From positions 1 to 59,533 of the forward strand of contig JALGXW010000022.1 of assembly GCA_029821875.1 (NCBI GenBank): a stretch of DNA of 59,533 nt, in the 5' to 3' direction. This DNA is from Candidatus Hebobacterum abditum (GTDB lineage: Bacteria; Armatimonadota; Hebobacteria; Hebobacterales; Hebobacteraceae). Shown piece after piece: positions 1-59,533 of this stretch (position 1 is the first letter of the stretch; each line of letters starts with the position of its first letter). A program made the translations under genes and the position numbers. Under the pieces are notes generated by a model, which saw only the letters and a program-made list of their open reading frames with translations, was not told the origin of the DNA and did not search any database.

Positions 1-171
1 CTTCTCCTCCGGTGCCGAGTCGATCTGCTCATAGGCCAGCTCGTCCGCCATGCCCACCGTCGACAACAGATGCGTGATCGCCGACGTCAGCGTCGTCTTC
101 CCGTGGTCCACATGCCCAATCGTCCCTATGTTTACATGCGGCTTCGTTCGCTCAAACTTCGCCTTCCCCAT
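1..171 (-). CDS. tuf: Elongation factor Tu, N-terminal fragment (cut by window edge)
   Basis: EF-Tu is the GTPase that carries aminoacyl-tRNA to the ribosome. Only the first 57 codons lie in the window. The translation begins [20 protein letters not shown] and continues with the P-loop VDHGKTTL at about residues 21-28, which is diagnostic for EF-Tu. The start is the ATG at 171, with an AGGGAG Shine-Dalgarno element about 9 nt upstream. A near-consensus promoter lies 80-110 bp upstream. The C-terminal part continues beyond position 1. The identification is firm from the N-terminal motif; completeness cannot be judged. Confidence 0.97.
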
Positions 172-253
172 CGTCTGTGTCTCCCTGTCGCAGGTTGCTC
201 GCGCGGAATCAGAGGCAGGAACGAGATGTACTTCCCCTCGTCTCTTCGGCCGA

Positions 254-281
254 ATTATACCGATACGGCTATCCGTGTCAA
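254..281 (-). promoter_or_regulatory. Sigma70-type promoter of tuf
   Basis: On the minus strand TTGACA (281-276) is followed after 16 bp by TATAAT (259-254), both perfect consensus hexamers. The predicted transcript starts near 247 and gives tuf a leader of about 76 nt. This fits the strong expression expected of EF-Tu and separates it transcriptionally from the shikimate genes upstream on the same strand. Confidence 0.85.
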
Positions 282-367
282 GGCGATGTCGTACAGTAGG
301 ACGCAATCGGCTCTCGTCGGCCCCGAGCCGCACTGGCGAGCACTCGATGTACGGCCCTGGGACACTG

Positions 368-1360
368 TTACTTCTCTTCGATTGTCTCCTGCACCGGGGT
401 GCCGAAGTGCCGCCCTCCCGACTCGATGTACGCGAGCACCTGATCTCCGGGCTTGAGCGTCGCCACAGACACGGCTTCCCCCGCCGGACTGGTCAGCCTG
501 ATGGTCTCCGCGTTCTGGAGAACCAGAGAGACCGCCGCGCCGCCGGCCTCGGCCTCCACCAGGAGCAGTGGCCGGCGCTCGATCTTGTTCCGGCCGACAT
601 AGCCTATAGCAGTCGAGCCCTCATGACGGACGAGTAGGACTTCATCCCCTGCCTTGAGCTCTGACAGATACTTCGTTCGTCCCTCCGGCAGAAGGACGTA
701 GGCATGGACCGCACCGGCGTTGACGCGGAACGGCCGCGGCGCCACGTACGGAGTCTCGAGGCTTTCCGAGTGGACGAGAAGGAAGGCCTGGCCGCTGTTG
801 CCGACCAGCATTCCCTCCCCCGGACCCATCGTGGTGCATGTGTCCACACACGCGCGGTCTCCCATGCCGAGCGGCCGCACGGTCTTCACCTCTGCAGTCT
901 CAAGTTCCAGCGTTGGTGACAAAGAGTGCACGAGGGCCACTGTCTTGCGGACCTCGGCCGGTGAGCGCGTGTCGAGCACAACACCGTCGACGCCCTTCTC
1001 CAACACTTGAGTCACGAGCCTTGCCTGCTCTGCGCCGGCGACCTCGGCCATGAGGCCGCCGCGTCGGGCGATCAGGTTCTCCAGCGGAATGACCGTCCAG
1101 TCGGAGGTGCGCAGCACAACTGTCTTGTCGAGGTGCGAGGTCGCCACCTTCTCCTCGTCCGACTTGCCGGCGATGTCCATCCAGATTACGTCCTTGTCCG
1201 TCTTGATGTCGCCATCGGAGGCGACGGTCGCCAGCGCGCCCAGTTCCTTCACCTTCGGCGAGTCGCCCTTCGCAACCACAACTGCGTCGGCACCGCTTTC
1301 CAGGGCGGCGATGGCAAGCTGCTTATCCCACGGGTCTACCTTGACCCACGCCCGCTTCAT
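368..1360 (-). CDS. 3-dehydroquinate synthase II (archaeal-type AroB')
   Basis: Predicted to convert 2-amino-3,7-dideoxy-D-threo-hept-6-ulosonate into 3-dehydroquinate by NAD-dependent oxidative deamination and cyclisation, the second step of the archaeal shikimate entry route. The 330-residue protein has the family's usual length. It carries the conserved blocks [53 protein letters not shown] and [12 protein letters not shown], as in the MJ1249 family. The open frame extends upstream, but the ATG at 1360 is preferred because it overlaps the stop of the aldolase gene as ATGA (translational coupling). An analogous enzyme pair makes 3-amino-4-hydroxybenzoate precursors in Streptomyces, so a secondary-metabolite role is possible, although no such genes are adjacent. 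Confidence 0.9.
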
Positions 1361-2157
1361 CGGCGCGACTCCAGAAATGTGTTGCTTTCCTCGACCGACG
1401 CGCCCTCGTGAACTATCATGCTGATGGCGCGTACCATGCCCTCTGGGTCGGCGTGCTGGAAGGCGTTGCGGCCGATCGACGCGCCGGCCCCTCCCGCCTT
1501 CACTGACCCCGCCACCATCTGCAGCAGCTCTTCGTCGGTCTCCACCTTCTCGCCGCCGGCGATGACCACAGGAATCGGACAGCCCGAGACGACCTCCGCG
1601 AATGTCTCCGGGGAGCCGGTGTAGTTGACCTTCACCATGTCGGCGCCAAGTTCGGCTCCAAGCCGCGCCGCGTGCTTGACGTACTTCACGTCGAATTCGC
1701 TCTCGATCTTCGGACCCCGAGGATAGACCATAGCCAGCAGTGGTATCCCCCACACGACACAGGTGTTCGCGACCTCGCCGAAGTGACGCAACATATCTGC
1801 ATCGGTCTCGGCGCCGACGTTCACATGGATCGACACGGCGTCAGCCCCGAGCTGGACGGCCTCCTCCACGGTGCACACGGGCACCTTCGTGTTGGGGTCG
1901 GGACTGAGAGCAGTGCCCGCCGAGAGATGAATGATGAGCCCGACGTCGCGCCCGCCCCCGCGGTGGCCTGCTTGCACCATTCCCTTGTGCATGAGGATGG
2001 CGTTGGCGCCGCCGTTGACCACCTTGCTGACCGTTTCCCGCATGTCCTCCAGGCCCGGGATCGGGCCAATCGTGGTGCCGTGATCCATGGGCACCACCAC
2101 CATCTTCCCGGTGTTCCGGTTGATGATACGCTCCATCCGGATCTGCTTGCCGATCAT
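1357..2157 (-). CDS. DhnA-type class I aldolase (2-amino-3,7-dideoxy-D-threo-hept-6-ulosonate synthase, AroA')
   Basis: Predicted to condense a deoxy-ketohexose phosphate with aspartate semialdehyde, the first step of the archaeal-type shikimate pathway. The 266-residue TIM barrel has VVVPMDHG near the N-terminus, the Schiff-base lysine segment DMVKVNYTG near residue 170, and the phosphate-binding segment [15 protein letters not shown]. The ATG at 2157 is chosen because GGAGG lies 8 nt upstream; an in-frame TTG at 2172 sits before that site. The stop overlaps the downstream dehydroquinate synthase start by 4 bp, so the two form an operon. The DhnA family also includes fructose-bisphosphate aldolases, but the partner gene favours the shikimate assignment. 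Confidence 0.88.
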
Positions 2158-2259
2158 GGCACCTGCCTCCAAGTTCCCACGCGGAGCGAGGGGCCTCGCG
2201 TCTACGTCAAGCGACGATCCCGCTCTCGCTCTCGATTCCCAGAGGGCTTCCGGTTGGTT

Positions 2260-2289
2260 ATGGTAGCAGATTCACCGCCTCCTGACCAA
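2260..2289 (-). promoter_or_regulatory. Possible promoter of the aroA'-aroB' operon
   Basis: TTGGTC (2289-2284) and TACCAT (2265-2260) lie 18 bp apart on the minus strand, about 100 bp before the aldolase start. Each hexamer matches consensus only partly, so this is a weak candidate. Confidence 0.3.
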
Positions 2290-2368
2290 GCGCGTTGTGC
2301 ACTGAATGCCCCCGAACTGCTCGTCGGAGGTTCTGAGCGCTTCAGCGGCGAACCAGTGTGGTCGAGCA

Positions 2369-3163
2369 ATGGAACCACCCGGGTCGCGAGAACCAGTGGT
2401 CGGCGAGCGCACTGTCGCCAATCGCATCTACCAGGCCGACAGCCGAAGCCTCGACATGATCGAGGACGGAGTCGTTGATCTGGTCATCTGCTCGCCCCCC
2501 TACAACGTCGGCAAGAACTACCAGAACCACGATGACGCCCTGCCCCTCGAGGAATATCTCGCCCTACTGCGTAACGTGTGGGCTGAGTGCCAGCGCGTGA
2601 TGCGCCCGGGCGCTCGCATCTGCGCGAACGTCGCGGGCGTGGACCGCCAGCCCTACCTCCCATTGCAGTCCTACATCACGCAGCAGCTCATCGAGCTTGG
2701 CTTCCTCATGCGGGGGGAGATCATCTGGGACAAGGCCGCTTCGGTCGGCGTCTCAACCGCGTGGGGGAGCTGGCAGAGCCCGAGCAACCCGACGCTGCGT
2801 GACGTGCACGAGTACGTGATGGTCTTCTGCAAGGACCAGTTCCGCCTGGAGCAGAAGAAGGGAGAGACCGACCTCACGAGCGAGGAGTTCACCGCCCTCA
2901 CCCGCAGCGTGTGGAGCTTTCCCACTGAATCCGCCAGCAAGGTCGGCCACCCCGCGCCGTTCCCCGTCGAGCTGCCGCGCCGGCTCATCAAGCTCTACTC
3001 GTGGAAGGGCGCGCTCGTGCTCGATCCGTTCTGCGGGTCGGGCTCAACCTGCGTCGCGGCCGCGCAGCTCGGGCGGCTCTGGATCGGCGTGGACATCGAT
3101 CACGCCTACGTCGAGCTGGCCCGCCGCCGGGTCTCCGGCGAGGGTACCGCTCCGCTCTTCTGA
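2369..3163 (+). CDS. DNA methyltransferase, beta-class (N4-cytosine or N6-adenine)
   Basis: A SAM-dependent DNA-modifying enzyme of 264 residues. The catalytic motif IV SPPY is at about residues 42-45 and precedes the SAM-binding motif DPFCGSGST near the C-terminus, the beta-class order. SPPY is more typical of N4-cytosine or mixed-specificity enzymes than DPPY. No restriction endonuclease is adjacent, so it is probably an orphan regulatory or protective methylase. The start is uncertain: ATG 2369 keeps the conserved part, and an upstream ATG at 2306 has no better ribosome-binding site. Its last 120 bp overlap the 3' end of the convergent MFS gene. Confidence 0.85.
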   Translation: MEPPGSREPVVGERTVANRIYQADSRSLDMIEDGVVDLVICSPPYNVGKNYQNHDDALPLEEYLALLRNVWAECQRVMRPGARICANVAGVDRQPYLPLQSYITQQLIELGFLMRGEIIWDKAASVGVSTAWGSWQSPSNPTLRDVHEYVMVFCKDQFRLEQKKGETDLTSEEFTALTRSVWSFPTESASKVGHPAPFPVELPRRLIKLYSWKGALVLDPFCGSGSTCVAAAQLGRLWIGVDIDHAYVELARRRVSGEGTAPLF

Positions 3164-4441
3164 GTCCTCGGCCGGATGCTTGATCGCCCAGATCGCCCAC
3201 ACCGAGGCAAGAAGCGTCAGCAGGCCGGTCCACACGAACACCCAGCGTATCAGCCCAAAGCCCCCCAGGCCGCCGCCAACGAGGGGCCCGAGAGAGCCCG
3301 CAAGCGCGCGTGCGCTGGCCAGCACGCCATAGGCGCCGCCGTATCTGGCGCGCGGGATGGTGCGAGCCACGAGCGCGGAGGTGCTGGGGTGGATTCCCGC
3401 TCCCGGCATCGTCGCCATCACGCGAAGCGCGAAGAACTGGGCGTAGGACTGCACCAGCGAGTGTGGGATGACCGCCAAGCCACAGGCCGCACTGGCTCCA
3501 ACGAGAACTCGCTTGTGTCCCACGCGGTCTCCGATTCGCCCCCACAGGGGCGCCATCAGCGTCATTATCGACCCCGTCACGAGCATCACATAGGAAGCAT
3601 AGGCCGCCACCCGCCCGAGCGGCACGCCAAGATGCTGCACGAAGTAAGTCATGATCGGCCACATCGACGAGAAGCCCAGGAAGACGACGAAGGTCATCAC
3701 CCACAGCGCCTGGAGCTGGCGGTTCCCCACTAGGGGGCGCAGATCGCGCGTCACGGCGCGGGCGAAGCTGAACCCCTCGACGGCCTCGGGCCGCTCAAAG
3801 CGCTCCTCCACCGCCAGCCACACAACCGTCGCCCCGATCACTGCAAACAGCGCCTGAATCAGGAACGTCGGCCGCGGCCCGATCAGCCCCGCGACGAACT
3901 GCCCGACGACCGGCCCGATGAGGAAGCCCACTGTCATCGACGTCTGCAGCGTCCCCATCGCCTCGCCCATGCGATTTCGCGGCGCCACCGACGCGACGAT
4001 CGCTTGCCCGACGATGACACCGGCCCCAAGCACGCCGGCCGCGATGCCCAGCCCCAACAGCGTCCACGGCGAATGGGCCCAGTACCAGGCCGCTCGGAGC
4101 AAGGAGGTGAAGATCACGCTGATGATGACTATCGGCTTGCGGCCGATCCGATCGCTGTACGTGCCCCATAGCGGAGTGGCAACGAACATGGCCACGGAGG
4201 GAAGCGCCATGAAGAGGCCGGTCCACCGCTGCGCCTGCTCGAAGCTCAACCCCAGGTCCTCCTGGAGGAAGACCGGCACGAAGGTCATGCCGAACGTCCA
4301 CTCCAGAAAGACGAAGAACATCGCTAGCCACAGGCTGTAGAGGGTCCTGCGCCAGTGTGGACCGCCGCTTGGCGCGCCGTCCTCGGTCGCTGGGTCCTTG
4401 ATCTCGTCCACTACAGTCCTTCGCACACGCCTCACCTGCAT
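3044..4441 (-). CDS. MFS family efflux or uptake transporter
   Basis: A 465-residue inner-membrane protein with about 12 hydrophobic helices and the MFS loop 2-3 motif as GTYSDRIGRKP, repeated in degenerate form in the second half as GRIGDRVGHKR. This is the pattern of the drug:H+ antiporter branch; the substrate is unknown. The hydrophilic C-terminal tail of about 40 residues is encoded antisense to the end of the methyltransferase gene. ATG 4441 is used, but GTG 4411 preceded by AAGGA is a credible alternative that removes ten residues of a basic N-terminus. It is divergent from the GntR operon, with about 120 bp between the starts. Confidence 0.85.
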   Translation of the reverse strand: MQVRRVRRTVVDEIKDPATEDGAPSGGPHWRRTLYSLWLAMFFVFLEWTFGMTFVPVFLQEDLGLSFEQAQRWTGLFMALPSVAMFVATPLWGTYSDRIGRKPIVIISVIFTSLLRAAWYWAHSPWTLLGLGIAAGVLGAGVIVGQAIVASVAPRNRMGEAMGTLQTSMTVGFLIGPVVGQFVAGLIGPRPTFLIQALFAVIGATVVWLAVEERFERPEAVEGFSFARAVTRDLRPLVGNRQLQALWVMTFVVFLGFSSMWPIMTYFVQHLGVPLGRVAAYASYVMLVTGSIMTLMAPLWGRIGDRVGHKRVLVGASAACGLAVIPHSLVQSYAQFFALRVMATMPGAGIHPSTSALVARTIPRARYGGAYGVLASARALAGSLGPLVGGGLGGFGLIRWVFVWTGLLTLLASVWAIWAIKHPAEDSEERSGTLAGDPAAGQLDVGVIDVHADPEPPELRGRDAG

Positions 4442-4504
4442 TCGCTCTGCAGGATTCGGCTGCCTGCCCGCTGTCGGTATGCCGCGCTGACGGCAAACTC
4501 GTTC

Positions 4505-4532
4505 TTGCGCCGCACCGAGATTGTGGTATAAT
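4505..4532 (+). promoter_or_regulatory. Promoter of the GntR-ABC operon
   Basis: TTGCGC (4505-4510), a 16-bp spacer and a perfect TATAAT (4527-4532). Transcription should begin near 4539, inside the palindrome described next. Confidence 0.7.
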
Positions 4533-4538
4533 GGGAGC

Positions 4539-4556
4539 GTACTACTGCACTAGTAC
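4539..4556 (+). promoter_or_regulatory. Palindromic operator, probable GntR autoregulation site
   Basis: GTACTACTGCACTAGTAC is an almost perfect 18-bp palindrome: arms GTACTA and TAGTAC around a TGCA centre, with one mismatched pair. It starts 6 bp after the -10 box and ends 6 bp before the gntR start codon, so a bound repressor would block initiation. The link to the adjacent YtrA-type regulator is inferred from position. Confidence 0.65.
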
Positions 4557-4562
4557 ACCAAT

Positions 4563-4961
4563 ATGCTACACTCAATCGACCCAAAATCCGCAGTGCCGAT
4601 CTACCTGCAGATAACGGAGCAGCTTCGGCGGAGCGTCGCCGCCGGGCTGCTGCTGCCGGGCGACCAGTTGCCGTCGGTGCGCGAGCTGGCGGCCCGGCTG
4701 CTCGTCAATCCCAACACGGTGGCCAAGGTCTACCGGGATCTCGAAAGAGACGGGCTGCTCGAGACACGCCGCGGGCAGGGAACATTCATCGCGGCCGACG
4801 CCGCAGCCATGGCCGAGGGGGAGCGCCGGCGCCTCCTGACTGACGAACTCCGAGCAGTGGCCCGCGATGTCCACGCCTTCGGCCTCGACGATGAATCGGC
4901 GCTCGATCTGTTCCGCCGCGTCCTGAAAGACGAGAAGCCTGGCCGAAAGGACCGCCGATGA
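4563..4961 (+). CDS. GntR family transcriptional regulator, YtrA subfamily
   Basis: A 132-residue DNA-binding repressor. The winged helix-turn-helix occupies about residues 10-78 (PIYLQITEQLRRSVAAG, then LPSVRELAARLLVNPNTV). The C-terminal part is a short helical tail of about 50 residues instead of a large ligand-binding domain, which defines the YtrA type. Such regulators commonly control an adjacent ABC transporter, and here the gene overlaps the ATPase start by 4 bp (ATGA). No clear Shine-Dalgarno element precedes the ATG; the leader is only about 24 nt and is occupied by the operator. Confidence 0.9.
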   Translation: MLHSIDPKSAVPIYLQITEQLRRSVAAGLLLPGDQLPSVRELAARLLVNPNTVAKVYRDLERDGLLETRRGQGTFIAADAAAMAEGERRRLLTDELRAVARDVHAFGLDDESALDLFRRVLKDEKPGRKDRR

Positions 4962-5860
4962 CCGAGAACGGCTTCGCCATACAGACCCACTCTCTGACCA
5001 AGCGCTTCGGCCGCCTGACTGCGCTTGATGGTGTGAGCGCGAATGTGCCGACCGGGTCGATCTACGGCCTCATGGGACCCAACGGCGCAGGCAAGACGAC
5101 CTTCGTCCGGGTGATGCTGAACTTGCTGAGCCCTACGCGGGGCTCGGCGACCGTGCTGGGGCACGATGTGGTGCGGGAACCGGTGGCCGTTCGGCGGCGA
5201 ATCGGTCACGTTGCCGCCCTTCAGCCGCTGTGGGAATGGATGAAGGTGCGCGAGTTCACCCACTTCATGGGTGCCTGCTATCCCCAGTGGAATCCGGAGG
5301 CCGTGTCCTCGATACTGTCCCACGTCGGCATCGATCCGGAGATGAAGATCCAGGCGCTCTCGCGAGGGCAGCGCGCCATCGCCTCCCTCGCCGCGGCCAT
5401 AGGGCACGGGCCCGACCTGCTGCTGCTCGACGAGGCCCTGACCGGGTTGGACCCCATGGCGCGGCGCGAGGTGTTGCGCAATGTGATCGACGCCATGCAC
5501 GCCCAAGGCCGCACAGTGCTGATAACGGGCCAGGACATCGCCGACATGGAGCGCATCTGCGATCACGTTGGATTCCTGGTGAAGGGACGACTTGTCCTCG
5601 AATCGACGCTCGACGACCTGAAGGCGAAGGTCAAGCGCGTCCGGGTCGAGCACGAACGAGACGTAGAGATCGAGCTTCCGCAGGGCGCGCTCGAGGCAGC
5701 GCGGACCCCGGGGGAGACGTCGTTCACGACCGCCGACTTCTCGGAATCCCTGTCAGGTTCACTCGCCGGCCCCAACCGTCGGGTCGAGGTGAGGGACATG
5801 AGCCTGGAGGACATCTTCGTGCATCTGGCTCAGGCTGAGTTGCGGCGAGAGGCTGGGTGA
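4958..5860 (+). CDS. ABC transporter ATP-binding protein
   Basis: A 300-residue cytoplasmic ATPase expected to power the two permeases downstream. Walker A is GPNGAGKTT near residue 41. The signature is LSRGQRA instead of the usual LSGGQ. Walker B is LLLLDEALTGLDP, and the H-loop position looks altered (LITGQDIADME). A C-terminal region of about 80 residues after the ATPase core is common in ABC-2 exporters. It is translationally coupled to gntR and to the first permease (TGATG junction). Confidence 0.92.
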   Translation: MTENGFAIQTHSLTKRFGRLTALDGVSANVPTGSIYGLMGPNGAGKTTFVRVMLNLLSPTRGSATVLGHDVVREPVAVRRRIGHVAALQPLWEWMKVREFTHFMGACYPQWNPEAVSSILSHVGIDPEMKIQALSRGQRAIASLAAAIGHGPDLLLLDEALTGLDPMARREVLRNVIDAMHAQGRTVLITGQDIADMERICDHVGFLVKGRLVLESTLDDLKAKVKRVRVEHERDVEIELPQGALEAARTPGETSFTTADFSESLSGSLAGPNRRVEVRDMSLEDIFVHLAQAELRREAG

Positions 5861-7890
5861 TGAAGTCGCTGTTCCTCAAAGAATGGCGCCAGGGCCGGCT
5901 GTTCCTGCTCTTCGGCCTCGTCTTAGGCCTACTCGTGCCGGTCCTCTGGGTGCTTCTGGTAGTCGCGTTCGTACAGACCGCAAGCGACCAGAAGTCTCTG
6001 GACGAGTTCCTGGGGGGCACGTACTACGCCGTCCCTCCTATTCTGGCACTCGCCGTGGCTTCGGGGCTCATCGCCGCCGAAGTCGAGCGCGGGACGCTTT
6101 CGGTCCTCCTCGCACTTCCCTTCAGCCGGCGGCGGATATGGGCCGCGAAGGTGTTCGCCGGTCTCGCGCTCACCACGGCGGCCCTCGCGCTCTTCTCGAT
6201 CCCGGGCGCGCTGCTGATCCGCGACGCCATGGGCTTGGTGGGGCTGCCCGCCTACCTTTCTGATCTGGCAATATGGTGCGTGGTCGCCTTCTCAGTCGCC
6301 CTGCTCTGCTCCTCGCTGGCCGAGCGGACCATCGCGGCCCTGCTGGGCGCTGGGCTGATCTGCGGCGCGCTGCTCGGCGGCGCCCTCTATCTTGTGGGGG
6401 GGCTCGGCGGCCGACTGCTCGGCTACGACGACCTCTTCGACGCGACGCTCTGGGCGCTGGCCACGGTTCCAGCTCTCCTGGCGGCTTCGCTCCTTGCCTT
6501 CGCGCGGGGCCAGGACCTCCGATCGCGAGGCAAGTGGCTGCTGGCCGTCCCGGCTCTTGTGTTGGTGCTCGCCATGACATTCGCGCCGATTGTGGGAGCG
6601 ACTCGCTGGCTTACCCGCCATGTCAGAGAGGATACACGCAATCTGGCAAACGTCTCGGTGTCAGCCGATGGTTCGACCGTCAGCTTCACCGTTGGCCGCT
6701 CACCGATTCAGTACAGCCGCCGTTCCGCCGGGTGGCGTGACTGGCACTGGCAGGGGGAGTTCCGCTCGAGACACCTCGTACTCCTGGACCTGCGGACAGG
6801 AGAGGAGCTGATGACGAAGCGTGGGGGTGGCGACGCCGCCATATCTCCGGATGGTCGCCTCGCCGCGGTTCTCTCTGACCCGCAGCCGCTGACCTGGGGG
6901 GGCCGAGACGGGCCGCGCAAGCTCGAGATCTGGGACCTCCCTCACCATCGTCTCCTCTACCGCGGCTACCCCGAGGCGAGCGCCGTGCTCGATCCGCCAC
7001 CCGACAGCCTGTACAGGCGTACGCTCATCTACAATGCTGTGGAATGGTCTCCCGACTCCCAGTGGCTCGCCGTCTACAACAGGTTCGGTGACTCCCATCA
7101 GTTCCTCGTGATGAACGCCGAGGGCACTGACCTCCAGCCGCTGGGCACGGACTCCGTCCACCAAAGTTCCTGGGGCTGGAGCCCGGACAGCGACGTCTAC
7201 TACCTGGATGCCGACCTTCGGGTTGTCCGCCACTCGCCGGTGCAGAACGCAGACCGCCTGGTCTGCGACCCGCGAGACCTCCCCGGATTCCTGGAGGAGC
7301 TGACGCCCGAGTCCGGCAAGCTCACCGTCTCGCCCGACGGCCGGTTCATCACCGTGTCCGTTCTTGCTCGCGAGGACAGGTCGGCCAGAGGGTATCGCCC
7401 GGATGAGGAAGGCGACCGCGACCAGGTCATCTCTTTCGTGCTCCGTTCCGATGGATCGGGCCCTCAGCTCATCCACCAGTACCTTCTCGGCGCGAGCAGA
7501 AGCATCTCGGTGCCCGGCTTCCTCTGGTCTCCTGACGGCCGCCATCTCTACTTCCTCGAACCTCGCTCCCGGGATCGAGTCCTCCATTGGTCCGCCGACT
7601 CCGCGGCCGTCACTCCCGTCCGCTTGCCCGTTGCTCTCGGCCGCGGCTACATTCGGCCGCTCCCCAAGTCTTCGGGGCTGCTCCTGTGGGAGAGCGGCCA
7701 GTTCTGGAGGCTGAGCAACCAAGGACAGATAGAGCGGCTCGGCCCCGATCTCATCCGAACGCTCCGCTCCTCGAGGATCGTCGACGCTACGGACCGCACG
7801 CTGATCGTAGAATGGGCCAACGACCAGGAGCGCGACTTCTTGGCGGCCGTGGACTTCGAGACGGGCGAGGTCACGCGCATCTATCCGTGA
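5860..7890 (+). CDS. ABC-2 type permease fused to a TolB/WD40-like beta-propeller (copy 1)
   Basis: This 676-residue protein joins two modules. Residues 1-250 resemble an ABC-2 permease: a basic N-terminus (KEWRQGR), then about seven hydrophobic helices near 15-38, 57-74, 97-117, 135-152, 159-180, 197-215 and 227-246. Residues 265-676 contain propeller blades with repeated SPDG/SPDS motifs (ISPDGRLAAVL, WSPDSQWLAVY, WSPDSDVYYLD, VSPDGRFITVS, WSPDGRHLYFL). The positively charged loop before the last helix places the propeller outside the cytoplasm. ATG 5860 is chosen because GAGAGG lies 7 nt upstream; GTG 5857 is also possible. The substrate is unknown. The propeller could bind substrate or a cell-surface partner. 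Confidence 0.85.
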   Translation: MKSLFLKEWRQGRLFLLFGLVLGLLVPVLWVLLVVAFVQTASDQKSLDEFLGGTYYAVPPILALAVASGLIAAEVERGTLSVLLALPFSRRRIWAAKVFAGLALTTAALALFSIPGALLIRDAMGLVGLPAYLSDLAIWCVVAFSVALLCSSLAERTIAALLGAGLICGALLGGALYLVGGLGGRLLGYDDLFDATLWALATVPALLAASLLAFARGQDLRSRGKWLLAVPALVLVLAMTFAPIVGATRWLTRHVREDTRNLANVSVSADGSTVSFTVGRSPIQYSRRSAGWRDWHWQGEFRSRHLVLLDLRTGEELMTKRGGGDAAISPDGRLAAVLSDPQPLTWGGRDGPRKLEIWDLPHHRLLYRGYPEASAVLDPPPDSLYRRTLIYNAVEWSPDSQWLAVYNRFGDSHQFLVMNAEGTDLQPLGTDSVHQSSWGWSPDSDVYYLDADLRVVRHSPVQNADRLVCDPRDLPGFLEELTPESGKLTVSPDGRFITVSVLAREDRSARGYRPDEEGDRDQVISFVLRSDGSGPQLIHQYLLGASRSISVPGFLWSPDGRHLYFLEPRSRDRVLHWSADSAAVTPVRLPVALGRGYIRPLPKSSGLLLWESGQFWRLSNQGQIERLGPDLIRTLRSSRIVDATDRTLIVEWANDQERDFLAAVDFETGEVTRIYP

Positions 7891-7903
7891 GGGGGACGAG
7901 CAG

Positions 7904-9994
7904 ATGAGAGCCATCTTCATCAAGGAGCTTCGCCAGGGCCGCCCGCTGCTCGTGTTCTCTCTGCTGACCGGGCTGCTGATCCCAGTTCTCTACGCGGTGC
8001 TGCTGCGAGCCAATCCCTTCTACAGGGCTCAGCGGGAGATAATCGACGGCACCTTTCACCACCTCTGCCTCGTCGTGCCGCTCGTCCTCGCCTTCTTCGC
8101 CGGCTGCGGCCTCTTTGCGGGCGAGGTCGACTGGGGCACGGCCCCAGTGCTCTTCGGGCTGCCCGTGTCCCGGCGGCGAATCTGGGCGGCCAAGGTGCTC
8201 GCCGGTCTGGCGCTGACGGCCGTTGGGTCTCTGATAGCGCTGGCACTCGTCAGGTTGTTCCTGCCCAGCGTCTTCCGTGCGGCACCGTTCTCGGCCTATC
8301 TCCCAGATGTCGCCCTGTGGACGGCCTTCGCGTTTGCCGTCTCTGTGTTCTGCTCCACCATCACGCGTCACGCGAACGCGGCCCTCGCTCTGGCGGCAAT
8401 TGTCGCCGGGGCCCTCGCAACGGGCGCGATTGCCCTCTGGTACTATCTCGACGCGCCCCTGCTCGGTTACACTGAGCCGCTCGACATCGCCCTCTGGTGC
8501 TTCTCGGCGGTGCCCGCTCTCCTGCTGGCCTCAGCCCTCGTGGTCACACGTGGCGAGCTGTTCCAATCCCGGCGCATCTGGGCGATCGCCTTCCCGACGT
8601 TGCTGATCACCATCGGGCTGACCGTGCTGCTCGTGAGCGGCGCGGCCCGGTGGCTCACCCGCTACGACCGCTCCCACGTGGAGGACGTTTGGGTGCTTCG
8701 CGCGCAGGGCCGCTTCGTCGAAGTGATCACGCTGGCCGACCCCATTCCCTGGGTGAGGGAGTTCCGCGAGGGCTGGATGCCGCGCCCGAAGTGGCGATGG
8801 GGGGGTGTCGAACACATCCATCGAGCCAACTACGGCGCCATCCTCGATCTCGACACCGGCAAGGAAGTGCTGGTGCATCGCACGGATTCGCACGACAGCC
8901 CGAGCTTCCGTGCCGCGCTATCCCCCGACGGCCGGCTTGCAGCCGTCATCGCTAGGCCGTCCGGGCTGACGTGGGGCGCGCGCTCCCGCTATCGGCATCT
9001 GGAGAGAGAGTGGACCCTGGAGGTGTGGGATCTGCAGAGCGGCAAACGCCTCTACTCCGGCGTGCCCGAAGCGATGGCCAGTCGGCCCTTCGATGTCCAT
9101 CGCGTGGCGTGGTCGCCGAGCGCAGAGCACCTCGCTCTGCCGGTGAGAGATCACCCCACTACGCTGTACGTCGTTCACCCCGACGGCTCCGGCCTGACGA
9201 GGCTGAGCCCCAGGTTCGAGTCGTGGAAATGGGCTGCCGACGACGAACTGATCTATGGCCTTGACGGAGATGCCGTCCTCTATCGGGCCTACCCAGACGA
9301 CCGCGCCGCAGAGGTCGTGTCGCGGCTTGCGGACGAACTCCACTCCGACCCGGATGCATTGCGCTGGATGTGGGAGCCATCGCCAGATGGGCGCTGGCTG
9401 CTGATGCACGAGGAATTCCACGTTGAACCGGCAGACGTAGACGGTGTGGGAGAGCGCCGGATTGCGCGCTCTCTCTGGGCGGTGCCGACAGATGGGTCGG
9501 AGGCCCTCGAGCTCTGGACGAGCGGACCTGAACACGGGGCGGACATGAGGTTCGTTCGGTCCTCGGCATGGACGGCAGATGAGGAGGCGCTCTACCTGGC
9601 CGTGTACGACAGCGAGGAGAAGAGCAGCAGCGTCCTGCGCTGGACGGCGGGTGAACCATCTCCCGTGACCGTCGTCTCTGGCCTTGCCGGGTACTTGGAT
9701 CTCCTCACCAGGCCAGACTCCGGTGACATCGTCATCTGGCGGTGGCGGCGCGGCGGCCCGGGCAAGCCCTGGTACCAGGCAACCGAAGGGGCCGTGCTTG
9801 TGCTGGACGGCGAGGGTCAAGTCCGAGAGTTGGCTTCGCGCGGGGTGACTGCCGAACTGGCTACGCTCTACCGCCCGGAAGGCTTCGACACCAAGGGCCG
9901 GCTCCTCCTGAGTCCTCGCGACGATAGAGCGGAGAAACAGGGAATCCATGCTCTCGATCTCGATACTGGCGAGGTGAGACAGATCTACCCATAG
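7904..9994 (+). CDS. ABC-2 type permease fused to a TolB/WD40-like beta-propeller (copy 2)
   Basis: A 696-residue paralogue of the preceding protein with the same architecture. The N-terminus MRAIFIKELRQGRPLL and the segment VSRRRIWAAKVLAGLAL closely match copy 1, and both end in TGEV(T/R)-(R/Q)IYP. About seven hydrophobic helices precede a long propeller region with LSPDGRLAAVI, WSPSAEHLALP and PSPDGRWLLMH. It starts 13 bp after copy 1 behind a GGGGG ribosome-binding site. With one ATPase and two permeases, the likely complex is a heterodimeric exporter carrying two extracytoplasmic propellers. A long antisense open frame here is a codon-bias shadow. Confidence 0.85.
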   Translation: MRAIFIKELRQGRPLLVFSLLTGLLIPVLYAVLLRANPFYRAQREIIDGTFHHLCLVVPLVLAFFAGCGLFAGEVDWGTAPVLFGLPVSRRRIWAAKVLAGLALTAVGSLIALALVRLFLPSVFRAAPFSAYLPDVALWTAFAFAVSVFCSTITRHANAALALAAIVAGALATGAIALWYYLDAPLLGYTEPLDIALWCFSAVPALLLASALVVTRGELFQSRRIWAIAFPTLLITIGLTVLLVSGAARWLTRYDRSHVEDVWVLRAQGRFVEVITLADPIPWVREFREGWMPRPKWRWGGVEHIHRANYGAILDLDTGKEVLVHRTDSHDSPSFRAALSPDGRLAAVIARPSGLTWGARSRYRHLEREWTLEVWDLQSGKRLYSGVPEAMASRPFDVHRVAWSPSAEHLALPVRDHPTTLYVVHPDGSGLTRLSPRFESWKWAADDELIYGLDGDAVLYRAYPDDRAAEVVSRLADELHSDPDALRWMWEPSPDGRWLLMHEEFHVEPADVDGVGERRIARSLWAVPTDGSEALELWTSGPEHGADMRFVRSSAWTADEEALYLAVYDSEEKSSSVLRWTAGEPSPVTVVSGLAGYLDLLTRPDSGDIVIWRWRRGGPGKPWYQATEGAVLVLDGEGQVRELASRGVTAELATLYRPEGFDTKGRLLLSPRDDRAEKQGIHALDLDTGEVRQIYP

Positions 9995-10041
9995 AGTCTG
10001 AGGCCACGTGCCACTGGGGGATTGAGCGTCCCCGTAGCATG

Positions 10042-10075
10042 GCGAGGATCGCTCCCTCATCGGAGCGATCCTCGC
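10042..10075. terminator. Bidirectional stem-loop terminator
   Basis: A perfect 14-bp stem (GCGAGGATCGCTCC paired with GGAGCGATCCTCGC) around a 6-nt loop sits between the convergent permease and nagB-like genes. There is no U-tract, so it may be a transcript-stabilising hairpin as much as an intrinsic terminator. Confidence 0.7.
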
Positions 10076-10098
10076 GGGGCTTCCCGGCTTCGGCCGGC

Positions 10099-11034
10099 TC
10101 AGTGTATCTCCGCCTCGCACGTGCCGATGCCCGGCCGGTAGAAGCTGAACCGCACGTTCGGGTGCAGGCAGAGCAGCGAGATGGGCACTGCGGTGTCGGC
10201 GATCTTCTTCGAAATCATCAGAGTCGTGAGGCGCATGCCGAAGGCATTGCCGTGGGAGCCGCTGTGCCAGATCGAGACGCGCTCCGACTTCCATGTCTCC
10301 AACGGTCCGACCGTCAGAGCCTGAGTGGGAACGTCGACAACGCGACCGGCCGCTGACGAGCGCGCGTTCTGACTCAGTGTCATCGGATGAAGCTCGACTA
10401 CTCTCGCGCCGAGCTTGAGGTACTCCTCTGGCGGCGGCGGCGCTTCCGTGTACGGCTCCTCGCGTCTGGGGGGATCGTTGAAGGCCCAGTGCTTCGCCTC
10501 GCCCTGGCCCCCCTGCATTACCACACATCGGGCTCCATCATAGCTCGCCGTGTACTCAGCCAGGTTGCCGGCCTTTGGGAAGTGGAGATTCGTCTCCGGC
10601 ATCGCCAGCTCGGGCCTGATCCGGTTGAAGCACAACTCTCGATTGGCTCGCTCGAATGACAGCGGATGGTCGAGAGTGACCTCCCTCCCGTTTTGGCACC
10701 ACTCATCCATCGCCCAGAAGTGCGCGTGCTTCAGGTCGAGTTCCAGGGCATTCACCAGTTGAGCCACCAAGGGAAGCTGCCGCGTCGGCCCGATGGGGCC
10801 GCAGATGCCAGCCGGCCGGTCCTGAGTGGCATGCGACCAGGCCTCGATGTACTCGAGCGCCTCGGCCAGGTAGAAGCTCTCAAGCGTGTCGTAGAGGCGG
10901 ATCTCGAACCCGGGCCGGGAGAGCGCTGCGAAGTCGTCACCGGAGAGGCCGGCCGCATCGTTGAGAAGCTCGCGTTCGAGCGTCGTGTAGTCCCACCACT
11001 CCGGCGATACAACACTCAGGGGTCTTCCCAACAT
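10099..11034 (-). CDS. NagB/RpiA-fold glucosamine-6-phosphate deaminase/isomerase-like protein
   Basis: A 311-residue cytoplasmic sugar-phosphate enzyme of the NagB family, predicted to act on an aminosugar phosphate. [10 protein letters not shown] (79-88) matches the phosphate loop, MDEW (109-112) matches the NagB MDEY motif, and [13 protein letters not shown] (176-188) aligns with GVGVDGHIAFNEP. In this alignment the active-site Asp141 of E. coli NagB is Ala180, His143 is retained (His182), and Glu148 is Asp187. The chemistry may therefore differ from classical deamination. The start has AAGGAGG immediately upstream. It lies 29 bp downstream of a PIG-L deacetylase, suggesting deacetylation followed by sugar processing. 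Confidence 0.75.
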
Positions 11035-11063
11035 CTCCTCCTTACTGTCGTGAGCACCGGAAT

Positions 11064-11888
11064 CTAGCCCGACTGCAAGCTCCGGCCTTCGAGCTGCTGG
11101 CGATACTCTCTGTCGACCGCGGCGAAGTCGCCCAGCGCGTCGCTCAGCGGATCATCGTCCTCCTCGCAAAAGCCCAGGTGGCTGTGGCGGCGCCAGCCCT
11201 CCGCGTACTTGAACCTGCCTGACATCCGGCCGACCTCGGCTGCCATCTCCTCCATCGTCTTCAGGTATGCATCCAGCCCCTGGCTTTCGTCGAGCCATTC
11301 CTTCTGGCTGCGGTGCATCGCCAGCATGTCGCGCTTGGTGGCGAACACGCTTTCTATGCCTACGTACAGCTCCGGCCGGATGGGACGGCGCATTCCATCG
11401 CGCAGCCCATAGGGCAGGCCGTGATAGAGCGTCACCTGGCTGTCGATGGGGCTGCGCGGCGGCCTGGTCTGGAAGTTCGGCATCTCCCGACAGAAGGCGG
11501 CCGTGATGGCGAGCCGGGCCGCGTTCATGTGGTCTTCCATGTAGTCCTGCAGCGACGGCACGAGCATGATGGTCGGGTTGATCTCCCGAAGGATGGCGCC
11601 AATCTGTGAGAGCAGTTCGGTGGTGTAGAGGATCTCGATGTCATCGCACAGGCTTGGATGAAAGACCGCGTCAACCAATTCCGCGGCAGATCGGGCCTCC
11701 GCCTCACGGGTGGCGATGATCTCCTCGCGGGAGAGAGTAGCCGTGCCGCACGAGCCGTTGGCGATGTTCATGTAGTGGATCTCGAAGCCGGCCTGCTTCA
11801 GCAGGATCAGCGTCCCGGCCATCATGAACTCGATGTCATCGGGATGTGCGGCGATGGCGAAGGCGACACGTCTGGCATCGCGCGTCAT
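11064..11888 (-). CDS. PIG-L/LmbE family zinc-dependent N-deacetylase
   Basis: Predicted to remove an N-acetyl group from an N-acetylglucosamine-like substrate. The zinc-binding motif AHPDD is at residues 14-18, with a later ligand segment DYMEDH near residue 115, giving the family's metal site. The protein is 274 residues, somewhat long for the family. The ATG at 11888 has GGAGG at good spacing. It is the first gene of a two-gene operon with the NagB-like protein. Related enzymes act in mycothiol, bacillithiol and chitobiose pathways, but no thiol-pathway genes are present, so amino-sugar catabolism is the simplest reading. Confidence 0.85.
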
Positions 11889-12075
11889 CGTTGTGATCCT
11901 CCGTTCGGACGGGTTCGAGTTGCTGGGGGCCGGCCGCGAGGCCGGCTGCTCCCCGCGGCGTTGTGATTCAATGAGAGTCGGCGACAGCCCTCTCAGCAGT
12001 TGCCGGCGCGACTAGGACTGGGGCGCGGCGTCGGCGAAGAGCGTGGTCGTCTGAGTTTCCTGCTGGGAGGGAGTA

Positions 12076-12819
12076 GTGGTCGGAACGTTCGAGGCCGATG
12101 ACTGGCGCCAGTACCAGATGAGCTTCAGTGATCCCCACCGGGAGCTTGAGCCCCTGGATCGCGAGGTCGCCGTCGTAGAGGCTGCGCTCAGCCAGCTGAG
12201 GCAAGCCGACATCTTGCCTGCGACCGCCTACGACCGAGACAAGATGCTTGCTCACCGCCAGGCCGTGCGTGAGCTCTTCGATATCCCCTGGACGGCGATC
12301 ACTCCGCGCATGGAGCGGCTCCTCTACGCCATCAATGCCATCGTGCAGCCGGACAACATGATTGCCGCCGGCGTCTTCTGCGGGAACACCTTCATCTGCA
12401 ACGCCGGAGCCGCCGTGGGGCCGGGCGCGTGCTACACCGCGGAGAACCTGATCGGACTCGAGATCGAACAGCGGGCGGCCGAGAGGGCCGAGCGAAACGT
12501 CCGCCGCATCGACCGGACGGGGGTGGCCCGCGTCATAGCCGCGGACGCCATCAACTTCGTCGCTCAGTTCCCTGAGCGTATTGACCTGCTGTACTTGGAC
12601 GCCGACGGTGACGGAAGTCGGGGCGAAGGCATCTATCTGGAGATCCTGGAGGCATGCTACCGGGATCTGCCCGAGGGCAGCGTGCTGCTCGCCCACAACA
12701 GCGTGAACGGCGGCAGTCAGATAGGGCCCTATCTGGATTTCGTGCGCGACCCCAAGCACTGCCGTTCGAGCGTCAATGTTGTGTTCGACCCAGAGGGCCT
12801 TGAAGTATCCATCAAGTAG
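12076..12819 (+). CDS. Class I SAM-dependent methyltransferase-like protein
   Basis: A 247-residue cytoplasmic protein with a Rossmann-like core. A nucleotide-loop equivalent GVFCGNTF lies near residue 98, followed by an acidic strand end IGLEIEQRAAERAERN and the strand DLLYLDADGDG, as in O-methyltransferases that use a metal. The first helix region (about 1-90) has no recognised domain. The start is GTG 12076 with GGGAGGGAG just upstream. The loop is less glycine-rich than usual, so SAM binding is probable but unproven. It precedes the beta-helix lipoprotein gene by 45 bp and may be co-transcribed. Confidence 0.6.
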   Translation: MVGTFEADDWRQYQMSFSDPHRELEPLDREVAVVEAALSQLRQADILPATAYDRDKMLAHRQAVRELFDIPWTAITPRMERLLYAINAIVQPDNMIAAGVFCGNTFICNAGAAVGPGACYTAENLIGLEIEQRAAERAERNVRRIDRTGVARVIAADAINFVAQFPERIDLLYLDADGDGSRGEGIYLEILEACYRDLPEGSVLLAHNSVNGGSQIGPYLDFVRDPKHCRSSVNVVFDPEGLEVSIK

Positions 12820-12864
12820 CGCGGCGCGCTGATGGAACCGAGGCGACCACAGGGAGATGTGCAC

Positions 12865-14460
12865 ATGCGCACTATGATCGTCAATCCAGGGAGCAGATGT
12901 TGGTGGCAGATGGCAACAGTGGCTGCTGTCGTCCTGCTGCTCTCCGGCCCACTGTCATGTAGGGAGGATGAAGTGACACGCCCGGGATCAGCTGACGCCA
13001 ACCCGGCCGCCTCCGAGGGCGGCACGACCTACTACGTGGACAGCCAGTCGGGCGACGACGCCAACAGCGGCACATCGGCGGAGGAGGCCTGGCGGAGCCT
13101 CGATAGGGTCAATTCCGTCGTGTTCGCGCCCGGGGACGAGGTCCTCTTCCGTGCTGGGACGCGCTACACAGGTCAGCTCCGCCCACAGGGATCGGGCAAG
13201 GCCGGAGCGCCGATCATCATCGACATGTTCGGCGAGGGGCCGAAGCCCGCGATAGACGGCGAGGGCAGGTATCCAGAGACGGTGCTGCTCCGGAACGTCG
13301 AGTACTGGGAGCTGCGCAATCTGGAGATCACGAACACTGGCGAGACGCGCGGGGACAGGCGCAGCGGGGTCGTCGTGGCGCTCGAGGACTTCGGCACGGC
13401 CCGCCATATACACCTGAAGGACCTGTACGTGCACGATGTCAACAGCAACAATGTGAAAGAGAAGGGCGGCGGCGGAATCCGCTGGTACTGCGCGGGGAAG
13501 AAGGTGAAGTCGCGCTTCGACGGCCTGGTCATCGAGGGCTGCCATCTCGTCCGGACGGACCGCAATGGTATCACCGGCTGGAGCGACCATTGGACGCGGC
13601 CTGAGTGGCATCCGAGCCTGAACGTCGTCATACGAGGGAACCTGCTGGAGGACATCGGGGGGGACGGGATCGTGCCGATCGGATGCGATGGCGCCCTCGT
13701 CGAGCACAACGTCCTCCGCGGCGGTCGCATGCGTGCGCCGGACTACGCAGCCGGCATCTGGCCGTGGAGCTGTGACAACACGATCATCCAGTTCAACGAA
13801 GTGAGCGGAATGAAGGGGACGAAGGACGGCCAAGGCTTCGACTCCGACTGGAACTGCCAGAACACCCTCATCCAGTACAACTACAGCCACGACAACGAGG
13901 GCGGGTTCCTGCTGATCTGCAACAACGGAGATTCGAAACCGCCTCACAATATCGGCAACGTTGGCACCGTGGTGCGATACAACATCAGCCAGAACGACGG
14001 CGCGCGGACGTTCCAGATCAGCGCGGTCGAGGACACAACCATCCATAACAACACCATCTACATCGGCAGCGGCATGGATGTCCACGCGATCTCGCATCAC
14101 AGCTGGGGCGGGTACGCCAAAGACACACGCTTCTACAACAACATCTTCTACGCCGATGGGACCATGCGGTACGACTTCAGCCACAGCGCCGGCAATGTGT
14201 TCGACAGCAACGTGTTCTACGGCAACCACGTCGACCCGCCGGCCGACCCGAGAGCGATCCTCGATGAACCACACCTCGTCAGCCCCGGCAGCGGCGGCGA
14301 TGGACTTGACTGCGTGTCGGGCTACAGGCTCCAGGAAGACTCGCCGTGCCTGTCTGTCGGCGTCCCCGTGCCCGACAACGGCGGGCGCGACTTCTGGGGC
14401 GGCCCGGTTCCCGCCTCCAGGGCCGTGGACATCGGCGCCCATCAGAGAACGCAGCACTGA
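12865..14460 (+). CDS. Lipoprotein with right-handed parallel beta-helix
   Basis: A 531-residue exported protein. The N-terminus has a hydrophobic stretch ending in the lipobox GPLSC near residue 32, followed by an acidic linker. The mature region begins with TTYYVDSQSGDDANSGTS, a hallmark of DUF1565-like beta-helix proteins. It continues with many short Asn/Asp-rich repeats (NNTIYIGSG, YNNIFYADG, DSNVFYGNH). Such folds usually bind or cleave polysaccharides, but no specific catalytic residues can be assigned. ATG 12865 is preferred over 12832 because GGGAG lies about 8 nt upstream and it places the signal peptide at the terminus. Its setting in a polysaccharide region supports a glycan role. 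Confidence 0.78.
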   Translation: MRTMIVNPGSRCWWQMATVAAVVLLLSGPLSCREDEVTRPGSADANPAASEGGTTYYVDSQSGDDANSGTSAEEAWRSLDRVNSVVFAPGDEVLFRAGTRYTGQLRPQGSGKAGAPIIIDMFGEGPKPAIDGEGRYPETVLLRNVEYWELRNLEITNTGETRGDRRSGVVVALEDFGTARHIHLKDLYVHDVNSNNVKEKGGGGIRWYCAGKKVKSRFDGLVIEGCHLVRTDRNGITGWSDHWTRPEWHPSLNVVIRGNLLEDIGGDGIVPIGCDGALVEHNVLRGGRMRAPDYAAGIWPWSCDNTIIQFNEVSGMKGTKDGQGFDSDWNCQNTLIQYNYSHDNEGGFLLICNNGDSKPPHNIGNVGTVVRYNISQNDGARTFQISAVEDTTIHNNTIYIGSGMDVHAISHHSWGGYAKDTRFYNNIFYADGTMRYDFSHSAGNVFDSNVFYGNHVDPPADPRAILDEPHLVSPGSGGDGLDCVSGYRLQEDSPCLSVGVPVPDNGGRDFWGGPVPASRAVDIGAHQRTQH

Positions 14461-14493
14461 CCCGATGCGCGGCCGCCACCGGGCCGCGGGGTC
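14459..14493. terminator. Stem-loop between convergent genes
   Basis: GCGGCC (14469-14474) pairs with GGCCGC (14482-14487), and the flanking GACCC and GGGTC can extend the stem past a small bulge. The hairpin starts at the beta-helix stop codon and lies 28 bp before the end of the convergent epimerase gene. Confidence 0.5.
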
Positions 14494-14520
14494 ACCCGCG
14501 TATAGGAGCGGGACCGTGTT

Positions 14521-15474
14521 TCAGACCTCCAGCTGCCCGTTGTTGATGAGCCACTTGACGGCTTCGTGCACTGCCTCGAGCGAACGGTATCGAGGCTCAT
14601 AGCCGAGCAGACGCCGCGCCTTCGCGATGCTGCAGTTCGGGCTGTGAGCGATGTGATCCCATGTTGCCGCGGCGTCCTCAGCGCTCACGGTTGTCTGCCA
14701 TTCCTCCCAAGGAAGGAACCTGAGTTGGGCTTCGCGGCCGAACCATCTGGCGACCGATTCAGCGTATCCGCGTAAGCTCAGCGCCGCCGGCGATACCGCG
14801 TGGAAGCTCTCGCCGACTGAGGTGCTCCAGTTCGCGAGTGCCTTCATGAAGATCTGCGTAACGTCATCGGCGTGGACGTGATGAACGGTTCCGAGGCCGA
14901 GATTCGGCAGGGCGAGCTCATCGCCGCGGGCCAGCCCCGCAAACACTTCCAGGTTGAAGTTGCCGGCCGGATTGAGCGGTGCCCATCCCGGCCCGACGAT
15001 GTGGCCGGGGTGGACCACCGTCGCGGGGAAGCCGTCCCGCCGGGCCTTCCCGAGCAGGTAGTCCTCGATGGCGGCCTTCTGGATCCCATAGTCGCCGAAG
15101 GGAGTGCGAGGCTGGGTCTCTGTCGTGGGCGCTTCTACCGTGGGGCCGTGCACCCAGATCGTGCCCGTATGCAGGAAGTGCCTCACCTCGCCCTGGAGTG
15201 CCTCCACGAGCTGCCGCGCGCTCTCGACCGTGAAGCAGATCATGTCGATGACGATGTCCGGATCGAGTTCGGCTACGGCCTTGCCGAACTCCCCGGCCGC
15301 GTCCGTCTCCACCCGGTCGATCTGCACGCGCTGCACACTTGTCCAGGCTCCGTGCGGCTGATACGGCTCGCGCTCGCCGCGAGTTATGCACGTCACTTCG
15401 TGCCCGGCAGCTATCAGCCGCGGCACGAGGAACGTGCCGACGTGCCCTGTGCCACCTATGACCACAGTCTTCAT
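14521..15474 (-). CDS. NAD-dependent epimerase/dehydratase (extended SDR)
   Basis: A 317-residue cytoplasmic oxidoreductase acting on a sugar or nucleotide-sugar. The dinucleotide motif GGTGHVG is at residues 8-14, and YGIQK supplies the YxxxK catalytic pair near residue 153. The C-terminal half (VHHVHADDVTQIF and YAESVARWFG) is the substrate-binding part. The C-terminal RRLLGYEPRY resembles the common LGW(K/E)P block of UDP-sugar epimerases. It is the last gene of a minus-strand run with the hexapeptide protein and FAD oxidoreductase. The exact substrate is not deducible. Confidence 0.85.
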   Translation of the reverse strand: MKTVVIGGTGHVGTFLVPRLIAAGHEVTCITRGEREPYQPHGAWTSVQRVQIDRVETDAAGEFGKAVAELDPDIVIDMICFTVESARQLVEALQGEVRHFLHTGTIWVHGPTVEAPTTETQPRTPFGDYGIQKAAIEDYLLGKARRDGFPATVVHPGHIVGPGWAPLNPAGNFNLEVFAGLARGDELALPNLGLGTVHHVHADDVTQIFMKALANWSTSVGESFHAVSPAALSLRGYAESVARWFGREAQLRFLPWEEWQTTVSAEDAAATWDHIAHSPNCSIAKARRLLGYEPRYRSLEAVHEAVKWLINNGQLEV

Positions 15475-15577
15475 CTCAGCTTCTCTCCTGCGCGTGCTGC
15501 CAGAGGAGGTAGGTTTTGTAAGGGCGCCGGCGCGTCCTGTCCGTATGCCGGCCTCTCCGCCCAGCGCAGCCGGCCGG

Positions 15578-16234
15578 TCAGCTCTCCTGCTCTGCGCGGA
15601 GTCGGGCCCTCACCATCTCCGGCGTGAAGCCGGCGAACCGCACCACCCAGTCGCTTGGGAGGAGCCCCAGCCACTCCCGGCGATCGTCGTCGGTGATGTC
15701 GCGCTTGACTACCTTCGCGGGCACGCCTTCGGCGATGCACTTGCCGGGGACCACCATGCCCACCGGGCACGCACTACCATTGGCCACGATGGCGCCCCTG
15801 CCGATCTGGCAGTGATAGTCGAGCGCAGCATTGATGCACACGGCCGCGCCTTCGCCGATCTCGCACCCATGCATCGTCGCGCCGTGGTTGATCCAGGCGC
15901 CATCGCAGATGATGGAACGGTCGCCCGTCTCGTCATAGGGTCGGCCGCCCTCGATGTTGACCATGTCGTAGATGCAGACATAGCTTCCGATTCTGTTCGT
16001 GCCCCTGATGACGACATTCACCAGGATGGACGTGTGGTCGCCGATGGATATGTCGCCGGTGAGGACGCTGCGCTCGCCGATCAACGTGCCATCGCCTATC
16101 GTGATCTGTCCGCTCAGTATCGCCCCGGCCGCGACGAAGCAGCCGTCGCCGACCTCGACGTTGCCCTCCAGCACCGCCGACGGGTGCACATATGATGAGC
16201 TAGGCACTTCGATGTTCGACTCATTCGTGGCCAT
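15578..16234 (-). CDS. Left-handed beta-helix (hexapeptide repeat) acyltransferase-like protein
   Basis: A 218-residue protein made almost entirely of hexapeptide repeats (for example VHPSAVLEGNVEVGDGCFVA and ILSGQITIGDGTLIGERSVL), ending in the typical coil IAEGVPAKVVKR. This is the trimeric fold shared by sugar O/N-acetyltransferases and gamma-carbonic anhydrases. A histidine-containing stretch (INHGATMHGCEIG) may be the active site or metal site. ATG 16234 is used because GGAGG lies 5 nt upstream. It follows the FAD oxidoreductase gene by 15 bp, so the two are probably co-expressed. Confidence 0.82.
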   Translation of the reverse strand: MATNESNIEVPSSSYVHPSAVLEGNVEVGDGCFVAAGAILSGQITIGDGTLIGERSVLTGDISIGDHTSILVNVVIRGTNRIGSYVCIYDMVNIEGGRPYDETGDRSIICDGAWINHGATMHGCEIGEGAAVCINAALDYHCQIGRGAIVANGSACPVGMVVPGKCIAEGVPAKVVKRDITDDDRREWLGLLPSDWVVRFAGFTPEMVRARLRAEQES

Positions 16235-16249
16235 GCCAGCCTCCAACAG

Positions 16250-17524
16250 CTATGCCGATGTGTCCTGCCTCCGCAGATCCACGCCGTCCTCGGCCAGGGC
16301 CTGCTGCAGGACGCTCACGTCAAGCTCCCGCGGAGTGCAGCCCGCGCGAGCGGACACCGCCCCGGCCAGTCCCGCGGCGTGGCCCGTGGCCATGCAGTTC
16401 CCCATGCTCTTGCCCGAGGAGGCTCCGACGTGAGTGGCCGAGATGCAGCGACCCGCGACCAGCAGGTTGTCGAGCGTCTCGGGGAGCAGGGAACGGTAGG
16501 GCACGTCGTGGACCTTCATCTCCTCGAAGCGCACAAAGCCAATGTCGAGCATCCCCGATCGCCAGGCGACTGCATCGCTGAATCGACGGCCGCTCTTCGC
16601 ATCATCTTCTGTCAGGACATAGAGGCCCTTTACGCGCCGCGTCTCGCGGACGCCCACCTGCGCGCCGGCCGCCGCCAGCTGCACGTTGCGGAAGGCGGGG
16701 CCGCCGTGCTCCCGCAGCGCCGCCACCATCTGGATCGCCTGCCGTCGGCTGAAGGTCTCCGCCTCTGTCATCTGCTCGCGGTCCGTGGCGTCGAGCACTC
16801 CGTGGAGCTTCGTACCCGCGTGGTTGATGACGAGGCAGTTCCTCAGAGGGAATGGCCCGAGCTCGAAGTGCATCGACTCCGGCAGCAGCGGGTAGGTCGA
16901 GCGCGCCCGCGAGATGAGATCGCGGCAGCCGCCGTCTCTCGCCTCGTAGGCCCTCGCTCCGTCAACATCGACGTTTGTGATCAAACAGCACAATGTCATG
17001 GGCGACAGGAAGCCATCTCCCTCGCGGCCCTTCATCGTCTCCGCCTCGGCGAAGTGGGCGAGGTCCGCGTCCCCGGTCGCGTCCACGAATACCTTGGCGG
17101 GGACGCGCGCCAGCCCCGCCTTCGTCGCGATAACGACTGCGGTGAGCCGGCCGCCCTCCACGGTCGCATCGATGACGCGGGTGTGAAGGAGGTACTCACA
17201 TCCAACCGCGTCGAGGAGATCGAAGAGCGCGGGCTTGAGATACTCGACATTGCAGACCAGGGCATGACCGACGAGCCGGCCTGCCTCCTGGCCGTAGGAA
17301 AGGACGTGATCGATGACGACGTCGTGGACCGCGCCTCGGCTGCGGTCGTTGGGACGCATCTGGTTGACCGGCATGCCCATACCGTGAGCGCCAACACCGC
17401 CGAGAAAGCCGTAGCGCTCCAGTAGCAGCGTCTTCGTCCCTTTGCGCGCGGCGGCGACGGCCGCCGCAACTCCCGCCGGGCCGCCACCCGCTACCACCAC
17501 TTCGAAGTTCGAGAGGTCCACCAT
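16250..17524 (-). CDS. FAD-dependent oxidoreductase
   Basis: A 424-residue flavoprotein. The FAD-binding motif VVVAGGGPAGVAAAVAAARK lies at residues 9-28 and is followed by LLLERYGFLGGVG. The later segments FVDATGDADLAHFAEAE and LLVAGRCISATHVGASSGKS match the large FAD-dependent oxidoreductase family often found in sugar and polysaccharide clusters of Planctomycetes-like bacteria. The substrate is unknown. The start ATG has GGGAG about 9 nt upstream. It is the first gene of a run with the acyltransferase and, after a gap of about 100 bp, the epimerase. Confidence 0.85.
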   Translation of the reverse strand: MVDLSNFEVVVAGGGPAGVAAAVAAARKGTKTLLLERYGFLGGVGAHGMGMPVNQMRPNDRSRGAVHDVVIDHVLSYGQEAGRLVGHALVCNVEYLKPALFDLLDAVGCEYLLHTRVIDATVEGGRLTAVVIATKAGLARVPAKVFVDATGDADLAHFAEAETMKGREGDGFLSPMTLCCLITNVDVDGARAYEARDGGCRDLISRARSTYPLLPESMHFELGPFPLRNCLVINHAGTKLHGVLDATDREQMTEAETFSRRQAIQMVAALREHGGPAFRNVQLAAAGAQVGVRETRRVKGLYVLTEDDAKSGRRFSDAVAWRSGMLDIGFVRFEEMKVHDVPYRSLLPETLDNLLVAGRCISATHVGASSGKSMGNCMATGHAAGLAGAVSARAGCTPRELDVSVLQQALAEDGVDLRRQDTSA

Positions 17525-17690
17525 TGATCGACTCCCAAGAGTCTGGAAATGTCAGGCCGTCCTTCTGTCACGCTCTCGACATGACCTGCTCGGCGAGAGA
17601 CGGCGCGCCCTGGTGGGGCGGGCCGAGGCCTCCGCAGGGGATCGGCCTGTGAAGAGGAAGTGAACGCGAAATCGGAGATTGGAGCCAGAG

Positions 17691-19208
17691 ATGAAGCCAT
17701 CAGGTAGCGACGTCCGCCTAGCAGTGCTTTCGAGCGACGGCAAGCCCGTTCCGGAGGCCGATCTCGCCGACGCGATGGTGCTGGACATGGACTCGATGCC
17801 CGCCTTCGCGCAGACCCCGGAGACGGAAACAGGCACGGTCGCGCTGCCGGCGCCGGACGGCCAGTTCGCAATCTGCCTGCCGCTGAACGTCGCGGGCTTC
17901 GGGCACGTTTACGTCTACGCAGATAACGGCGGAGCGGGCTACTCGGCTGACGAGGTCGCGGACACGACGTTGAGCTTCTCCTTCGAGGCCGCGGAGAGCC
18001 GCGTAGCGGCCGTCGCACGGGCCGAGAATGGGTTCCGGAAGGCCGGCACCAGGCCCTCGTCCGACTACTCGCAGCGCATGGCCCGGGCGCAGGAACTGCT
18101 GGGGGACGCGCGGTCTAAGCGATCAGACGAAGCGGCCTGCGCGAAGCTGGCGATGGCATCCCTCGCCGAGTCATTGCACGCGGGGGAGATGCTCGTGGTC
18201 GAGCACGCTCGTTCACGGATTGCGGCCTCGCCAAAGCGCGAGGGATTTCTTTTCGGCGCCAACGGTTTCCGCTATGTGGACCTCGGGGAGGAGTACGCTG
18301 AGCTGTTCGGGGGCGTGCTGAACTTCGTGACCCTGCCCTTCTACCGGTCCCGAACGGAAGTCGAGGAGGGGAAGCGCGACTTCTCCCGGGTCGAGAAGAT
18401 TCTGGAATGGACGAGGCGGGACGGGCTGGAGGTGAAGGGCCATCCTCTCGTGTGGTTCCACCGGGCGGGGATTCCCGAGTGGCTGGAGGGCCGAAGCTAC
18501 GAGGAGTTCGAGGCCACCCATCGCGACTACGTGCTCGACGCGGTCGGCCGCTTCCGCGACCGGGTCAATATATGGGACATCATCAACGAAGCGCACGACT
18601 GGGCGAACGATCTCGACTACACCCAGGAGCAGCTCACCGAGATGACTCGCCTCGCGGCCGATGTGACGCGCGAGGCGGATCCAGAGGCCGCCCGTGTGGT
18701 GAACTCCTGTTGGACGTGGAGCGAGTATGTGGCCATCGGACGCAACTACTCCCGCATGATCGGCCGACCGGCGAGAAGCGTGCTCCAGTACATCAGGGAC
18801 CTGATCGGGGCGGGCGTGGAGTTCGAGGCGATAGGCCTTCAGATGTACTACCCCACGCGCGATCTCTTCGAGATTGACCGCCAGCTCGAGCGCTTCTCCC
18901 AGTTCGGGAAGGCGGTTCACATCACCGAGCTGGGTGTCAGCTCCTCCGTGAAGCCGGTGAAGTACGACCCGATCGTCGACGTTCACATCAAGCGCTACTG
19001 GCACGGCCGCCCCTGGAACGAGTCCGACCAGGCGGACTGGATCGAGGGCTACTACACGCTCTGCTATTCGAAGCCTACGGTCGAGGCGGCAACCTGGTGG
19101 GACTTCTGCGATCCCAGCTTCATCCCGCATGGGGGCTTCGTCGATGAGAAGCTGCGACCGAAAGAGGGCTATCACCGGCTGAAGGGGCTGATCGAGAGAT
19201 GGGCCTGA
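17691..19208 (+). CDS. Glycoside hydrolase family 10 endo-beta-1,4-xylanase-like protein
   Basis: A 505-residue predicted xylan hydrolase. The GH10 barrel spans about residues 185-505. GHPLVWFHRAGIPEWL carries the conserved His-Pro-Leu-Val-Trp block, WDIINEAHDW supplies the acid/base Glu (about residue 300), HITELGVSS the nucleophile Glu (about 413), and WWDFCD closes the barrel. The usual ITELD is ITELG here. About 180 residues precede the barrel and look like a carbohydrate-binding beta domain plus a helical linker. No signal peptide is visible, so it probably acts on imported oligosaccharides. The ATG at 17691 has GGAG 8 nt upstream. Confidence 0.85.
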   Translation: MKPSGSDVRLAVLSSDGKPVPEADLADAMVLDMDSMPAFAQTPETETGTVALPAPDGQFAICLPLNVAGFGHVYVYADNGGAGYSADEVADTTLSFSFEAAESRVAAVARAENGFRKAGTRPSSDYSQRMARAQELLGDARSKRSDEAACAKLAMASLAESLHAGEMLVVEHARSRIAASPKREGFLFGANGFRYVDLGEEYAELFGGVLNFVTLPFYRSRTEVEEGKRDFSRVEKILEWTRRDGLEVKGHPLVWFHRAGIPEWLEGRSYEEFEATHRDYVLDAVGRFRDRVNIWDIINEAHDWANDLDYTQEQLTEMTRLAADVTREADPEAARVVNSCWTWSEYVAIGRNYSRMIGRPARSVLQYIRDLIGAGVEFEAIGLQMYYPTRDLFEIDRQLERFSQFGKAVHITELGVSSSVKPVKYDPIVDVHIKRYWHGRPWNESDQADWIEGYYTLCYSKPTVEAATWWDFCDPSFIPHGGFVDEKLRPKEGYHRLKGLIERWA

Positions 19209-19228
19209 GCGCGGGAACGCCACAGCCC

Positions 19229-19252
19229 GAGCTGTCCGCGGCCGGTCAGCTC
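19229..19252. terminator. Short stem-loop at convergent gene ends
   Basis: GAGCTG (19229-19234) pairs with CAGCTC (19247-19252) around a 12-nt loop that contains CCGCGG. It overlaps the stop codon of the zinc-ribbon gene on the other strand. A weak candidate. Confidence 0.35.
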
Positions 19253-19884
19253 GTCAGGAGTCGAAAGAGAGCCACCAGCACTAGCGCGGCGAGCGCCGAG
19301 GAGCAGCCCGCCCGCAGGCCTGCCCGCCTCGGCTCCGCGCCTCTGGACATGCGACTGCGCTCGATGGCGTGACGGATCTCCGGCGGCACTTCCTCCAGCG
19401 AGCGGTACTCCTTGTCGCCGACCCGGACGACCGTCTGCTCGGTGAACGTGTGGGAGGCCGAGGCAAGGCCCCCGGCGGACACGTCTCCGCCCGAACTTCC
19501 GAGCGTGAGCTCGGGGCTTGTCTCGCCGTGCGCCAGCCGCCGCATCGCCTCCCGCTTGTCAACGCCGGCGCGCTGCGCCTCGACCTCCACGATGCGGGTG
19601 ACAGCGGGAAGTAGATTCGTCGCCTCATCCGGGTAGCGCCGCTTGAGCGTTCGCAGCAGCGCCTCGTCTACGTCCTCTGTCGGCCCGGCCGATGCGAGAG
19701 CCTCGCGGAGGATGGGACCAATCTCGACGGTGCATGTCTTCGTGTCGCCGGTCCCGCCTTCGACCGCGTCGGACATGAGGTCTGTACGACAGGTCGGACA
19801 GAGAAGCCCACCCGACTTGGTATGCTCGCGCCCGCATCTGGGGCATTGAGCACTCCCTCCACTGCTTCTTCCTGCGATGCTCAT
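19246..19884 (-). CDS. Zinc-ribbon protein with C-terminal membrane anchor
   Basis: A 212-residue protein of unknown function. The N-terminus has a zinc ribbon, CPRC near residue 14 and CPTC near residue 30. The middle is charged and helical (about 60-110), with no recognised domain. A single hydrophobic helix near the C-terminus (SSALAALVLVALFRLL) predicts a tail anchor in the inner membrane. The segment VRVGDKEYRSLEEVPPEIR resembles short regulatory domains seen in other zinc-ribbon membrane proteins, but no function follows. It starts 32 bp after the DUF6785-type gene on the same strand, so the two are probably one transcript. The Shine-Dalgarno element is weak. Confidence 0.65.
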   Translation of the reverse strand: MSIAGRSSGGSAQCPRCGREHTKSGGLLCPTCRTDLMSDAVEGGTGDTKTCTVEIGPILREALASAGPTEDVDEALLRTLKRRYPDEATNLLPAVTRIVEVEAQRAGVDKREAMRRLAHGETSPELTLGSSGGDVSAGGLASASHTFTEQTVVRVGDKEYRSLEEVPPEIRHAIERSRMSRGAEPRRAGLRAGCSSALAALVLVALFRLLTS

Positions 19885-19916
19885 GATCGGTCTTTCCGTC
19901 TCGGGTACCAGCAGGA

Positions 19917-21878
19917 CTACACGTCTACCCCGGCGCCTCGCAAGATGGAGATGACGAGGACCCATCCGCCCTGGCTGACGAAGTCGCCGACGATGAGACC
20001 GATCGCCAGCGGGAAGGTGCGGCGGTAGAGCGGGAGGCCTCCGTAGCGGATCACCAGACTCTTGAGCACCCAGCCCAGGAAGAAGGGCTGGGCGAACCAG
20101 TGCATCCCCCAGCAGTTGGCCGCCAGATATCCGATAGGGTGGAAGGGCCACCACCAGAAGCGGAGCCTCAGAACTCCAAGAACCAGGGTCACAACTGCGC
20201 CTGCGCCCATGGCGATGGTGCCATAGAGATCACGCTTGGACGGAGTCGTTATGGCTTCGAGGATGCGGCCTCCACTCGACCGCAGCTGGCTACTGAGCCA
20301 GCCGCTCGACGCGGCACGGGTGTCCAGGAATCCATAGTGATACATGCCTGCGAGGACGACGTAGATCCCCATCACGAGCGCGATGACGAAGCCGACCATC
20401 ATGGCGCGAAGCAGTCGCCGAGATGAGATGCCGGCGGCATCGGCGATCTTAAAGGATTCGAGGCTGTTGCCCGTGCAGACCTCGAATGACTCGCCGAAGC
20501 CGGGGAAGTAGCTCCATCGAGTCGAGAACAGAGCGACGATCTCCCGCGGGCGGAAGATCGCGCTGCCGAAAGGCACGACAATCATGCCATTGACCGTCAA
20601 CGGGAAGGGGACGAACCCAAGCCCGGTCTCGGCCCGCAATCGCGCCCAGACGACATAGTGCACGATGATGAGGCCGCTGATTGCGGCACCCACCGCGACC
20701 CTCGTGCCCGACGCCCAGTAGAAGTAGAGCAGATAGCCGAAGGACAATAGGAAGCCCAACACGATCCACCGATAGGCCACCGGCTCGCCGGCTTCGTCTC
20801 CTTCGGACCGTATGCCGAACGCCAGCCGGGCCGCTCGCGCCAGGTGATGGCGCCCCACCCAGATCGCCCAGACCGCGACGGCCAACACGGCCCCCCCGCC
20901 CTGGTAGGTGGGAGCGGGGAAGGTGCTGTCCCACCACTCCTCGGGCCGATTCGGGGTGGCTCCTGCGGCGATGGCGGCCACCGTCAACCCGACCCTGACC
21001 ACCCAGAAGAACCAGCACGAGAAGGAGAGTTCCTTGGGGATAAGATAGGCGACCGCGATCATCCACGGCGCGAGCCACAGTTCCCACGCACCGAGTCCGG
21101 CCAGGGGGCCGACTCGCTGCCACTGCATCAGAATGACGCCGGTTAGTGGAATGTCCGGGATCGCCGGGAAGAGCCCCGAGAGGCGACTTATGGTCGTCAA
21201 CCCGAACGAGATCAGGAAGCCGATCCAGAACACCCACGTCGCTGGGAGGCGGCCCCTTCCCGACGCCGTCTCGCCCTGCACCATTTCCAGAGGAACCTGG
21301 GCGAGGGGGAAGGCGAGGCGTTCGTGTGAGATCCACTGCCGGCGCAGAAGGAGGATGAGGCAGAGCGTGGCCGTGAAGAGCGCAAGCATGTACGAGCCCC
21401 ATCCAAGTGCAGGCGCTCGCCACTCCGCCCACGGCACGGGCGATCGGCCCTGGAAGTAGGCCTCCACGGCCTCCGAGCTGGTCGGCGAGAACCAGGGCGG
21501 CAGATGCTGGAGGAAGGCCGTCTCCCACTCGGGCATGGCTCGGGCGAGGTACTGATGCGATATGTTGGTGCTGAGCGCCCACACCAAGATGCCGTGGGTG
21601 ACGAGCGGCGCGCCGACGACAATGATCCCATAGAGAGCCAGGAGTTCGCGGCGGCTCAGGCCGCCAGTCCGCGTTCTCTTCCAGAGCGGGTTGAGCGCGG
21701 CAGCGAGAAAGAGGATCACCAGCGGGGCCATGCCCGGGACGCCGGCCCCGAACATGTAGGTGGTGCCGAACAGGATCTCCCCATAGAACGCGGCCGGAGC
21801 GATCAGGGCAACGAGAATCAGCCCGACGACGATGACTCGCCGGCTGATCCCGCCTCCTCCATTGCCGGTGCTCGGCAT
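19917..21878 (-). CDS. Polytopic membrane protein, DUF6785/DUF6784 type (copy 1)
   Basis: A 653-residue inner-membrane protein with a dozen or more hydrophobic helices. The C-terminal signature PFHPIGYLAANCWGMHW, followed by a Trp-rich helix, VIRYGG, YRR and GLIVGDFV, is shared with copy 2 and is typical of a large uncharacterised family distantly like oligopeptide (OPT) transporters; the family name is from memory. In the middle, SHERLAFPLAQVPLEM aligns with SDRERLTFPIIQLPLEL of copy 2. It is co-directional with the FG-GAP and amidohydrolase genes in a carbohydrate locus lacking other sugar transporters. An oligosaccharide or sugar-acid transporter is a reasonable inference. Confidence 0.65.
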   Translation of the reverse strand: MPSTGNGGGGISRRVIVVGLILVALIAPAAFYGEILFGTTYMFGAGVPGMAPLVILFLAAALNPLWKRTRTGGLSRRELLALYGIIVVGAPLVTHGILVWALSTNISHQYLARAMPEWETAFLQHLPPWFSPTSSEAVEAYFQGRSPVPWAEWRAPALGWGSYMLALFTATLCLILLLRRQWISHERLAFPLAQVPLEMVQGETASGRGRLPATWVFWIGFLISFGLTTISRLSGLFPAIPDIPLTGVILMQWQRVGPLAGLGAWELWLAPWMIAVAYLIPKELSFSCWFFWVVRVGLTVAAIAAGATPNRPEEWWDSTFPAPTYQGGGAVLAVAVWAIWVGRHHLARAARLAFGIRSEGDEAGEPVAYRWIVLGFLLSFGYLLYFYWASGTRVAVGAAISGLIIVHYVVWARLRAETGLGFVPFPLTVNGMIVVPFGSAIFRPREIVALFSTRWSYFPGFGESFEVCTGNSLESFKIADAAGISSRRLLRAMMVGFVIALVMGIYVVLAGMYHYGFLDTRAASSGWLSSQLRSSGGRILEAITTPSKRDLYGTIAMGAGAVVTLVLGVLRLRFWWWPFHPIGYLAANCWGMHWFAQPFFLGWVLKSLVIRYGGLPLYRRTFPLAIGLIVGDFVSQGGWVLVISILRGAGVDV

Positions 21879-22001
21879 GGCGGGTAGCGCCCTCCCTTAT
21901 GCTGGTAGCCGAACGGCCTCGCCCGTCTCAGCGACAGTTCCCGAAGTCCTGCCAGACCTCTCGACCGCACGGCCCCGCGCTGTTCGTGCCTCTAGTTCGC
22001 T

Positions 22002-22021
22002 GAAGGCCCGCGAGGGCCTTC
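22002..22021. terminator. GCGA-tetraloop hairpin
   Basis: GAAGGCCC and GGGCCTTC form a perfect 8-bp stem closed by GCGA, a GNRA loop on the plus strand, in the 280-bp gap downstream of the FG-GAP gene. It lacks a U-tract. It may attenuate read-through from the FG-GAP gene into the DUF6785 gene or stabilise the upstream mRNA. Nothing else is evident in this gap. Confidence 0.45.
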
Positions 22022-22158
22022 CAGTGCAGTTGCGGAGTCAAGCCGTCGCGCGAGCAGCACTGAAATGCCTTGCGGCCAGCCCCCAGCGGAAGAGGATGAG
22101 TTGTGGGAGCCCAAGCGGCCGGTGCAGGTTGTCGCCGGGGGCCGGCGCTGGGCGGCGA

Positions 22159-23241
22159 TCAGCTACCCTCGTTGAAGAACACATACAACCCGTCCTTGCC
22201 CGGCGCGACGATGTCGAGCCGGCCCGTGTCCCGCAGGTCAGCGACTGCGAACATGATCCCCAGGCCGGTCCCAACGCGCGCCGGCCCGTAGTCGATAACC
22301 TGCTTGGAAAACGACTCGCCGTTCCACTTGAAGTAGTACATGCCGACGGGATCGAAGGCGCCCGGATCCCTGCCGCAGTGCGCGCGGTATCGCTTGCCCG
22401 TGACCAGCTCGTGCTGCCCATCGCCGTCAATGTCCACCCACTGCAGGTCGTGGTACTGCGAGTTGTACGGATCGATGGGATGCTTCTTCCACGTGCGACG
22501 ACCGGCCGAGTCGCGCTTCTGCTCCCACCAGTCGAGGCCATAGGCGTGGGCCTGCCCGACGATCAGGTCGTTCAGGCCGTCACCGTTGACGTCGGCGACG
22601 ATGACCGGGAGGCTGGCCGAGGCGAGATCGAAGTCCGGATGGAAGACCCACTGACCTCGCCATGGGTCTTCGGGGGCCTCGAGCCATCCCTTCGCAAGTA
22701 CGAGGTCGCCGCGGCCGTCGCCGTTGATGTCGCCGAAACCGAGGCCGTGGCCCTGCTCGTCGGCGTATATTGTGTGGGAGGAGAACTCGCCCGTGCCCCT
22801 TCGGTTCTCGTCCACGATGAGCTTGTAGACGACTAGCGGCCCCATCGGTGTGTTCGGGATGAGCTCCAGCTGTCCGTCCCTGTCAACGTCCCAGGCGCGC
22901 GTGCCCTCGACATTGCCGCACTCGGCGATCACGTGCTCCGGCCACTCTCCGCCCTTGACTCCCGGGTTCTCCCGCCAGCGGAGCGTGTTGCCCCACCAGC
23001 CGCCGGTGACGAAGTCGAGGTAGCCGTCCCCGTTGATATCCATCGGGATGGTCGAGAAGTCATCGAAGTACTCGCCCTCGGCCATCACCTCGCCGATGAA
23101 GTGCTGCTTCCTGAAGTCCGGCCCCTCGTACCAGTAGGCGCCGGAGACGATGTCCGGGAGGCCGTCGTTGTTGACGTCGAAGACGCCGGCGGATTCGTAC
23201 CGTTCGTCGGCGATGAGTCTCTTCTGGAATCTCAGGGGCAT
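22159..23241 (-). CDS. FG-GAP/VCBS repeat protein
   Basis: A 360-residue predicted seven-bladed beta-propeller. At least five calcium-binding loops of the D-x-(N/D)-x-D-G type are visible: DVNNDGLPD, DINGDGYLD, DINGDGRGD, DVNGDGLND and DIDGDGQHE. Similar proteins accompany polysaccharide enzymes in Planctomycetes-like genomes and may bind glycans. No signal peptide is present at the chosen ATG, which has GGGAGAG upstream, so a cytoplasmic location is predicted, unusual for this family. It sits between the amidohydrolase and DUF6785 genes on the same strand. Confidence 0.8.
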   Translation of the reverse strand: MPLRFQKRLIADERYESAGVFDVNNDGLPDIVSGAYWYEGPDFRKQHFIGEVMAEGEYFDDFSTIPMDINGDGYLDFVTGGWWGNTLRWRENPGVKGGEWPEHVIAECGNVEGTRAWDVDRDGQLELIPNTPMGPLVVYKLIVDENRRGTGEFSSHTIYADEQGHGLGFGDINGDGRGDLVLAKGWLEAPEDPWRGQWVFHPDFDLASASLPVIVADVNGDGLNDLIVGQAHAYGLDWWEQKRDSAGRRTWKKHPIDPYNSQYHDLQWVDIDGDGQHELVTGKRYRAHCGRDPGAFDPVGMYYFKWNGESFSKQVIDYGPARVGTGLGIMFAVADLRDTGRLDIVAPGKDGLYVFFNEGS

Positions 23242-23329
23242 GTAGCTCTCCCATTGAGTGTTGGCTGGCTAGGTGGTGCGCCGCGCAACGCGGTGGCGCT
23301 GGTTGAGCGCAAGTCGGGTGACGGCGGTG

Positions 23330-24622
23330 TCACGCTAGTCCGAGGAATTCCTCGCCGTTGTGGAGCATGACCGCGGCCGCCACCTTTTCCGCCGTCTCCG
23401 GTGAGAAGTACCCGGCCTCGATCTTCTGCTCGAGCACCCGTGCGATGCCGATTCGCGCCTGGAGTGCGTATCCCACATCACACCAGGGTCGTCCTGTGTC
23501 GGCCCCGTAGCCGAAGATCTTGTTGAACGGCACGCCGTCCAGCCACTCCGACAGGCCGCGCTCGCTCTCGGCGGGGTTCATCGCCCAGGCCCAGCAGAGG
23601 TCGGGGTAGACGTTCGGGTAGTTCTTCGCGATGGCGCCGAGCTCGGACGTCCACGGCCACGAGGCGTGCATGATGTCGAACCGCACCCGGCGGTACTTCT
23701 CGAAGATCGGGATCAGGTAAGACGCCTTCGTGGAGTTCAGCGATCCCCAGTTCCCGGCGAGGTAGCCAGTGTGTATCTGCACCGGGATGTCCTCGTCGTC
23801 GGCCCGCTCCATCAGGCGGTGAAAGAGGTAGTCAGAGAGGGGACGGGCCTCCCTCGCGCTGACGCCGCCGCCGTCTTGCTGGATGGGTTCGTGAACGGTG
23901 TCCCGACTTACGATCTCGTTGAAGGCCGCCTCGGCCTCATGCCTAGTGGGATCGCCAACGGCGAGATCGCGGAAGTAGGCCATCGCGATCTTGATCGCCG
24001 CCAGCGGCACGGCCTCCCTGAACCGGCTGATGCTGGCGTTCATCGCCGCGACGAACCTGTCCAGCGAGGTGATCGAAGCGTCGGCGGCGCGCTGCAGCGC
24101 GTCTATCGGACCTCTGTCCATCGTCGCCCACAGGGAGTCCATCCGCCAAGTGAAGCGGTAGTACTTGGGATAGGCATCATCCCCGTACTCGGCCGGGGCG
24201 TTGCCATACGTATGACCGTCGTTGAGGACCCAGCGCGTGTTCGCCTTCTCCTTCACGAAGTAGTCATAGACCTCGGCGGCCGACTTCCCGGCGATGGAGG
24301 CCTGAAGCGCGTCGGTTATCTCCGCGAAGTTCTCGGGCGAGTACTCCAGGTCGAACAGCTCCCTGCAGCCGAGCGTCACCGCGCGCCCGTAGCCGGTGGT
24401 CCTGATCTTGGGCCAGAGCGCGGCAACAGAGCTCGCGTCGTCCAACTCCTCGGGCGGCCGCGCTCCGGCCGCCGTCACGAGGTCGGACTCGGCGTAACCG
24501 CCCAGCAGGCTCCGGTGGTCGTAGTTCTCCCTTTCCCTGTCGAACTGCCTGAAGTTGAAGTGATGGTTGTGGTGGCAGAACAGCGGATGGCTCATCACGA
24601 ACTCACGAATCGAACTTGCCAC
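23330..24622 (-). CDS. Amidohydrolase superfamily protein (uronate isomerase/amidohydrolase-2 like)
   Basis: A 430-residue TIM-barrel hydrolase or isomerase. The N-terminus has a metal-binding HHNHHF (about residues 17-22), the central barrel has QIHTGY, and FDIMHASWPW supplies a further His, as in amidohydrolase-2 enzymes. GADTGRPWCDVG holds the late Asp. Members act on sugar acids, lactones or aromatic acids, so it may process uronate products of the lyases nearby. The start is GTG 24622 with GAGGAG 7 nt before it. It heads a minus-strand run with the FG-GAP and DUF6785 genes. Confidence 0.78.
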   Translation of the reverse strand: MASSIREFVMSHPLFCHHNHHFNFRQFDRERENYDHRSLLGGYAESDLVTAAGARPPEELDDASSVAALWPKIRTTGYGRAVTLGCRELFDLEYSPENFAEITDALQASIAGKSAAEVYDYFVKEKANTRWVLNDGHTYGNAPAEYGDDAYPKYYRFTWRMDSLWATMDRGPIDALQRAADASITSLDRFVAAMNASISRFREAVPLAAIKIAMAYFRDLAVGDPTRHEAEAAFNEIVSRDTVHEPIQQDGGGVSAREARPLSDYLFHRLMERADDEDIPVQIHTGYLAGNWGSLNSTKASYLIPIFEKYRRVRFDIMHASWPWTSELGAIAKNYPNVYPDLCWAWAMNPAESERGLSEWLDGVPFNKIFGYGADTGRPWCDVGYALQARIGIARVLEQKIEAGYFSPETAEKVAAAVMLHNGEEFLGLA

Positions 24623-24852
24623 TGGGTGCTCCTCTTCCAGTCGACCTCTGGCCTCTCGGCCGGCCTACTCCGTCTTCTACTCGATGAGTGCAGTGGACGG
24701 ATCGCCGATGGCCAGGGCCGGGTCGACCTGCGCCCCGGCTCGGTTGACTCTTCGACTGCGCTGCGGGCCTTCCTTTGGCCGCCGCCCGCCGAGGGGAGGA
24801 CCGACACCGGCCCTGACGGAATCACTGAGAAGTGAGCGAGAAGGGGCACGGC

Positions 24853-26349
24853 ATGAGACCGGTCAGCCGTCGCGAATTCGTGAAGATAGCGCTCGCCGCG
24901 CCCGCAGGGCTGAGCGCGCTCGGAAGGGAAGTCGCCGTGGCAGAAGAGCGACCCCCGCGCAAGCGGCCGAACCTGCTGTTCGTCTTTCCAGACCAGATGC
25001 GCCGTCACGCGATGGGGTTCATGAACCAGGACCCGGCCAGCACTCCGGCGCTGGACCGCCTCGCATCCGAGGGCCGGGTGCTCGACCACGCGATCAGCAA
25101 CACGCCGATATGCAGCCCCTTCCGGGCTATGCTGATGACCGGCAAGTGGCCGCACAGCACCGGCGTGGTCATCAACTGCTACGCCCGGCCCGATGGCTGG
25201 GAGGAGACCGAAAGGGAGAAGAACTGCTACCTCCAGCGCTCCGAACGCTGCCTCTCCGATGTGCTCCACGACGCTGGCTACGCCACCGGCCACATCGGCA
25301 AGTGGCATCTCACCAAGCCCAAGAAGCCGTACGTCGATCCCACCGACTATGGCGGCTACATCTGGGACTCCTACCCGCCGCCCGAGGACCGGCACAGCTT
25401 CGACTTCTGGTACGGGTATGGCTGCCACGGCAACCACCTCCATCCGCATTACTGGACCGGCGACGCGCCAAAGGACCAGCCGATACAGGTCGACCAGTGG
25501 GCGCCCGAGCACGAGGCGGACCTTGCCATAGAGTACATCAGGAACATCGCTGGCAAGTATCGCGACGCGGACAAGCCCTTCGCCCTCTTCGTGTCACACC
25601 ATCCGCCGCACAACCCCTACAACGCGGTCCCGGACAAGTACCTCGATGAATACCGAGACAGACCTCTCGAAGAGCTGCTCAGCCGCGGGAACGTGGACCT
25701 GTCGCTCGACGAAGGGCCAGCGGCACACGCCAAGCGCGCAGTCAGAGGCCACTTCGCCATGGTGACGGGCGTAGACGAGCAGCTCGGCAGGATTCTCCGC
25801 TGCCTCGAGGAGCAGGGGCTCCGCGAGAACACGATCGTTGTCTTCACAGCCGACCACGGCGAGATGATGGGCAGCCACAACCGGATGGCGAAGTCAGTGT
25901 GGTACGAGGAATCGATCGGCATACCGTTCATCATCCGATGGCCCGGCAGGATCGCGCCCGGCCGCGATGATCTTCTGCTCAGCGTGCCCGACTACATGCC
26001 GACGCTGCTCGGGCTGATGGGGCTTGCCGGCGCGGTCCCAAGTGGGGTCGAGGGAACGGACTACTCGGCGGCGCTCCTGGGGAAGAGCGGCGCGCGGCCG
26101 ACTTCCGCTCCCTACCTGAGCATGCGGCATGACGGCGACGAATACGGGGCGCGCGGCCTGCGCACACATCGCCAGACGTTTGTCGTTCGGCGGGCGAAGC
26201 AGGGTGAGGAGACCATCCTCTACGACAACGAGAAGGACCCATACCAGCTCGAGAACGTGGCTGACCGGAACGCGCCGCTCGTGTCGGAGCTGCGCAGGGA
26301 GCTCAACGGCTGGCTCCGGCGCGGCGGCGACCCGTGGGCGGGAATGTGA
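24853..26349 (+). CDS. Formylglycine-dependent sulfatase with Tat-type signal
   Basis: A 498-residue type I sulfatase, probably desulfating a polysaccharide or sulfated sugar. The signature CSPFR begins at Cys87 (CxPxR), the residue to be oxidised to formylglycine, followed by TGKWPHSTGV. Metal and active-site segments follow: PDQMRRH, GKWHLTK, HHPPHNPY and TADHGEMMGSHNRMAK. The N-terminus SRREFVKIALAAPAG matches a twin-arginine signal (SRREF), so it is likely exported folded. ATG 24853 has AAGGGG 8 nt upstream; a GTG at 24832 is less likely. No formylglycine-generating enzyme is in the window. Its end overlaps the downstream membrane gene by 4 bp. Confidence 0.9.
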   Translation: MRPVSRREFVKIALAAPAGLSALGREVAVAEERPPRKRPNLLFVFPDQMRRHAMGFMNQDPASTPALDRLASEGRVLDHAISNTPICSPFRAMLMTGKWPHSTGVVINCYARPDGWEETEREKNCYLQRSERCLSDVLHDAGYATGHIGKWHLTKPKKPYVDPTDYGGYIWDSYPPPEDRHSFDFWYGYGCHGNHLHPHYWTGDAPKDQPIQVDQWAPEHEADLAIEYIRNIAGKYRDADKPFALFVSHHPPHNPYNAVPDKYLDEYRDRPLEELLSRGNVDLSLDEGPAAHAKRAVRGHFAMVTGVDEQLGRILRCLEEQGLRENTIVVFTADHGEMMGSHNRMAKSVWYEESIGIPFIIRWPGRIAPGRDDLLLSVPDYMPTLLGLMGLAGAVPSGVEGTDYSAALLGKSGARPTSAPYLSMRHDGDEYGARGLRTHRQTFVVRRAKQGEETILYDNEKDPYQLENVADRNAPLVSELRRELNGWLRRGGDPWAGM

Positions 26350-28307
26350 ACGTGGCGCGGGTGGCAGCTTCAGGAAGACACAGCAGAGTGTGGCGCGGGA
26401 TCGTCGTTGGACTCGTTCTGCTGCCGGTGAATACCCTCTGGGTCTTCTACCTCGAGCAGGTCGGCGGGCACGGCCCCTTCGTGTCCACCATCTCGCTGTT
26501 CTTCAACGTCGTCTTCATCCTCGTCTTCGTGGCTCTCGCCAATGCGGCCGTCCGTCGCCTGAACGCCTCCCTCGCACTCAGCCGAGCCGAGATGATCATT
26601 GTCTACGTGATGCTCACGATCAGCACTTCGATCATGTCCCACGACATGCTCCAGGTCCTCATCTCGATGATGACCACCGGCTACTGGTTTGCCAACCCCC
26701 AGAACCGCTGGGAGCAGATGCTGGACGGTACCACGCCGAGTTGGCTCCTCATCTCCGACCAGGATGTGCTCTATGGCTACTGGAACGGCGCCACAACTCT
26801 GTACCAAGACGTTGTGCTCTCCGCCTGGCTCGGCCCGATGCTGTGGTGGCTCGGCTTCATGGTGGTCCTGGTCTTCGTTCTCATCTGCCTTTCGGTCGCC
26901 TTTCGCCCACTGTGGTCAGATCGCGAGCGCCTCACCTTTCCTATCATCCAGCTCCCGCTGGAGCTCACGGACCCGAGGACCACGCTGCTGCGTAATCCCC
27001 TCATGTGGATCGGCTTCGGCATCGGCGCCATCGTCAACCTCATCAACGGGCTCAACTACATCTTCCCGGCCGTCCCCTCCATCCCGCTCTACATAAACCT
27101 CCAGAGCTACATCCACAACGAGCCGTGGACCGGGGCCGGCTGGTTCCCGATGACGTTCAACCCTTCGGTCATCGGCCTGGCGTTCCTGATGCCGCTGGAC
27201 CTGCTGTTCTCGTGCACGGTCTTCTACCTCTACTGGAAGGTGATGTTCGTGATCGCCAAGGCCGCCGGCGTCAGCGAAGGCTACGGCTGGGGCGGGCCGA
27301 GCCCGGCGATCTTCCCGTACTCGAACGAGCAGATGTTCGGGGCCTTCATCGCCATCGCACTCAGCTCGATCCTCATCGGCCGCCAGTACTTCAGGCAGGT
27401 TTGGCGTCGGATCATCGCCCTCCCGTCTGAGGTCGATGACTCGAACGAAGGGCTCAAGTTCCGGACTGCGCTGGCCGGGTCCGTCGTCGGCGTCGCGCTC
27501 CTGATCGCGTTTGGCATTCGCGGCGGGCTCAGCCCCTACCTCGCCATCGCCTTCTTCATCATCTACTTCCTGCTCGCCGTCGCCGTCGCTCGCGTCCGCG
27601 CCGAGTTCGGCTCGCCCGTTCACGACTTCCACTTCGCCGGGCCGGACTACACCCTCAACTACGTCCTCGGGAGCGCCAACCTCAGCGATCGCGACCTCGG
27701 CATGTTCCACCAGCTCTATTGGTTCAACCGCGCCTACCGCGGCCATCCCGTGGCCAACACCATCGAGGGAGTGCAGATGAGCGCCCGCGCCCGCTTCCAC
27801 GGCCGCGCCGTCGTGGTCGCCATCCTCCTTGCCACGGTAGCGACGGTGATCGCCGGGTTCTGGGGGTGGCTCCACTACGCGTACAAGCTCGGCGCTACCT
27901 CTGCCTGGGGCTATGGAGCGGACTGGTTCGGGGAGGAAGCCTACAATCGGCTCCAGTCCTGGATCGAGAACCCCGAGCCGGCCAACATCACCGCGCCCTT
28001 CGCCATGGCGGGCGGGTTCGCCATATCGCTGATGCTCGCGGCGGCCCGCACTCGCTTCGTCGGCTGGCCGCTGCATCCGGTGGCATACGCGCTCTCGGCG
28101 AGCTGGTCGATCAACTGGGTCTGGATGCCCATGTTCATCGCCTGGATGGTCAAGGGGCTCGTCCTGCGCTACGGCGGGCTGCGGTTCTACCGGCGCGTGC
28201 TGCCCTTCTTCTACGGGCTCATCCTCGGAGAGTCGATGCTCGGCTGCACCTGGCCGATCATCGGGCTCATCTTCCACGTGCCGAGCTACAACTTCTTCGG
28301 CTCCTGA
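26346..28307 (+). CDS. Polytopic membrane protein, DUF6785/DUF6784 type (copy 2)
   Basis: A 653-residue membrane protein, the same length as copy 1, with the shared signature WPLHPVAYALSASWSINW, then a Trp-rich helix, VLRYGG, FYRR and GLILGES. It starts with GTG inside the sulfatase stop (GTGA overlap), so the two proteins are made in a coupled way. A desulfating enzyme coupled to a multi-helix membrane protein suggests import of the desulfated product. The substrate and mechanism are unknown. Identity with copy 1 is low outside the C-terminal block, so they probably handle different substrates. Confidence 0.65.
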   Translation: MNVARVAASGRHSRVWRGIVVGLVLLPVNTLWVFYLEQVGGHGPFVSTISLFFNVVFILVFVALANAAVRRLNASLALSRAEMIIVYVMLTISTSIMSHDMLQVLISMMTTGYWFANPQNRWEQMLDGTTPSWLLISDQDVLYGYWNGATTLYQDVVLSAWLGPMLWWLGFMVVLVFVLICLSVAFRPLWSDRERLTFPIIQLPLELTDPRTTLLRNPLMWIGFGIGAIVNLINGLNYIFPAVPSIPLYINLQSYIHNEPWTGAGWFPMTFNPSVIGLAFLMPLDLLFSCTVFYLYWKVMFVIAKAAGVSEGYGWGGPSPAIFPYSNEQMFGAFIAIALSSILIGRQYFRQVWRRIIALPSEVDDSNEGLKFRTALAGSVVGVALLIAFGIRGGLSPYLAIAFFIIYFLLAVAVARVRAEFGSPVHDFHFAGPDYTLNYVLGSANLSDRDLGMFHQLYWFNRAYRGHPVANTIEGVQMSARARFHGRAVVVAILLATVATVIAGFWGWLHYAYKLGATSAWGYGADWFGEEAYNRLQSWIENPEPANITAPFAMAGGFAISLMLAAARTRFVGWPLHPVAYALSASWSINWVWMPMFIAWMVKGLVLRYGGLRFYRRVLPFFYGLILGESMLGCTWPIIGLIFHVPSYNFFGS

Positions 28308-28323
28308 GCCGAACGCGTTCCTG

Positions 28324-29262
28324 TCAGTTGCCGGAGACGTCGTCCACACCCGCGAACATCCGCCGCAGCCGCTCGACGTCTGCCTCCGGCAGAGGCGGCC
28401 GGCGGAGCGATTCCGCGTTCGCCTTCAGGTGTTCCACCTTGCCGGTCCCGGAAAGCACGACGTGCACGCCGGGCTCGTAGCGGCAGAAGCGATAGGCGGC
28501 ATCCTGCACGCTCGTTGCCCCACCTTCGCGGATGAGGAAGTCGAGAGCCGTCTCGTCTCCGACCAACTTGGGATCGACGCGGCCGCGGTCTCGCAGGTCG
28601 GCGAGCACCTCCGCCAGCGCCGTGCCGTCGCTCAAGGCTCTTCTCACCGCGAACATGATGAGCACGCCAATGCTCTTCTCCTGCGTCGCGGCGAGCACGC
28701 GCTCTCGCGCCGACTGGTTCAGGATATTGTGGCCGACCATGATGACCTCCCAGCAGTCATCCCGAACCGCTCGGCTCAGCATCTCATGGCCGGGGTCCGA
28801 GCTGAAGACCTCGGTGACGCCGATGGACCGAATCTTACCCTCGTCGCGAAGCCGCATCAGCTCTGGCACCAGTTCTTCGACGGCGCGGTCATAGTGCTGA
28901 GCGGAGAGCCCGTGCAGGTGGTACACGTCAACGTAGTCAGTGCCGAGCCTGCGGAGGCTAGCCTCGAGCGCCGGCGCGACGCCCTCCGCTCGCAGCCCAT
29001 CGTCCCCCCACATCGAGCGTTTGGTCGAGATGACGACGTCTCCGCGCGGCTCACCGCGCAGGCCCCTGCCAAGGATCTCCTCCGTGCCGTACGCCTCGGC
29101 CGTGTCGAAGAAGTTCGCGCCCAAGTCGACGGCCCGCCTCACCACTTCGACCGACTGCTCTTCAGTGTTGCCATAGCTCTGGCCGAGGCGGCTGTGGCCC
29201 CCACAGCCCAATCCCATGACGCTCACTCGGATTCCGCTGCGGCCGAGAGTCGTGTAGTCCAT
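28324..29262 (-). CDS. Aldo/keto reductase
   Basis: A 312-residue NAD(P)H-dependent (beta/alpha)8 oxidoreductase. LGRSGIRVSVMGLGCGG opens the barrel, FFDTAEAYG holds the catalytic Asp-Tyr pair (about residues 52-58), and ISTKRSMWG and DYVDVYHLHG give the Lys and His positions. IRSIGVTEV (usually IGVSN) follows. The C-terminal end is cofactor-binding but less conserved. It likely interconverts a sugar and its oxo-derivative in this catabolic region. It is convergent with the DUF6785 gene (16 bp apart) and follows the heparinase-like gene by 17 bp on the same strand. Confidence 0.88.
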   Translation of the reverse strand: MDYTTLGRSGIRVSVMGLGCGGHSRLGQSYGNTEEQSVEVVRRAVDLGANFFDTAEAYGTEEILGRGLRGEPRGDVVISTKRSMWGDDGLRAEGVAPALEASLRRLGTDYVDVYHLHGLSAQHYDRAVEELVPELMRLRDEGKIRSIGVTEVFSSDPGHEMLSRAVRDDCWEVIMVGHNILNQSARERVLAATQEKSIGVLIMFAVRRALSDGTALAEVLADLRDRGRVDPKLVGDETALDFLIREGGATSVQDAAYRFCRYEPGVHVVLSGTGKVEHLKANAESLRRPPLPEADVERLRRMFAGVDDVSGN

Positions 29263-29279
29263 GACGCGATCTTCCCGGG

Positions 29280-31268
29280 CTACTGCTGGCCCTTCTTCAT
29301 CTCGGGCGGCGCGCTCCCATGTGCCGAGAAGGTGATCTCATCTCGGCCCACGCGCACCCCGGTATCGACACCGTCGAGTTGCTCGACGTTGGGTGGCTCC
29401 TCGCCCGCCGCCAGCGGCACGAGCACCACGAGGAACTCCATCTGCTCTGCCTGGCCGGGCGCGCTGATCCGCAGACACAGCGGATCCTCGACGTTGATCT
29501 TGTCGCCCATCCCCTCCACCACGGACATGCTTGCGCCGGCCGGCGCAAGCACCTTACCGGCCAAGCTTGCCTTCTCGCACGTGATGAGGAAGGTGTCGCC
29601 CTCGGCCTCCACCTTCCCGCCCGGCTGCAGCATGAAGTCGTAGCTCGTAGCCTCGCCCATGTGTGCGAGGTCGCGGACGACAACATAGCCCCACTTTCCC
29701 GTCCCATCGTGCGGCTGCACCAGGGCCAGCTCCCGCACCACCGACTCCGCGCCCTCGTAGCACTTCGTCGCGTCGGAGCGGAACCACACGAGGCCGTCTC
29801 GTTCCTCCGCATCGGTGATCGCGCCGATGCTGTCTGGGTCCTGCCGCTGATCCCTCTCATCGATGACGAGGCAGTTGTGCGACCACGTGCTCGCGTTGAA
29901 GTAGATGATCTCTCTGTTGAAGTATCCCTCGCCTACCTCCCCGTAGCCGTAGTCGCGGAGAAGCCACTCGCCGCCCGCGTTCAGCAGGAAGTTGTTCACA
30001 TCCAGGTGTGAGTGCGACACTGCGACCTTGCCGCTGCGGAGGTGAAGAGTGAGGGCATCCTCTCCCCAGCCGGTCCGCGCTCCGGCGAAGCCGGTCTTCT
30101 TGAAGGCATGCCACAAGGGCTGACCAGACGGCATCTCGGGCCGCACCGAGGGATCGTGCCAGAGCAGGCCCCAACAGGTCGTGTCGATGTCCCGTCTGTC
30201 CGGCAGCGACTCCGCCAACCACTGGGTGAGCGGGTCGTCGTACTGGCCGGCGATTCGGTACATGATCGGCCGTATGGAATGCCAGTCCCGCGCCGGCCCG
30301 TCGCCGAAGTTTGCCACCTGCCAGATCTCCGGCCCGGCCAGGTAGAGGCGGAAGAGCGGCGTGTGGCGGAAGTACTCGGCGGCGTAGAAATCCTCGTTCG
30401 CGTAGGGCCGAACGGCCTCAACGAGCCGCATCAGGGATTCCATCCCATATCCCCAGTAGGGCACACCCTCCTCGTACGCGCCCTCGTCGGGCAGCTCGGC
30501 GATGATATTGCTGCCGCCCCAGATCGCCTTTGCCAGCCAGGTTCCGGCGTCCGGCTCCTCTCCCGCGAGGGCGATCGCCGTGGCCGCCAGCGCCTGGTAG
30601 GCGCACCAGGCGTGGTTCTGCCTCCACTCGTGCTTCCACCAGCCGCGGTCGTTGATCCCCTCGGCCGCCTCATACATGATTCGGCCGCGCTCCCGGAGAA
30701 TCGCACGAAGCCGCTCTCGGTCTTCCTCCGACCACCGCTCGTACAGCCAGTCGTAGGCGATGGAAATCCCGAAGAGCTGATGCGAGGCCGCCAGGTCGGC
30801 GTTCTCGAACACGCCCGCGCCCCACAGGGGATACTCGGCCGGCTTCAGCGCCCACTTCCGCACATGCTGGAAGTACTTCGGGTCCTCGTCTAGCAGGGCG
30901 ACGAGTGCCAGCCCGGGCAGCACATATCCGAAGCGCCGCTGCCACAACATCTCGTCGTTGAGGGTGTTCGGCCGCGTCGGGTCATTGCCCACCTCGGGCG
31001 GCCGGTACTCGGGCGGATCGTCGTCCAGCGATTCCTCTAGAGCCGCCTTGAGTTTCTCCCACTTCTCACCATGCGTCGTTTCGATAGCCTCTCGCAGCTT
31101 CGCCAGACCCTCCTGCTGGAGAAACAGCCGCGGCCTCCCGGCCGCTGCGACTCTCTCGCTCAGCTCTGCGGAACTCATCTGGACCTCACTTGGCTGCCAG
31201 TCGCCGCCCGATGGAGCGGCGACGAGCAGCGCGAGTGCTGCCGCGGCGCTTGCCGCCAGTGCTTTCAT
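29280..31268 (-). CDS. Secreted heparinase II/III-like polysaccharide lyase
   Basis: A 662-residue protein, predicted to cleave uronic-acid-containing polysaccharide by beta-elimination. Residues 1-22 form an export signal (MKALAASAAAALALLVAAPS). The alpha-toroid spans about 40-370, with the catalytic-type NHAWCAYQALAAT near residue 220. The heparinase II/III beta-domain starts near 400 with AVSHSHLDVNNFLLNAGGEW, containing the conserved HxHLDxN. The chain ends in a beta-sandwich. Its first 83 bp overlap the end of the methyltransferase gene in another frame. Partners are the aldo/keto reductase downstream and the sulfatase nearby, consistent with degradation of sulfated uronans. Confidence 0.85.
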   Translation of the reverse strand: MKALAASAAAALALLVAAPSGGDWQPSEVQMSSAELSERVAAAGRPRLFLQQEGLAKLREAIETTHGEKWEKLKAALEESLDDDPPEYRPPEVGNDPTRPNTLNDEMLWQRRFGYVLPGLALVALLDEDPKYFQHVRKWALKPAEYPLWGAGVFENADLAASHQLFGISIAYDWLYERWSEEDRERLRAILRERGRIMYEAAEGINDRGWWKHEWRQNHAWCAYQALAATAIALAGEEPDAGTWLAKAIWGGSNIIAELPDEGAYEEGVPYWGYGMESLMRLVEAVRPYANEDFYAAEYFRHTPLFRLYLAGPEIWQVANFGDGPARDWHSIRPIMYRIAGQYDDPLTQWLAESLPDRRDIDTTCWGLLWHDPSVRPEMPSGQPLWHAFKKTGFAGARTGWGEDALTLHLRSGKVAVSHSHLDVNNFLLNAGGEWLLRDYGYGEVGEGYFNREIIYFNASTWSHNCLVIDERDQRQDPDSIGAITDAEERDGLVWFRSDATKCYEGAESVVRELALVQPHDGTGKWGYVVVRDLAHMGEATSYDFMLQPGGKVEAEGDTFLITCEKASLAGKVLAPAGASMSVVEGMGDKINVEDPLCLRISAPGQAEQMEFLVVLVPLAAGEEPPNVEQLDGVDTGVRVGRDEITFSAHGSAPPEMKKGQQ

Positions 31269-32160
31269 CCGACTGCGCCTTCCTGAAGATCAGGCAGTAG
31301 TGATGATGATAGTTCGGCACGAACACCTTCGGATAGCCCCAGATGCCCAGCGGCTTCGTGTTCTGACACCAGATGCGCTCCCCCTGGAAGAGCCATTTGA
31401 ACTGGCTTCGGCCGCGCTGCTCTATCCGCCGCGCGAGGTCCCAGGCCAACATGCGCACTCGGCCCCCCGGGTCGCGCAGATTCTGCGCCACGACGACCAG
31501 GTACCTGCCCTGCTTGACGCACCGCCTCACCTGATCGAAGACCTTCCCGAGCCCCTCGATGAAGTCGGCGTAGTCGCGGACGTTGCCCAGGTCGTCGGCC
31601 CGGTTGGAGTAGGCCGTGTCGAGCCCGCGGGCGGCGCGCTGCTTGTGCTTGGAGAACACCCCGCCTCGGCTGGTCCTCAGCATCCGCCAGTAGGGCGGCG
31701 ACGTGATGGCGAAGTCGAACTGCGGCAGGCCGCGGTCGAACTCGATGCCGGCCGCCTCGAGCCCTTCTCGCCGCTCGCGCCAGAAGGCGGTCCTGCCGAT
31801 CTCTCTCGCATCACCCCGAATCACCGCCTGCGCCGGCTCGGCAGCCTTCACTCTCCGCGCCGCGGTCCGTGCGTACTTCGCGCTCAGCTCCACGCCGACC
31901 CCAACGCGCCCGTTCTCTGCACACGACACCAGCGTCGCGCCCGAGCCGAGGAATGGGTCCAACACCGCCCCGCTGCGCTTCGTGAAGAAGGAGAGGAACT
32001 CGGCCACCATCTCCTCGGGGAACCGCGCCGGATGGAGTTCCGTCGGCTTGTTCCGCCAGTAGCGCGGCGAGTCGCACACGAACCACGTCCGCGTGAACTT
32101 GATCCACTCGCGGCCGGAGAGATCGTTAAGGTCGTTGCGGGGGCGCCGAGAGCGTGCCAT
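31186..32160 (-). CDS. DNA methyltransferase, alpha-like motif order
   Basis: A 324-residue SAM-dependent DNA methyltransferase. The SAM motif LDPFLGSGATLVSC near residue 67 precedes the catalytic motif TSPPYWRM near residue 150, the reverse of the other methyltransferase in this window. A FPEEMVAEFLSFF segment before motif I is typical of site-specific DNA methylases. A lysine/arginine-rich tail (about 25 residues) may be a by-product of the overlap with the heparinase-like gene. It starts 2 bp after the recD2 stop, so the two are co-expressed. No cognate restriction enzyme is visible. Confidence 0.85.
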   Translation of the reverse strand: MARSRRPRNDLNDLSGREWIKFTRTWFVCDSPRYWRNKPTELHPARFPEEMVAEFLSFFTKRSGAVLDPFLGSGATLVSCAENGRVGVGVELSAKYARTAARRVKAAEPAQAVIRGDAREIGRTAFWRERREGLEAAGIEFDRGLPQFDFAITSPPYWRMLRTSRGGVFSKHKQRAARGLDTAYSNRADDLGNVRDYADFIEGLGKVFDQVRRCVKQGRYLVVVAQNLRDPGGRVRMLAWDLARRIEQRGRSQFKWLFQGERIWCQNTKPLGIWGYPKVFVPNYHHHYCLIFRKAQSDESTGGKRRGSTRAARRRSIGRRLAAK

Positions 32161-32162
32161 CT

Positions 32163-34406
32163 TCAGGCGGCCAGCAACTGCCTCAGCCTGGTGTACCTTC
32201 GCGCCGGGCGGTTGTTCCTCACGGCGGTCCAGATGGCCGGGCGGTTGCCGACGAAGACACACTTCTTCTGTGCCCGGGTGAGGCCTGTGTAGAGCAGGTT
32301 GCGCTGCAGCATGATGTACTGGCTCGTGTGGCAGATCATCACAACCGCAGGGTACTCGCTGCCCTGGGCCTTGTGCACCGTCAGCGCGTAGGCCAGCTCG
32401 AGCTCGTCCAGCTCGTCGAACTCGTACCAGGCCGAGTTGTCGAGGAACTGCACCGCGACGGTGCCGGCGGCCGGGTCGATAGAGAGGATCGTCCCCACGT
32501 CGCCGTTGAAGATCTCCTTCGTGTAGTTGTTGACCGTCTGCACGACCCGGTCACCCTCGCGCAGCACTTTCTCGCCCCGACGCGCCTCCTTCGCCTCTTC
32601 CCGCGGCGGGTTGAGGGCCTCCTGCAGCACTCTGTTGAGGTGCACCGTGCCCAGCGTGCGCTTGTTCATGGGCGTGAGCACTTGGATATCCTGGGGCTGG
32701 AAGCCATCGTGGCGCAGCTCCTCGCCGACCAGCTTGGCGATGTGTTGGATGATTGTCTCCTGGTCCGCCTCAGAGAGCAGAGCGCAGTCATCTTCCGGTC
32801 GGGGAGGGATGTGGAACTCCGGCGCGCGTCCGGAGTTGACGCGATAGGCGTTCATCACGATCTGGCTCTCGCGATCCTGGCGGAAGATCTCGGCGAGGCG
32901 GGCCACAGGCACGGTCTTCGAATGGATCAGGTCGCGCAGGACGAGGCCCGGCCCGACGGAGGGGAGCTGATCGACGTCACCGACGAGAATGAGCCGCCCC
33001 TTGTCCGGCACGGCCTGGGCAAGCGCCCACATGAGCTCGATGTCCAGCATCGAGGCCTCGTCCACGATCACCACGTCGGCCTCGAGTGGGTGATCCTCGT
33101 TCCGGCGGAACTCCCAGGCGACGGGATCGATCTCGAGCATCCGATGGATCGTCTGGGCGGGCCGGCCGGTCACCTCGGAGAGCCGCTTGGCGGCGCGGCC
33201 GGTCGGGCTGGCCAGCGCGACGTCACAGCCCGAGGTTTCGAAGAGATCGACGATGGCGCGAGTCACAGTCGTCTTCCCGACGCCGGGCCCGCCCGTGAGC
33301 ACGAGAACCTTATCGGTGAGCGCCAGCTTCACGGCCTCGGCCTGCTGTCGGGAGAGTGCCGCCGTCCCCACCATCCGGTCCCCGCGGAGCCACTCGTCCA
33401 GCGACTCGCCGGCGACCTCGGTCTGAGGCTCCCCCTCCCGCAGCCGCTTCAGGTGCCTGGCGACCTCTCGCTCGGCGCGCCACAGCCGTGGCAGGTAGAC
33501 TGCTTCCGCCGTGCCCTCGGGCGGACGGCCGGGGACGGGTCGCAGTTCTACTCCTTCTTCCACTGAGACCCAGCCGTTCGAGCGTAAGGTGTCGTAGGCG
33601 TCGGCCAGCAGGTCCCCCTCGTCGCACTGGAGCAGGCGGGCAGACTGCTCCAGCAACTGCTCTCTGGGCAGGAAGCAGTGTCCCTGGTGCGCGGCCTCCT
33701 GGAGGGCGTGAGTCATCCCGGTCTGGAGGCGGAAGGGCGATGTAAGCGGGAGCCCGGAAGCGCGGGCAATGCGGTCCGCCGACCTGAAGCCTATCCCCTC
33801 CACCTCCATCGCGAGCTGATAGGGATTGCGCACGACCACCGAGACAGCCTCGTTTCCGTAGTGGCCGTAGATACGTATCGCCTGCGCAGAGCTGACTCCC
33901 ATCCCCTGCAGCCGCACGAGCACGCCCTGCTTGTCATCGATGCGGTGCTGCCGCCAGTGCTCCCCAATCGCCAGGGCCTGCTTCTCGCCGATCCTCTTGA
34001 TCTCCGCGAGTCGCTCGGGCTCCTCATCGAGGACGCGGAGTGTGTCCCCGCCAAATCGCTCCACGATCTGCGCGGCTCGCTTCTCACCGATCCCCTTTAT
34101 CGCCCCACCGGCCAGGAATCGCTGAATCGCCTCCGGTGTGATGGGGCGATCCACGTCATAGCGGGAGAAGCGAAACTGCTCACCGTACTGGGGATGGGTC
34201 GCCCAGTCTCCCCAGAGGCGCACGTCCATCCCCTGGCGCGCCTCCGCCAGGCACCCCACTACGGTCACGACGTCGCCGGCGCCGCTTTGCCCCTCGCCGA
34301 CGCGCACGCGCGCCACCGTCCACCCGTCTTCCTCATTGTGGTGGCGCACCTGCTCGATCGTGCCGGCGAGCTCGCGCAGTTCTTCGCCCGGACCCTCACC
34401 GCTCAT
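32163..34406 (-). CDS. recD2: RecD2-like ATP-dependent 5'-3' DNA helicase
   Basis: A 747-residue SF1B helicase. The N-terminal part (about 1-200) has the RecD2 OB-like region and helix-hairpin-helix segments (GGAIKGIGEKRAAQI and LAEIKRIGEKQALAI). Walker A LTGGPGVGKTTVTRA is near residue 375, Walker B VVIVDEASMLD follows, then LILVGDVDQLPSVGPG. The UvrD-like C-terminal motif ALTVHKAQGSEYP is near residue 690. RecD2 acts in replication-fork and recombination repair, without RecBC partners. It begins with an ATG lacking a clear ribosome-binding site and is followed immediately by a DNA methyltransferase gene, which hints at a repair or defence link. Confidence 0.93.
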   Translation of the reverse strand: MSGEGPGEELRELAGTIEQVRHHNEEDGWTVARVRVGEGQSGAGDVVTVVGCLAEARQGMDVRLWGDWATHPQYGEQFRFSRYDVDRPITPEAIQRFLAGGAIKGIGEKRAAQIVERFGGDTLRVLDEEPERLAEIKRIGEKQALAIGEHWRQHRIDDKQGVLVRLQGMGVSSAQAIRIYGHYGNEAVSVVVRNPYQLAMEVEGIGFRSADRIARASGLPLTSPFRLQTGMTHALQEAAHQGHCFLPREQLLEQSARLLQCDEGDLLADAYDTLRSNGWVSVEEGVELRPVPGRPPEGTAEAVYLPRLWRAEREVARHLKRLREGEPQTEVAGESLDEWLRGDRMVGTAALSRQQAEAVKLALTDKVLVLTGGPGVGKTTVTRAIVDLFETSGCDVALASPTGRAAKRLSEVTGRPAQTIHRMLEIDPVAWEFRRNEDHPLEADVVIVDEASMLDIELMWALAQAVPDKGRLILVGDVDQLPSVGPGLVLRDLIHSKTVPVARLAEIFRQDRESQIVMNAYRVNSGRAPEFHIPPRPEDDCALLSEADQETIIQHIAKLVGEELRHDGFQPQDIQVLTPMNKRTLGTVHLNRVLQEALNPPREEAKEARRGEKVLREGDRVVQTVNNYTKEIFNGDVGTILSIDPAAGTVAVQFLDNSAWYEFDELDELELAYALTVHKAQGSEYPAVVMICHTSQYIMLQRNLLYTGLTRAQKKCVFVGNRPAIWTAVRNNRPARRYTRLRQLLAA

Positions 34407-34469
34407 GTGAGCGGATGTTCGACATGTCGACTGCCCGACCTGCCGGCGGCCTGGAGGTCGTCCCGCGCG

Positions 34470-34910
34470 TCATCGCGCCAACATCTCTACCCGTCCCTCG
34501 GAGGGCATCGCGAAGATCATGCTCCCATCCGCGTGCATCATCTCCAGATATGGCGTCCCGTCGGGCCCCAGCCACATCCGGGCACGCGGCCGTCCGGCCT
34601 CATCGAACAGGGAGATACCCGGCGCCTCTCCTGTCCCCATGACCGGTGCCCCCTCAACCACGATCTCTTCTCCTTCTCTGTTCTTGAGCACGATCTTCGG
34701 CGACGATATCCGTGCTGCTGGCGCCGTCATTCCGAGCACAGCTCTGACCCTCCCCTCGGAGTCCACTAGCTCGAACCGCTGGGCGCGCACGACCTCCTGC
34801 CCAGCCTCGGCTGTCAGCTTCGCACCCTCGGCCGCACCGTGTACGAGCGCGCCGACCGAAGCCAGCACACAGGCCGCTACCACTGCCAGGAGCACTCTCA
34901 CTCTCGCCAT
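34470..34910 (-). CDS. Small secreted protein of unknown function
   Basis: A 146-residue exported protein. MARVRVLLAVVAACVLASVG is a signal peptide, probably cleaved after about residue 27. The mature part has a repeating hairpin pattern of the form L-x-D-x-x-G-R-x-R (FELVDSEGRVRAVLG; ISLFDEAGRPRARMWL; and YLEMMHADGS). The same pattern occurs in the frameshifted gene at 55988-56405, so the two belong to one family. No catalytic residues stand out. GAGGGAG precedes the start. It lies upstream of recD2 on the same strand with 64 bp between. Confidence 0.75.
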   Translation of the reverse strand: MARVRVLLAVVAACVLASVGALVHGAAEGAKLTAEAGQEVVRAQRFELVDSEGRVRAVLGMTAPAARISSPKIVLKNREGEEIVVEGAPVMGTGEAPGISLFDEAGRPRARMWLGPDGTPYLEMMHADGSMIFAMPSEGRVEMLAR

Positions 34911-35005
34911 GGCGATTCTCCCTCAGGCATTCTCGCATCAGCATGGAGTTAGACCAGCAAGGCACTGGTGAAGTTACGCCTCATTTCTTGTCCCCCCCAA
35001 TGCGA

Positions 35006-35033
35006 TCGGGGCAGGAGCGCTCTCCTGCCCCGA
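35006..35033. terminator. Strong stem-loop
   Basis: TCGGGGCAGGAG and CTCCTGCCCCGA form a perfect 12-bp stem with the 4-nt loop CGCT. It lies downstream of the small gene at 35103-35321 on its strand, and before the promoter region of the secreted gene at 34470. It has no U-tract. Confidence 0.6.
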
Positions 35034-35102
35034 CCCAAAGTCTATGTCATCACCCGCCCGTCGGTCCCGCAGCTCGGGCGGAATGGGGTGTGACGTGCCG
35101 CC

Positions 35103-35321
35103 TTATCCAGCTCGCGAGCCGCTCACTCGAAGGGCCCGCCGCCTCAGCAGGGCCTCCAGATCCTGACGCAGACCCGTCGGGATGATGGCATCCAGGAAGA
35201 CACGCCGCCAGGCGGGCTCCATGTTGGCCGCGACTTCTACCAGCAGCGAAACGTCACCGGTCCGCCGCCATGCCGTCATCGCCTCCCTCCAACTCGCAAC
35301 TGTCTCCCCGCTGACTGTCAT
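35103..35321 (-). CDS. Small hypothetical protein
   Basis: A 72-residue predicted protein, MTVSGETVASWREAMTAWRR and so on, ending in an arginine-rich helix (DLEALLRRRALRVSG). It appears largely helical and hydrophilic, with no signal peptide and no family recognised. Support comes from the GGAGAG ribosome-binding site about 9 nt before the ATG and from the strong hairpin after its end. There is no other evidence that it is real. Confidence 0.5.
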   Translation of the reverse strand: MTVSGETVASWREAMTAWRRTGDVSLLVEVAANMEPAWRRVFLDAIIPTGLRQDLEALLRRRALRVSGSRAG

Positions 35322-35342
35322 CGTGGCTGCTCTCCGTTGATG

Positions 35343-35746
35343 TTGCGCGATCCAACGCCAGCATCAGTCTAGCTGACCTGCGTTAGGTGCGCATCAGCCA
35401 TTGCGAGGGTGATGTTCACTGTGACAGACACAGATGTTGTCTTTTCTGTCAAACTCGGCTGCGGCCCCCTGTTTTCGTCCAGCAGAACGGTCGGCGGCTG
35501 GGGGAGAGGGCTTCAGGAAAGAGGCATGGGTGGGTGTCTGGCAATCTCGCGTTCTCTGGCTCGCCAATTGGCCGGCAGACTGACATGCCGCCTGCAGAAA
35601 CGGATTGACAGCGGGTGGTGTGGCTCTAGAATCACATGCAGGCAGCGGCGAGATGGGAGCCAAGCCGGTGTCAGGAACGCCCCCGGGGGCACTGGGCCCC
35701 CCTGTAGGCGGGTGTCCTTGACACCACAGCAAGGAGGGAGACTGGA
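35343..35746 (+). promoter_or_regulatory. Gene-free interval with a consensus promoter and structured leader
   Basis: This stretch of about 400 bp holds no convincing gene on either strand. At 35605-35632 lies TTGACA, a 16-bp spacer and TAGAAT, a strong sigma70-type promoter for the 67-residue gene at 35747. Its transcript would have a leader of about 108 nt. The leader contains a C-run/G-run self-complementary element near 35680-35700 and the hairpin GGTGTC-CTT-GACACC just before the AAGGAGG ribosome-binding site, which could control translation. Nothing else was seen. Confidence 0.65.
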
Positions 35747-35950
35747 ATGCCGAAGACAGCCAAGAGGACGGTTGAGGAGCACAAGCTGGCGAAGAGCCAC
35801 ACGGGACACTCTCAGCACCTCTGCGATCTGGTGGCCAATCGCAAGATGGACCGCGTGGCCGAACTGTCGAAGGGTGCGAAGTACCTCTGTCACATCTGCG
35901 GCCGCGCCGCGGCAAAGGCCGCGAACGTCTGCGAGCCGGTGGAGATCTGA
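35747..35950 (+). CDS. 67-residue zinc-ribbon-like protein
   Basis: A small basic protein beginning MPKTAKRTVEEHKLAKSHTG and ending in a CHICGR-AAAKAANVCEPVEI stretch. Cysteines are near residues 26, 48, 51 and 62, and histidines near 12, 18, 21, 24 and 49, so it could bind zinc or another metal. Expression signals are unusually good for its size: consensus promoter, AAGGAGG at 7-9 nt, and a strong terminator after the stop. This suggests an abundant protein made under some condition. It does not belong to a family I can name. Confidence 0.75.
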   Translation: MPKTAKRTVEEHKLAKSHTGHSQHLCDLVANRKMDRVAELSKGAKYLCHICGRAAAKAANVCEPVEI

Positions 35951-35970
35951 TCCGTCCCCTGTCGGAGGGA

Positions 35971-36002
35971 AGAAGCGGGGCCGCCTCGGCGGCCCCGCTT
36001 CT
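35971..36002 (+). terminator. Intrinsic terminator of the 67-residue gene
   Basis: AGAAGCGGGGCCGCC and its reverse complement GGCGGCCCCGCTTCT are separated by TC, giving about 13 usable base pairs with a small loop. The run GTTCTG follows. It lies 20 bp after the stop codon. Confidence 0.8.
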
Positions 36003-36088
36003 GTTCTGCGCCGAGGGTCGCTGCGCTGCTCCGCAGAAGTCTATCCGCCGACGCCTGTTGGTGAGGCGCGACCTGGGAGAAACTGCCC

Positions 36089-37132
36089 ATGCCTACAATG
36101 CTCGCCGCTGTGCTGCACGACTTCGATGACCTCCGCCTCGAGCAAGTCTCGGTGCCCGAGCCCACGGAGCACGGTGACGTGCTGGTTCGCGTGAAGTCCT
36201 GCGGGATCTGCGCGACGGATTGCAAGGCGGTCAAAGGCATCCGGCGGAACGTGACGTTCCCTGTAGTTGTCGGTCACGAGCCGAGCGGCATTGTGGCGGC
36301 AGTCGGCCCGGGGGTCACGCAGTTCAGAGAGGGAGACGAGGTGATCGTCCAGCCCCTGGGCCATTGCGGTTTGTGCGAGAGCTGCCGCGCGGGCAACACG
36401 CACTACTGCGAGCACGCCTTCGTCACCGGCGGCGACGGACCCGAGGACGTCCGGGATGGCGCCTTCGCCGAGTTCATGCTCACCAAGGAGAGCTCCCTCT
36501 TCCACAAGCCCTCCGGTATCTCGTTTGACGCGGCCGCGGTGGCCGAGCCGCTGGCGGGGGCGTGGAAGGGCGTCGTCCACCACAGCCAGATGCAGCTCGG
36601 CGACGATGTCGTCATCATCGGGACCGGCGGGATCGGCCTGTGCTGCCTGCTGGTGGCAGAGGCCGCCGGCGCGGCGCACCTGCTGGCCATCGACCCTAGC
36701 GAGTACGCTCGCGAGAAGGCCCTATCGCTGGGCGCCACCCGCGCGATCGATCCGACGGAGGGGGATGCGAGGCAGCGCGTCTACGACATCATCCCCCGCG
36801 GCCCAGACCTAGTGGTGGAGGCCGCGGGGGCCGTTGACGCAGTCCGGTTGATGGTCGATCTGCGCCGCCGCGGCACGAGGTGGAATGTCTTCGGCATCAC
36901 CACGCACGAGACGTTCGAGCTCGACGGCGGTCTGACTCACTTCCTCGAGGGACGGATGGACGCGAGCTTCGGGACCACGACCTTAGCCATGATGAAGTCG
37001 ATCCGCCTGATGGCGACGGGCCTCGTGGACACGGAGCAGCTCATCTCCCACCGCTTCCCGCTCTCTCGCATCCACGACGCGCTGGCGGTCATGCAGACAC
37101 CCGAGCGCTCCAAGGTGGTCGTGAGTCCCTGA
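36089..37132 (+). CDS. Zinc-dependent medium-chain alcohol/polyol dehydrogenase
   Basis: A 347-residue cytoplasmic NAD(P)-dependent dehydrogenase. The catalytic zinc site is set by SCGICATD (about residue 37) and the GHEPSG block (63-68). A structural zinc is held by CGLCESCRAGNTHYCEH, four cysteines. The nucleotide site is IIGTGGIGLCCLLVA near residue 174. Threonine or sorbitol dehydrogenases are close relatives; the substrate is probably a sugar alcohol or similar. GGGAG precedes the ATG. It is convergent with the methionine-synthase activation gene. Confidence 0.9.
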   Translation: MPTMLAAVLHDFDDLRLEQVSVPEPTEHGDVLVRVKSCGICATDCKAVKGIRRNVTFPVVVGHEPSGIVAAVGPGVTQFREGDEVIVQPLGHCGLCESCRAGNTHYCEHAFVTGGDGPEDVRDGAFAEFMLTKESSLFHKPSGISFDAAAVAEPLAGAWKGVVHHSQMQLGDDVVIIGTGGIGLCCLLVAEAAGAAHLLAIDPSEYAREKALSLGATRAIDPTEGDARQRVYDIIPRGPDLVVEAAGAVDAVRLMVDLRRRGTRWNVFGITTHETFELDGGLTHFLEGRMDASFGTTTLAMMKSIRLMATGLVDTEQLISHRFPLSRIHDALAVMQTPERSKVVVSP

Positions 37133-37185
37133 ACCCCCTCCCTTCAGGTGTTCCGATTCCAGGCGGATCTGCGGCGGCCGGGCAG

Positions 37186-37869
37186 TCAGGCACTCTCCGC
37201 GTATCGCTCTTGCCAAAGTCGCTCGTCATAGGGCGCCCGGCGGCCGGGGCACCCCTCCCGGGGACAGAGTTGGCAGCTCTCGAAGCTGATCTCGGTGGGG
37301 AAGTGAAGCCCTGACACAGACTTAATCGGAACCATGAGGTAGCTATCGGTGAGGCGGACCCCGATCTTCTCTTGGACGTCGCCGAACACCGAGAAGAGCT
37401 GCTCCTGTTGAGTGATCGGCCAGTCCTCCAACGACCCCGGCGACATTGACGACATCTTCCCGGGGCGGTAGTTCCTCTCGATGTGCTCCCGCACGGCCGC
37501 CGAGGCCGCACCGAGGGCGATGATCCTCATCTCATCCAGCCAGTACTCCTTGATGGGATCGCCCTCGACCCCGGCGATCTCGTCCAGCTCGCGGCCGCAG
37601 GTGGCGATGTACGGAAAGACGCGGTGCGCGTCTTCGAGATTGACGGCGAGCACGCGGCTTGTGAGCTCCACACCGCCGAACTCCACGGTGTTATTCGTCC
37701 GGCTCCCCACATAGCACGTGTCCACAATCGCCTTTGGGTTGGCGACTTCCTGGGCGCGTTCCGCGAGGGCCGCTAGCTCCTCCGCGTCGGCGCTGCGGGG
37801 CTCCACGCGGAAGCGGCGCAGGAGATCGTTCAGCTTCAGTTCGGCCGGGATGTTGGCGAGGACTTCCAT
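37186..37869 (-). CDS. Methionine synthase activation-domain-like protein
   Basis: A 227-residue protein resembling the C-terminal reactivation domain of cobalamin-dependent methionine synthase. LDEMRIIALGAASAAVREHI and a MSPGSLEDWPITQQEQLF block match the SAM-binding core of that domain. The C-terminus has a cysteine-rich end CQLCPREGCPGRRAPYD, seen in stand-alone versions of this family. Its role would be to reduce and methylate an inactive corrinoid protein; no methyltransferase or corrinoid protein is adjacent. The start is uncertain: ATG 37869 is used, and a GTG at 37914 lies upstream. Confidence 0.75.
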   Translation of the reverse strand: MEVLANIPAELKLNDLLRRFRVEPRSADAEELAALAERAQEVANPKAIVDTCYVGSRTNNTVEFGGVELTSRVLAVNLEDAHRVFPYIATCGRELDEIAGVEGDPIKEYWLDEMRIIALGAASAAVREHIERNYRPGKMSSMSPGSLEDWPITQQEQLFSVFGDVQEKIGVRLTDSYLMVPIKSVSGLHFPTEISFESCQLCPREGCPGRRAPYDERLWQERYAESA

Positions 37870-38088
37870 GCTGATTCCCGACTCTTCCTGTGGCCTTGCC
37901 TTCACGGGGCGCACATCGCCTGCGTGCTGTCATATCTTACCCGTATGTCTCAGAGTGCCTGCTTAACTCCGCTTCGCCAGTGTGCCGGCTCGCCCGCAGG
38001 CAGTGATGGTTGCCCCGACGCTAGCAGGGGGCGGCCGCTGGCCGTTCGAATCAACTTCCTGAACTGAGTGACCCAGAAGGGAGACAGC

Positions 38089-39126
38089 ATGCTGAAGATC
38101 GCCTTCGTGGGCGCTGGCTGGTTCGCTCACCACGTCCACGGTCCCGCTCTGGCCAGGTACGCTGAAGAGCATTCCGGCGAAGTCGACTTGGCCGCGGTGT
38201 GTGTGCGCAGGAACGTGGACCGCGCGAGGGACTTCTGTCAGAAGTTCGGCTTCCAGCGCGTCTACGCTGACCTCGACGAGATGCTGGACAAGGAAGGCCC
38301 TGACGCCTGCTGGGTCGTGACGCCTATTGGGGCAACTCGTCAGGTCGCCGGCCACATCATGGAGCGCCGTGTGCCCGTGCTCTTCGAGAAGCCGCCTGGG
38401 GCGACCTTGCAGGAGGCCCAGGAGCTCGCGGAGATCTCCCAGCGAACCGGGACGCCGAACCTGGTCGCCTTCAACCGCAGATGGGCGCCCTGCACCCAGA
38501 AGGCCCTGGACTGGGCGCGCGAGATCGGGTCCACGGAGCACATCTACGCTCGCATGCTTCGGCCGCAGCGCATGGATCGCACCTTCGCCTTCGGCACCGG
38601 CATTCATCTGCTTGACTGTGTTCGCTTCCTCGGAGAAGCCATAGTGGGAGGCCTGATCGCGGCCCGAACCGTGCGCTGGCGTTCAGCCGCCAGCGACGCC
38701 TCGCCTGCCTCAGGGTCGGCGGCGGACCCAGGAGCCGACTCGCCGACAGATGTCTACAACTTCCATGTCGACATGGTCTTCGAGTCGGGGGCCCGCGCCC
38801 GGTGCGACATCCTCCCAGCTTGCGGCATGTTGGAGGAGTCGTACCTCCTGTTCGGCGCGAAGAAGTCAGTGAGCTACTGCTTGCCGTGGTCCGCTGGCTC
38901 GGTCGAGCTGGACGGGAGAGCAGAGGTCTGGGCCGTGGGTGAGGTCCAGGCATCGGGAAAGTGGTCCTTCGCCCCGCACGACGTCTCCGGCGGCTTCTAC
39001 GGAGAGGCGTGCGAGTTCCTCAGCGCGCTGAAGGAAGGGCGTCGTCCGTCGCCATCCGCGGAGGAATCCGTTGTTTCGGTGGCCCTGGCGGCGGCCGTGC
39101 AAGAGGGGCGCGACATTGAGTTCTAG
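38089..39126 (+). CDS. Gfo/Idh/MocA family oxidoreductase
   Basis: A 345-residue NAD(P)-dependent sugar or inositol oxidoreductase. The Rossmann motif IAFVGAGWFAHHVHGPALA starts at residue 4. The catalytic Lys lies in EKPPGA (VLFEKPPGATLQEA), near residue 106, and FGTGIHLLDCVRFLGE holds the catalytic His region. The C-terminal half is the beta-sheet substrate domain. ATG 38089 has AAGGGAG 5-6 nt upstream, while the GTG at 38068 lies before it. Substrates vary widely in this family, so none is assigned. Confidence 0.9.
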   Translation: MLKIAFVGAGWFAHHVHGPALARYAEEHSGEVDLAAVCVRRNVDRARDFCQKFGFQRVYADLDEMLDKEGPDACWVVTPIGATRQVAGHIMERRVPVLFEKPPGATLQEAQELAEISQRTGTPNLVAFNRRWAPCTQKALDWAREIGSTEHIYARMLRPQRMDRTFAFGTGIHLLDCVRFLGEAIVGGLIAARTVRWRSAASDASPASGSAADPGADSPTDVYNFHVDMVFESGARARCDILPACGMLEESYLLFGAKKSVSYCLPWSAGSVELDGRAEVWAVGEVQASGKWSFAPHDVSGGFYGEACEFLSALKEGRRPSPSAEESVVSVALAAAVQEGRDIEF

Positions 39127-39196
39127 GACGACATAGGCGTCGATCCCGGGAAGGGACTGTCCGCACCAGGAAGCCCCCCTCGAGGCGCGTATGTGC

Positions 39197-39202
39197 TAGT
39201 AT
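39197..39202 (+). promoter_or_regulatory. Extended -10 promoter of the H-X9-DG gene
   Basis: TAGTAT preceded by TGC (extended -10 element TGn) lies 43 bp before the start codon. No good -35 box is present. Confidence 0.45.
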
Positions 39203-39244
39203 GCCGTGGTCGGAGAACATACCGATGGGCCAGGAGGACGTGCT

Positions 39245-40606
39245 ATGCGACGCTCGATCTTGGTGATACTGGTCGCCGTATCCCTCAGTGGCCTTGTCGG
39301 CACTGGGGCCGCTGGGCTGGACCGCCCACTTGCGTCACTGGTGCCGCCCGATGTCAGCACCTACACCGAACTGGACCTAGACCGGATGCTGTGGAGGGCG
39401 CCGGAGACGGCGTCACTCGCCGAGGCCTTCGGCCAGATGCAGAGCCCGCGCATGCTGAGCGACCTGTTAGTGGAGCTCGCGGACGCGGAGGACCTCGAGG
39501 AACTCACTCAGGTGCTCGACGTGCTGAGCCAGGCATCGAAGGCCGTCGGGCCCCGCATCGGATGGGCCACCTGGATTCCGGACGTGCAGTCCTTGCTGGG
39601 CGGGATGACGGAGCCCAGCGACCTGGGGGCTGCTCTCTCGATGATCCCCAAGGTGCTGATCGTGGCCGACGTCAGCGACAAGGATATCTTCGACGAACTG
39701 CTCGACGGACTGGCGCAGGAGGTCGGCGTGCCCGCGCTCACCACAGAAGGTGTCGGTGGTACTCGGGTCACCACCTTTGCCGAGGGGATAGTGGCGCTGG
39801 TCCGGGGCGAAGACTGGCTCGCCATCAGCTTCCCCCCGGACCCGGCTCGCATCGCCGCCGATCAGTGGCGGTCTGACGGTCCGAGCTCCCTGTGGTCGAG
39901 TCTCGCCTACCAGGCGGTGATACGGAGGCTCCCCACCGATGCGACTCTGACTGAGTATGTGAGCGCGAGGTCGGTGAAGCAGCTTGTTGGCCTCGCCAAC
40001 CTCCTGGCGCCGGAGGCGCAGCTCTCGTACCCAAGCGACGAGCCACTCGGATCGGCGATGGGCCTGCGCGTTGAATACGTGCAGGGCCGCAGAATGGCGA
40101 CGCTCTACTACACGGCCGATCTCGACGCCTTGCCCCATCTGGTGGACGCGGCGCTGGCACTGCAGGTCGCCTTCATTAGATCGGAACTAGAGAAGGAGCG
40201 CGAAGCCGAGGCGGCCGAGAAATGTGTGGCTAACCTCGAGCTTCTCGGCACAGCGATGGCGGCCTATCTGGACGAGCATGGCGATCGGTTCCCCGACGCC
40301 GAAGGGTGGGTCCACGATCTCGAGCCGTACGTCGATAGGCTGGAGTCTTTCAAGTGCCCCAAGGACGATACGCCCACACTGTCCAGCTACGCCATGAACG
40401 CGGCCCTCAGCGGCAAGTCGCTGGCAGAGCTGGGCGATCCAGCCTCGGTCGTCGTTCTCTACGAGACGGCCAGCCCGGGAGACTCCCCGAGCGGCGGCCC
40501 CGCGGATGTCGTGTCCCCCGCCCGCCACGCCGAAGGGAATCACTACCTGTTCGCCGATGGACACGTCGAGCTGCTGGAGGAGGCGCCGAGCTTCGAGGTG
40601 GAGTGA
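39245..40606 (+). CDS. Exported protein with H-X9-DG domain
   Basis: A 453-residue protein with an N-terminal signal peptide (MRRSILVILVAVSLSGLVGT). The C-terminal region (about 330-453) includes NLELLGTAMAAYLDEHGDRF, CPKDDTPTLSSYAMN and RHAEGNHYLFADGHVELL. The last has the His-nine residues-Asp-Gly pattern of the prepilin-processing-associated H-X9-DG domain. The usual N-terminal prepilin signal is absent, since a Sec-like signal is present instead. The central part has no recognised domain. AGGAGG lies 8 nt upstream of the ATG. The role is unknown; envelope or surface assembly is likely. Confidence 0.75.
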   Translation: MRRSILVILVAVSLSGLVGTGAAGLDRPLASLVPPDVSTYTELDLDRMLWRAPETASLAEAFGQMQSPRMLSDLLVELADAEDLEELTQVLDVLSQASKAVGPRIGWATWIPDVQSLLGGMTEPSDLGAALSMIPKVLIVADVSDKDIFDELLDGLAQEVGVPALTTEGVGGTRVTTFAEGIVALVRGEDWLAISFPPDPARIAADQWRSDGPSSLWSSLAYQAVIRRLPTDATLTEYVSARSVKQLVGLANLLAPEAQLSYPSDEPLGSAMGLRVEYVQGRRMATLYYTADLDALPHLVDAALALQVAFIRSELEKEREAEAAEKCVANLELLGTAMAAYLDEHGDRFPDAEGWVHDLEPYVDRLESFKCPKDDTPTLSSYAMNAALSGKSLAELGDPASVVVLYETASPGDSPSGGPADVVSPARHAEGNHYLFADGHVELLEEAPSFEVE

Positions 40607-40780
40607 TCTGACGCGGAGTCAGGACTGACGCGCCGCTCGCTCGTCGGGCGGAGGGGATTGCTAGCCGCCTCTGTCTCGGCGCCGGCGGCAGGGCGATGAA
40701 GCCGTGGGCGAGACGCCCGGAGATCGGTCGGTGCCGGAAGTGCAGTGCACAGGGCCGCGCGGGCGGCCGAGCTAGGGCCG

Positions 40781-43669
40781 CTACACAGGAAGCTCGAAGG
40801 CGCGGGCGATGTAGACAGCCATCTGGTCCCGCGTCACGGGTATCTCGGGGTGGTAGAGTCCATCTGAGTATCCCTGCACGACCCCCGCGTCCACGCAGAA
40901 CTCGATGTGAGTGTATGACCAGAACTCAGTGGGCACGTCGTTGAAGGTGGGCACGACAGGGCGCTGGAACGAGGCCAATCCCTCTTCGCCGGTCGGGTCG
41001 ACAGTCGAACGAGCGATGTACACGGCCATGGTCCCACGGTCGACGGCGAGGCCAGGCCTGTAATCGCCCTCGGGGTAGCCCTGCACAACGTTGCGCTCGA
41101 CCGCGTACTCGATGTACTTGAACGCCCAGTATGTTGGCTGAACGTCGGAGAACGAGGGCAGCACATACCCGTCGGGAACGTTCTCATCGCCGCCGGCGAG
41201 AGCCCGGGCCACATACACAGCCATCTGATCGCGCGTCACCTCGAGCTCGGGATGGTAGTTCCCATCCGTGTAGCCAGCGACGATGCCAGCCCGGTAGCAG
41301 GCCTCGATCTCGTGGAACGCCCAGAACGGCTGTCCGCCATCCCCGGACGGCGGCACATCTGAGAAGTTCCCCGCCTGCGGGACGTCCTCGGGGTCAGACG
41401 GATCGCTTCCCAGGTCCACCTCCTCCGCATCCCCGAAGCCGTCATCATCGCTGTCTCGGTCGTGCGGATCGCTGCCGTTCTGGTACTCCAGCAAGGCACT
41501 GAGCCCGTCGCCGTCCTCATCGGAAGAGGCGTCAGCGCTCGCAGCCGGATCCAAATCGTGCGCAAGCTCCCAGGCATCCGGCAAGCCATCCTGGTCGGTG
41601 TCGCCAGTCCCGGGATCCGTCCCCGCCAGGAACTCTTCGAGGTTGCTCAGCCCGTCGCCGTCCTGATCGACGCCGGCATCGGCCGCAGAGGTCTGGTCCA
41701 GTTCGTGCATCTGCTCCCAGAAGTCGGGCATTCCATCGCCATCGAAGTCATACGTCACGGTGATTGCGACGCTCTCCGTAGCCGTCTTCGACGGGACGCC
41801 GTCACACGTAGCACTGAGGGTCAGCGTAATCCCCCAATCGTCGCCGCCCAAGTTCTCCGGCGCCACATAGGCGGGTCCAGTGGCGGTCTCGCTTGGCAGG
41901 AAGACGCCGCCCGCCCCGTCGTCATCCCAAATGTGACTGAAGATGCTGTGTCCCTTCTCATCCGTGGCAGAGCCGCTGAGGTTGACGGTCCCCGAGCTGG
42001 GGACTATTGTCTCGTCCGCGCTGATGTCGAAGAAGAGAGCGTGGCCGAATATCGTCAGAGTGTCACTGGGATACGGCTCGGAAGTCCTGTTCCCGCTCGT
42101 GTCCTCGGCCCTAACCTCGAAGGTGTATGTGCCGTCATTGAGCGCGGCAGGTGTAAAGCTATAGTCCTCCGTGTCCTCGTCGAAGGCGCCGTCGTCCGCC
42201 TCGGTATCCTGCCAAGTCCCGCCATCAATACGATACTGTACCCTCGCGATCCGGTTCAGCGTCACGTCGGGAGGCAAACCCGGACCCCAGTACCAGGGGT
42301 TCTGATTCGGAAAGTAGCCCACACCGGCAGAGCCTGTATAGGTGGGCGTGTCGTCGTTGGACGGATCGGGAGAATACGCGTCCAGGGAAGCGCTTGGGGC
42401 GACGTCGAGAATGTCCGGCACCCCGTCCTCGTCTGAGTCCCGCCAGCCGATCTGGTGCGCCGAGACCTCGCAGACGGCCCACGAGTTGTCGTTCATCATG
42501 CATATCGGGTCTCGCTGGCAGTTCGTGTTCTGCACCCGAAGGTAGCCGAAGTACTCATCCGGATCACAACAGAAATAGCCCGCCTCGCAGTACTCATCGG
42601 CCGCGCCATAGATGTGCCCGGCCTCGTGGGCCATCACGCTATTCATCAGCGAGATACCCCAGTCGTCGTTGTCGTAGGTCATGACAGCGCAGGGGCCGTT
42701 GTAGTAGGCGTACGCGAAGCGCTCGTCCGTGAACCGTCCGTCAGCGTCGAAGCTGCTGTCGACCACGAAGACGGCGAAGGCCCAGTCAGTGCCCTGCGCG
42801 TCGCGTAGGTCGTTCAGGTAGTCGTACAGGCTCTCCCAGTATGTGGACGGGTTGGCGGGGTACCCCAGGTAGTTCATGGCATCTATGATCCAGAGCCAGT
42901 CTTCTGCGGAAGAACGCGTTATCGGCTCGTAGCCCGTGGGCACGTCGTACTCGTAGGTCCAGGAGACTGACAATGGCGCGACCGAGTAGGGATAGACGAA
43001 AGCCCACCAGTCCATGCCGGCAAGACATTCGGACACGACCTGTGATTTCTCCTGACTCGTCCAGTCCTCGGTGCTGGGGTCGTTTCCGCCGTTGCTCTCC
43101 ATGAGGATCAGAGCTATGGCCGTGCTCCCCATCAGGTACTCGGACGTCTGCAGCTCATTCGCTCCGGGCGGGGACGGCGCGGCAGCCCCCAAGCGGGCGC
43201 GCACCTCAAAGGGAACGACCCGAGCATCGTCGACGAGTGGCGAGCCCAGGCCCGCGCCGGCGACGGCCTCGGCCGGAGACGGTGCGACCAGATCGTTCCA
43301 CGCCCTCACCGCGTCCGAGGCCGCCCTTCCGTAGTCAGCTGGCACAACCGCAGGATCGACTGCTGTCCTCGCGATCAGATCGAAGCGCGGGTCGGTGCTG
43401 AGTGTGGCGTCGGCCTCGGGGGGCAGATCCACTATCGCGACATGCGGCGGAATAGAGTGGCGAACAGAACCGCCCGCCGCCTCCACAGCCGTCAGCGCGG
43501 CGCGCATGCCTGCAGCATCCTCCGCGGCCATCAAGGCAAGCGCAGGAGGCGCTGGCTGCTGTGCCACGGCGTGCGAGGAGAGGCCGGCCAGCGGCAGGAG
43601 AACAGACACCGAGAGAACCAGTGCCCAGCCTACAGAGAGAGAGGGACTCCCCTTGCCTCGATCCCACAT
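40781..43669 (-). CDS. Large secreted metzincin-like protease with thrombospondin type-3 repeats and SLH domains
   Basis: A 962-residue surface protein. Residues 1-37 form a signal peptide (ending LAGLSSHAVAQQ). The zinc-protease motif HEAGHIYGAADEY lies near residue 346 (HExxHxxGxxD form), in a domain with a preceding VFVVDSSF block. A bacterial Ig-like/PKD-like segment follows, then about five calcium-binding DxDxDGxxD repeats around 670-790 (for example DFDGDGMPD and DQDGDGLSN). The C-terminus is three S-layer homology repeats containing VTRDQMAVYVARA-type blocks. SLH domains anchor proteins to the cell wall or S-layer. ATG 43669 is chosen to place the signal peptide at the terminus. TATAAT (minus 43773-43768) suggests a leader of about 90 nt. 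Confidence 0.85.
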   Translation of the reverse strand: MWDRGKGSPSLSVGWALVLSVSVLLPLAGLSSHAVAQQPAPPALALMAAEDAAGMRAALTAVEAAGGSVRHSIPPHVAIVDLPPEADATLSTDPRFDLIARTAVDPAVVPADYGRAASDAVRAWNDLVAPSPAEAVAGAGLGSPLVDDARVVPFEVRARLGAAAPSPPGANELQTSEYLMGSTAIALILMESNGGNDPSTEDWTSQEKSQVVSECLAGMDWWAFVYPYSVAPLSVSWTYEYDVPTGYEPITRSSAEDWLWIIDAMNYLGYPANPSTYWESLYDYLNDLRDAQGTDWAFAVFVVDSSFDADGRFTDERFAYAYYNGPCAVMTYDNDDWGISLMNSVMAHEAGHIYGAADEYCEAGYFCCDPDEYFGYLRVQNTNCQRDPICMMNDNSWAVCEVSAHQIGWRDSDEDGVPDILDVAPSASLDAYSPDPSNDDTPTYTGSAGVGYFPNQNPWYWGPGLPPDVTLNRIARVQYRIDGGTWQDTEADDGAFDEDTEDYSFTPAALNDGTYTFEVRAEDTSGNRTSEPYPSDTLTIFGHALFFDISADETIVPSSGTVNLSGSATDEKGHSIFSHIWDDDGAGGVFLPSETATGPAYVAPENLGGDDWGITLTLSATCDGVPSKTATESVAITVTYDFDGDGMPDFWEQMHELDQTSAADAGVDQDGDGLSNLEEFLAGTDPGTGDTDQDGLPDAWELAHDLDPAASADASSDEDGDGLSALLEYQNGSDPHDRDSDDDGFGDAEEVDLGSDPSDPEDVPQAGNFSDVPPSGDGGQPFWAFHEIEACYRAGIVAGYTDGNYHPELEVTRDQMAVYVARALAGGDENVPDGYVLPSFSDVQPTYWAFKYIEYAVERNVVQGYPEGDYRPGLAVDRGTMAVYIARSTVDPTGEEGLASFQRPVVPTFNDVPTEFWSYTHIEFCVDAGVVQGYSDGLYHPEIPVTRDQMAVYIARAFELPV

Positions 43670-43767
43670 GTGCGCGCCCACAAGGGGGCGCGAGGCGCCG
43701 GGCTCCCTGTGATGTGGTCGGACTTGGCAAGCAAACAGTCGCATGTCGGGCAGGTCCACGTAGTAGC

Positions 43768-43773
43768 ATTATA
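43768..43773 (-). promoter_or_regulatory. -10 box for the SLH protease gene
   Basis: TATAAT on the minus strand lies 99 bp before ATG 43669. The -35 position (about CTGTCC) is poor. A GTG at 43759 would lie nearly at the transcription start, which argues for the downstream ATG. Confidence 0.45.
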
Positions 43774-43997
43774 CCACCACGCCGGTGCGCGGGACAGGCG
43801 TTCCGGCTGCAGTCGCCACAAGTTCTGGGGTCCCCGGTCGCCTGGACTGCTGCAAACATGGTACAACCGGTCGGTCTTGCGTTCGGGACTGACCGGCCCT
43901 CAGCGCGCCGGTGAGGCGGCGTGGGCTTCGGTGGACGGGCCTGGTGGCATTCGTGCGTGTCTAACTGATTGCCGGAGGAGATCACGCGGAGATTCTC

Positions 43998-45335
43998 ATG
44001 ACGAAACGCTGGGCTCTTATCTGGTTGGTCGCAGTCATCGGGCTGATCGGGTTCGCCCCTCCGAGCCGGGCGCAGACTGAGTTGGCGCGCGCGCTGGCGC
44101 GCGTGCCCCCCGTGTTTGGTGAAGCGCAGCTCTATCCCCGCAATGGGACTGAAGAGATCCCTGACATCGCTCGTCGTTTCGGAGTCAGCGCGTCCGCGGT
44201 GTTCAATGCGAATGGAGGGGAGCTGGTCAGCGATGAGCTGCTGCTCATCCCGACGGAGCGCGTGGCGCCGATTCTGCTTCAGGACGGGATCGTAGTGAAC
44301 TTGGCGGAGCGCAACCTGTACCTCTACGAGAGGGGCCGCCCGGTTCGATTCTTCCCCGTGGCGGTCGGCCGGCGCGGCTGGGAGACCCCAACCGGAGAGT
44401 ATACGATCGTCAACAAGGCGGAGAACCCGACCTGGTTTCCGCCTTCCTGGGCGCTTGAGGAGGAGCCCGTGCCACCGGGGCCGGACAACCCGCTGGGCGA
44501 TCGCTGGATGGGTCTATCGGTGAAGGGCTACGGTATCCACGCCACGAACGTACCGGCCTCCATTGGGCTGTACGGCTCCCATGGCTGTATGCGCATGTAT
44601 CCGGAGCATGCTCATGCGCTCTATGCCATGGTGGCCGTCGGCACCCCAGTCGTGATCATCTATCGCCGGGTTGTGTTTGGGTTCGAGCCGGAGCAGGGGG
44701 TGGTGTATATGGCGTACCACCCAGACCCCTATCTTGTTGGGACCATCAGGTCAGACTATGTTCGCGAAGCACTGGAGCCATATGGTCTCCACACCATCGT
44801 TGACATGGCCGCTGTCGAGCGGGCCCTGCAGAGGCCGACCGGCGTGCCTACGCCTATCGTCGGGTCTTCGGCGAAGGTGATGGTCAACGGAAGGGCGTTG
44901 GACCTCGCCCTCGGGCCCACGCGCACCGGCCGCGATTGGCTCGTGCCGGCCGGGCCGCTAACCGAAGCCCTGGCAGCAGACCTGGAGTTCGGGCCTGGGC
45001 GCGACTACCTCGTCGTGAAGCGCGGCTACGAGCGGGTGTTCTACTCCATCGGATCTTCGAAAGCACTCGCAGGCGGCCAGATGGTGGACCTGGGCGCCGC
45101 CCCGCAGCTGGCGGCGGGATATCCCCTGATACCCTTGACGGCCACCGTGACCCTGTTGGGGGGATCCGTGGGGCGGGACGAGATCAGAGAGACCATCTTG
45201 GTCTGGGATGGCTGGGGGACGGGGGCCTACCCACGCACGAGCCCCTCCGACAGGCAAGCTTCCGGTCAAGCCGGGGGCCTCCTCTGGCGCCTCCTTGCGG
45301 ACGGAGTGAGGCGGATGTCCGAGGAGGCCCGCTGA
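43998..45335 (+). CDS. L,D-transpeptidase (YkuD) with LysM-like and copper-amine-oxidase-like domains
   Basis: A 445-residue exported cell-wall enzyme forming 3-3 or lipoprotein peptidoglycan cross-links. Residues 1-25 are a signal peptide. A LysM-like region (about 50-88) precedes the YkuD domain (95-220). The catalytic motif is HATNVPASIGLYGSHGCMRM, with Cys197 as nucleophile. A later region (about 290-350: VMVNGRALDLALGP and FGPGRDYLVVKRG) resembles the copper amine oxidase N-terminal domain found in wall proteins. The gene ends 76 bp before the next oxidoreductase gene on the same strand. Confidence 0.9.
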   Translation: MTKRWALIWLVAVIGLIGFAPPSRAQTELARALARVPPVFGEAQLYPRNGTEEIPDIARRFGVSASAVFNANGGELVSDELLLIPTERVAPILLQDGIVVNLAERNLYLYERGRPVRFFPVAVGRRGWETPTGEYTIVNKAENPTWFPPSWALEEEPVPPGPDNPLGDRWMGLSVKGYGIHATNVPASIGLYGSHGCMRMYPEHAHALYAMVAVGTPVVIIYRRVVFGFEPEQGVVYMAYHPDPYLVGTIRSDYVREALEPYGLHTIVDMAAVERALQRPTGVPTPIVGSSAKVMVNGRALDLALGPTRTGRDWLVPAGPLTEALAADLEFGPGRDYLVVKRGYERVFYSIGSSKALAGGQMVDLGAAPQLAAGYPLIPLTATVTLLGGSVGRDEIRETILVWDGWGTGAYPRTSPSDRQASGQAGGLLWRLLADGVRRMSEEAR

Positions 45336-45411
45336 GCCTCGCAGAACTTCTCTACTCCGTGTTCTCGCGGGGACTCGCCGCGGCGGGTCCGCCCGGGAGG
45401 GAGGAGCTCCG

Positions 45412-46497
45412 ATGACGGCAGGGCTGAGGTTCGGGATTGCAGGTCTCAACCGTGGGAGCCACTTCCTGCGCTCGCTGAACTCCTGGGACGACACCCGGCT
45501 GGCGGCCGTTTGTGACCCTGACTTCGCCCGCACGGAGCAGCTCCGTGATGAGTTGGGCGATGCGCGCGTGTGCGAGAGCTATGAGGAGATGCTCGAGTGC
45601 GGGATCGACGCCGTCATCGTCGCCACGCCTATACACCTTCATGCTCCGCAGAGCGCGGAGGCGCTTCGGAGAGGGATTCACGTCTTCTCCGAGGTCAGTG
45701 CCGCCACATCGCTCGAGCAATGCCGCGCTCTCGTGGCCGCCGCGAGAGCGTCATCCGCCAAGTACATGATGGGAGAGAACTGCTGCTACATGAAGTCGTT
45801 TGCGCTGGTCAAGAGCATGGCCGACGCGGGGCTCTTCGGGGAGGTGTACTACGCGGAGGCGGAATACGTGCACGAGGTCAGGCCGTTCCCGGGCGCCGCG
45901 AAGTGGCGCGACAGATGGCTCTTCGGTCGGAGGGGCGCGACCTACATCACACATCCGCTCGGCACAGTGCTGAACTGGCTCGATGATCGTGTGGTGTCAG
46001 TCAACTGCGTCGGTACGGGGCCTCACATAGACCCTTCGAGGGGGAACGACGACTCGTCTGTCATGCTCTGCCTCACGTCCCGAGGCGCTCTCGTGAAGAT
46101 TCGTCATGACGAGATGTCGCCCCGCCCCTCGACGCTGAACTACGCCGCGCTCCAGGGGACGAACGGGGCCTACGAAGCGCTCCGCCACGACGACGACACC
46201 CATCGGGTGTGCCTCGACGAGCCCGGCACAGACCCCAAGCATCGCAAGTGGCGGCCACTGTGGGACTTCGAGGCCGATTACCTTCCTGGCTACTGGCAGG
46301 GCGCATCTGAGGACGACGTGCACGGCGGCAGCGATGGGCTGACCTTGAGAGCGTTCGTCGACTGCGTGCTGAACGACACTCCTTCACCGATCGATGTCTA
46401 CCGCGCTCTGGACTTCACCGCTCCCGGGCTGATGTCAGAGGTATCTATCGAGCAAGCCGGTGCGCAGGTGGCAGTACCGGACTTCCGCCTGATGTGA
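45412..46497 (+). CDS. Gfo/Idh/MocA family oxidoreductase
   Basis: A 361-residue Rossmann oxidoreductase. FGIAGLNRGSHFLRSLN starts the dinucleotide fold at residue 6. The position usually holding the catalytic EKP is EVSAATSLEQC (VFSEVSAATSLEQC), so the usual lysine is absent, a feature of a subset of this family. Later segments (GRRGATYITHPLGTVLNWL) correspond to the substrate site. GGAGGGAGGAG precedes the ATG. The sugar or cyclitol substrate is unknown. It shares the family with the gene at 38089 but is not a close relative. Confidence 0.88.
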   Translation: MTAGLRFGIAGLNRGSHFLRSLNSWDDTRLAAVCDPDFARTEQLRDELGDARVCESYEEMLECGIDAVIVATPIHLHAPQSAEALRRGIHVFSEVSAATSLEQCRALVAAARASSAKYMMGENCCYMKSFALVKSMADAGLFGEVYYAEAEYVHEVRPFPGAAKWRDRWLFGRRGATYITHPLGTVLNWLDDRVVSVNCVGTGPHIDPSRGNDDSSVMLCLTSRGALVKIRHDEMSPRPSTLNYAALQGTNGAYEALRHDDDTHRVCLDEPGTDPKHRKWRPLWDFEADYLPGYWQGASEDDVHGGSDGLTLRAFVDCVLNDTPSPIDVYRALDFTAPGLMSEVSIEQAGAQVAVPDFRLM

Positions 46498-46540
46498 TGG
46501 CGGGGAACTACACAGAACGGCCGCGAACGTCCCGACGGCT

Positions 46541-47047
46541 TCACTCGGCCTTCTCTGCTGAGGAACCTGCCTGGAGTGAGTCCACGTAGTCGTCTATGAT
46601 CTGCACCATTACCGGTTCAGGCTCGCGCTGTCCGGGCAACCGCGGGACGACCCAGAGGGTCCCCTTACCAGGCTGTTTCGGGGCCTTCAGGTGGAAGCCG
46701 ACCTCGATGTTCTCGACCTTTGAGCCATCCCGCTTGGACACATCCAAGATCCACTTCGGGCTGTAGGGAGAGGGGTGGGGAGAGACTGCTCCGTACCGGA
46801 CCGCCATTTCCAGGCGGCTTAAGAGCCGCGTCGCCTCTTCCCTCTCGACCGTAATGGGATCGGCCTCCTCGGAGGCCGACCTGATCGTCACCGCCTCTGC
46901 TTGGGTAAAGGTGTCAACGTAATAGGCCAGCGCCTCCTCTGCGGTGGCACCGCCCTGAGGAGACATACGCAGGCTCGCGCCGGCCAAGGCTGCCAGGCCC
47001 GTGCACAGGACAACGAGAGTCTTCTCCCTTCTCGTCAGTCGCCGCAT
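46541..47047 (-). CDS. Membrane-anchored hypothetical protein
   Basis: A 168-residue protein. A basic N-terminus (MRRLTRREK) followed by one hydrophobic helix (TLVVLCTGLAALAGASL) predicts a signal anchor with the rest outside the cytoplasm. The external part is a compact mixed region (ITVEREEATRLLSRLEMAV and SKVENIEVGFHLKAPK) with no recognised family. A consensus-like promoter lies upstream: TTCACA, 17 bp and TATAAT (47135-47107, minus strand). AAAGGA precedes the start. Function unknown. Confidence 0.65.
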   Translation of the reverse strand: MRRLTRREKTLVVLCTGLAALAGASLRMSPQGGATAEEALAYYVDTFTQAEAVTIRSASEEADPITVEREEATRLLSRLEMAVRYGAVSPHPSPYSPKWILDVSKRDGSKVENIEVGFHLKAPKQPGKGTLWVVPRLPGQREPEPVMVQIIDDYVDSLQAGSSAEKAE

Positions 47048-47106
47048 GGCTTCCTTTACTCCATAGCACTTCTGAGTTCCGACCGCTGTCGGGGTCAGAC
47101 GTGCGC

Positions 47107-47135
47107 ATTATACGAGGAGGGCTCAGCCTTGTGAA
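47107..47135 (-). promoter_or_regulatory. Promoter of the hypothetical gene at 46541
   Basis: On the minus strand TTCACA (47135-47130) and TATAAT (47112-47107) are spaced 17 bp apart, near consensus. Transcription should start near 47100, giving a leader of about 53 nt. Confidence 0.65.
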
Positions 47136-47150
47136 GCAGGGAGCATCATC

Positions 47151-48053
47151 TCACTCTGAAATGAGGAGCAGAAGCGCCGAGACCGTGGCGAAGCTCGCCA
47201 CGGTCGACGTGAAGACCGCCGTCGCCGCGCGCCGCGGCTGCAGTCCGAACTCAGTGGTGAAGATCGCAATGTTGATCGCAGTCGGCATGCCGCAGATGAG
47301 CACCACGACCTGGGCGGCTAGGCCGTGGACGTTGAGCAGGAGCGCATAGGCATAGGCGAGCGCGGGCGCCAGCACCAAACGGACCAGGTTAGGAGCCGCC
47401 ACGCTGGCGACATGCGTGCTGACGCGAGTGCGGGCCTTGGCGAGCTGAATGCCCAGCAGAAGTTGTGCCAGCGGAATGATGGCCATGCCGAGGATCTGGA
47501 TCGGGTCGAGCAGGAACGGCGGAAGCGAAATGTGCAGGATGCCACGCAGCACCAGCGCAGCTGTGGCCGCGTAGATCGCGGGAAGGCTCAAGACCGTCCG
47601 CACGGCGGCACGATGCCCCCCGCGGTGGCGGCTCGAGTAGTACACCGCGATGGTATTCATCAGCAGGTTCGCCACGAGGACGCAGATGACGGCCAGGTCG
47701 AGACCGCGCTGGCCGAAGGCGTAGAGCGCGACCGGCATGCCCATGTTGCCGGCGTTCATGAAGAGAGTGGCCAGCAGGAAGAAGCTCTCTTCATCGCGCG
47801 ACAGGCGACGCAGGCGGGCAACGCCCTTGCCAAGGGCCCAGAGGGTGCCGGTCGTCAGGACCAGGATGAAGACGATTGGAAGCGCCTCTGCGAGGGTGAG
47901 CTCGGTCGTCAGGAGCGAGTGGAAGATCAGGCAGGGCAGCAAGACGTAGATGGCGAGGGAGGAAAGAGCCCGGACATCCATGCTCCGGCGACACTCCAAC
48001 ACGAAGCCGAGGCCGACAGTCAGTATGATCGGAATGATTGCCGTGATGATCAC
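47151..48053 (-). CDS. AEC family (auxin efflux carrier-like) permease
   Basis: A 300-residue inner-membrane transporter with about ten hydrophobic helices. The conserved crossing motif of this family appears as FMNAGNMGMPVALYAFG near residue 100. The second half ends in PTAINIAIFTTEFGLQP, the equivalent motif in the repeated unit. AEC members export or import malate, malonate or related carboxylates in bacteria, but the substrate here is unknown. It lies 103 bp from the upstream hypothetical promoter region and downstream of the DUF4139-like gene's terminator. Confidence 0.87.
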   Translation of the reverse strand: MIITAIIPIILTVGLGFVLECRRSMDVRALSSLAIYVLLPCLIFHSLLTTELTLAEALPIVFILVLTTGTLWALGKGVARLRRLSRDEESFFLLATLFMNAGNMGMPVALYAFGQRGLDLAVICVLVANLLMNTIAVYYSSRHRGGHRAAVRTVLSLPAIYAATAALVLRGILHISLPPFLLDPIQILGMAIIPLAQLLLGIQLAKARTRVSTHVASVAAPNLVRLVLAPALAYAYALLLNVHGLAAQVVVLICGMPTAINIAIFTTEFGLQPRRAATAVFTSTVASFATVSALLLLISE

Positions 48054-48114
48054 GTCTTTGTGAGTTCGACGGCCGGGGCGGCGAGCGCCTTCCGCCGCGG
48101 GGGAAAGGCCAAAA

Positions 48115-48150
48115 CGCGGCGGCCCGCGAACGCCTCCGCGGGCCGCCGCG
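48115..48150 (-). terminator. Intrinsic terminator of the DUF4139-like gene
   Basis: A perfect 14-bp stem (CGCGGCGGCCCGCG and its complement) with an 8-nt loop. On the minus strand it is followed by TTTT (from AAAA at 48111-48114), the standard rho-independent form. It lies 20 bp after the end of the gene at 48171-49847. Confidence 0.85.
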
Positions 48151-48170
48151 AGTGAGTTCTGGAATCGCTC

Positions 48171-49847
48171 CTATCTACGGATCAACGCCACGTACGTGTA
48201 GGTGATCTCCTCCCTCTCTCCGGGGTCGAGCTCGAACGTCCAGGTGAGCTGGTGAACGGGATTCATGCGTCGCAGGCCTCGAGCGAGGGCGACGTCCTCG
48301 GCCTCCATCGACATGGACTTCACCTCGCCCGAGAGCGTCTTCTTCACCTCCAGCGCGATGGATGCGTCCTTGTGGTTCGCGACCGAGAGCTTCCCCTCGA
48401 TTGTGACGCGGTCGAAGTGGTACCCGTATACTCGAACTGCGTCGCGCTCGCGGGCTGCCTCGAGCTCGGTCTGATCGGCCTTCACGCTGACCGCCTTCGT
48501 GATCTTCACCTTCGACGTGCCCTTGGGCGGCGTGAATCTCATGGTGCCTTGCCCGATGATCTGGCCGTCCTTCAGAAGTTGCGCCGGCGCCGTCGTCCAG
48601 GGGACGATCGTCGTGTTGTCGAGGCGAATGCTATGCCAGACATCCTCGGGTGTGTCGGGCTGCTCCCGGGCCCGCTGGCCGTACCGGTCCTCCTGGTTGA
48701 TGTAATCGGGGATGTCCCACAGGTAGACCTCCTTGTAGGGGACCTCCTCGGTGAAGAGCGGATAGTAGGCCCTCTCGTTCCTCGCCAGCGTCACCTCCTC
48801 GAGCGGATAGAAGAAGAGATCGCCCGCGGCCTGTCCCGCAGCGGCCGCGCCATAGTCGGGAACGTCCGGGATGGCCATCGCTTCCGCCTCGGCATAGCCG
48901 GCGACATTGGAGGCAACTTGAGCCATGACGGCCGCGCGTCCTCTGTGCCGGCTCCGGTCGCCTGCGAGCGACCGAAGGAAGGAGGACAGGTCTTCCCGCA
49001 TGCCCATGGGGCTGAGGACATCGGCAAACTCGAGGTTGGGGAAGCCGGTGATTAGATCGACGTGGGTCTCCTTCAGGTCCTCGGCCTCGTTGATGAGGAG
49101 GGCCTTGGCGGCGAGTCGTGCCTGCGCCGGATCGGAGATGTCGATGAGATAGCTCGGCGCCCACGTGGCGCCCATGGCGAGGTAGCTGACGGATAGCCAG
49201 TCGCCCTTCGCCGGGTTCTCGAAGGTCGCCTCGAGCGAGACTCGACTGGTCGAGCGGGGGATTGCAGTGACCGGTTCCCCGTCCAGGAAGTCGACGCGGA
49301 TAATGTGCTGGGGATTCAGCGCGACGGTCCCGTCGTCGGCCTCAAGCAGAATAAGCTGGTGCGGCCCTGTGGGAGGCAGCAGCGGCCGAATGCCTCCCGG
49401 ACCGAGATAGGGCTCGCGTGGCGGGGGCGCTCCGACCGGCGGGGCGGCGAGCAGCTTGCCCGTGATGGTCCTTTCGGGATCGTGGCTCGGCCAGAGCCTG
49501 ACCATCATGCCCACGTTGGCCCCCAGGATTTCGACGATGCCGCGGACCGGCATCTCCTCGCTGCCCCTCACCTGCCGGACGAGGGCCTTGGCGAGCTTGG
49601 CCCGCGCCGGGGCGGTTATCCAGAAAGTTCCGTGGCTCGGCGCCGCCAAGGGTCCGACGACGGCGACCTGCTCATCCTCGGAGAGCGTTCCCTCCCGCAC
49701 GAAGAACCCGAACCCGTTCTTGAAGAGTGCGACCCGCTTCAGCCGTGTCTCAACTGCGGCCTGCTTCTCCTCCTCGCCCGCCAGGGCCGCACCGGCCAGA
49801 TGGCAGAGGAAGACTAACGTTACCAGAGCTGCCAGCGCCGCTCTCAT
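48171..49847 (-). CDS. Exported protein distantly resembling DUF4139 proteins
   Basis: A 558-residue secreted or periplasmic protein. MRAALAALVTLVFLCHLAGAA is a signal peptide. The N-terminal domain begins RVALFKNGFGFFVREGTL and includes GIVEILGANVGMMVRLW. The central region carries beta-rich segments (WAPSYLIDISDPAQARLAAK) and the C-terminal domain ends in HQLTWTFELDPGEREEITYTY, the pattern of the DUF4139 beta-domain. The role of this family is unknown. ATG 49847 has GGAGG at 5 nt. The gene is divergent from the amidase gene; a TTGGTA/TACCAA inverted repeat lies between them. Confidence 0.6.
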   Translation of the reverse strand: MRAALAALVTLVFLCHLAGAALAGEEEKQAAVETRLKRVALFKNGFGFFVREGTLSEDEQVAVVGPLAAPSHGTFWITAPARAKLAKALVRQVRGSEEMPVRGIVEILGANVGMMVRLWPSHDPERTITGKLLAAPPVGAPPPREPYLGPGGIRPLLPPTGPHQLILLEADDGTVALNPQHIIRVDFLDGEPVTAIPRSTSRVSLEATFENPAKGDWLSVSYLAMGATWAPSYLIDISDPAQARLAAKALLINEAEDLKETHVDLITGFPNLEFADVLSPMGMREDLSSFLRSLAGDRSRHRGRAAVMAQVASNVAGYAEAEAMAIPDVPDYGAAAAGQAAGDLFFYPLEEVTLARNERAYYPLFTEEVPYKEVYLWDIPDYINQEDRYGQRAREQPDTPEDVWHSIRLDNTTIVPWTTAPAQLLKDGQIIGQGTMRFTPPKGTSKVKITKAVSVKADQTELEAARERDAVRVYGYHFDRVTIEGKLSVANHKDASIALEVKKTLSGEVKSMSMEAEDVALARGLRRMNPVHQLTWTFELDPGEREEITYTYVALIRR

Positions 49848-49913
49848 GACACTCCTCCCTCGCAATAGCAGTCGCCTATTAGACCATTCGCAGCGGCCGG
49901 AGTTCGGCCGCCT

Positions 49914-49930
49914 TTGGTAGTACATACCAA
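49914..49930. promoter_or_regulatory. Inverted repeat in a divergent intergenic region
   Basis: TTGGTA and TACCAA are separated by GTACA, flanked by a 7-bp G+C hairpin at 49893-49911. This is a possible operator shared by the divergent DUF4139-like and amidase genes. No regulator is adjacent. Confidence 0.35.
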
Positions 49931-49995
49931 GAGATGAGTCGCTGTTGCTATGCTCCACAGAGCGCATCTGCAGGCAGGCCGGGGGCCTCCGCGCG

Positions 49996-50024
49996 TTGCG
50001 AGGCACCGCGGGAGGTGCTATACT
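49996..50024 (+). promoter_or_regulatory. Promoter of the amidase gene
   Basis: TTGCGA (49996-50001), a 17-bp spacer and TATACT (50019-50024). The start codon lies 33 bp after the -10 box, giving a leader of about 26 nt with an AGGGGT ribosome-binding site. Confidence 0.65.
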
Positions 50025-50056
50025 CGCCGCGGGGCAGCGTCAGCAGGGGTCGCAGC

Positions 50057-51805
50057 ATGAGGTCACAGCTCGCGGCAACAGTCATACTAGGCATTGTGCT
50101 CCCGGTCGTCTCCGCCTCGATGGGGTGGGCCGATGCAATCGTGGTCAGGGGACGCCGGGTTCCCTCGCCCGTCAGGTTCGAGGTGGCGGGAGAGGAGGTG
50201 TATGCTCCTCTCCTCGATGTGTTGGGGTACCTGGACGCGGAGTGGGAGCCCGAGGCCGAGGCGATCCGCATCACCACGGCCAACGGCCGCGAGGTCCTCG
50301 TGTACCGAGAGCGGCCGGAGGCAACCCGGGATGGCGTGCTGCGGGAGCTGCCGGGGGTGCCGCGCGAAGTCAAAGGCAGGATTCTCGTGCCGGCCAAGGC
50401 AGTTGCGTCGGCGATGGGTTGCTCTGCCCGCTGGGAGGGGGATTCCAGGACCCTCTACGTCTATCCGTGGATCCGTCAGTTCGACTTCCAGGAGCTGAAT
50501 GATCGGTATCGCCTGACGATTGGCGCGGAGGGCCCGATCTCCTATGGCACCGGCGAGCTCTCCGGTCCGCCCCGGCTCTACCTCGACCTCCTGGAGATCG
50601 ATCTCTCCCAGATTCCCTCGGAATTCGCCGTTGAGAAGAGCTACCTCCGGAGCGTCAGGATCCACCAGCACAGCCTTGCTCCCGCGCCAGAGGGAGAGAC
50701 GGTGCGAGTTGTCGTCGAGTTCGCGAGGACGAGGGAGTACCGCATCCGCGAGAGCGAAGACAGATGTACGTTGGAGATTGAGTTCCCCTTGCCCCACGCG
50801 GAAGGGCTGCCCCCGGACGTCCCGCCCGTCATCCTGACCGATCTGGCCTTCGAGAGGACTTCGCCGCGCGTCGCCGCCGTCAAGCTCTCTGTCTTCGGCA
50901 CGCCCTACTGCACCTCGGCCACTATGTACGAGCCCACGATCATAGGCATCGACATCGCGAATGCCCAGAATCAGATTCGCCAGCCGCCGCCTGAGATCTC
51001 CGACCCCCTGGTGGAGCAGGTCGTTCTGGGACCGGCTCCGGACCGGCCGGGCACGCAGCGCGTCGCCATCGCTGTCAAGGAGCCGACTGGCCACGCGATA
51101 GTCGTCGACGAGGGAGAAGTGCGCCTGCTGGTTGGGCGCTTTGAGTTGGCCGAGCTCAAAGTCGTCATCGACCCCGGACATGGCGGCCACGACACGGGCG
51201 CAATTGGCCGCTCGGGGCTCCAGGAGAAGGACCTGAACCTCGACATCGCTCTGCGGGTGTATCGCCAACTGAAGGCGATGGGGGTGGACGTAGTACTGAC
51301 CCGGCCGGATGCGAATCCTGTTCGGCCGTGGGCGCGGGGAAACAGAGAGCAGCAGAAGGCCGAGCTTCTTACTCGGTGCCGGATCGCCAATGACAGGGAC
51401 GCCGACCTCTTCGTCTCGGTACACGCCAACGCGCGGCACAGCAATCCAATGGAATATCGGGGTACGGAGACCTACTACCGGAGCCCTGGAAGCCTCCCGT
51501 TTGCCCGTGTCATGCAGGCAGAGGTCCTCGGAGTCCTCCGACTGCCGGACGGCGGCGTCATCAGGCATCCCAAGTCCATCATCGTGCTCTCGTACACTGA
51601 GATGCCCTCTGTCCTGGTCGAGGTGGGCTATCTGAGTCACCCCGCGGACGAGGTGGTGCTGCTGACAGAGGAGGCCAGGGAGCGCGCCGCGCAGGGAATA
51701 GTCAGCGGGATCAGGCGCTACGTGGAGCGAGGAGGGCTGCTGGAGAAGCTGGCCCGCCGAGAACGAGAGAGGGCCCGCGCCTCTCAGGAAGTCTCGGCTG
51801 ACTAG
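50057..51805 (+). CDS. N-acetylmuramoyl-L-alanine amidase (Amidase_3) with AMIN-like domain
   Basis: A 582-residue exported peptidoglycan hydrolase that cleaves the bond between muramic acid and the peptide. MRSQLAATVILGIVLPVVSA is the signal peptide. Residues 25-140 resemble a copper amine oxidase-type wall domain (VPAKAVASAMGCSARWEGD), followed by two AMIN-like beta domains. The zinc amidase starts near residue 370. VVIDPGHGGHDTGAIGRSG holds the first His, GLQEKDLNLDIA the Glu, VSVHANA the second His and VLVEVGYLSH the catalytic Glu. It overlaps the convergent ABC gene by 4 bp. The upstream ATG at 49934 lacks a signal and is not used. Confidence 0.92.
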   Translation: MRSQLAATVILGIVLPVVSASMGWADAIVVRGRRVPSPVRFEVAGEEVYAPLLDVLGYLDAEWEPEAEAIRITTANGREVLVYRERPEATRDGVLRELPGVPREVKGRILVPAKAVASAMGCSARWEGDSRTLYVYPWIRQFDFQELNDRYRLTIGAEGPISYGTGELSGPPRLYLDLLEIDLSQIPSEFAVEKSYLRSVRIHQHSLAPAPEGETVRVVVEFARTREYRIRESEDRCTLEIEFPLPHAEGLPPDVPPVILTDLAFERTSPRVAAVKLSVFGTPYCTSATMYEPTIIGIDIANAQNQIRQPPPEISDPLVEQVVLGPAPDRPGTQRVAIAVKEPTGHAIVVDEGEVRLLVGRFELAELKVVIDPGHGGHDTGAIGRSGLQEKDLNLDIALRVYRQLKAMGVDVVLTRPDANPVRPWARGNREQQKAELLTRCRIANDRDADLFVSVHANARHSNPMEYRGTETYYRSPGSLPFARVMQAEVLGVLRLPDGGVIRHPKSIIVLSYTEMPSVLVEVGYLSHPADEVVLLTEEARERAAQGIVSGIRRYVERGGLLEKLARRERERARASQEVSAD

Positions 51806-53517
51806 CCCTCGCGCAGGGCCTCCACGAGCTCCCGCACCGACAGGGCCGTGGCGCCGAGACGGCGGGACAGGCGCACAACCTGCGGCGGCACTATGGCGGC
51901 CTCGCGCAAGGCGTCCTCCTGGGAGAAGACAGAGCGCGTGGGTGCGTCGAGGAGGACCCGTCCCTCCTGCATGACGATGACACGGTGCGCGAACTCGGCC
52001 GTCAACCACATGGCGTGCGTAACCACGATGATCGTGTGGCCGCGGGCGTTCAAGTCGTCGATCAGGGCCATCATGCTCCGCGACTCTCGCTCGTCGAGGC
52101 CCGTGGTCGGCTCGTCGAAGATGAGTACGTTCGGGCGGACTGCCAGGATAGACGCGACCGCGACGCGCTGACGCTCACCTTTGGTCAGTGAGAAGGGATC
52201 CTCATCTTCGCGCCCCGCCAGCTGCACGGCCTGGAGCGACTCGGTGACGCGGCTCCGCACCGCCTGCTCGTCGAGCCCGAAGTTGCGGGGGCCAAAGGAT
52301 ACCTCTTCAGAGACAGTGGAAGCGAAGATCTGGCTATCCGGATTCTGGAAGCCGTAGCCGACTTGCTGCGCCAAGCTCCTGAGCGGTCGGTCACGCGCCG
52401 ACTTACCGTCGATCAGCACGTCTCCGTCGGTGGGCCGCAGAAGGCCGTTGAGATGCTTGACGAGGGTCGTCTTTCCAGACCCATTCTGGCCGATGATGGC
52501 GACATACTCTCCGCGCTGGATCGTCAGGCTCACACTGCGCAGCACCGGCTCGCCGCCGTCGTAGGCGTGGCTCAGGCAGCGCACTTCGACGAGGGGACGG
52601 CCGTAGGCCTTCCTGCGCGCGACATCGACTCTCTCCCATGCCTGAGCGATCTCCTCGCGGACCCCCAGCTTGCGCCTGAGCAGTTGCTCGGCCGCCTCGG
52701 CTTCGGCGAGTGGCCTCATGGGCAGGTCGAGCGCAGCGAACAGGGAGGTGGTCGCAAGCGGAGCGACTCCGTTGGCTGAGAGCAACTCCACGTTTGGGAG
52801 CACTTCCTCGGGGGTGCCGAGTGCCGCTACACGGCCTTGGGACAGGACCAGCAGGCGGCTCGCCCGGACGGCCTCCTCGGCGTCGTGGTGGGCGAACACG
52901 ACGGCCCGCGCGCCGGCGTCCGAGGTGATTCTCCCGGCCAGGTCGCAGACCGCTGACTTCCCGACGGGGTCGAGGTCGCTGGTGGCCTCGTCGAGGACCA
53001 GCACGGCCGGGCTGGCGGCGAGCGCCGCCGCGATCGCGAGGCGCTGCTTCTCACCTCCCGACAGGGAGGCGGGTCGGCGGGCCGACAGATGAGACAGCCC
53101 GACCAACTTGAGGAGTTCCCGCACTCGTCGAGCGATCTCGGGCCGGGGAAGTCCGAGGCTCTCCGCGCCAAAGGCGACCTCCAGCTCGGCACTTGTTGCG
53201 AAGAGCTGTGCCTCGAAGTCCTGGAACACGAGGCCCACGTGACGGGCGCACTCCGCGACTTTGAGCTGCTTCGTGTCACGGCCGCGCAGCATGACCCGGC
53301 CCGCCATGTCGCCCGTCAGGAAGTGTGGGATGATCCCGTTGAGGCAGCGACACAGAGTGGACTTGCCGGCGCCGCTGGCACCCATAACCACGAGCAGGTC
53401 TCCCCGGTCCAGCTGGAAGGACACGTTGCTGAGAGCAGGGCCCCCCGCGTCGCGGTATGTGAAGCCGAGGTCGCAGACTGAGAGAAGCGCCTCCTCGCCG
53501 TTTCTCTCCCCGGGCAT
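51802..53517 (-). CDS. Duplicated ABC ATPase, ECF-type (fused EcfA1-EcfA2)
   Basis: A 571-residue protein containing two ABC ATPase halves, as in energy-coupling factor vitamin and metal transporters. The first half has GASGAGKST, LSGGEKQR and VLVLDEATSDLD. The second has GQNGSGKTT, LTKGERQR and VLIFDEPTTGLD. The linker and a C-terminal tail of about 60 residues are not conserved. No EcfT or substrate-binding S subunit lies in the window, so these must be encoded elsewhere or upstream beyond the divergent gene. The ATG is only 11 bp from a TATAAT box, so the mRNA may be nearly leaderless. Confidence 0.9.
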   Translation of the reverse strand: MPGERNGEEALLSVCDLGFTYRDAGGPALSNVSFQLDRGDLLVVMGASGAGKSTLCRCLNGIIPHFLTGDMAGRVMLRGRDTKQLKVAECARHVGLVFQDFEAQLFATSAELEVAFGAESLGLPRPEIARRVRELLKLVGLSHLSARRPASLSGGEKQRLAIAAALAASPAVLVLDEATSDLDPVGKSAVCDLAGRITSDAGARAVVFAHHDAEEAVRASRLLVLSQGRVAALGTPEEVLPNVELLSANGVAPLATTSLFAALDLPMRPLAEAEAAEQLLRRKLGVREEIAQAWERVDVARRKAYGRPLVEVRCLSHAYDGGEPVLRSVSLTIQRGEYVAIIGQNGSGKTTLVKHLNGLLRPTDGDVLIDGKSARDRPLRSLAQQVGYGFQNPDSQIFASTVSEEVSFGPRNFGLDEQAVRSRVTESLQAVQLAGREDEDPFSLTKGERQRVAVASILAVRPNVLIFDEPTTGLDERESRSMMALIDDLNARGHTIIVVTHAMWLTAEFAHRVIVMQEGRVLLDAPTRSVFSQEDALREAAIVPPQVVRLSRRLGATALSVRELVEALREG

Positions 53518-53528
53518 CTCAGGCCGGG

Positions 53529-53534
53529 ATTATA
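53529..53534 (-). promoter_or_regulatory. -10 box of the fused ABC ATPase gene
   Basis: TATAAT on the minus strand with the start codon only 11 bp downstream. Transcription would begin within a few bases of the ATG, and no ribosome-binding site is present. The -35 region is weak. Confidence 0.55.
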
Positions 53535-53581
53535 GCACAACGCGGCCATCAGTCCCTCCCGCACGGCAAGCGCTCCGTGCG

Positions 53582-53610
53582 TTGACCGAGACGACGGCAC
53601 ATGATACGAT
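53582..53610 (+). promoter_or_regulatory. Promoter of the thioredoxin-like secreted gene
   Basis: TTGACC (53582-53587), 17 bp, TACGAT (53605-53610). The start codon lies 25 bp beyond, with GGGAGG in the leader. Confidence 0.65.
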
Positions 53611-53635
53611 TGCATTGATAGGGAGGTTTGCGAAT

Positions 53636-54403
53636 ATGAAAGGGTTGATTATCGCGGCCATTCTCGGACTGTGCTGCGCAGTGGCGCTGGCGCAGACAGA
53701 CGAAGGCGGCGGTTCGCCCGCCGCGGCCGCGCAGAGCATGTACAAAGTCGCCGACGTCGTTGGGGTCCTGCTGAACACCCACGACATGTACCAAGACGGA
53801 GATGTCAGCTGGTACTCAGGGAGACTGCGCGTCGACGAAGCGCCGGAGAGCAGCGAGCCAAAGGTCGGACAGATTCTCCGCGTGCGGTACGCCATGCCGG
53901 CGGGAACGCGAGCGCCGAGCGAGGGGGACCAGGTGCGTGCCTCACTACATCAGCTGCCGCTTGTGGGTACACAAGCTCCGGTGTGGATGGCGACGACGCC
54001 GGAAGTGCTCGGGCGTGGCGACTTCGTGCGTCCGGGCGAGCACCATGACGGGGACCTCGGCTCGTCCAAGGCGAGGATATTGGTGAAGATGTTCGCGCCG
54101 TTTGGCCCGGAATGCCACACGAAGACCGCAGACTTGCTGAGGGAACTCGCGGAGCGGGAGCCTGAGCGCGTACGGGTCCAGCTCTTCCACATGCGGGGCC
54201 CGGTTGGACAACAGGAGCTGCGACGCGAGAGGCTGAGCTGCGCCACGGTACTGGTGAACAACCGGTATGAGTTCACCCTGATCGAACCGGATGGGGAGCG
54301 CAAGGTTGTGCTGAGCCACAAGCCAAACGAACCGAGTTCGTCTTACTGCTCCGAGGACGTCGTCGCAGTCGTCGAGCAGGAGCTCAAGCGCCTCTATCCC
54401 TGA
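53636..54403 (+). CDS. Exported protein with thioredoxin-like C-terminal region
   Basis: A 255-residue secreted protein. MKGLIIAAILGLCCAVALAQ is a signal peptide. Residues 20-130 are a beta-rich segment (YKVADVVGVLLNTHDMYQDG). The rest looks like a thioredoxin fold: ILVKMFAPFGPECHTKTADLLRELAE is at the position of a thioredoxin active-site helix, with FGPEC in place of WCxxC, and later LSCATVLVNNRYEF and SSSYCSEDVV. The single cysteine at the active site and the later cysteines argue against a standard disulfide reductase. The function is unknown. Confidence 0.65.
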   Translation: MKGLIIAAILGLCCAVALAQTDEGGGSPAAAAQSMYKVADVVGVLLNTHDMYQDGDVSWYSGRLRVDEAPESSEPKVGQILRVRYAMPAGTRAPSEGDQVRASLHQLPLVGTQAPVWMATTPEVLGRGDFVRPGEHHDGDLGSSKARILVKMFAPFGPECHTKTADLLRELAEREPERVRVQLFHMRGPVGQQELRRERLSCATVLVNNRYEFTLIEPDGERKVVLSHKPNEPSSSYCSEDVVAVVEQELKRLYP

Positions 54404-54429
54404 GGCTATCTGAGAGGACCGTTGGCGAA

Positions 54430-54458
54430 GGGCGCGTGCCTGTGGAAGGCACGCGCCC
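54430..54458. terminator. Bidirectional terminator
   Basis: GGGCGCGTGCCT and AGGCACGCGCCC form a perfect 12-bp stem with a 5-nt loop between the convergent secreted protein and lipoprotein genes. TCGATTTG follows on the plus strand. Confidence 0.75.
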
Positions 54459-54475
54459 CTCGATTTGTGTTCGCC

Positions 54476-54940
54476 TCAGTCCGGTGTGCCCTCGCCCGAT
54501 TCCGCCTGCGACTCCTCGCCAGCGGGCGGGACAGGCCGCGCCTCATATCTCCACTGGAAGCTTCGCAGGTGCGCATAGGAGATGAGCTGGTTCACGTCCT
54601 TGGGCGCTTGCTGGGCCCGGCCGTCGTAGTTCATACCCTCGATAAGCGCACAGTTCTCGAGCGGCACGATCCGACGGCACGTTTGCCACTGCTCCTCTTC
54701 TGTGGCATCGGACTCGACCAAGGCGAAGGAGACGAGCAGGTACGAGTTATCGGGCGGAGTGATCGTCGAGCCCATCAGCGTCCTGGCGCCACCGCTCTCC
54801 AGGCCGGGCGGCGGAAGCACTCCCGGCGGCATTGCCTGGTCGCGAGCGCCTGGCGCTCCGGGCATTCCAGGGCAACCCACCAGCAGGCAGGAGGACGCCA
54901 GCAGTACGCCCAGCAGTACAGCCCTGATTGCGGCACTCAT
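54476..54940 (-). CDS. Lipoprotein of unknown function
   Basis: A 154-residue exported lipoprotein. The signal peptide ends with the lipobox LLVGC (Cys near residue 23). The mature part starts with a proline/glycine-rich linker and continues as a small domain (NSYLLVSFALVESDATEEEQ, then WQTCRRIVPLENCALIEGMN) with two cysteines that may pair. No family was recognised. ATG 54940 has GAGGTGG upstream. Confidence 0.7.
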   Translation of the reverse strand: MSAAIRAVLLGVLLASSCLLVGCPGMPGAPGARDQAMPPGVLPPPGLESGGARTLMGSTITPPDNSYLLVSFALVESDATEEEQWQTCRRIVPLENCALIEGMNYDGRAQQAPKDVNQLISYAHLRSFQWRYEARPVPPAGEESQAESGEGTPD

Positions 54941-55176
54941 GGCCACCTCGCATATTCAGTATTTCAGAGAGGCACGGCCGGACCACCCGTTGGCCTGCCA
55001 GACCCCTGGCGCGCCGCCTAGGCGATCGGTCTGCATCTGACCCCAGTTGTGCTTCGACGGTCAGTCATCCGACTCCTGGAGTCTCGCTGCGGGCGCGGAC
55101 CGACGCGTTGGGCTCGTCGCGGACAGGAGTGCCGTCGGCGAGGGGGTAAACTGCCCACAGGGAAAGGAGGGCGTTC

Positions 55177-55587
55177 GTGGCCGCACATACCAAGACGGAG
55201 CTTCTTAGGGCTTTGAACGACGCTCTGGGCGCGGAGTACGGCGCGCTCTGGCTCCTTCCGCAGCATATGGCTCAACTGGAGGATGAGGAACTGCGCCGGC
55301 AGTTGAAGCTGATTGCCGACGTGGAGTTGGAGCACGCAGAGAAGTCGGCGCAGATGATCTACTCCCTCGGCGGAGAGCCGAATGCTGACTTGCCGCAGCT
55401 GCGGCCCCGCAGGGGGGCGCGCGAGATACTTGAGGCCCATCTCGAAGGCGAGAAGGAGGCCATAGCCCTCTACACGCGGGCGCTTGAGTTGACCGACGAT
55501 CCGAAGATCGGGGAGATGCTGGAGAAGATGCGGCGAGACGAGGAAGGGCACCAGAGGCTGCTTCAGAGGGCGCTCTCTCGCCTGTAG
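55177..55587 (+). CDS. Ferritin-like diiron protein
   Basis: A 136-residue four-helix-bundle protein of the ferritin-like superfamily. Possible iron ligands are Glu in EYGALWLLPQHMAQ, ELEHAEKS (ExxH), Glu in EGEKEAIALYTRA and EEGHQRLL (ExxH), giving two ExxH pairs as in bacterioferritin or rubrerythrin. There is no C-terminal rubredoxin. It probably stores iron or removes peroxide. The GTG start at 55177 has AAGGAGG 6 nt upstream. It stands alone downstream of the lipoprotein region. Confidence 0.82.
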   Translation: MAAHTKTELLRALNDALGAEYGALWLLPQHMAQLEDEELRRQLKLIADVELEHAEKSAQMIYSLGGEPNADLPQLRPRRGAREILEAHLEGEKEAIALYTRALELTDDPKIGEMLEKMRRDEEGHQRLLQRALSRL

Positions 55588-55711
55588 CGTCTCCACGCCC
55601 TCCGGGTTACTGGTGGCGAGTGCCGCTCGGCGTCGTGTCCCCGGGGAGTCGCTCTCCCGGCGCACGGATTACGCTCCGCAGCCGATTCGCGGCTGCCGGG
55701 CCTTGCGCCTC

Positions 55712-55822
55712 TGCCGGAGGTGGGGATCGAACCCAGTCCCCACGGGAGTCCTACTTCTGTGACCTAACGTCGCGGCCGCTTCCCACGAATCCCGTGCGGT
55801 ATTCGCGACCTCACTACGTCAC
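55712..55822 (-). ncRNA. Pseudoknotted RNA-like sequence with T-arm end, resembling the 3' domain of tmRNA (possible attachment-site remnant)
   Basis: On the minus strand the sequence ends GGGTTCGATCCCCACC followed by TCCGGCA at 55712, like a tRNA or tmRNA T-arm and acceptor strand. Upstream, GTGAC (55822-55818) pairs with GTCAC (55763-55759), GTCGCG (55809-55804) with CGCGAC (55774-55769), and CACGGGA (55796-55790) with TCCCGTG (55747-55741). This is an a-b-c-b'-a'-c' pseudoknot, as in tmRNA PK4. AAGTAGGACT then a GGAC before the T-arm also resembles tmRNA. No matching 5' acceptor strand (GCCGGAG) was found within 350 nt, so a complete tmRNA or tRNA is unlikely. A promoter-like TTGACG (55874-55869) lies upstream. 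Confidence 0.4.
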
Positions 55823-55875
55823 ATGATTCGTCAGCCTGTGCACGAATGGTATACGCCGTCGCCCACCCCGTCAAG

Positions 55876-55896
55876 CTGCCACCCATCTGCCACCCA
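55876..55896. repeat. Two tandem CTGCCACCCA repeats, 11-bp period
   Basis: CTGCCACCCA at 55876-55885 and 55887-55896 are exact copies separated by one base, about one helical turn apart. Such spaced direct repeats are typical arm-type binding sites of integrases or excisionases. They lie 54-74 bp from the pseudoknotted sequence. Confidence 0.55.
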
Positions 55897-55987
55897 ATAC
55901 CGCGAACCTGCAACCTCCTGGCCGCGATTTCGTAGCTCTTGGGTACGCCCCCCCTAAGCAACGTCGGAGCGCCTCTCTCAGTGCATT

Positions 55988-56405
55988 CTACGGCCTGGTC
56001 CAAACCGTCCGGCCATCGTGGTCGCGCAGCTCAAGGCGCGCGCCGTCCTCGTTGGCGTGCACGCCGGCCCGCGTCCCGTCGCCTTCATAGGTCACTACCA
56101 GGTTCGCTTTCCCAGGCCTGTCCTGGAAGCCATGGCCCACCCTCAGCGCGACGCCCGGCTTGCCTAGACTCTTGTGCAGCAGGTCGAGTCCTGGCCCCCG
56201 GCGGCCAGCGTATAGCTGGACCCGTGTGCGCCCGTCCTGGTCGTACATTTCCAGCACCGGCCGGCCCCCGAGAAGTCCGTCGGTTCCCGCCCCTCCTTCG
56301 GCACGCCGGCCGAACCTCAGCGCGGCATGGACTGTGCCCTCCGCCCGCGGCGACTGTGACAACTACACAGAACGCAACAACCACAATCGCCCACTTGAGT
56401 CGCAT
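55988..56405 (-). pseudogene. Frameshifted small secreted protein gene
   Basis: The ATG at 56405 opens a signal peptide (MRLKWAIVVVAFCVVVTVAA). A sequence like the mature part of the secreted protein at 34470 continues in a different frame: VLEMYDQDGRTRVQLYAG, GTRAGVHANEDGARLELRD, HDGRTVWTRP, then stop. The interval of 418 nt is not a multiple of three. The frame change lies near the end of the signal peptide, around the G-rich stretch at 56330-56365. Either a one-base change inactivated the gene or there is a sequencing error; programmed frameshifting is less likely. Confidence 0.6.
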
Positions 56406-56773
56406 GTCGTTCGCCTCCTCGCCCTCGCCTGGCGCGTCAGAGTGGGGCACTACCAGCGCGGTAACTCAGGACCCCTCGCCGGCCACTTTCCCAACGACCG
56501 TGCCCCTCCTGCTGGCCAAAGTGAAGGCCCCCGGTGACGGCCCGTCCCGGGGTACGGTGTGCGGGCCGGACGCAACGCGCAGCCATGTGCTCCTTTTTCT
56601 CTTGCTCCGACTGCGGAGGCGGCCACATCGCTGCGCGGTCCGCCAAAAGCGGGGACGTCAACTGAGGGGTGGGGGTACCCACCGCGCGACAGAGACTCAC
56701 TGCCACCCTCACCGCTACCCCATGCGCGGATACGTCCCGCCGTGCGTGAAGCTACGGGGGCCTATGGGGGGCC
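56406..56773. other. Gene-free interval containing repeat copy A
   Basis: No convincing gene is present on either strand in these 368 bp. The only notable item is the 39-bp repeat at 56723-56761, enclosed by CCCCAT (56718-56723) and ATGGGG (56764-56769), which can form a 6-bp stem. Confidence 0.5.
56723..56761 (+). repeat. 39-bp imperfect direct repeat, copy A
   Basis: It consists of TGCGCGGATACGTCCCGC, a 7-bp variable centre (CGTGCGT) and GAAGCTACGGGGGC. Copy B at 58366-58404 has the same flanks (one mismatch) and a different centre. Copy A lies 12 bp beyond the stop of the propeller-SLH gene. Confidence 0.7.
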
Positions 56774-57529
56774 TCAGGGTAACAACCCAAACGCCCTCGC
56801 CACGTACACCGCCATCTGGTCTCGGGTGACGGCGTACTCGGGGTGGTAGAGCCCGTCCCCGTAGCCACCGACGATGCCAGCATCGTAACAGGCTCCTATC
56901 TCCTCAAAGGCCCAGAAGCCCGGCGGGACATCATCGAACACAGGCGGCGGGCCGTCGTAAATCACCAGGTGCACCACTTGGTCGCCGCCATAATCAGCCA
57001 CCCAGCACGAGCCGTCGGTGGGGCTGACGGAGACCGAAGAGGGACTGGCGAAATCTCCTCCTCGCCATAGCTGCGTGCCGTCCTCGGCCAGGTGCACCAC
57101 CTGCATGTTGGTCCTGTCAACTACCCAACAGGAGCCATCTGTCGCGTTGACAGAGATGGCGTAGGCGTTAGCCCCAAAGTCGATTCCCCACAGTTCGGCG
57201 CCGTCCTCGGCCAGGTGTACTACCTGACCGTTGCTGGTGTCAGCCACCCAGCAGGACCCGTCGGTGGGGTCGACCGAGACGGACCAGGGACCCTCGAAGC
57301 CCCCTACCCGCAAGAGCTCTGTCCCGTCCGCGCCTAGGCGAACCACCTGATGATTGAGATAGTCAGCCACCCAGCACGAGCCGTCGGTGGGGTCGACCGA
57401 GACGAAATGGGGCCCTTTGAAGCCCCCTCCCCGCCAGGCCTCGATGACCTCTTCGGCTGAGGCCGGGATGGCTGCGAAACACACGATGAGCGAGAGGGTG
57501 AAGCCGAGCAGTACGCGATGCCGTCCCAT
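56774..57529 (-). CDS. Secreted beta-propeller protein with C-terminal SLH domain
   Basis: A 251-residue surface protein. Residues 1-25 are a signal peptide. Four repeated blades carry the motif (V/P)TDGSCWV(A/V)D, for example SVDPTDGSCWVADYLNHQVV, resembling NHL or PQQ-type propeller units. Residues 195-251 form one S-layer homology repeat (FDDVPPGFWAFEEI then VTRDQMAVYVARAF), almost identical to the SLH repeats in the protease at 40781. It is likely wall-bound and may bind ligands through the blades. AAGGGGG lies 6 nt upstream of the ATG. A GCT-loop hairpin (57563-57577) lies in the leader region. Confidence 0.85.
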   Translation of the reverse strand: MGRHRVLLGFTLSLIVCFAAIPASAEEVIEAWRGGGFKGPHFVSVDPTDGSCWVADYLNHQVVRLGADGTELLRVGGFEGPWSVSVDPTDGSCWVADTSNGQVVHLAEDGAELWGIDFGANAYAISVNATDGSCWVVDRTNMQVVHLAEDGTQLWRGGDFASPSSVSVSPTDGSCWVADYGGDQVVHLVIYDGPPPVFDDVPPGFWAFEEIGACYDAGIVGGYGDGLYHPEYAVTRDQMAVYVARAFGLLP

Positions 57530-57885
57530 CTGATACCCCCTTAGAGCAGACTCCGCACATGATGCAGTGCTACTGCACCGGACTCAGGAGGTATCTCAGC
57601 GAGCCCCCGGTACTGCTGACTAATTTCGCCAGACCGCCTACTTCCCCTGCTGGCAATGCCTGACATTGCACCCAGGCGGCACTGGAGCAGGATGCCCAGA
57701 GCAGGCGGACCAGTTCGCTGAATGGGTTCCGAGAGTCAGGGCCGCAGATATGGTAGGGTACACCAGAAGTGTCCTTGCTCTTCGCCTGGCGTTCTCGGCC
57801 AGGTGTTCGCGAGCTAGTGTGGGCGTTAGGAACGGGGGCCGCAGGGGGAGGTCAACGACCACCTATTCGTGAACGGAGGCACAGC
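57530..57885. other. Divergent intergenic region
   Basis: 356 bp between the divergent propeller-SLH and MshEN-domain genes. It contains the hairpins TGCAGT-GCT-ACTGCA (57563-57577) and GCAATG-CCTGA-CATTGC (57653-57669). No promoter clearly matches consensus. A GGAGG ribosome-binding site for the right-hand gene lies at its end. No gene was found. Confidence 0.5.
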
Positions 57886-58323
57886 ATGTACTGGGGTTAC
57901 CTGTCGCTCGGATTGCTCCTGTTTGTCCTGGCAGGTCTGCTCATCGCGTCGGCGGTGTACGAGGGGGGCACACTGGTGTGGACAACCGGCATGCTAGCTC
58001 TCCTGCTGGGAGCCCTGAGCACAGGTGCCGCACTTCTTGCGTCGCGCTCCCCCCGTGCGGCGGGTGCGGGGCCTGAACCGGCCGCAGTATCGGACCCATC
58101 AGCAGTTCCAAGACTGGGCGAGATGCTCGTGAAGAGCGGCCTGATTTCGAGGGCGGACCTGGACAGGGCGCTGAGCCGGCAGAAGGGTAGCACGAAACGC
58201 CTTGGCCAGCTCCTGGTTGAGATGGGAGTGATGACGCATGCGCAAGTCGCGGCGATACTGGAGGAGCAGCTTTCGAGGAGAGCCTTCCAGGCTCGCGGGG
58301 GGTCTCAAACAGAGACGGGCTGA
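57886..58323 (+). CDS. Membrane protein with MshEN (GspE N-terminal-like) domain
   Basis: A 145-residue protein. The N-terminus holds two hydrophobic helices (about 5-25 and 32-55). A proline/alanine linker leads to RLGEMLVKSGLISRADLDRA and RLGQLLVEMGVMTHAQVAAI. This repeat, GxLLVxxGxIxxxQLxxAL, is the MshEN domain found at the N-terminus of type II secretion/type IV pilus ATPases, where it binds c-di-GMP. Here it stands alone with a membrane anchor, so it may tether a c-di-GMP-responsive partner. ATG 57886 has GGAGG at 6 nt. Confidence 0.78.
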   Translation: MYWGYLSLGLLLFVLAGLLIASAVYEGGTLVWTTGMLALLLGALSTGAALLASRSPRAAGAGPEPAAVSDPSAVPRLGEMLVKSGLISRADLDRALSRQKGSTKRLGQLLVEMGVMTHAQVAAILEEQLSRRAFQARGGSQTETG

Positions 58324-58365
58324 GTAACCGAGGGGACACTCAGCCTGAGGTCAACAGGTACTGCG

Positions 58366-58404
58366 TGCGCGGATACGTGCCGCTTGGGAAGAAGCTACGG
58401 GGGC
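58366..58404 (+). repeat. 39-bp imperfect direct repeat, copy B
   Basis: TGCGCGGATACGTGCCGC, centre TTGGGAA, then GAAGCTACGGGGGC. It is enclosed by CGTGCGC (58364-58370) and GCGCACG (58403-58409), which can form a 7-bp stem. It lies 42 bp after the stop of the MshEN-domain gene and is in direct orientation to copy A. Confidence 0.7.
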
Positions 58405-58610
58405 GCACGGCGTCACTTCGACAGGGCTGTGCTCGTTTGGCGACATCTGCCCGTAAGGTGACCAGGACTGGCCGGCGTTGCTGCCGTAGATTGTCCCTGC
58501 TCAATCCCCGTGAAACCTGAGTATCGCGCAGAGCAGGGCCTCGCATCCTTTTCCGGCCGCGGAGAGCCCCCCACCCTCTCCGCGGTCGACCTTTTGGCCT
58601 CGGCCGCCCC

Positions 58611-59261
58611 TCACAGCGCCAACGGCACCAACCCCTCCTGCTTCCTCTGCAGGTCCTCGTCGAAGACGTGGGTGTAGACCTCGGTGGTCACCGGCGAGGA
58701 GTGCCCGAGCAGCTTCTGCACCTCCCGCAGGTTGAAGCCCTGGCGCAGCCACGTGGTGGCGGCCGTGTGCCTGAGTGTGTGAGGTGTCACCCGCTTCTCG
58801 ATACCGGCCCGCTCCGCATACCGCCTCACCATCTGCCTCACATACACCGGTGACACTGGCTTGCCCGCGCGGGTCCTGGCATCCACTTCTCGACCCGCGA
58901 TGGTGGCCGTCCCCTCGGCCCGGTCAGTGATGGTGGTGAACAGAGCCCGAGTGCGAATCCCGCGCTTCTTCCTCACGGCCCGCCACGCGTCCAGCGCCTG
59001 CGCGGTCTGTGGGTCAAGCGGCACCGTTCTATCCTTGGCACCCTTCCCCCGCCAGACGTGCAGCGTGTGGTCGGATATGTCCTTGGTCTGGAGTGCCACC
59101 ACCTCACCCACGCGGAGACCACACCTGCCCATACAGAGGAGCATCGCGAGGTTGCGCACACCTGTTGGACTTCGCCGGTTCGCCTGTCTCACCAGAGCCG
59201 CCAACTCCTCCTCGGTGAGCACCTCGGGGAGATTCTTCGCCCGTTCCCTGCTGGCAACCAT
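58611..59261 (-). CDS. Tyrosine recombinase, catalytic domain only
   Basis: A 216-residue site-specific recombinase of the phage integrase/Xer fold. The active-site set is complete: Arg in GLRVGEV (about residue 50), Lys in GKGAKDR (about 74), His-Thr-Leu-Arg in HTLRHTAATTWL (about 162-172), His in LLGHSS and Tyr in TTEVYTHV. It begins LPEVLTEEELAAL, where the catalytic domain normally starts, so the usual N-terminal SAM-like DNA-binding domain (about 80-100 residues) is missing. The size is like FimB-type inversion enzymes. AAGGAGG lies 8 nt before the ATG. A promoter with three repeated motifs and a mini-ORF precede it. Confidence 0.85.
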   Translation of the reverse strand: MVASRERAKNLPEVLTEEELAALVRQANRRSPTGVRNLAMLLCMGRCGLRVGEVVALQTKDISDHTLHVWRGKGAKDRTVPLDPQTAQALDAWRAVRKKRGIRTRALFTTITDRAEGTATIAGREVDARTRAGKPVSPVYVRQMVRRYAERAGIEKRVTPHTLRHTAATTWLRQGFNLREVQKLLGHSSPVTTEVYTHVFDEDLQRKQEGLVPLAL

Positions 59262-59264
59262 GGC

Positions 59265-59303
59265 TCATGCCTCCTTCGCAGTGATACTATCGCCTTCTGA
59301 CAT
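59265..59303 (-). CDS. 12-codon leaderless mini-ORF before the recombinase
   Basis: ATG at 59303 opens MSEGDSITAKEA and a TGA stop. The ATG lies 7-8 bp after the -10 box, almost at the predicted transcription start, so translation would be leaderless. The stop is followed by GCC and then the recombinase ATG in the same frame. The recombinase ribosome-binding site is inside the mini-ORF. ITAKEA resembles the start of MerR-like excisionase proteins, so it may be a leftover or a regulatory leader peptide. Translation is not proven. Confidence 0.45.
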   Translation of the reverse strand: MSEGDSITAKEA

Positions 59304-59355
59304 TTTCGATAGTATATACCACGAGCAGAGCCCTGTCAAGTGAAAACGATAGTAT
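59283..59355 (-). promoter_or_regulatory. Three operator-like ATACTATCG motifs around the recombinase promoter
   Basis: CGATAGTAT (plus strand) occurs at 59307-59315 (overlapping the -10 box) and 59347-59355 (upstream of the -35 box). Its reverse complement ATACTATCG occurs at 59284-59292 (inside the mini-ORF). Copies lie on both sides of the promoter core, as in a repression loop or a cooperative autoregulatory array. The binding protein is unknown. Confidence 0.6.
59311..59339 (-). promoter_or_regulatory. Consensus promoter of the recombinase gene
   Basis: On the minus strand TTGACA (59339-59334), 17-bp spacer, TATACT (59316-59311). The -35 box is perfect and the -10 box matches five of six positions. 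The start site should be about 59304. Confidence 0.85.
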
Positions 59356-59533
59356 TTGCCTCGAATCCACCTGCTCGGCCCTCGCCTCTCCCACCTCCGT
59401 GCAGGCGCTGCTAGCCGGGCGTGGAACCCCTCTGCTTGTGAGCAGCAAATCAGTTCGTTCACACCTCCTCAGGCGTGGCGCGGGCACCAGACGCCTGCGC
59501 CACGAGAGCGGTCCCCGGCCCTGATGGCGGACG

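Follow-up and report, generated by a model that had tools for sequence, protein, structure and literature searches.

Candidatus Hebobacterum abditum has 41 full-length copies of the DUF6785 protein family in 4.3 Mb, and one subtype of pseudopilin is found beside them, an unexpected result. Two of these copies, here called A and B, are encoded in the window, the contig of 59,533 nucleotides that was analyzed. The explanation considered best, by a small balance in its favor, is that A and B are uptake transporters that belong to a remote branch of the OPT superfamily, and that B imports the product of a co-translated sulfatase. They would be part of a set of about 41 paralogues acting as secondary transporters in the inner membrane, presumably energized by symport with protons or another ion, and DUF6785/DUF6784 proteins would be a main organic-solute import family of the lineage. 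The tie of DUF6785 genes to sulfated or uronic sugars is loose; their tie to pilus-like proteins is much tighter.

Genes around A and B

The genes of interest are listed in Table 1. Pfam matches bear out a sequence-only reading that had placed a GH10 protein, an amidohydrolase, an FG-GAP protein and a sulfatase around two 653-residue membrane proteins, both of which are full-length DUF6785+DUF6784 proteins. The locus is not one operon, the genes for A, the FG-GAP protein and the amidohydrolase being on one strand and those for the GH10 protein, the sulfatase and B on the other. The aldo/keto reductase and heparinase II/III-like genes lie just beyond the 19246-28307 interval, and the N-terminus of the heparinase-like protein reads as a likely signal peptide. 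A and B had also been taken as the only transporter candidates. This is correct between 19 and 28 kb, but not for the window, where the protein encoded by an MFS gene about 15 kb from the A/B locus is another candidate solute transporter and where ABC-2 export-type genes are also present. Pfam scans of window proteins turned up no SusC/SusD pair.

Table 1. Annotated features of the window, in order of position
Feature	Position	Strand	Basis
MFS transporter (MFS_1/MFS_2)	3044-4441	-	PF07690 E=5.4e-56, PF13347 E=4.9e-11
ABC-2 export-type genes	4958-9994		Pfam scan of window
GH10 (xylanase family) protein	17679-19208	+	PF00331 E=4.2e-26, residues 225-479
Protein A, 653 aa, OPT-like membrane protein, DUF6785+DUF6784	19917-21878	-	Pfam profiles
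FG-GAP repeat protein	22159-23241	-	PF13517 E=1.3e-26
Amidohydro_2 family protein	23330-24622	-	PF04909 E=9.2e-12
Sulfatase, 505 aa	24832-26349	+	PF00884 E=8.2e-48
Protein B, 653 aa from GTG, DUF6785+DUF6784	26346-28307	+	Pfam profiles, AlphaFold2, Foldseek
Aldo/keto reductase	28324-29262	-	PF00248 E=1.6e-38
Heparinase II/III-like protein (Hepar_II_III_C/DUF4962)	29280-31268	-	PF07940 E=4.4e-12, PF16332 E=2.9e-12

The congener G023 keeps A together with the FG-GAP protein (90% identical) and the amidohydrolase (94% identical). The orthologue of A in G103 adjoins a Gfo/Idh-like gene, not the FG-GAP and amidohydrolase genes. Two of the related copies appear damaged, by assembly error or decay: A in G023 is split into two reading frames (L180 49-1919), and B in G103 (L034 10004) has its first 138 residues absent in frame. 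Two other features of the window can be mentioned. An open reading frame at 19246-20154 (minus strand) overlaps the end of A and has no Pfam match; its inner part looks like a small zinc-ribbon protein that has a membrane segment at the C-terminus. At 368-2172 (minus strand) a gene for 3-dehydroquinate synthase II adjoins one for a DeoC/LacD-type aldolase, a pair known from archaeal aromatic biosynthesis.

Family membership and fold

Both proteins exceed the curated Pfam cut-offs for PF20581 (25 bits) and PF20580 (26.4 bits) and match over their full length. The values are E=9.2e-104 (348 bits) and E=3e-28 (98 bits) for A, and E=4e-143 (478 bits) and E=2e-33 (115 bits) for B. A and B are 27% identical over 639 columns. 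The C-terminal block HPxxY...RYGG...YRR...GLI.G that they were said to share is confirmed by an alignment of 66 homologues, in which it is largely near-invariant (H577, P578, R608, G610, G611, G624 and G628 being the near-invariant residues).

A comparison with OPT transporters, suggested in the sequence-only reading, found an OPT-superfamily fold for B. The AlphaFold2 model, built with 66 homologues, has a pLDDT of 92.2 and a pTM of 0.93. Its only significant Foldseek matches in the PDB are 7wst (E 7e-9, probability 1.00, TM 0.66-0.71) and 7wsr (E 2e-8), with TM 0.64-0.71 across the two entries, both of which are barley YS1, an Fe(III)-phytosiderophore transporter; the next match has an E of 0.035. 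The OPT profile PF03169 matches A over residues 171-631, below the cut-off (E=5.3e-5, 22.5 bits against 25.8), and does not match B. In 41 relatives this profile matches single proteins, including some DUF6785 members above the cut-off; for example, its match at 213797-214699 of G103 falls inside a DUF6785 match. Searched by sequence, the PDB gave no credible match to A, to B or to the family profile. As judged from the predicted structure and the profile, kinship of A and B with the OPT superfamily is well supported. Transport is the likely activity of DUF6785 proteins, and there is a high probability that A and B are OPT-like transporters.

B is 97% identical to its homologue in the nearest genome of the collection (L031), labeled Candidatus Hebobacteria, which is a class of Armatimonadota (PMC10290634). 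In its own genome the nearest paralogue of B (L111) is 59% identical and sits between a GatZ/KbaZ-like aldolase gene and a run of corrinoid/CODH-type genes, not among glycan hydrolases; apart from GatZ, these neighbors were named by eye from the sequence. The surroundings of this paralogue are the same in two genera (L111 = C40 2246-13535; L183 = G097:C2).

The sulfatase and its junction with B

The stop codon of the sulfatase gene (TGA, 26347-26349) overlaps the GTG start of B at 26346 in the sequence GTGA (26346-26349, plus strand). The same junction occurs in the congener G023 (L180), at a contig end. Of the claim that B is translationally coupled to the sulfatase, the start/stop overlap stands, in two species, and coupling itself is what the overlap suggests. 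The sulfatase was seen as a neighbor of B only within the genus; none precedes the B orthologue in L034 or L032.

The sulfatase carries a CSPFR formylglycine-type motif, read from the sequence, and has a Tat-like N-terminus (SRREFVK), so the enzyme probably works outside the cytoplasm. B would most likely import a small product of this apparently Tat-exported, co-translated enzyme. That product would probably be a mono- or oligosaccharide that has lost its sulfate, or else a uronate. That the product taken up by B is of sugar type is slightly favored. A, for its part, would import a product linked to the amidohydrolase, FG-GAP and GH10 genes.

Carbohydrate-related neighbors of DUF6785 genes

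An association of DUF6785 homologues with sulfatases, as the window had led one to expect, did not emerge when it was tested genome-wide. Among all 32 sulfatases of the genome, 4 have a DUF6785 gene within 5 kb (2.9 expected, P=0.33) and 7 have one within 10 kb (4.6 expected, P=0.16). As a general rule for DUF6785 the association was rejected. For GH42 the result is marginal, with 4/16 within 5 kb (P=0.05). Pfam tallies were also made, in which DUF6785 neighbors were compared with genes at least 5 positions away and the 25 commonest families listed. Sulfatases are absent among the leading families listed near DUF6785 genes of the same genome, and in the tallies for other Armatimonadota, Poribacteria and Latescibacterota neither sulfatases nor lyases are listed among the leading ones. 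The families listed near DUF6785 do include GH42 (3 in each near set, own genome and other lineages) and, in the own genome, GH4 (2). URO-D family proteins recur beside DUF6785 (L110:6744-7838, L115:11231-12358, L034:8424-9320), yet they are common elsewhere too.

Among partners on the same strand that are separated by less than about 110 bp, enzymes of carbohydrate type are common. These include the window sulfatase, GH39, MR_MLE (4-bp overlap), a GDSL esterase, a GH42 protein (C37:113335), a GH29-like protein read by eye, and a sugar-type dehydrogenase. Other tight partners are HisF-like, DegT or unknown proteins. A carbohydrate partner is missing from many DUF6785 copies, one of which lies by HisF-like genes. 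Orthologues of B are found beside GH9 in L032 and beside GH2 and Gfo/Idh in L033 and L034. Carbohydrate-enzyme partners differ between DUF6785 copies and between species. A role in sulfated glycans is not supported for the family. Different copies probably take different substrates, and therefore no single substrate class can be assigned to DUF6785. For B a sugar-related substrate is reasonable. The function originally proposed, uptake of polysaccharide breakdown products, thus holds up in its transporter half (OPT fold, OPT profile) and is weak in its substrate half, where there is no sulfatase enrichment and some carbohydrate-enzyme partners.

The known substrates of OPT relatives, among them the plant and fungal transporters, are peptides and metal chelates; these relatives are not known to carry sugars. 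A and B could likewise be transporters for peptides, for derivatives of amino acids or for metal chelates, the glycan genes being adjacent by chance in a genome dense in catabolic genes. The fold match to an Fe(III)-phytosiderophore transporter points in this direction, and so do the lack of a general sulfatase enrichment and the presence of three Peptidase_M24 among 118 DUF6785 neighbors in other genomes. It is nevertheless an improbable account of A and B, since B overlaps the sulfatase gene in two species, B orthologues in three other genomes adjoin glycoside hydrolases, and peptidases are not leading among the families listed near DUF6785 genes of the own genome.

A pseudopilin partner

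Clustering of neighbors revealed one pseudopilin family that is almost confined to the surroundings of DUF6785 genes. Its members combine an N-methylation motif with a match to DUF1559, and all five that were scanned pass the cut-offs of PF07963 and PF07596. In the own genome (stretches L109-L141), 25 of the 32 pseudopilins of this subtype have a DUF6785 gene within 5 kb, against an expectation of 2.9 (P=1.5e-20), compared with 0/26 for other pilins; seven of the 32 have no DUF6785 nearby. The pairing is repeated in G023 (10/22), G048 (12/19), G097 (5/7) and single-contig G103 (5/12), with P from 1e-3 to 2e-8, and all of these P values, like that for the own genome, presume independent placement, which duplications violate. 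Because neither A nor B has such a pseudopilin beside it, this strongest partner of DUF6785 in the lineage was missed from the window alone.

The pilin gene is mostly upstream of the DUF6785 gene on the same strand, with a gap of mostly 90-290 bp when the two are adjacent. In paired pilins the N-terminal 72 residues are 89% identical and the remainder 43%. Pilin-bearing copies are no more grouped in the DUF6785 tree than shuffled labels would be (13 changes versus a shuffled mean of 13.4), so the pairing is not one inherited neighborhood; it may have been lost repeatedly or gained repeatedly. Co-divergence of pilin and transporter within pairs was tested and not found (Mantel r=-0.05). The pairing is absent in the other Armatimonadota, Poribacteria and Latescibacterota sampled, and as a family-wide rule it was rejected, being confined to this one lineage among those sampled. 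An AlphaFold2 model of the pseudopilin from four sequences was uninformative (pLDDT 33).

In Rhodopirellula, DUF1559 has been called a solute-binding family (PMC2754498), and pili-like fibres bind dextran in the planctomycetes Planctopirus and Gemmata (PMC5394234). Neither study concerns DUF6785, but together they make a capture role thinkable. A surface-assembled DUF1559-type pseudopilin might capture the substrate and the paired OPT-like DUF6785 protein import it, as a two-part system with many specificities; A and B would then work without a pilin or with a distant one. This is a possible, if somewhat doubtful, alternative. The near exclusivity of the pairing, its repetition in four related genomes, its orientation, its scatter over the tree, the conserved N-terminus with a divergent remainder, and the published binding roles are all consistent with it. 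The missing pilin by A and B, the restriction to one lineage among those sampled, the lack of a divergence correlation, the seven unpaired pilins and the poor pilin model count against it. Pilin-assisted uptake as the general mechanism in the lineage seems rather unlikely. It is likewise unlikely, though conceivable, that DUF6785 proteins and dedicated DUF1559-type pseudopilins form modular capture-and-import pairs for different substrates, resembling SusCD, with sulfatase-coupled B as the glycan-linked member; in the paired pseudopilin the end used for assembly would then be conserved and the outer part divergent.

Copy number, distribution and uptake

The genome of the organism (4.31 Mb, 103 contigs) has 44 DUF6785 matches, of which the 41 are full length. 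This amounts to about 1 per 100 kb, so that two copies in one neighborhood are less striking than they appear. Several DUF6785 genes are clustered on single contigs (C82:52402-56020, which includes a tandem pair; C61:28367-47468; and C44). The same genome has 14 matches for BPD_transp_1 (ABC permease family) and 5 for SBP_bac_1. MFS_1 matches it at 25 places, in some cases as two pieces of a single gene. With about 41 copies, DUF6785 is probably a major nutrient-uptake family, and its expansion beside catabolic genes, in a genome where ABC importers are few, fits uptake by A and B. That A and B share the OPT-like fold but take no part in uptake, acting instead in export, in sensing or as structural membrane components, is very improbable. 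Direction is not readable from sequence and the family has no characterized member, which leaves some room for such roles, but the large paralogous expansion with few ABC importers argues for uptake, and the OPT relatives are importers.

DUF6785 is widespread in Armatimonadota, yet a literature search found no paper naming DUF6785 or DUF6784; neither has a described function. Of the 201 Armatimonadota genomes sampled, 156 have the family, and first-look candidates often number more than 20 per genome and reach 48. A scan with an alignment narrower than that of all own-genome paralogues showed relatives also in records labeled Poribacteria, Latescibacterota, Gemmatimonadota and Hydrogenedentota; none was found in 14 well-known control genomes. 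If DUF6785 is a main OPT-like importer family of these uncultured bacteria, a large gap in predictions of their diet would be filled. For DUF6785 and DUF1559 alike, the pairing with pseudopilins offers a function that can be tested.

Comparison with known systems

The likeness to the OPT superfamily (YS1, PF03169) lies in the overall fold of B and in the profile match along A. B is, however, only 12% identical to YS1, most DUF6785 members fall under the OPT cut-off, and DUF6785 and DUF6784 are separate Pfam families (PF20581 and PF20580), the former with 41 copies in one genome. The pseudopilins of the lineage resemble the DUF1559 (PF07596, SBP_bac_10) pseudopilins of Planctomycetes in matching both PF07963 and PF07596 and in forming a large paralogous set; in Planctopirus limnophila no paralogue group is larger than DUF1559, with its 68 members (PMC10632474). 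They differ in their position beside DUF6785 genes, a pairing not seen in the other lineages sampled. DUF6785 loci differ from SusC/SusD loci in having an OPT-like protein in place of the TonB-dependent receptor, and in that the partners of DUF6785 are not conserved between copies. Both kinds of locus place a transporter beside glycoside hydrolases and a sulfatase, and both have transporters with many paralogues; in the DUF6785 lineage there is also a paired surface-type protein.
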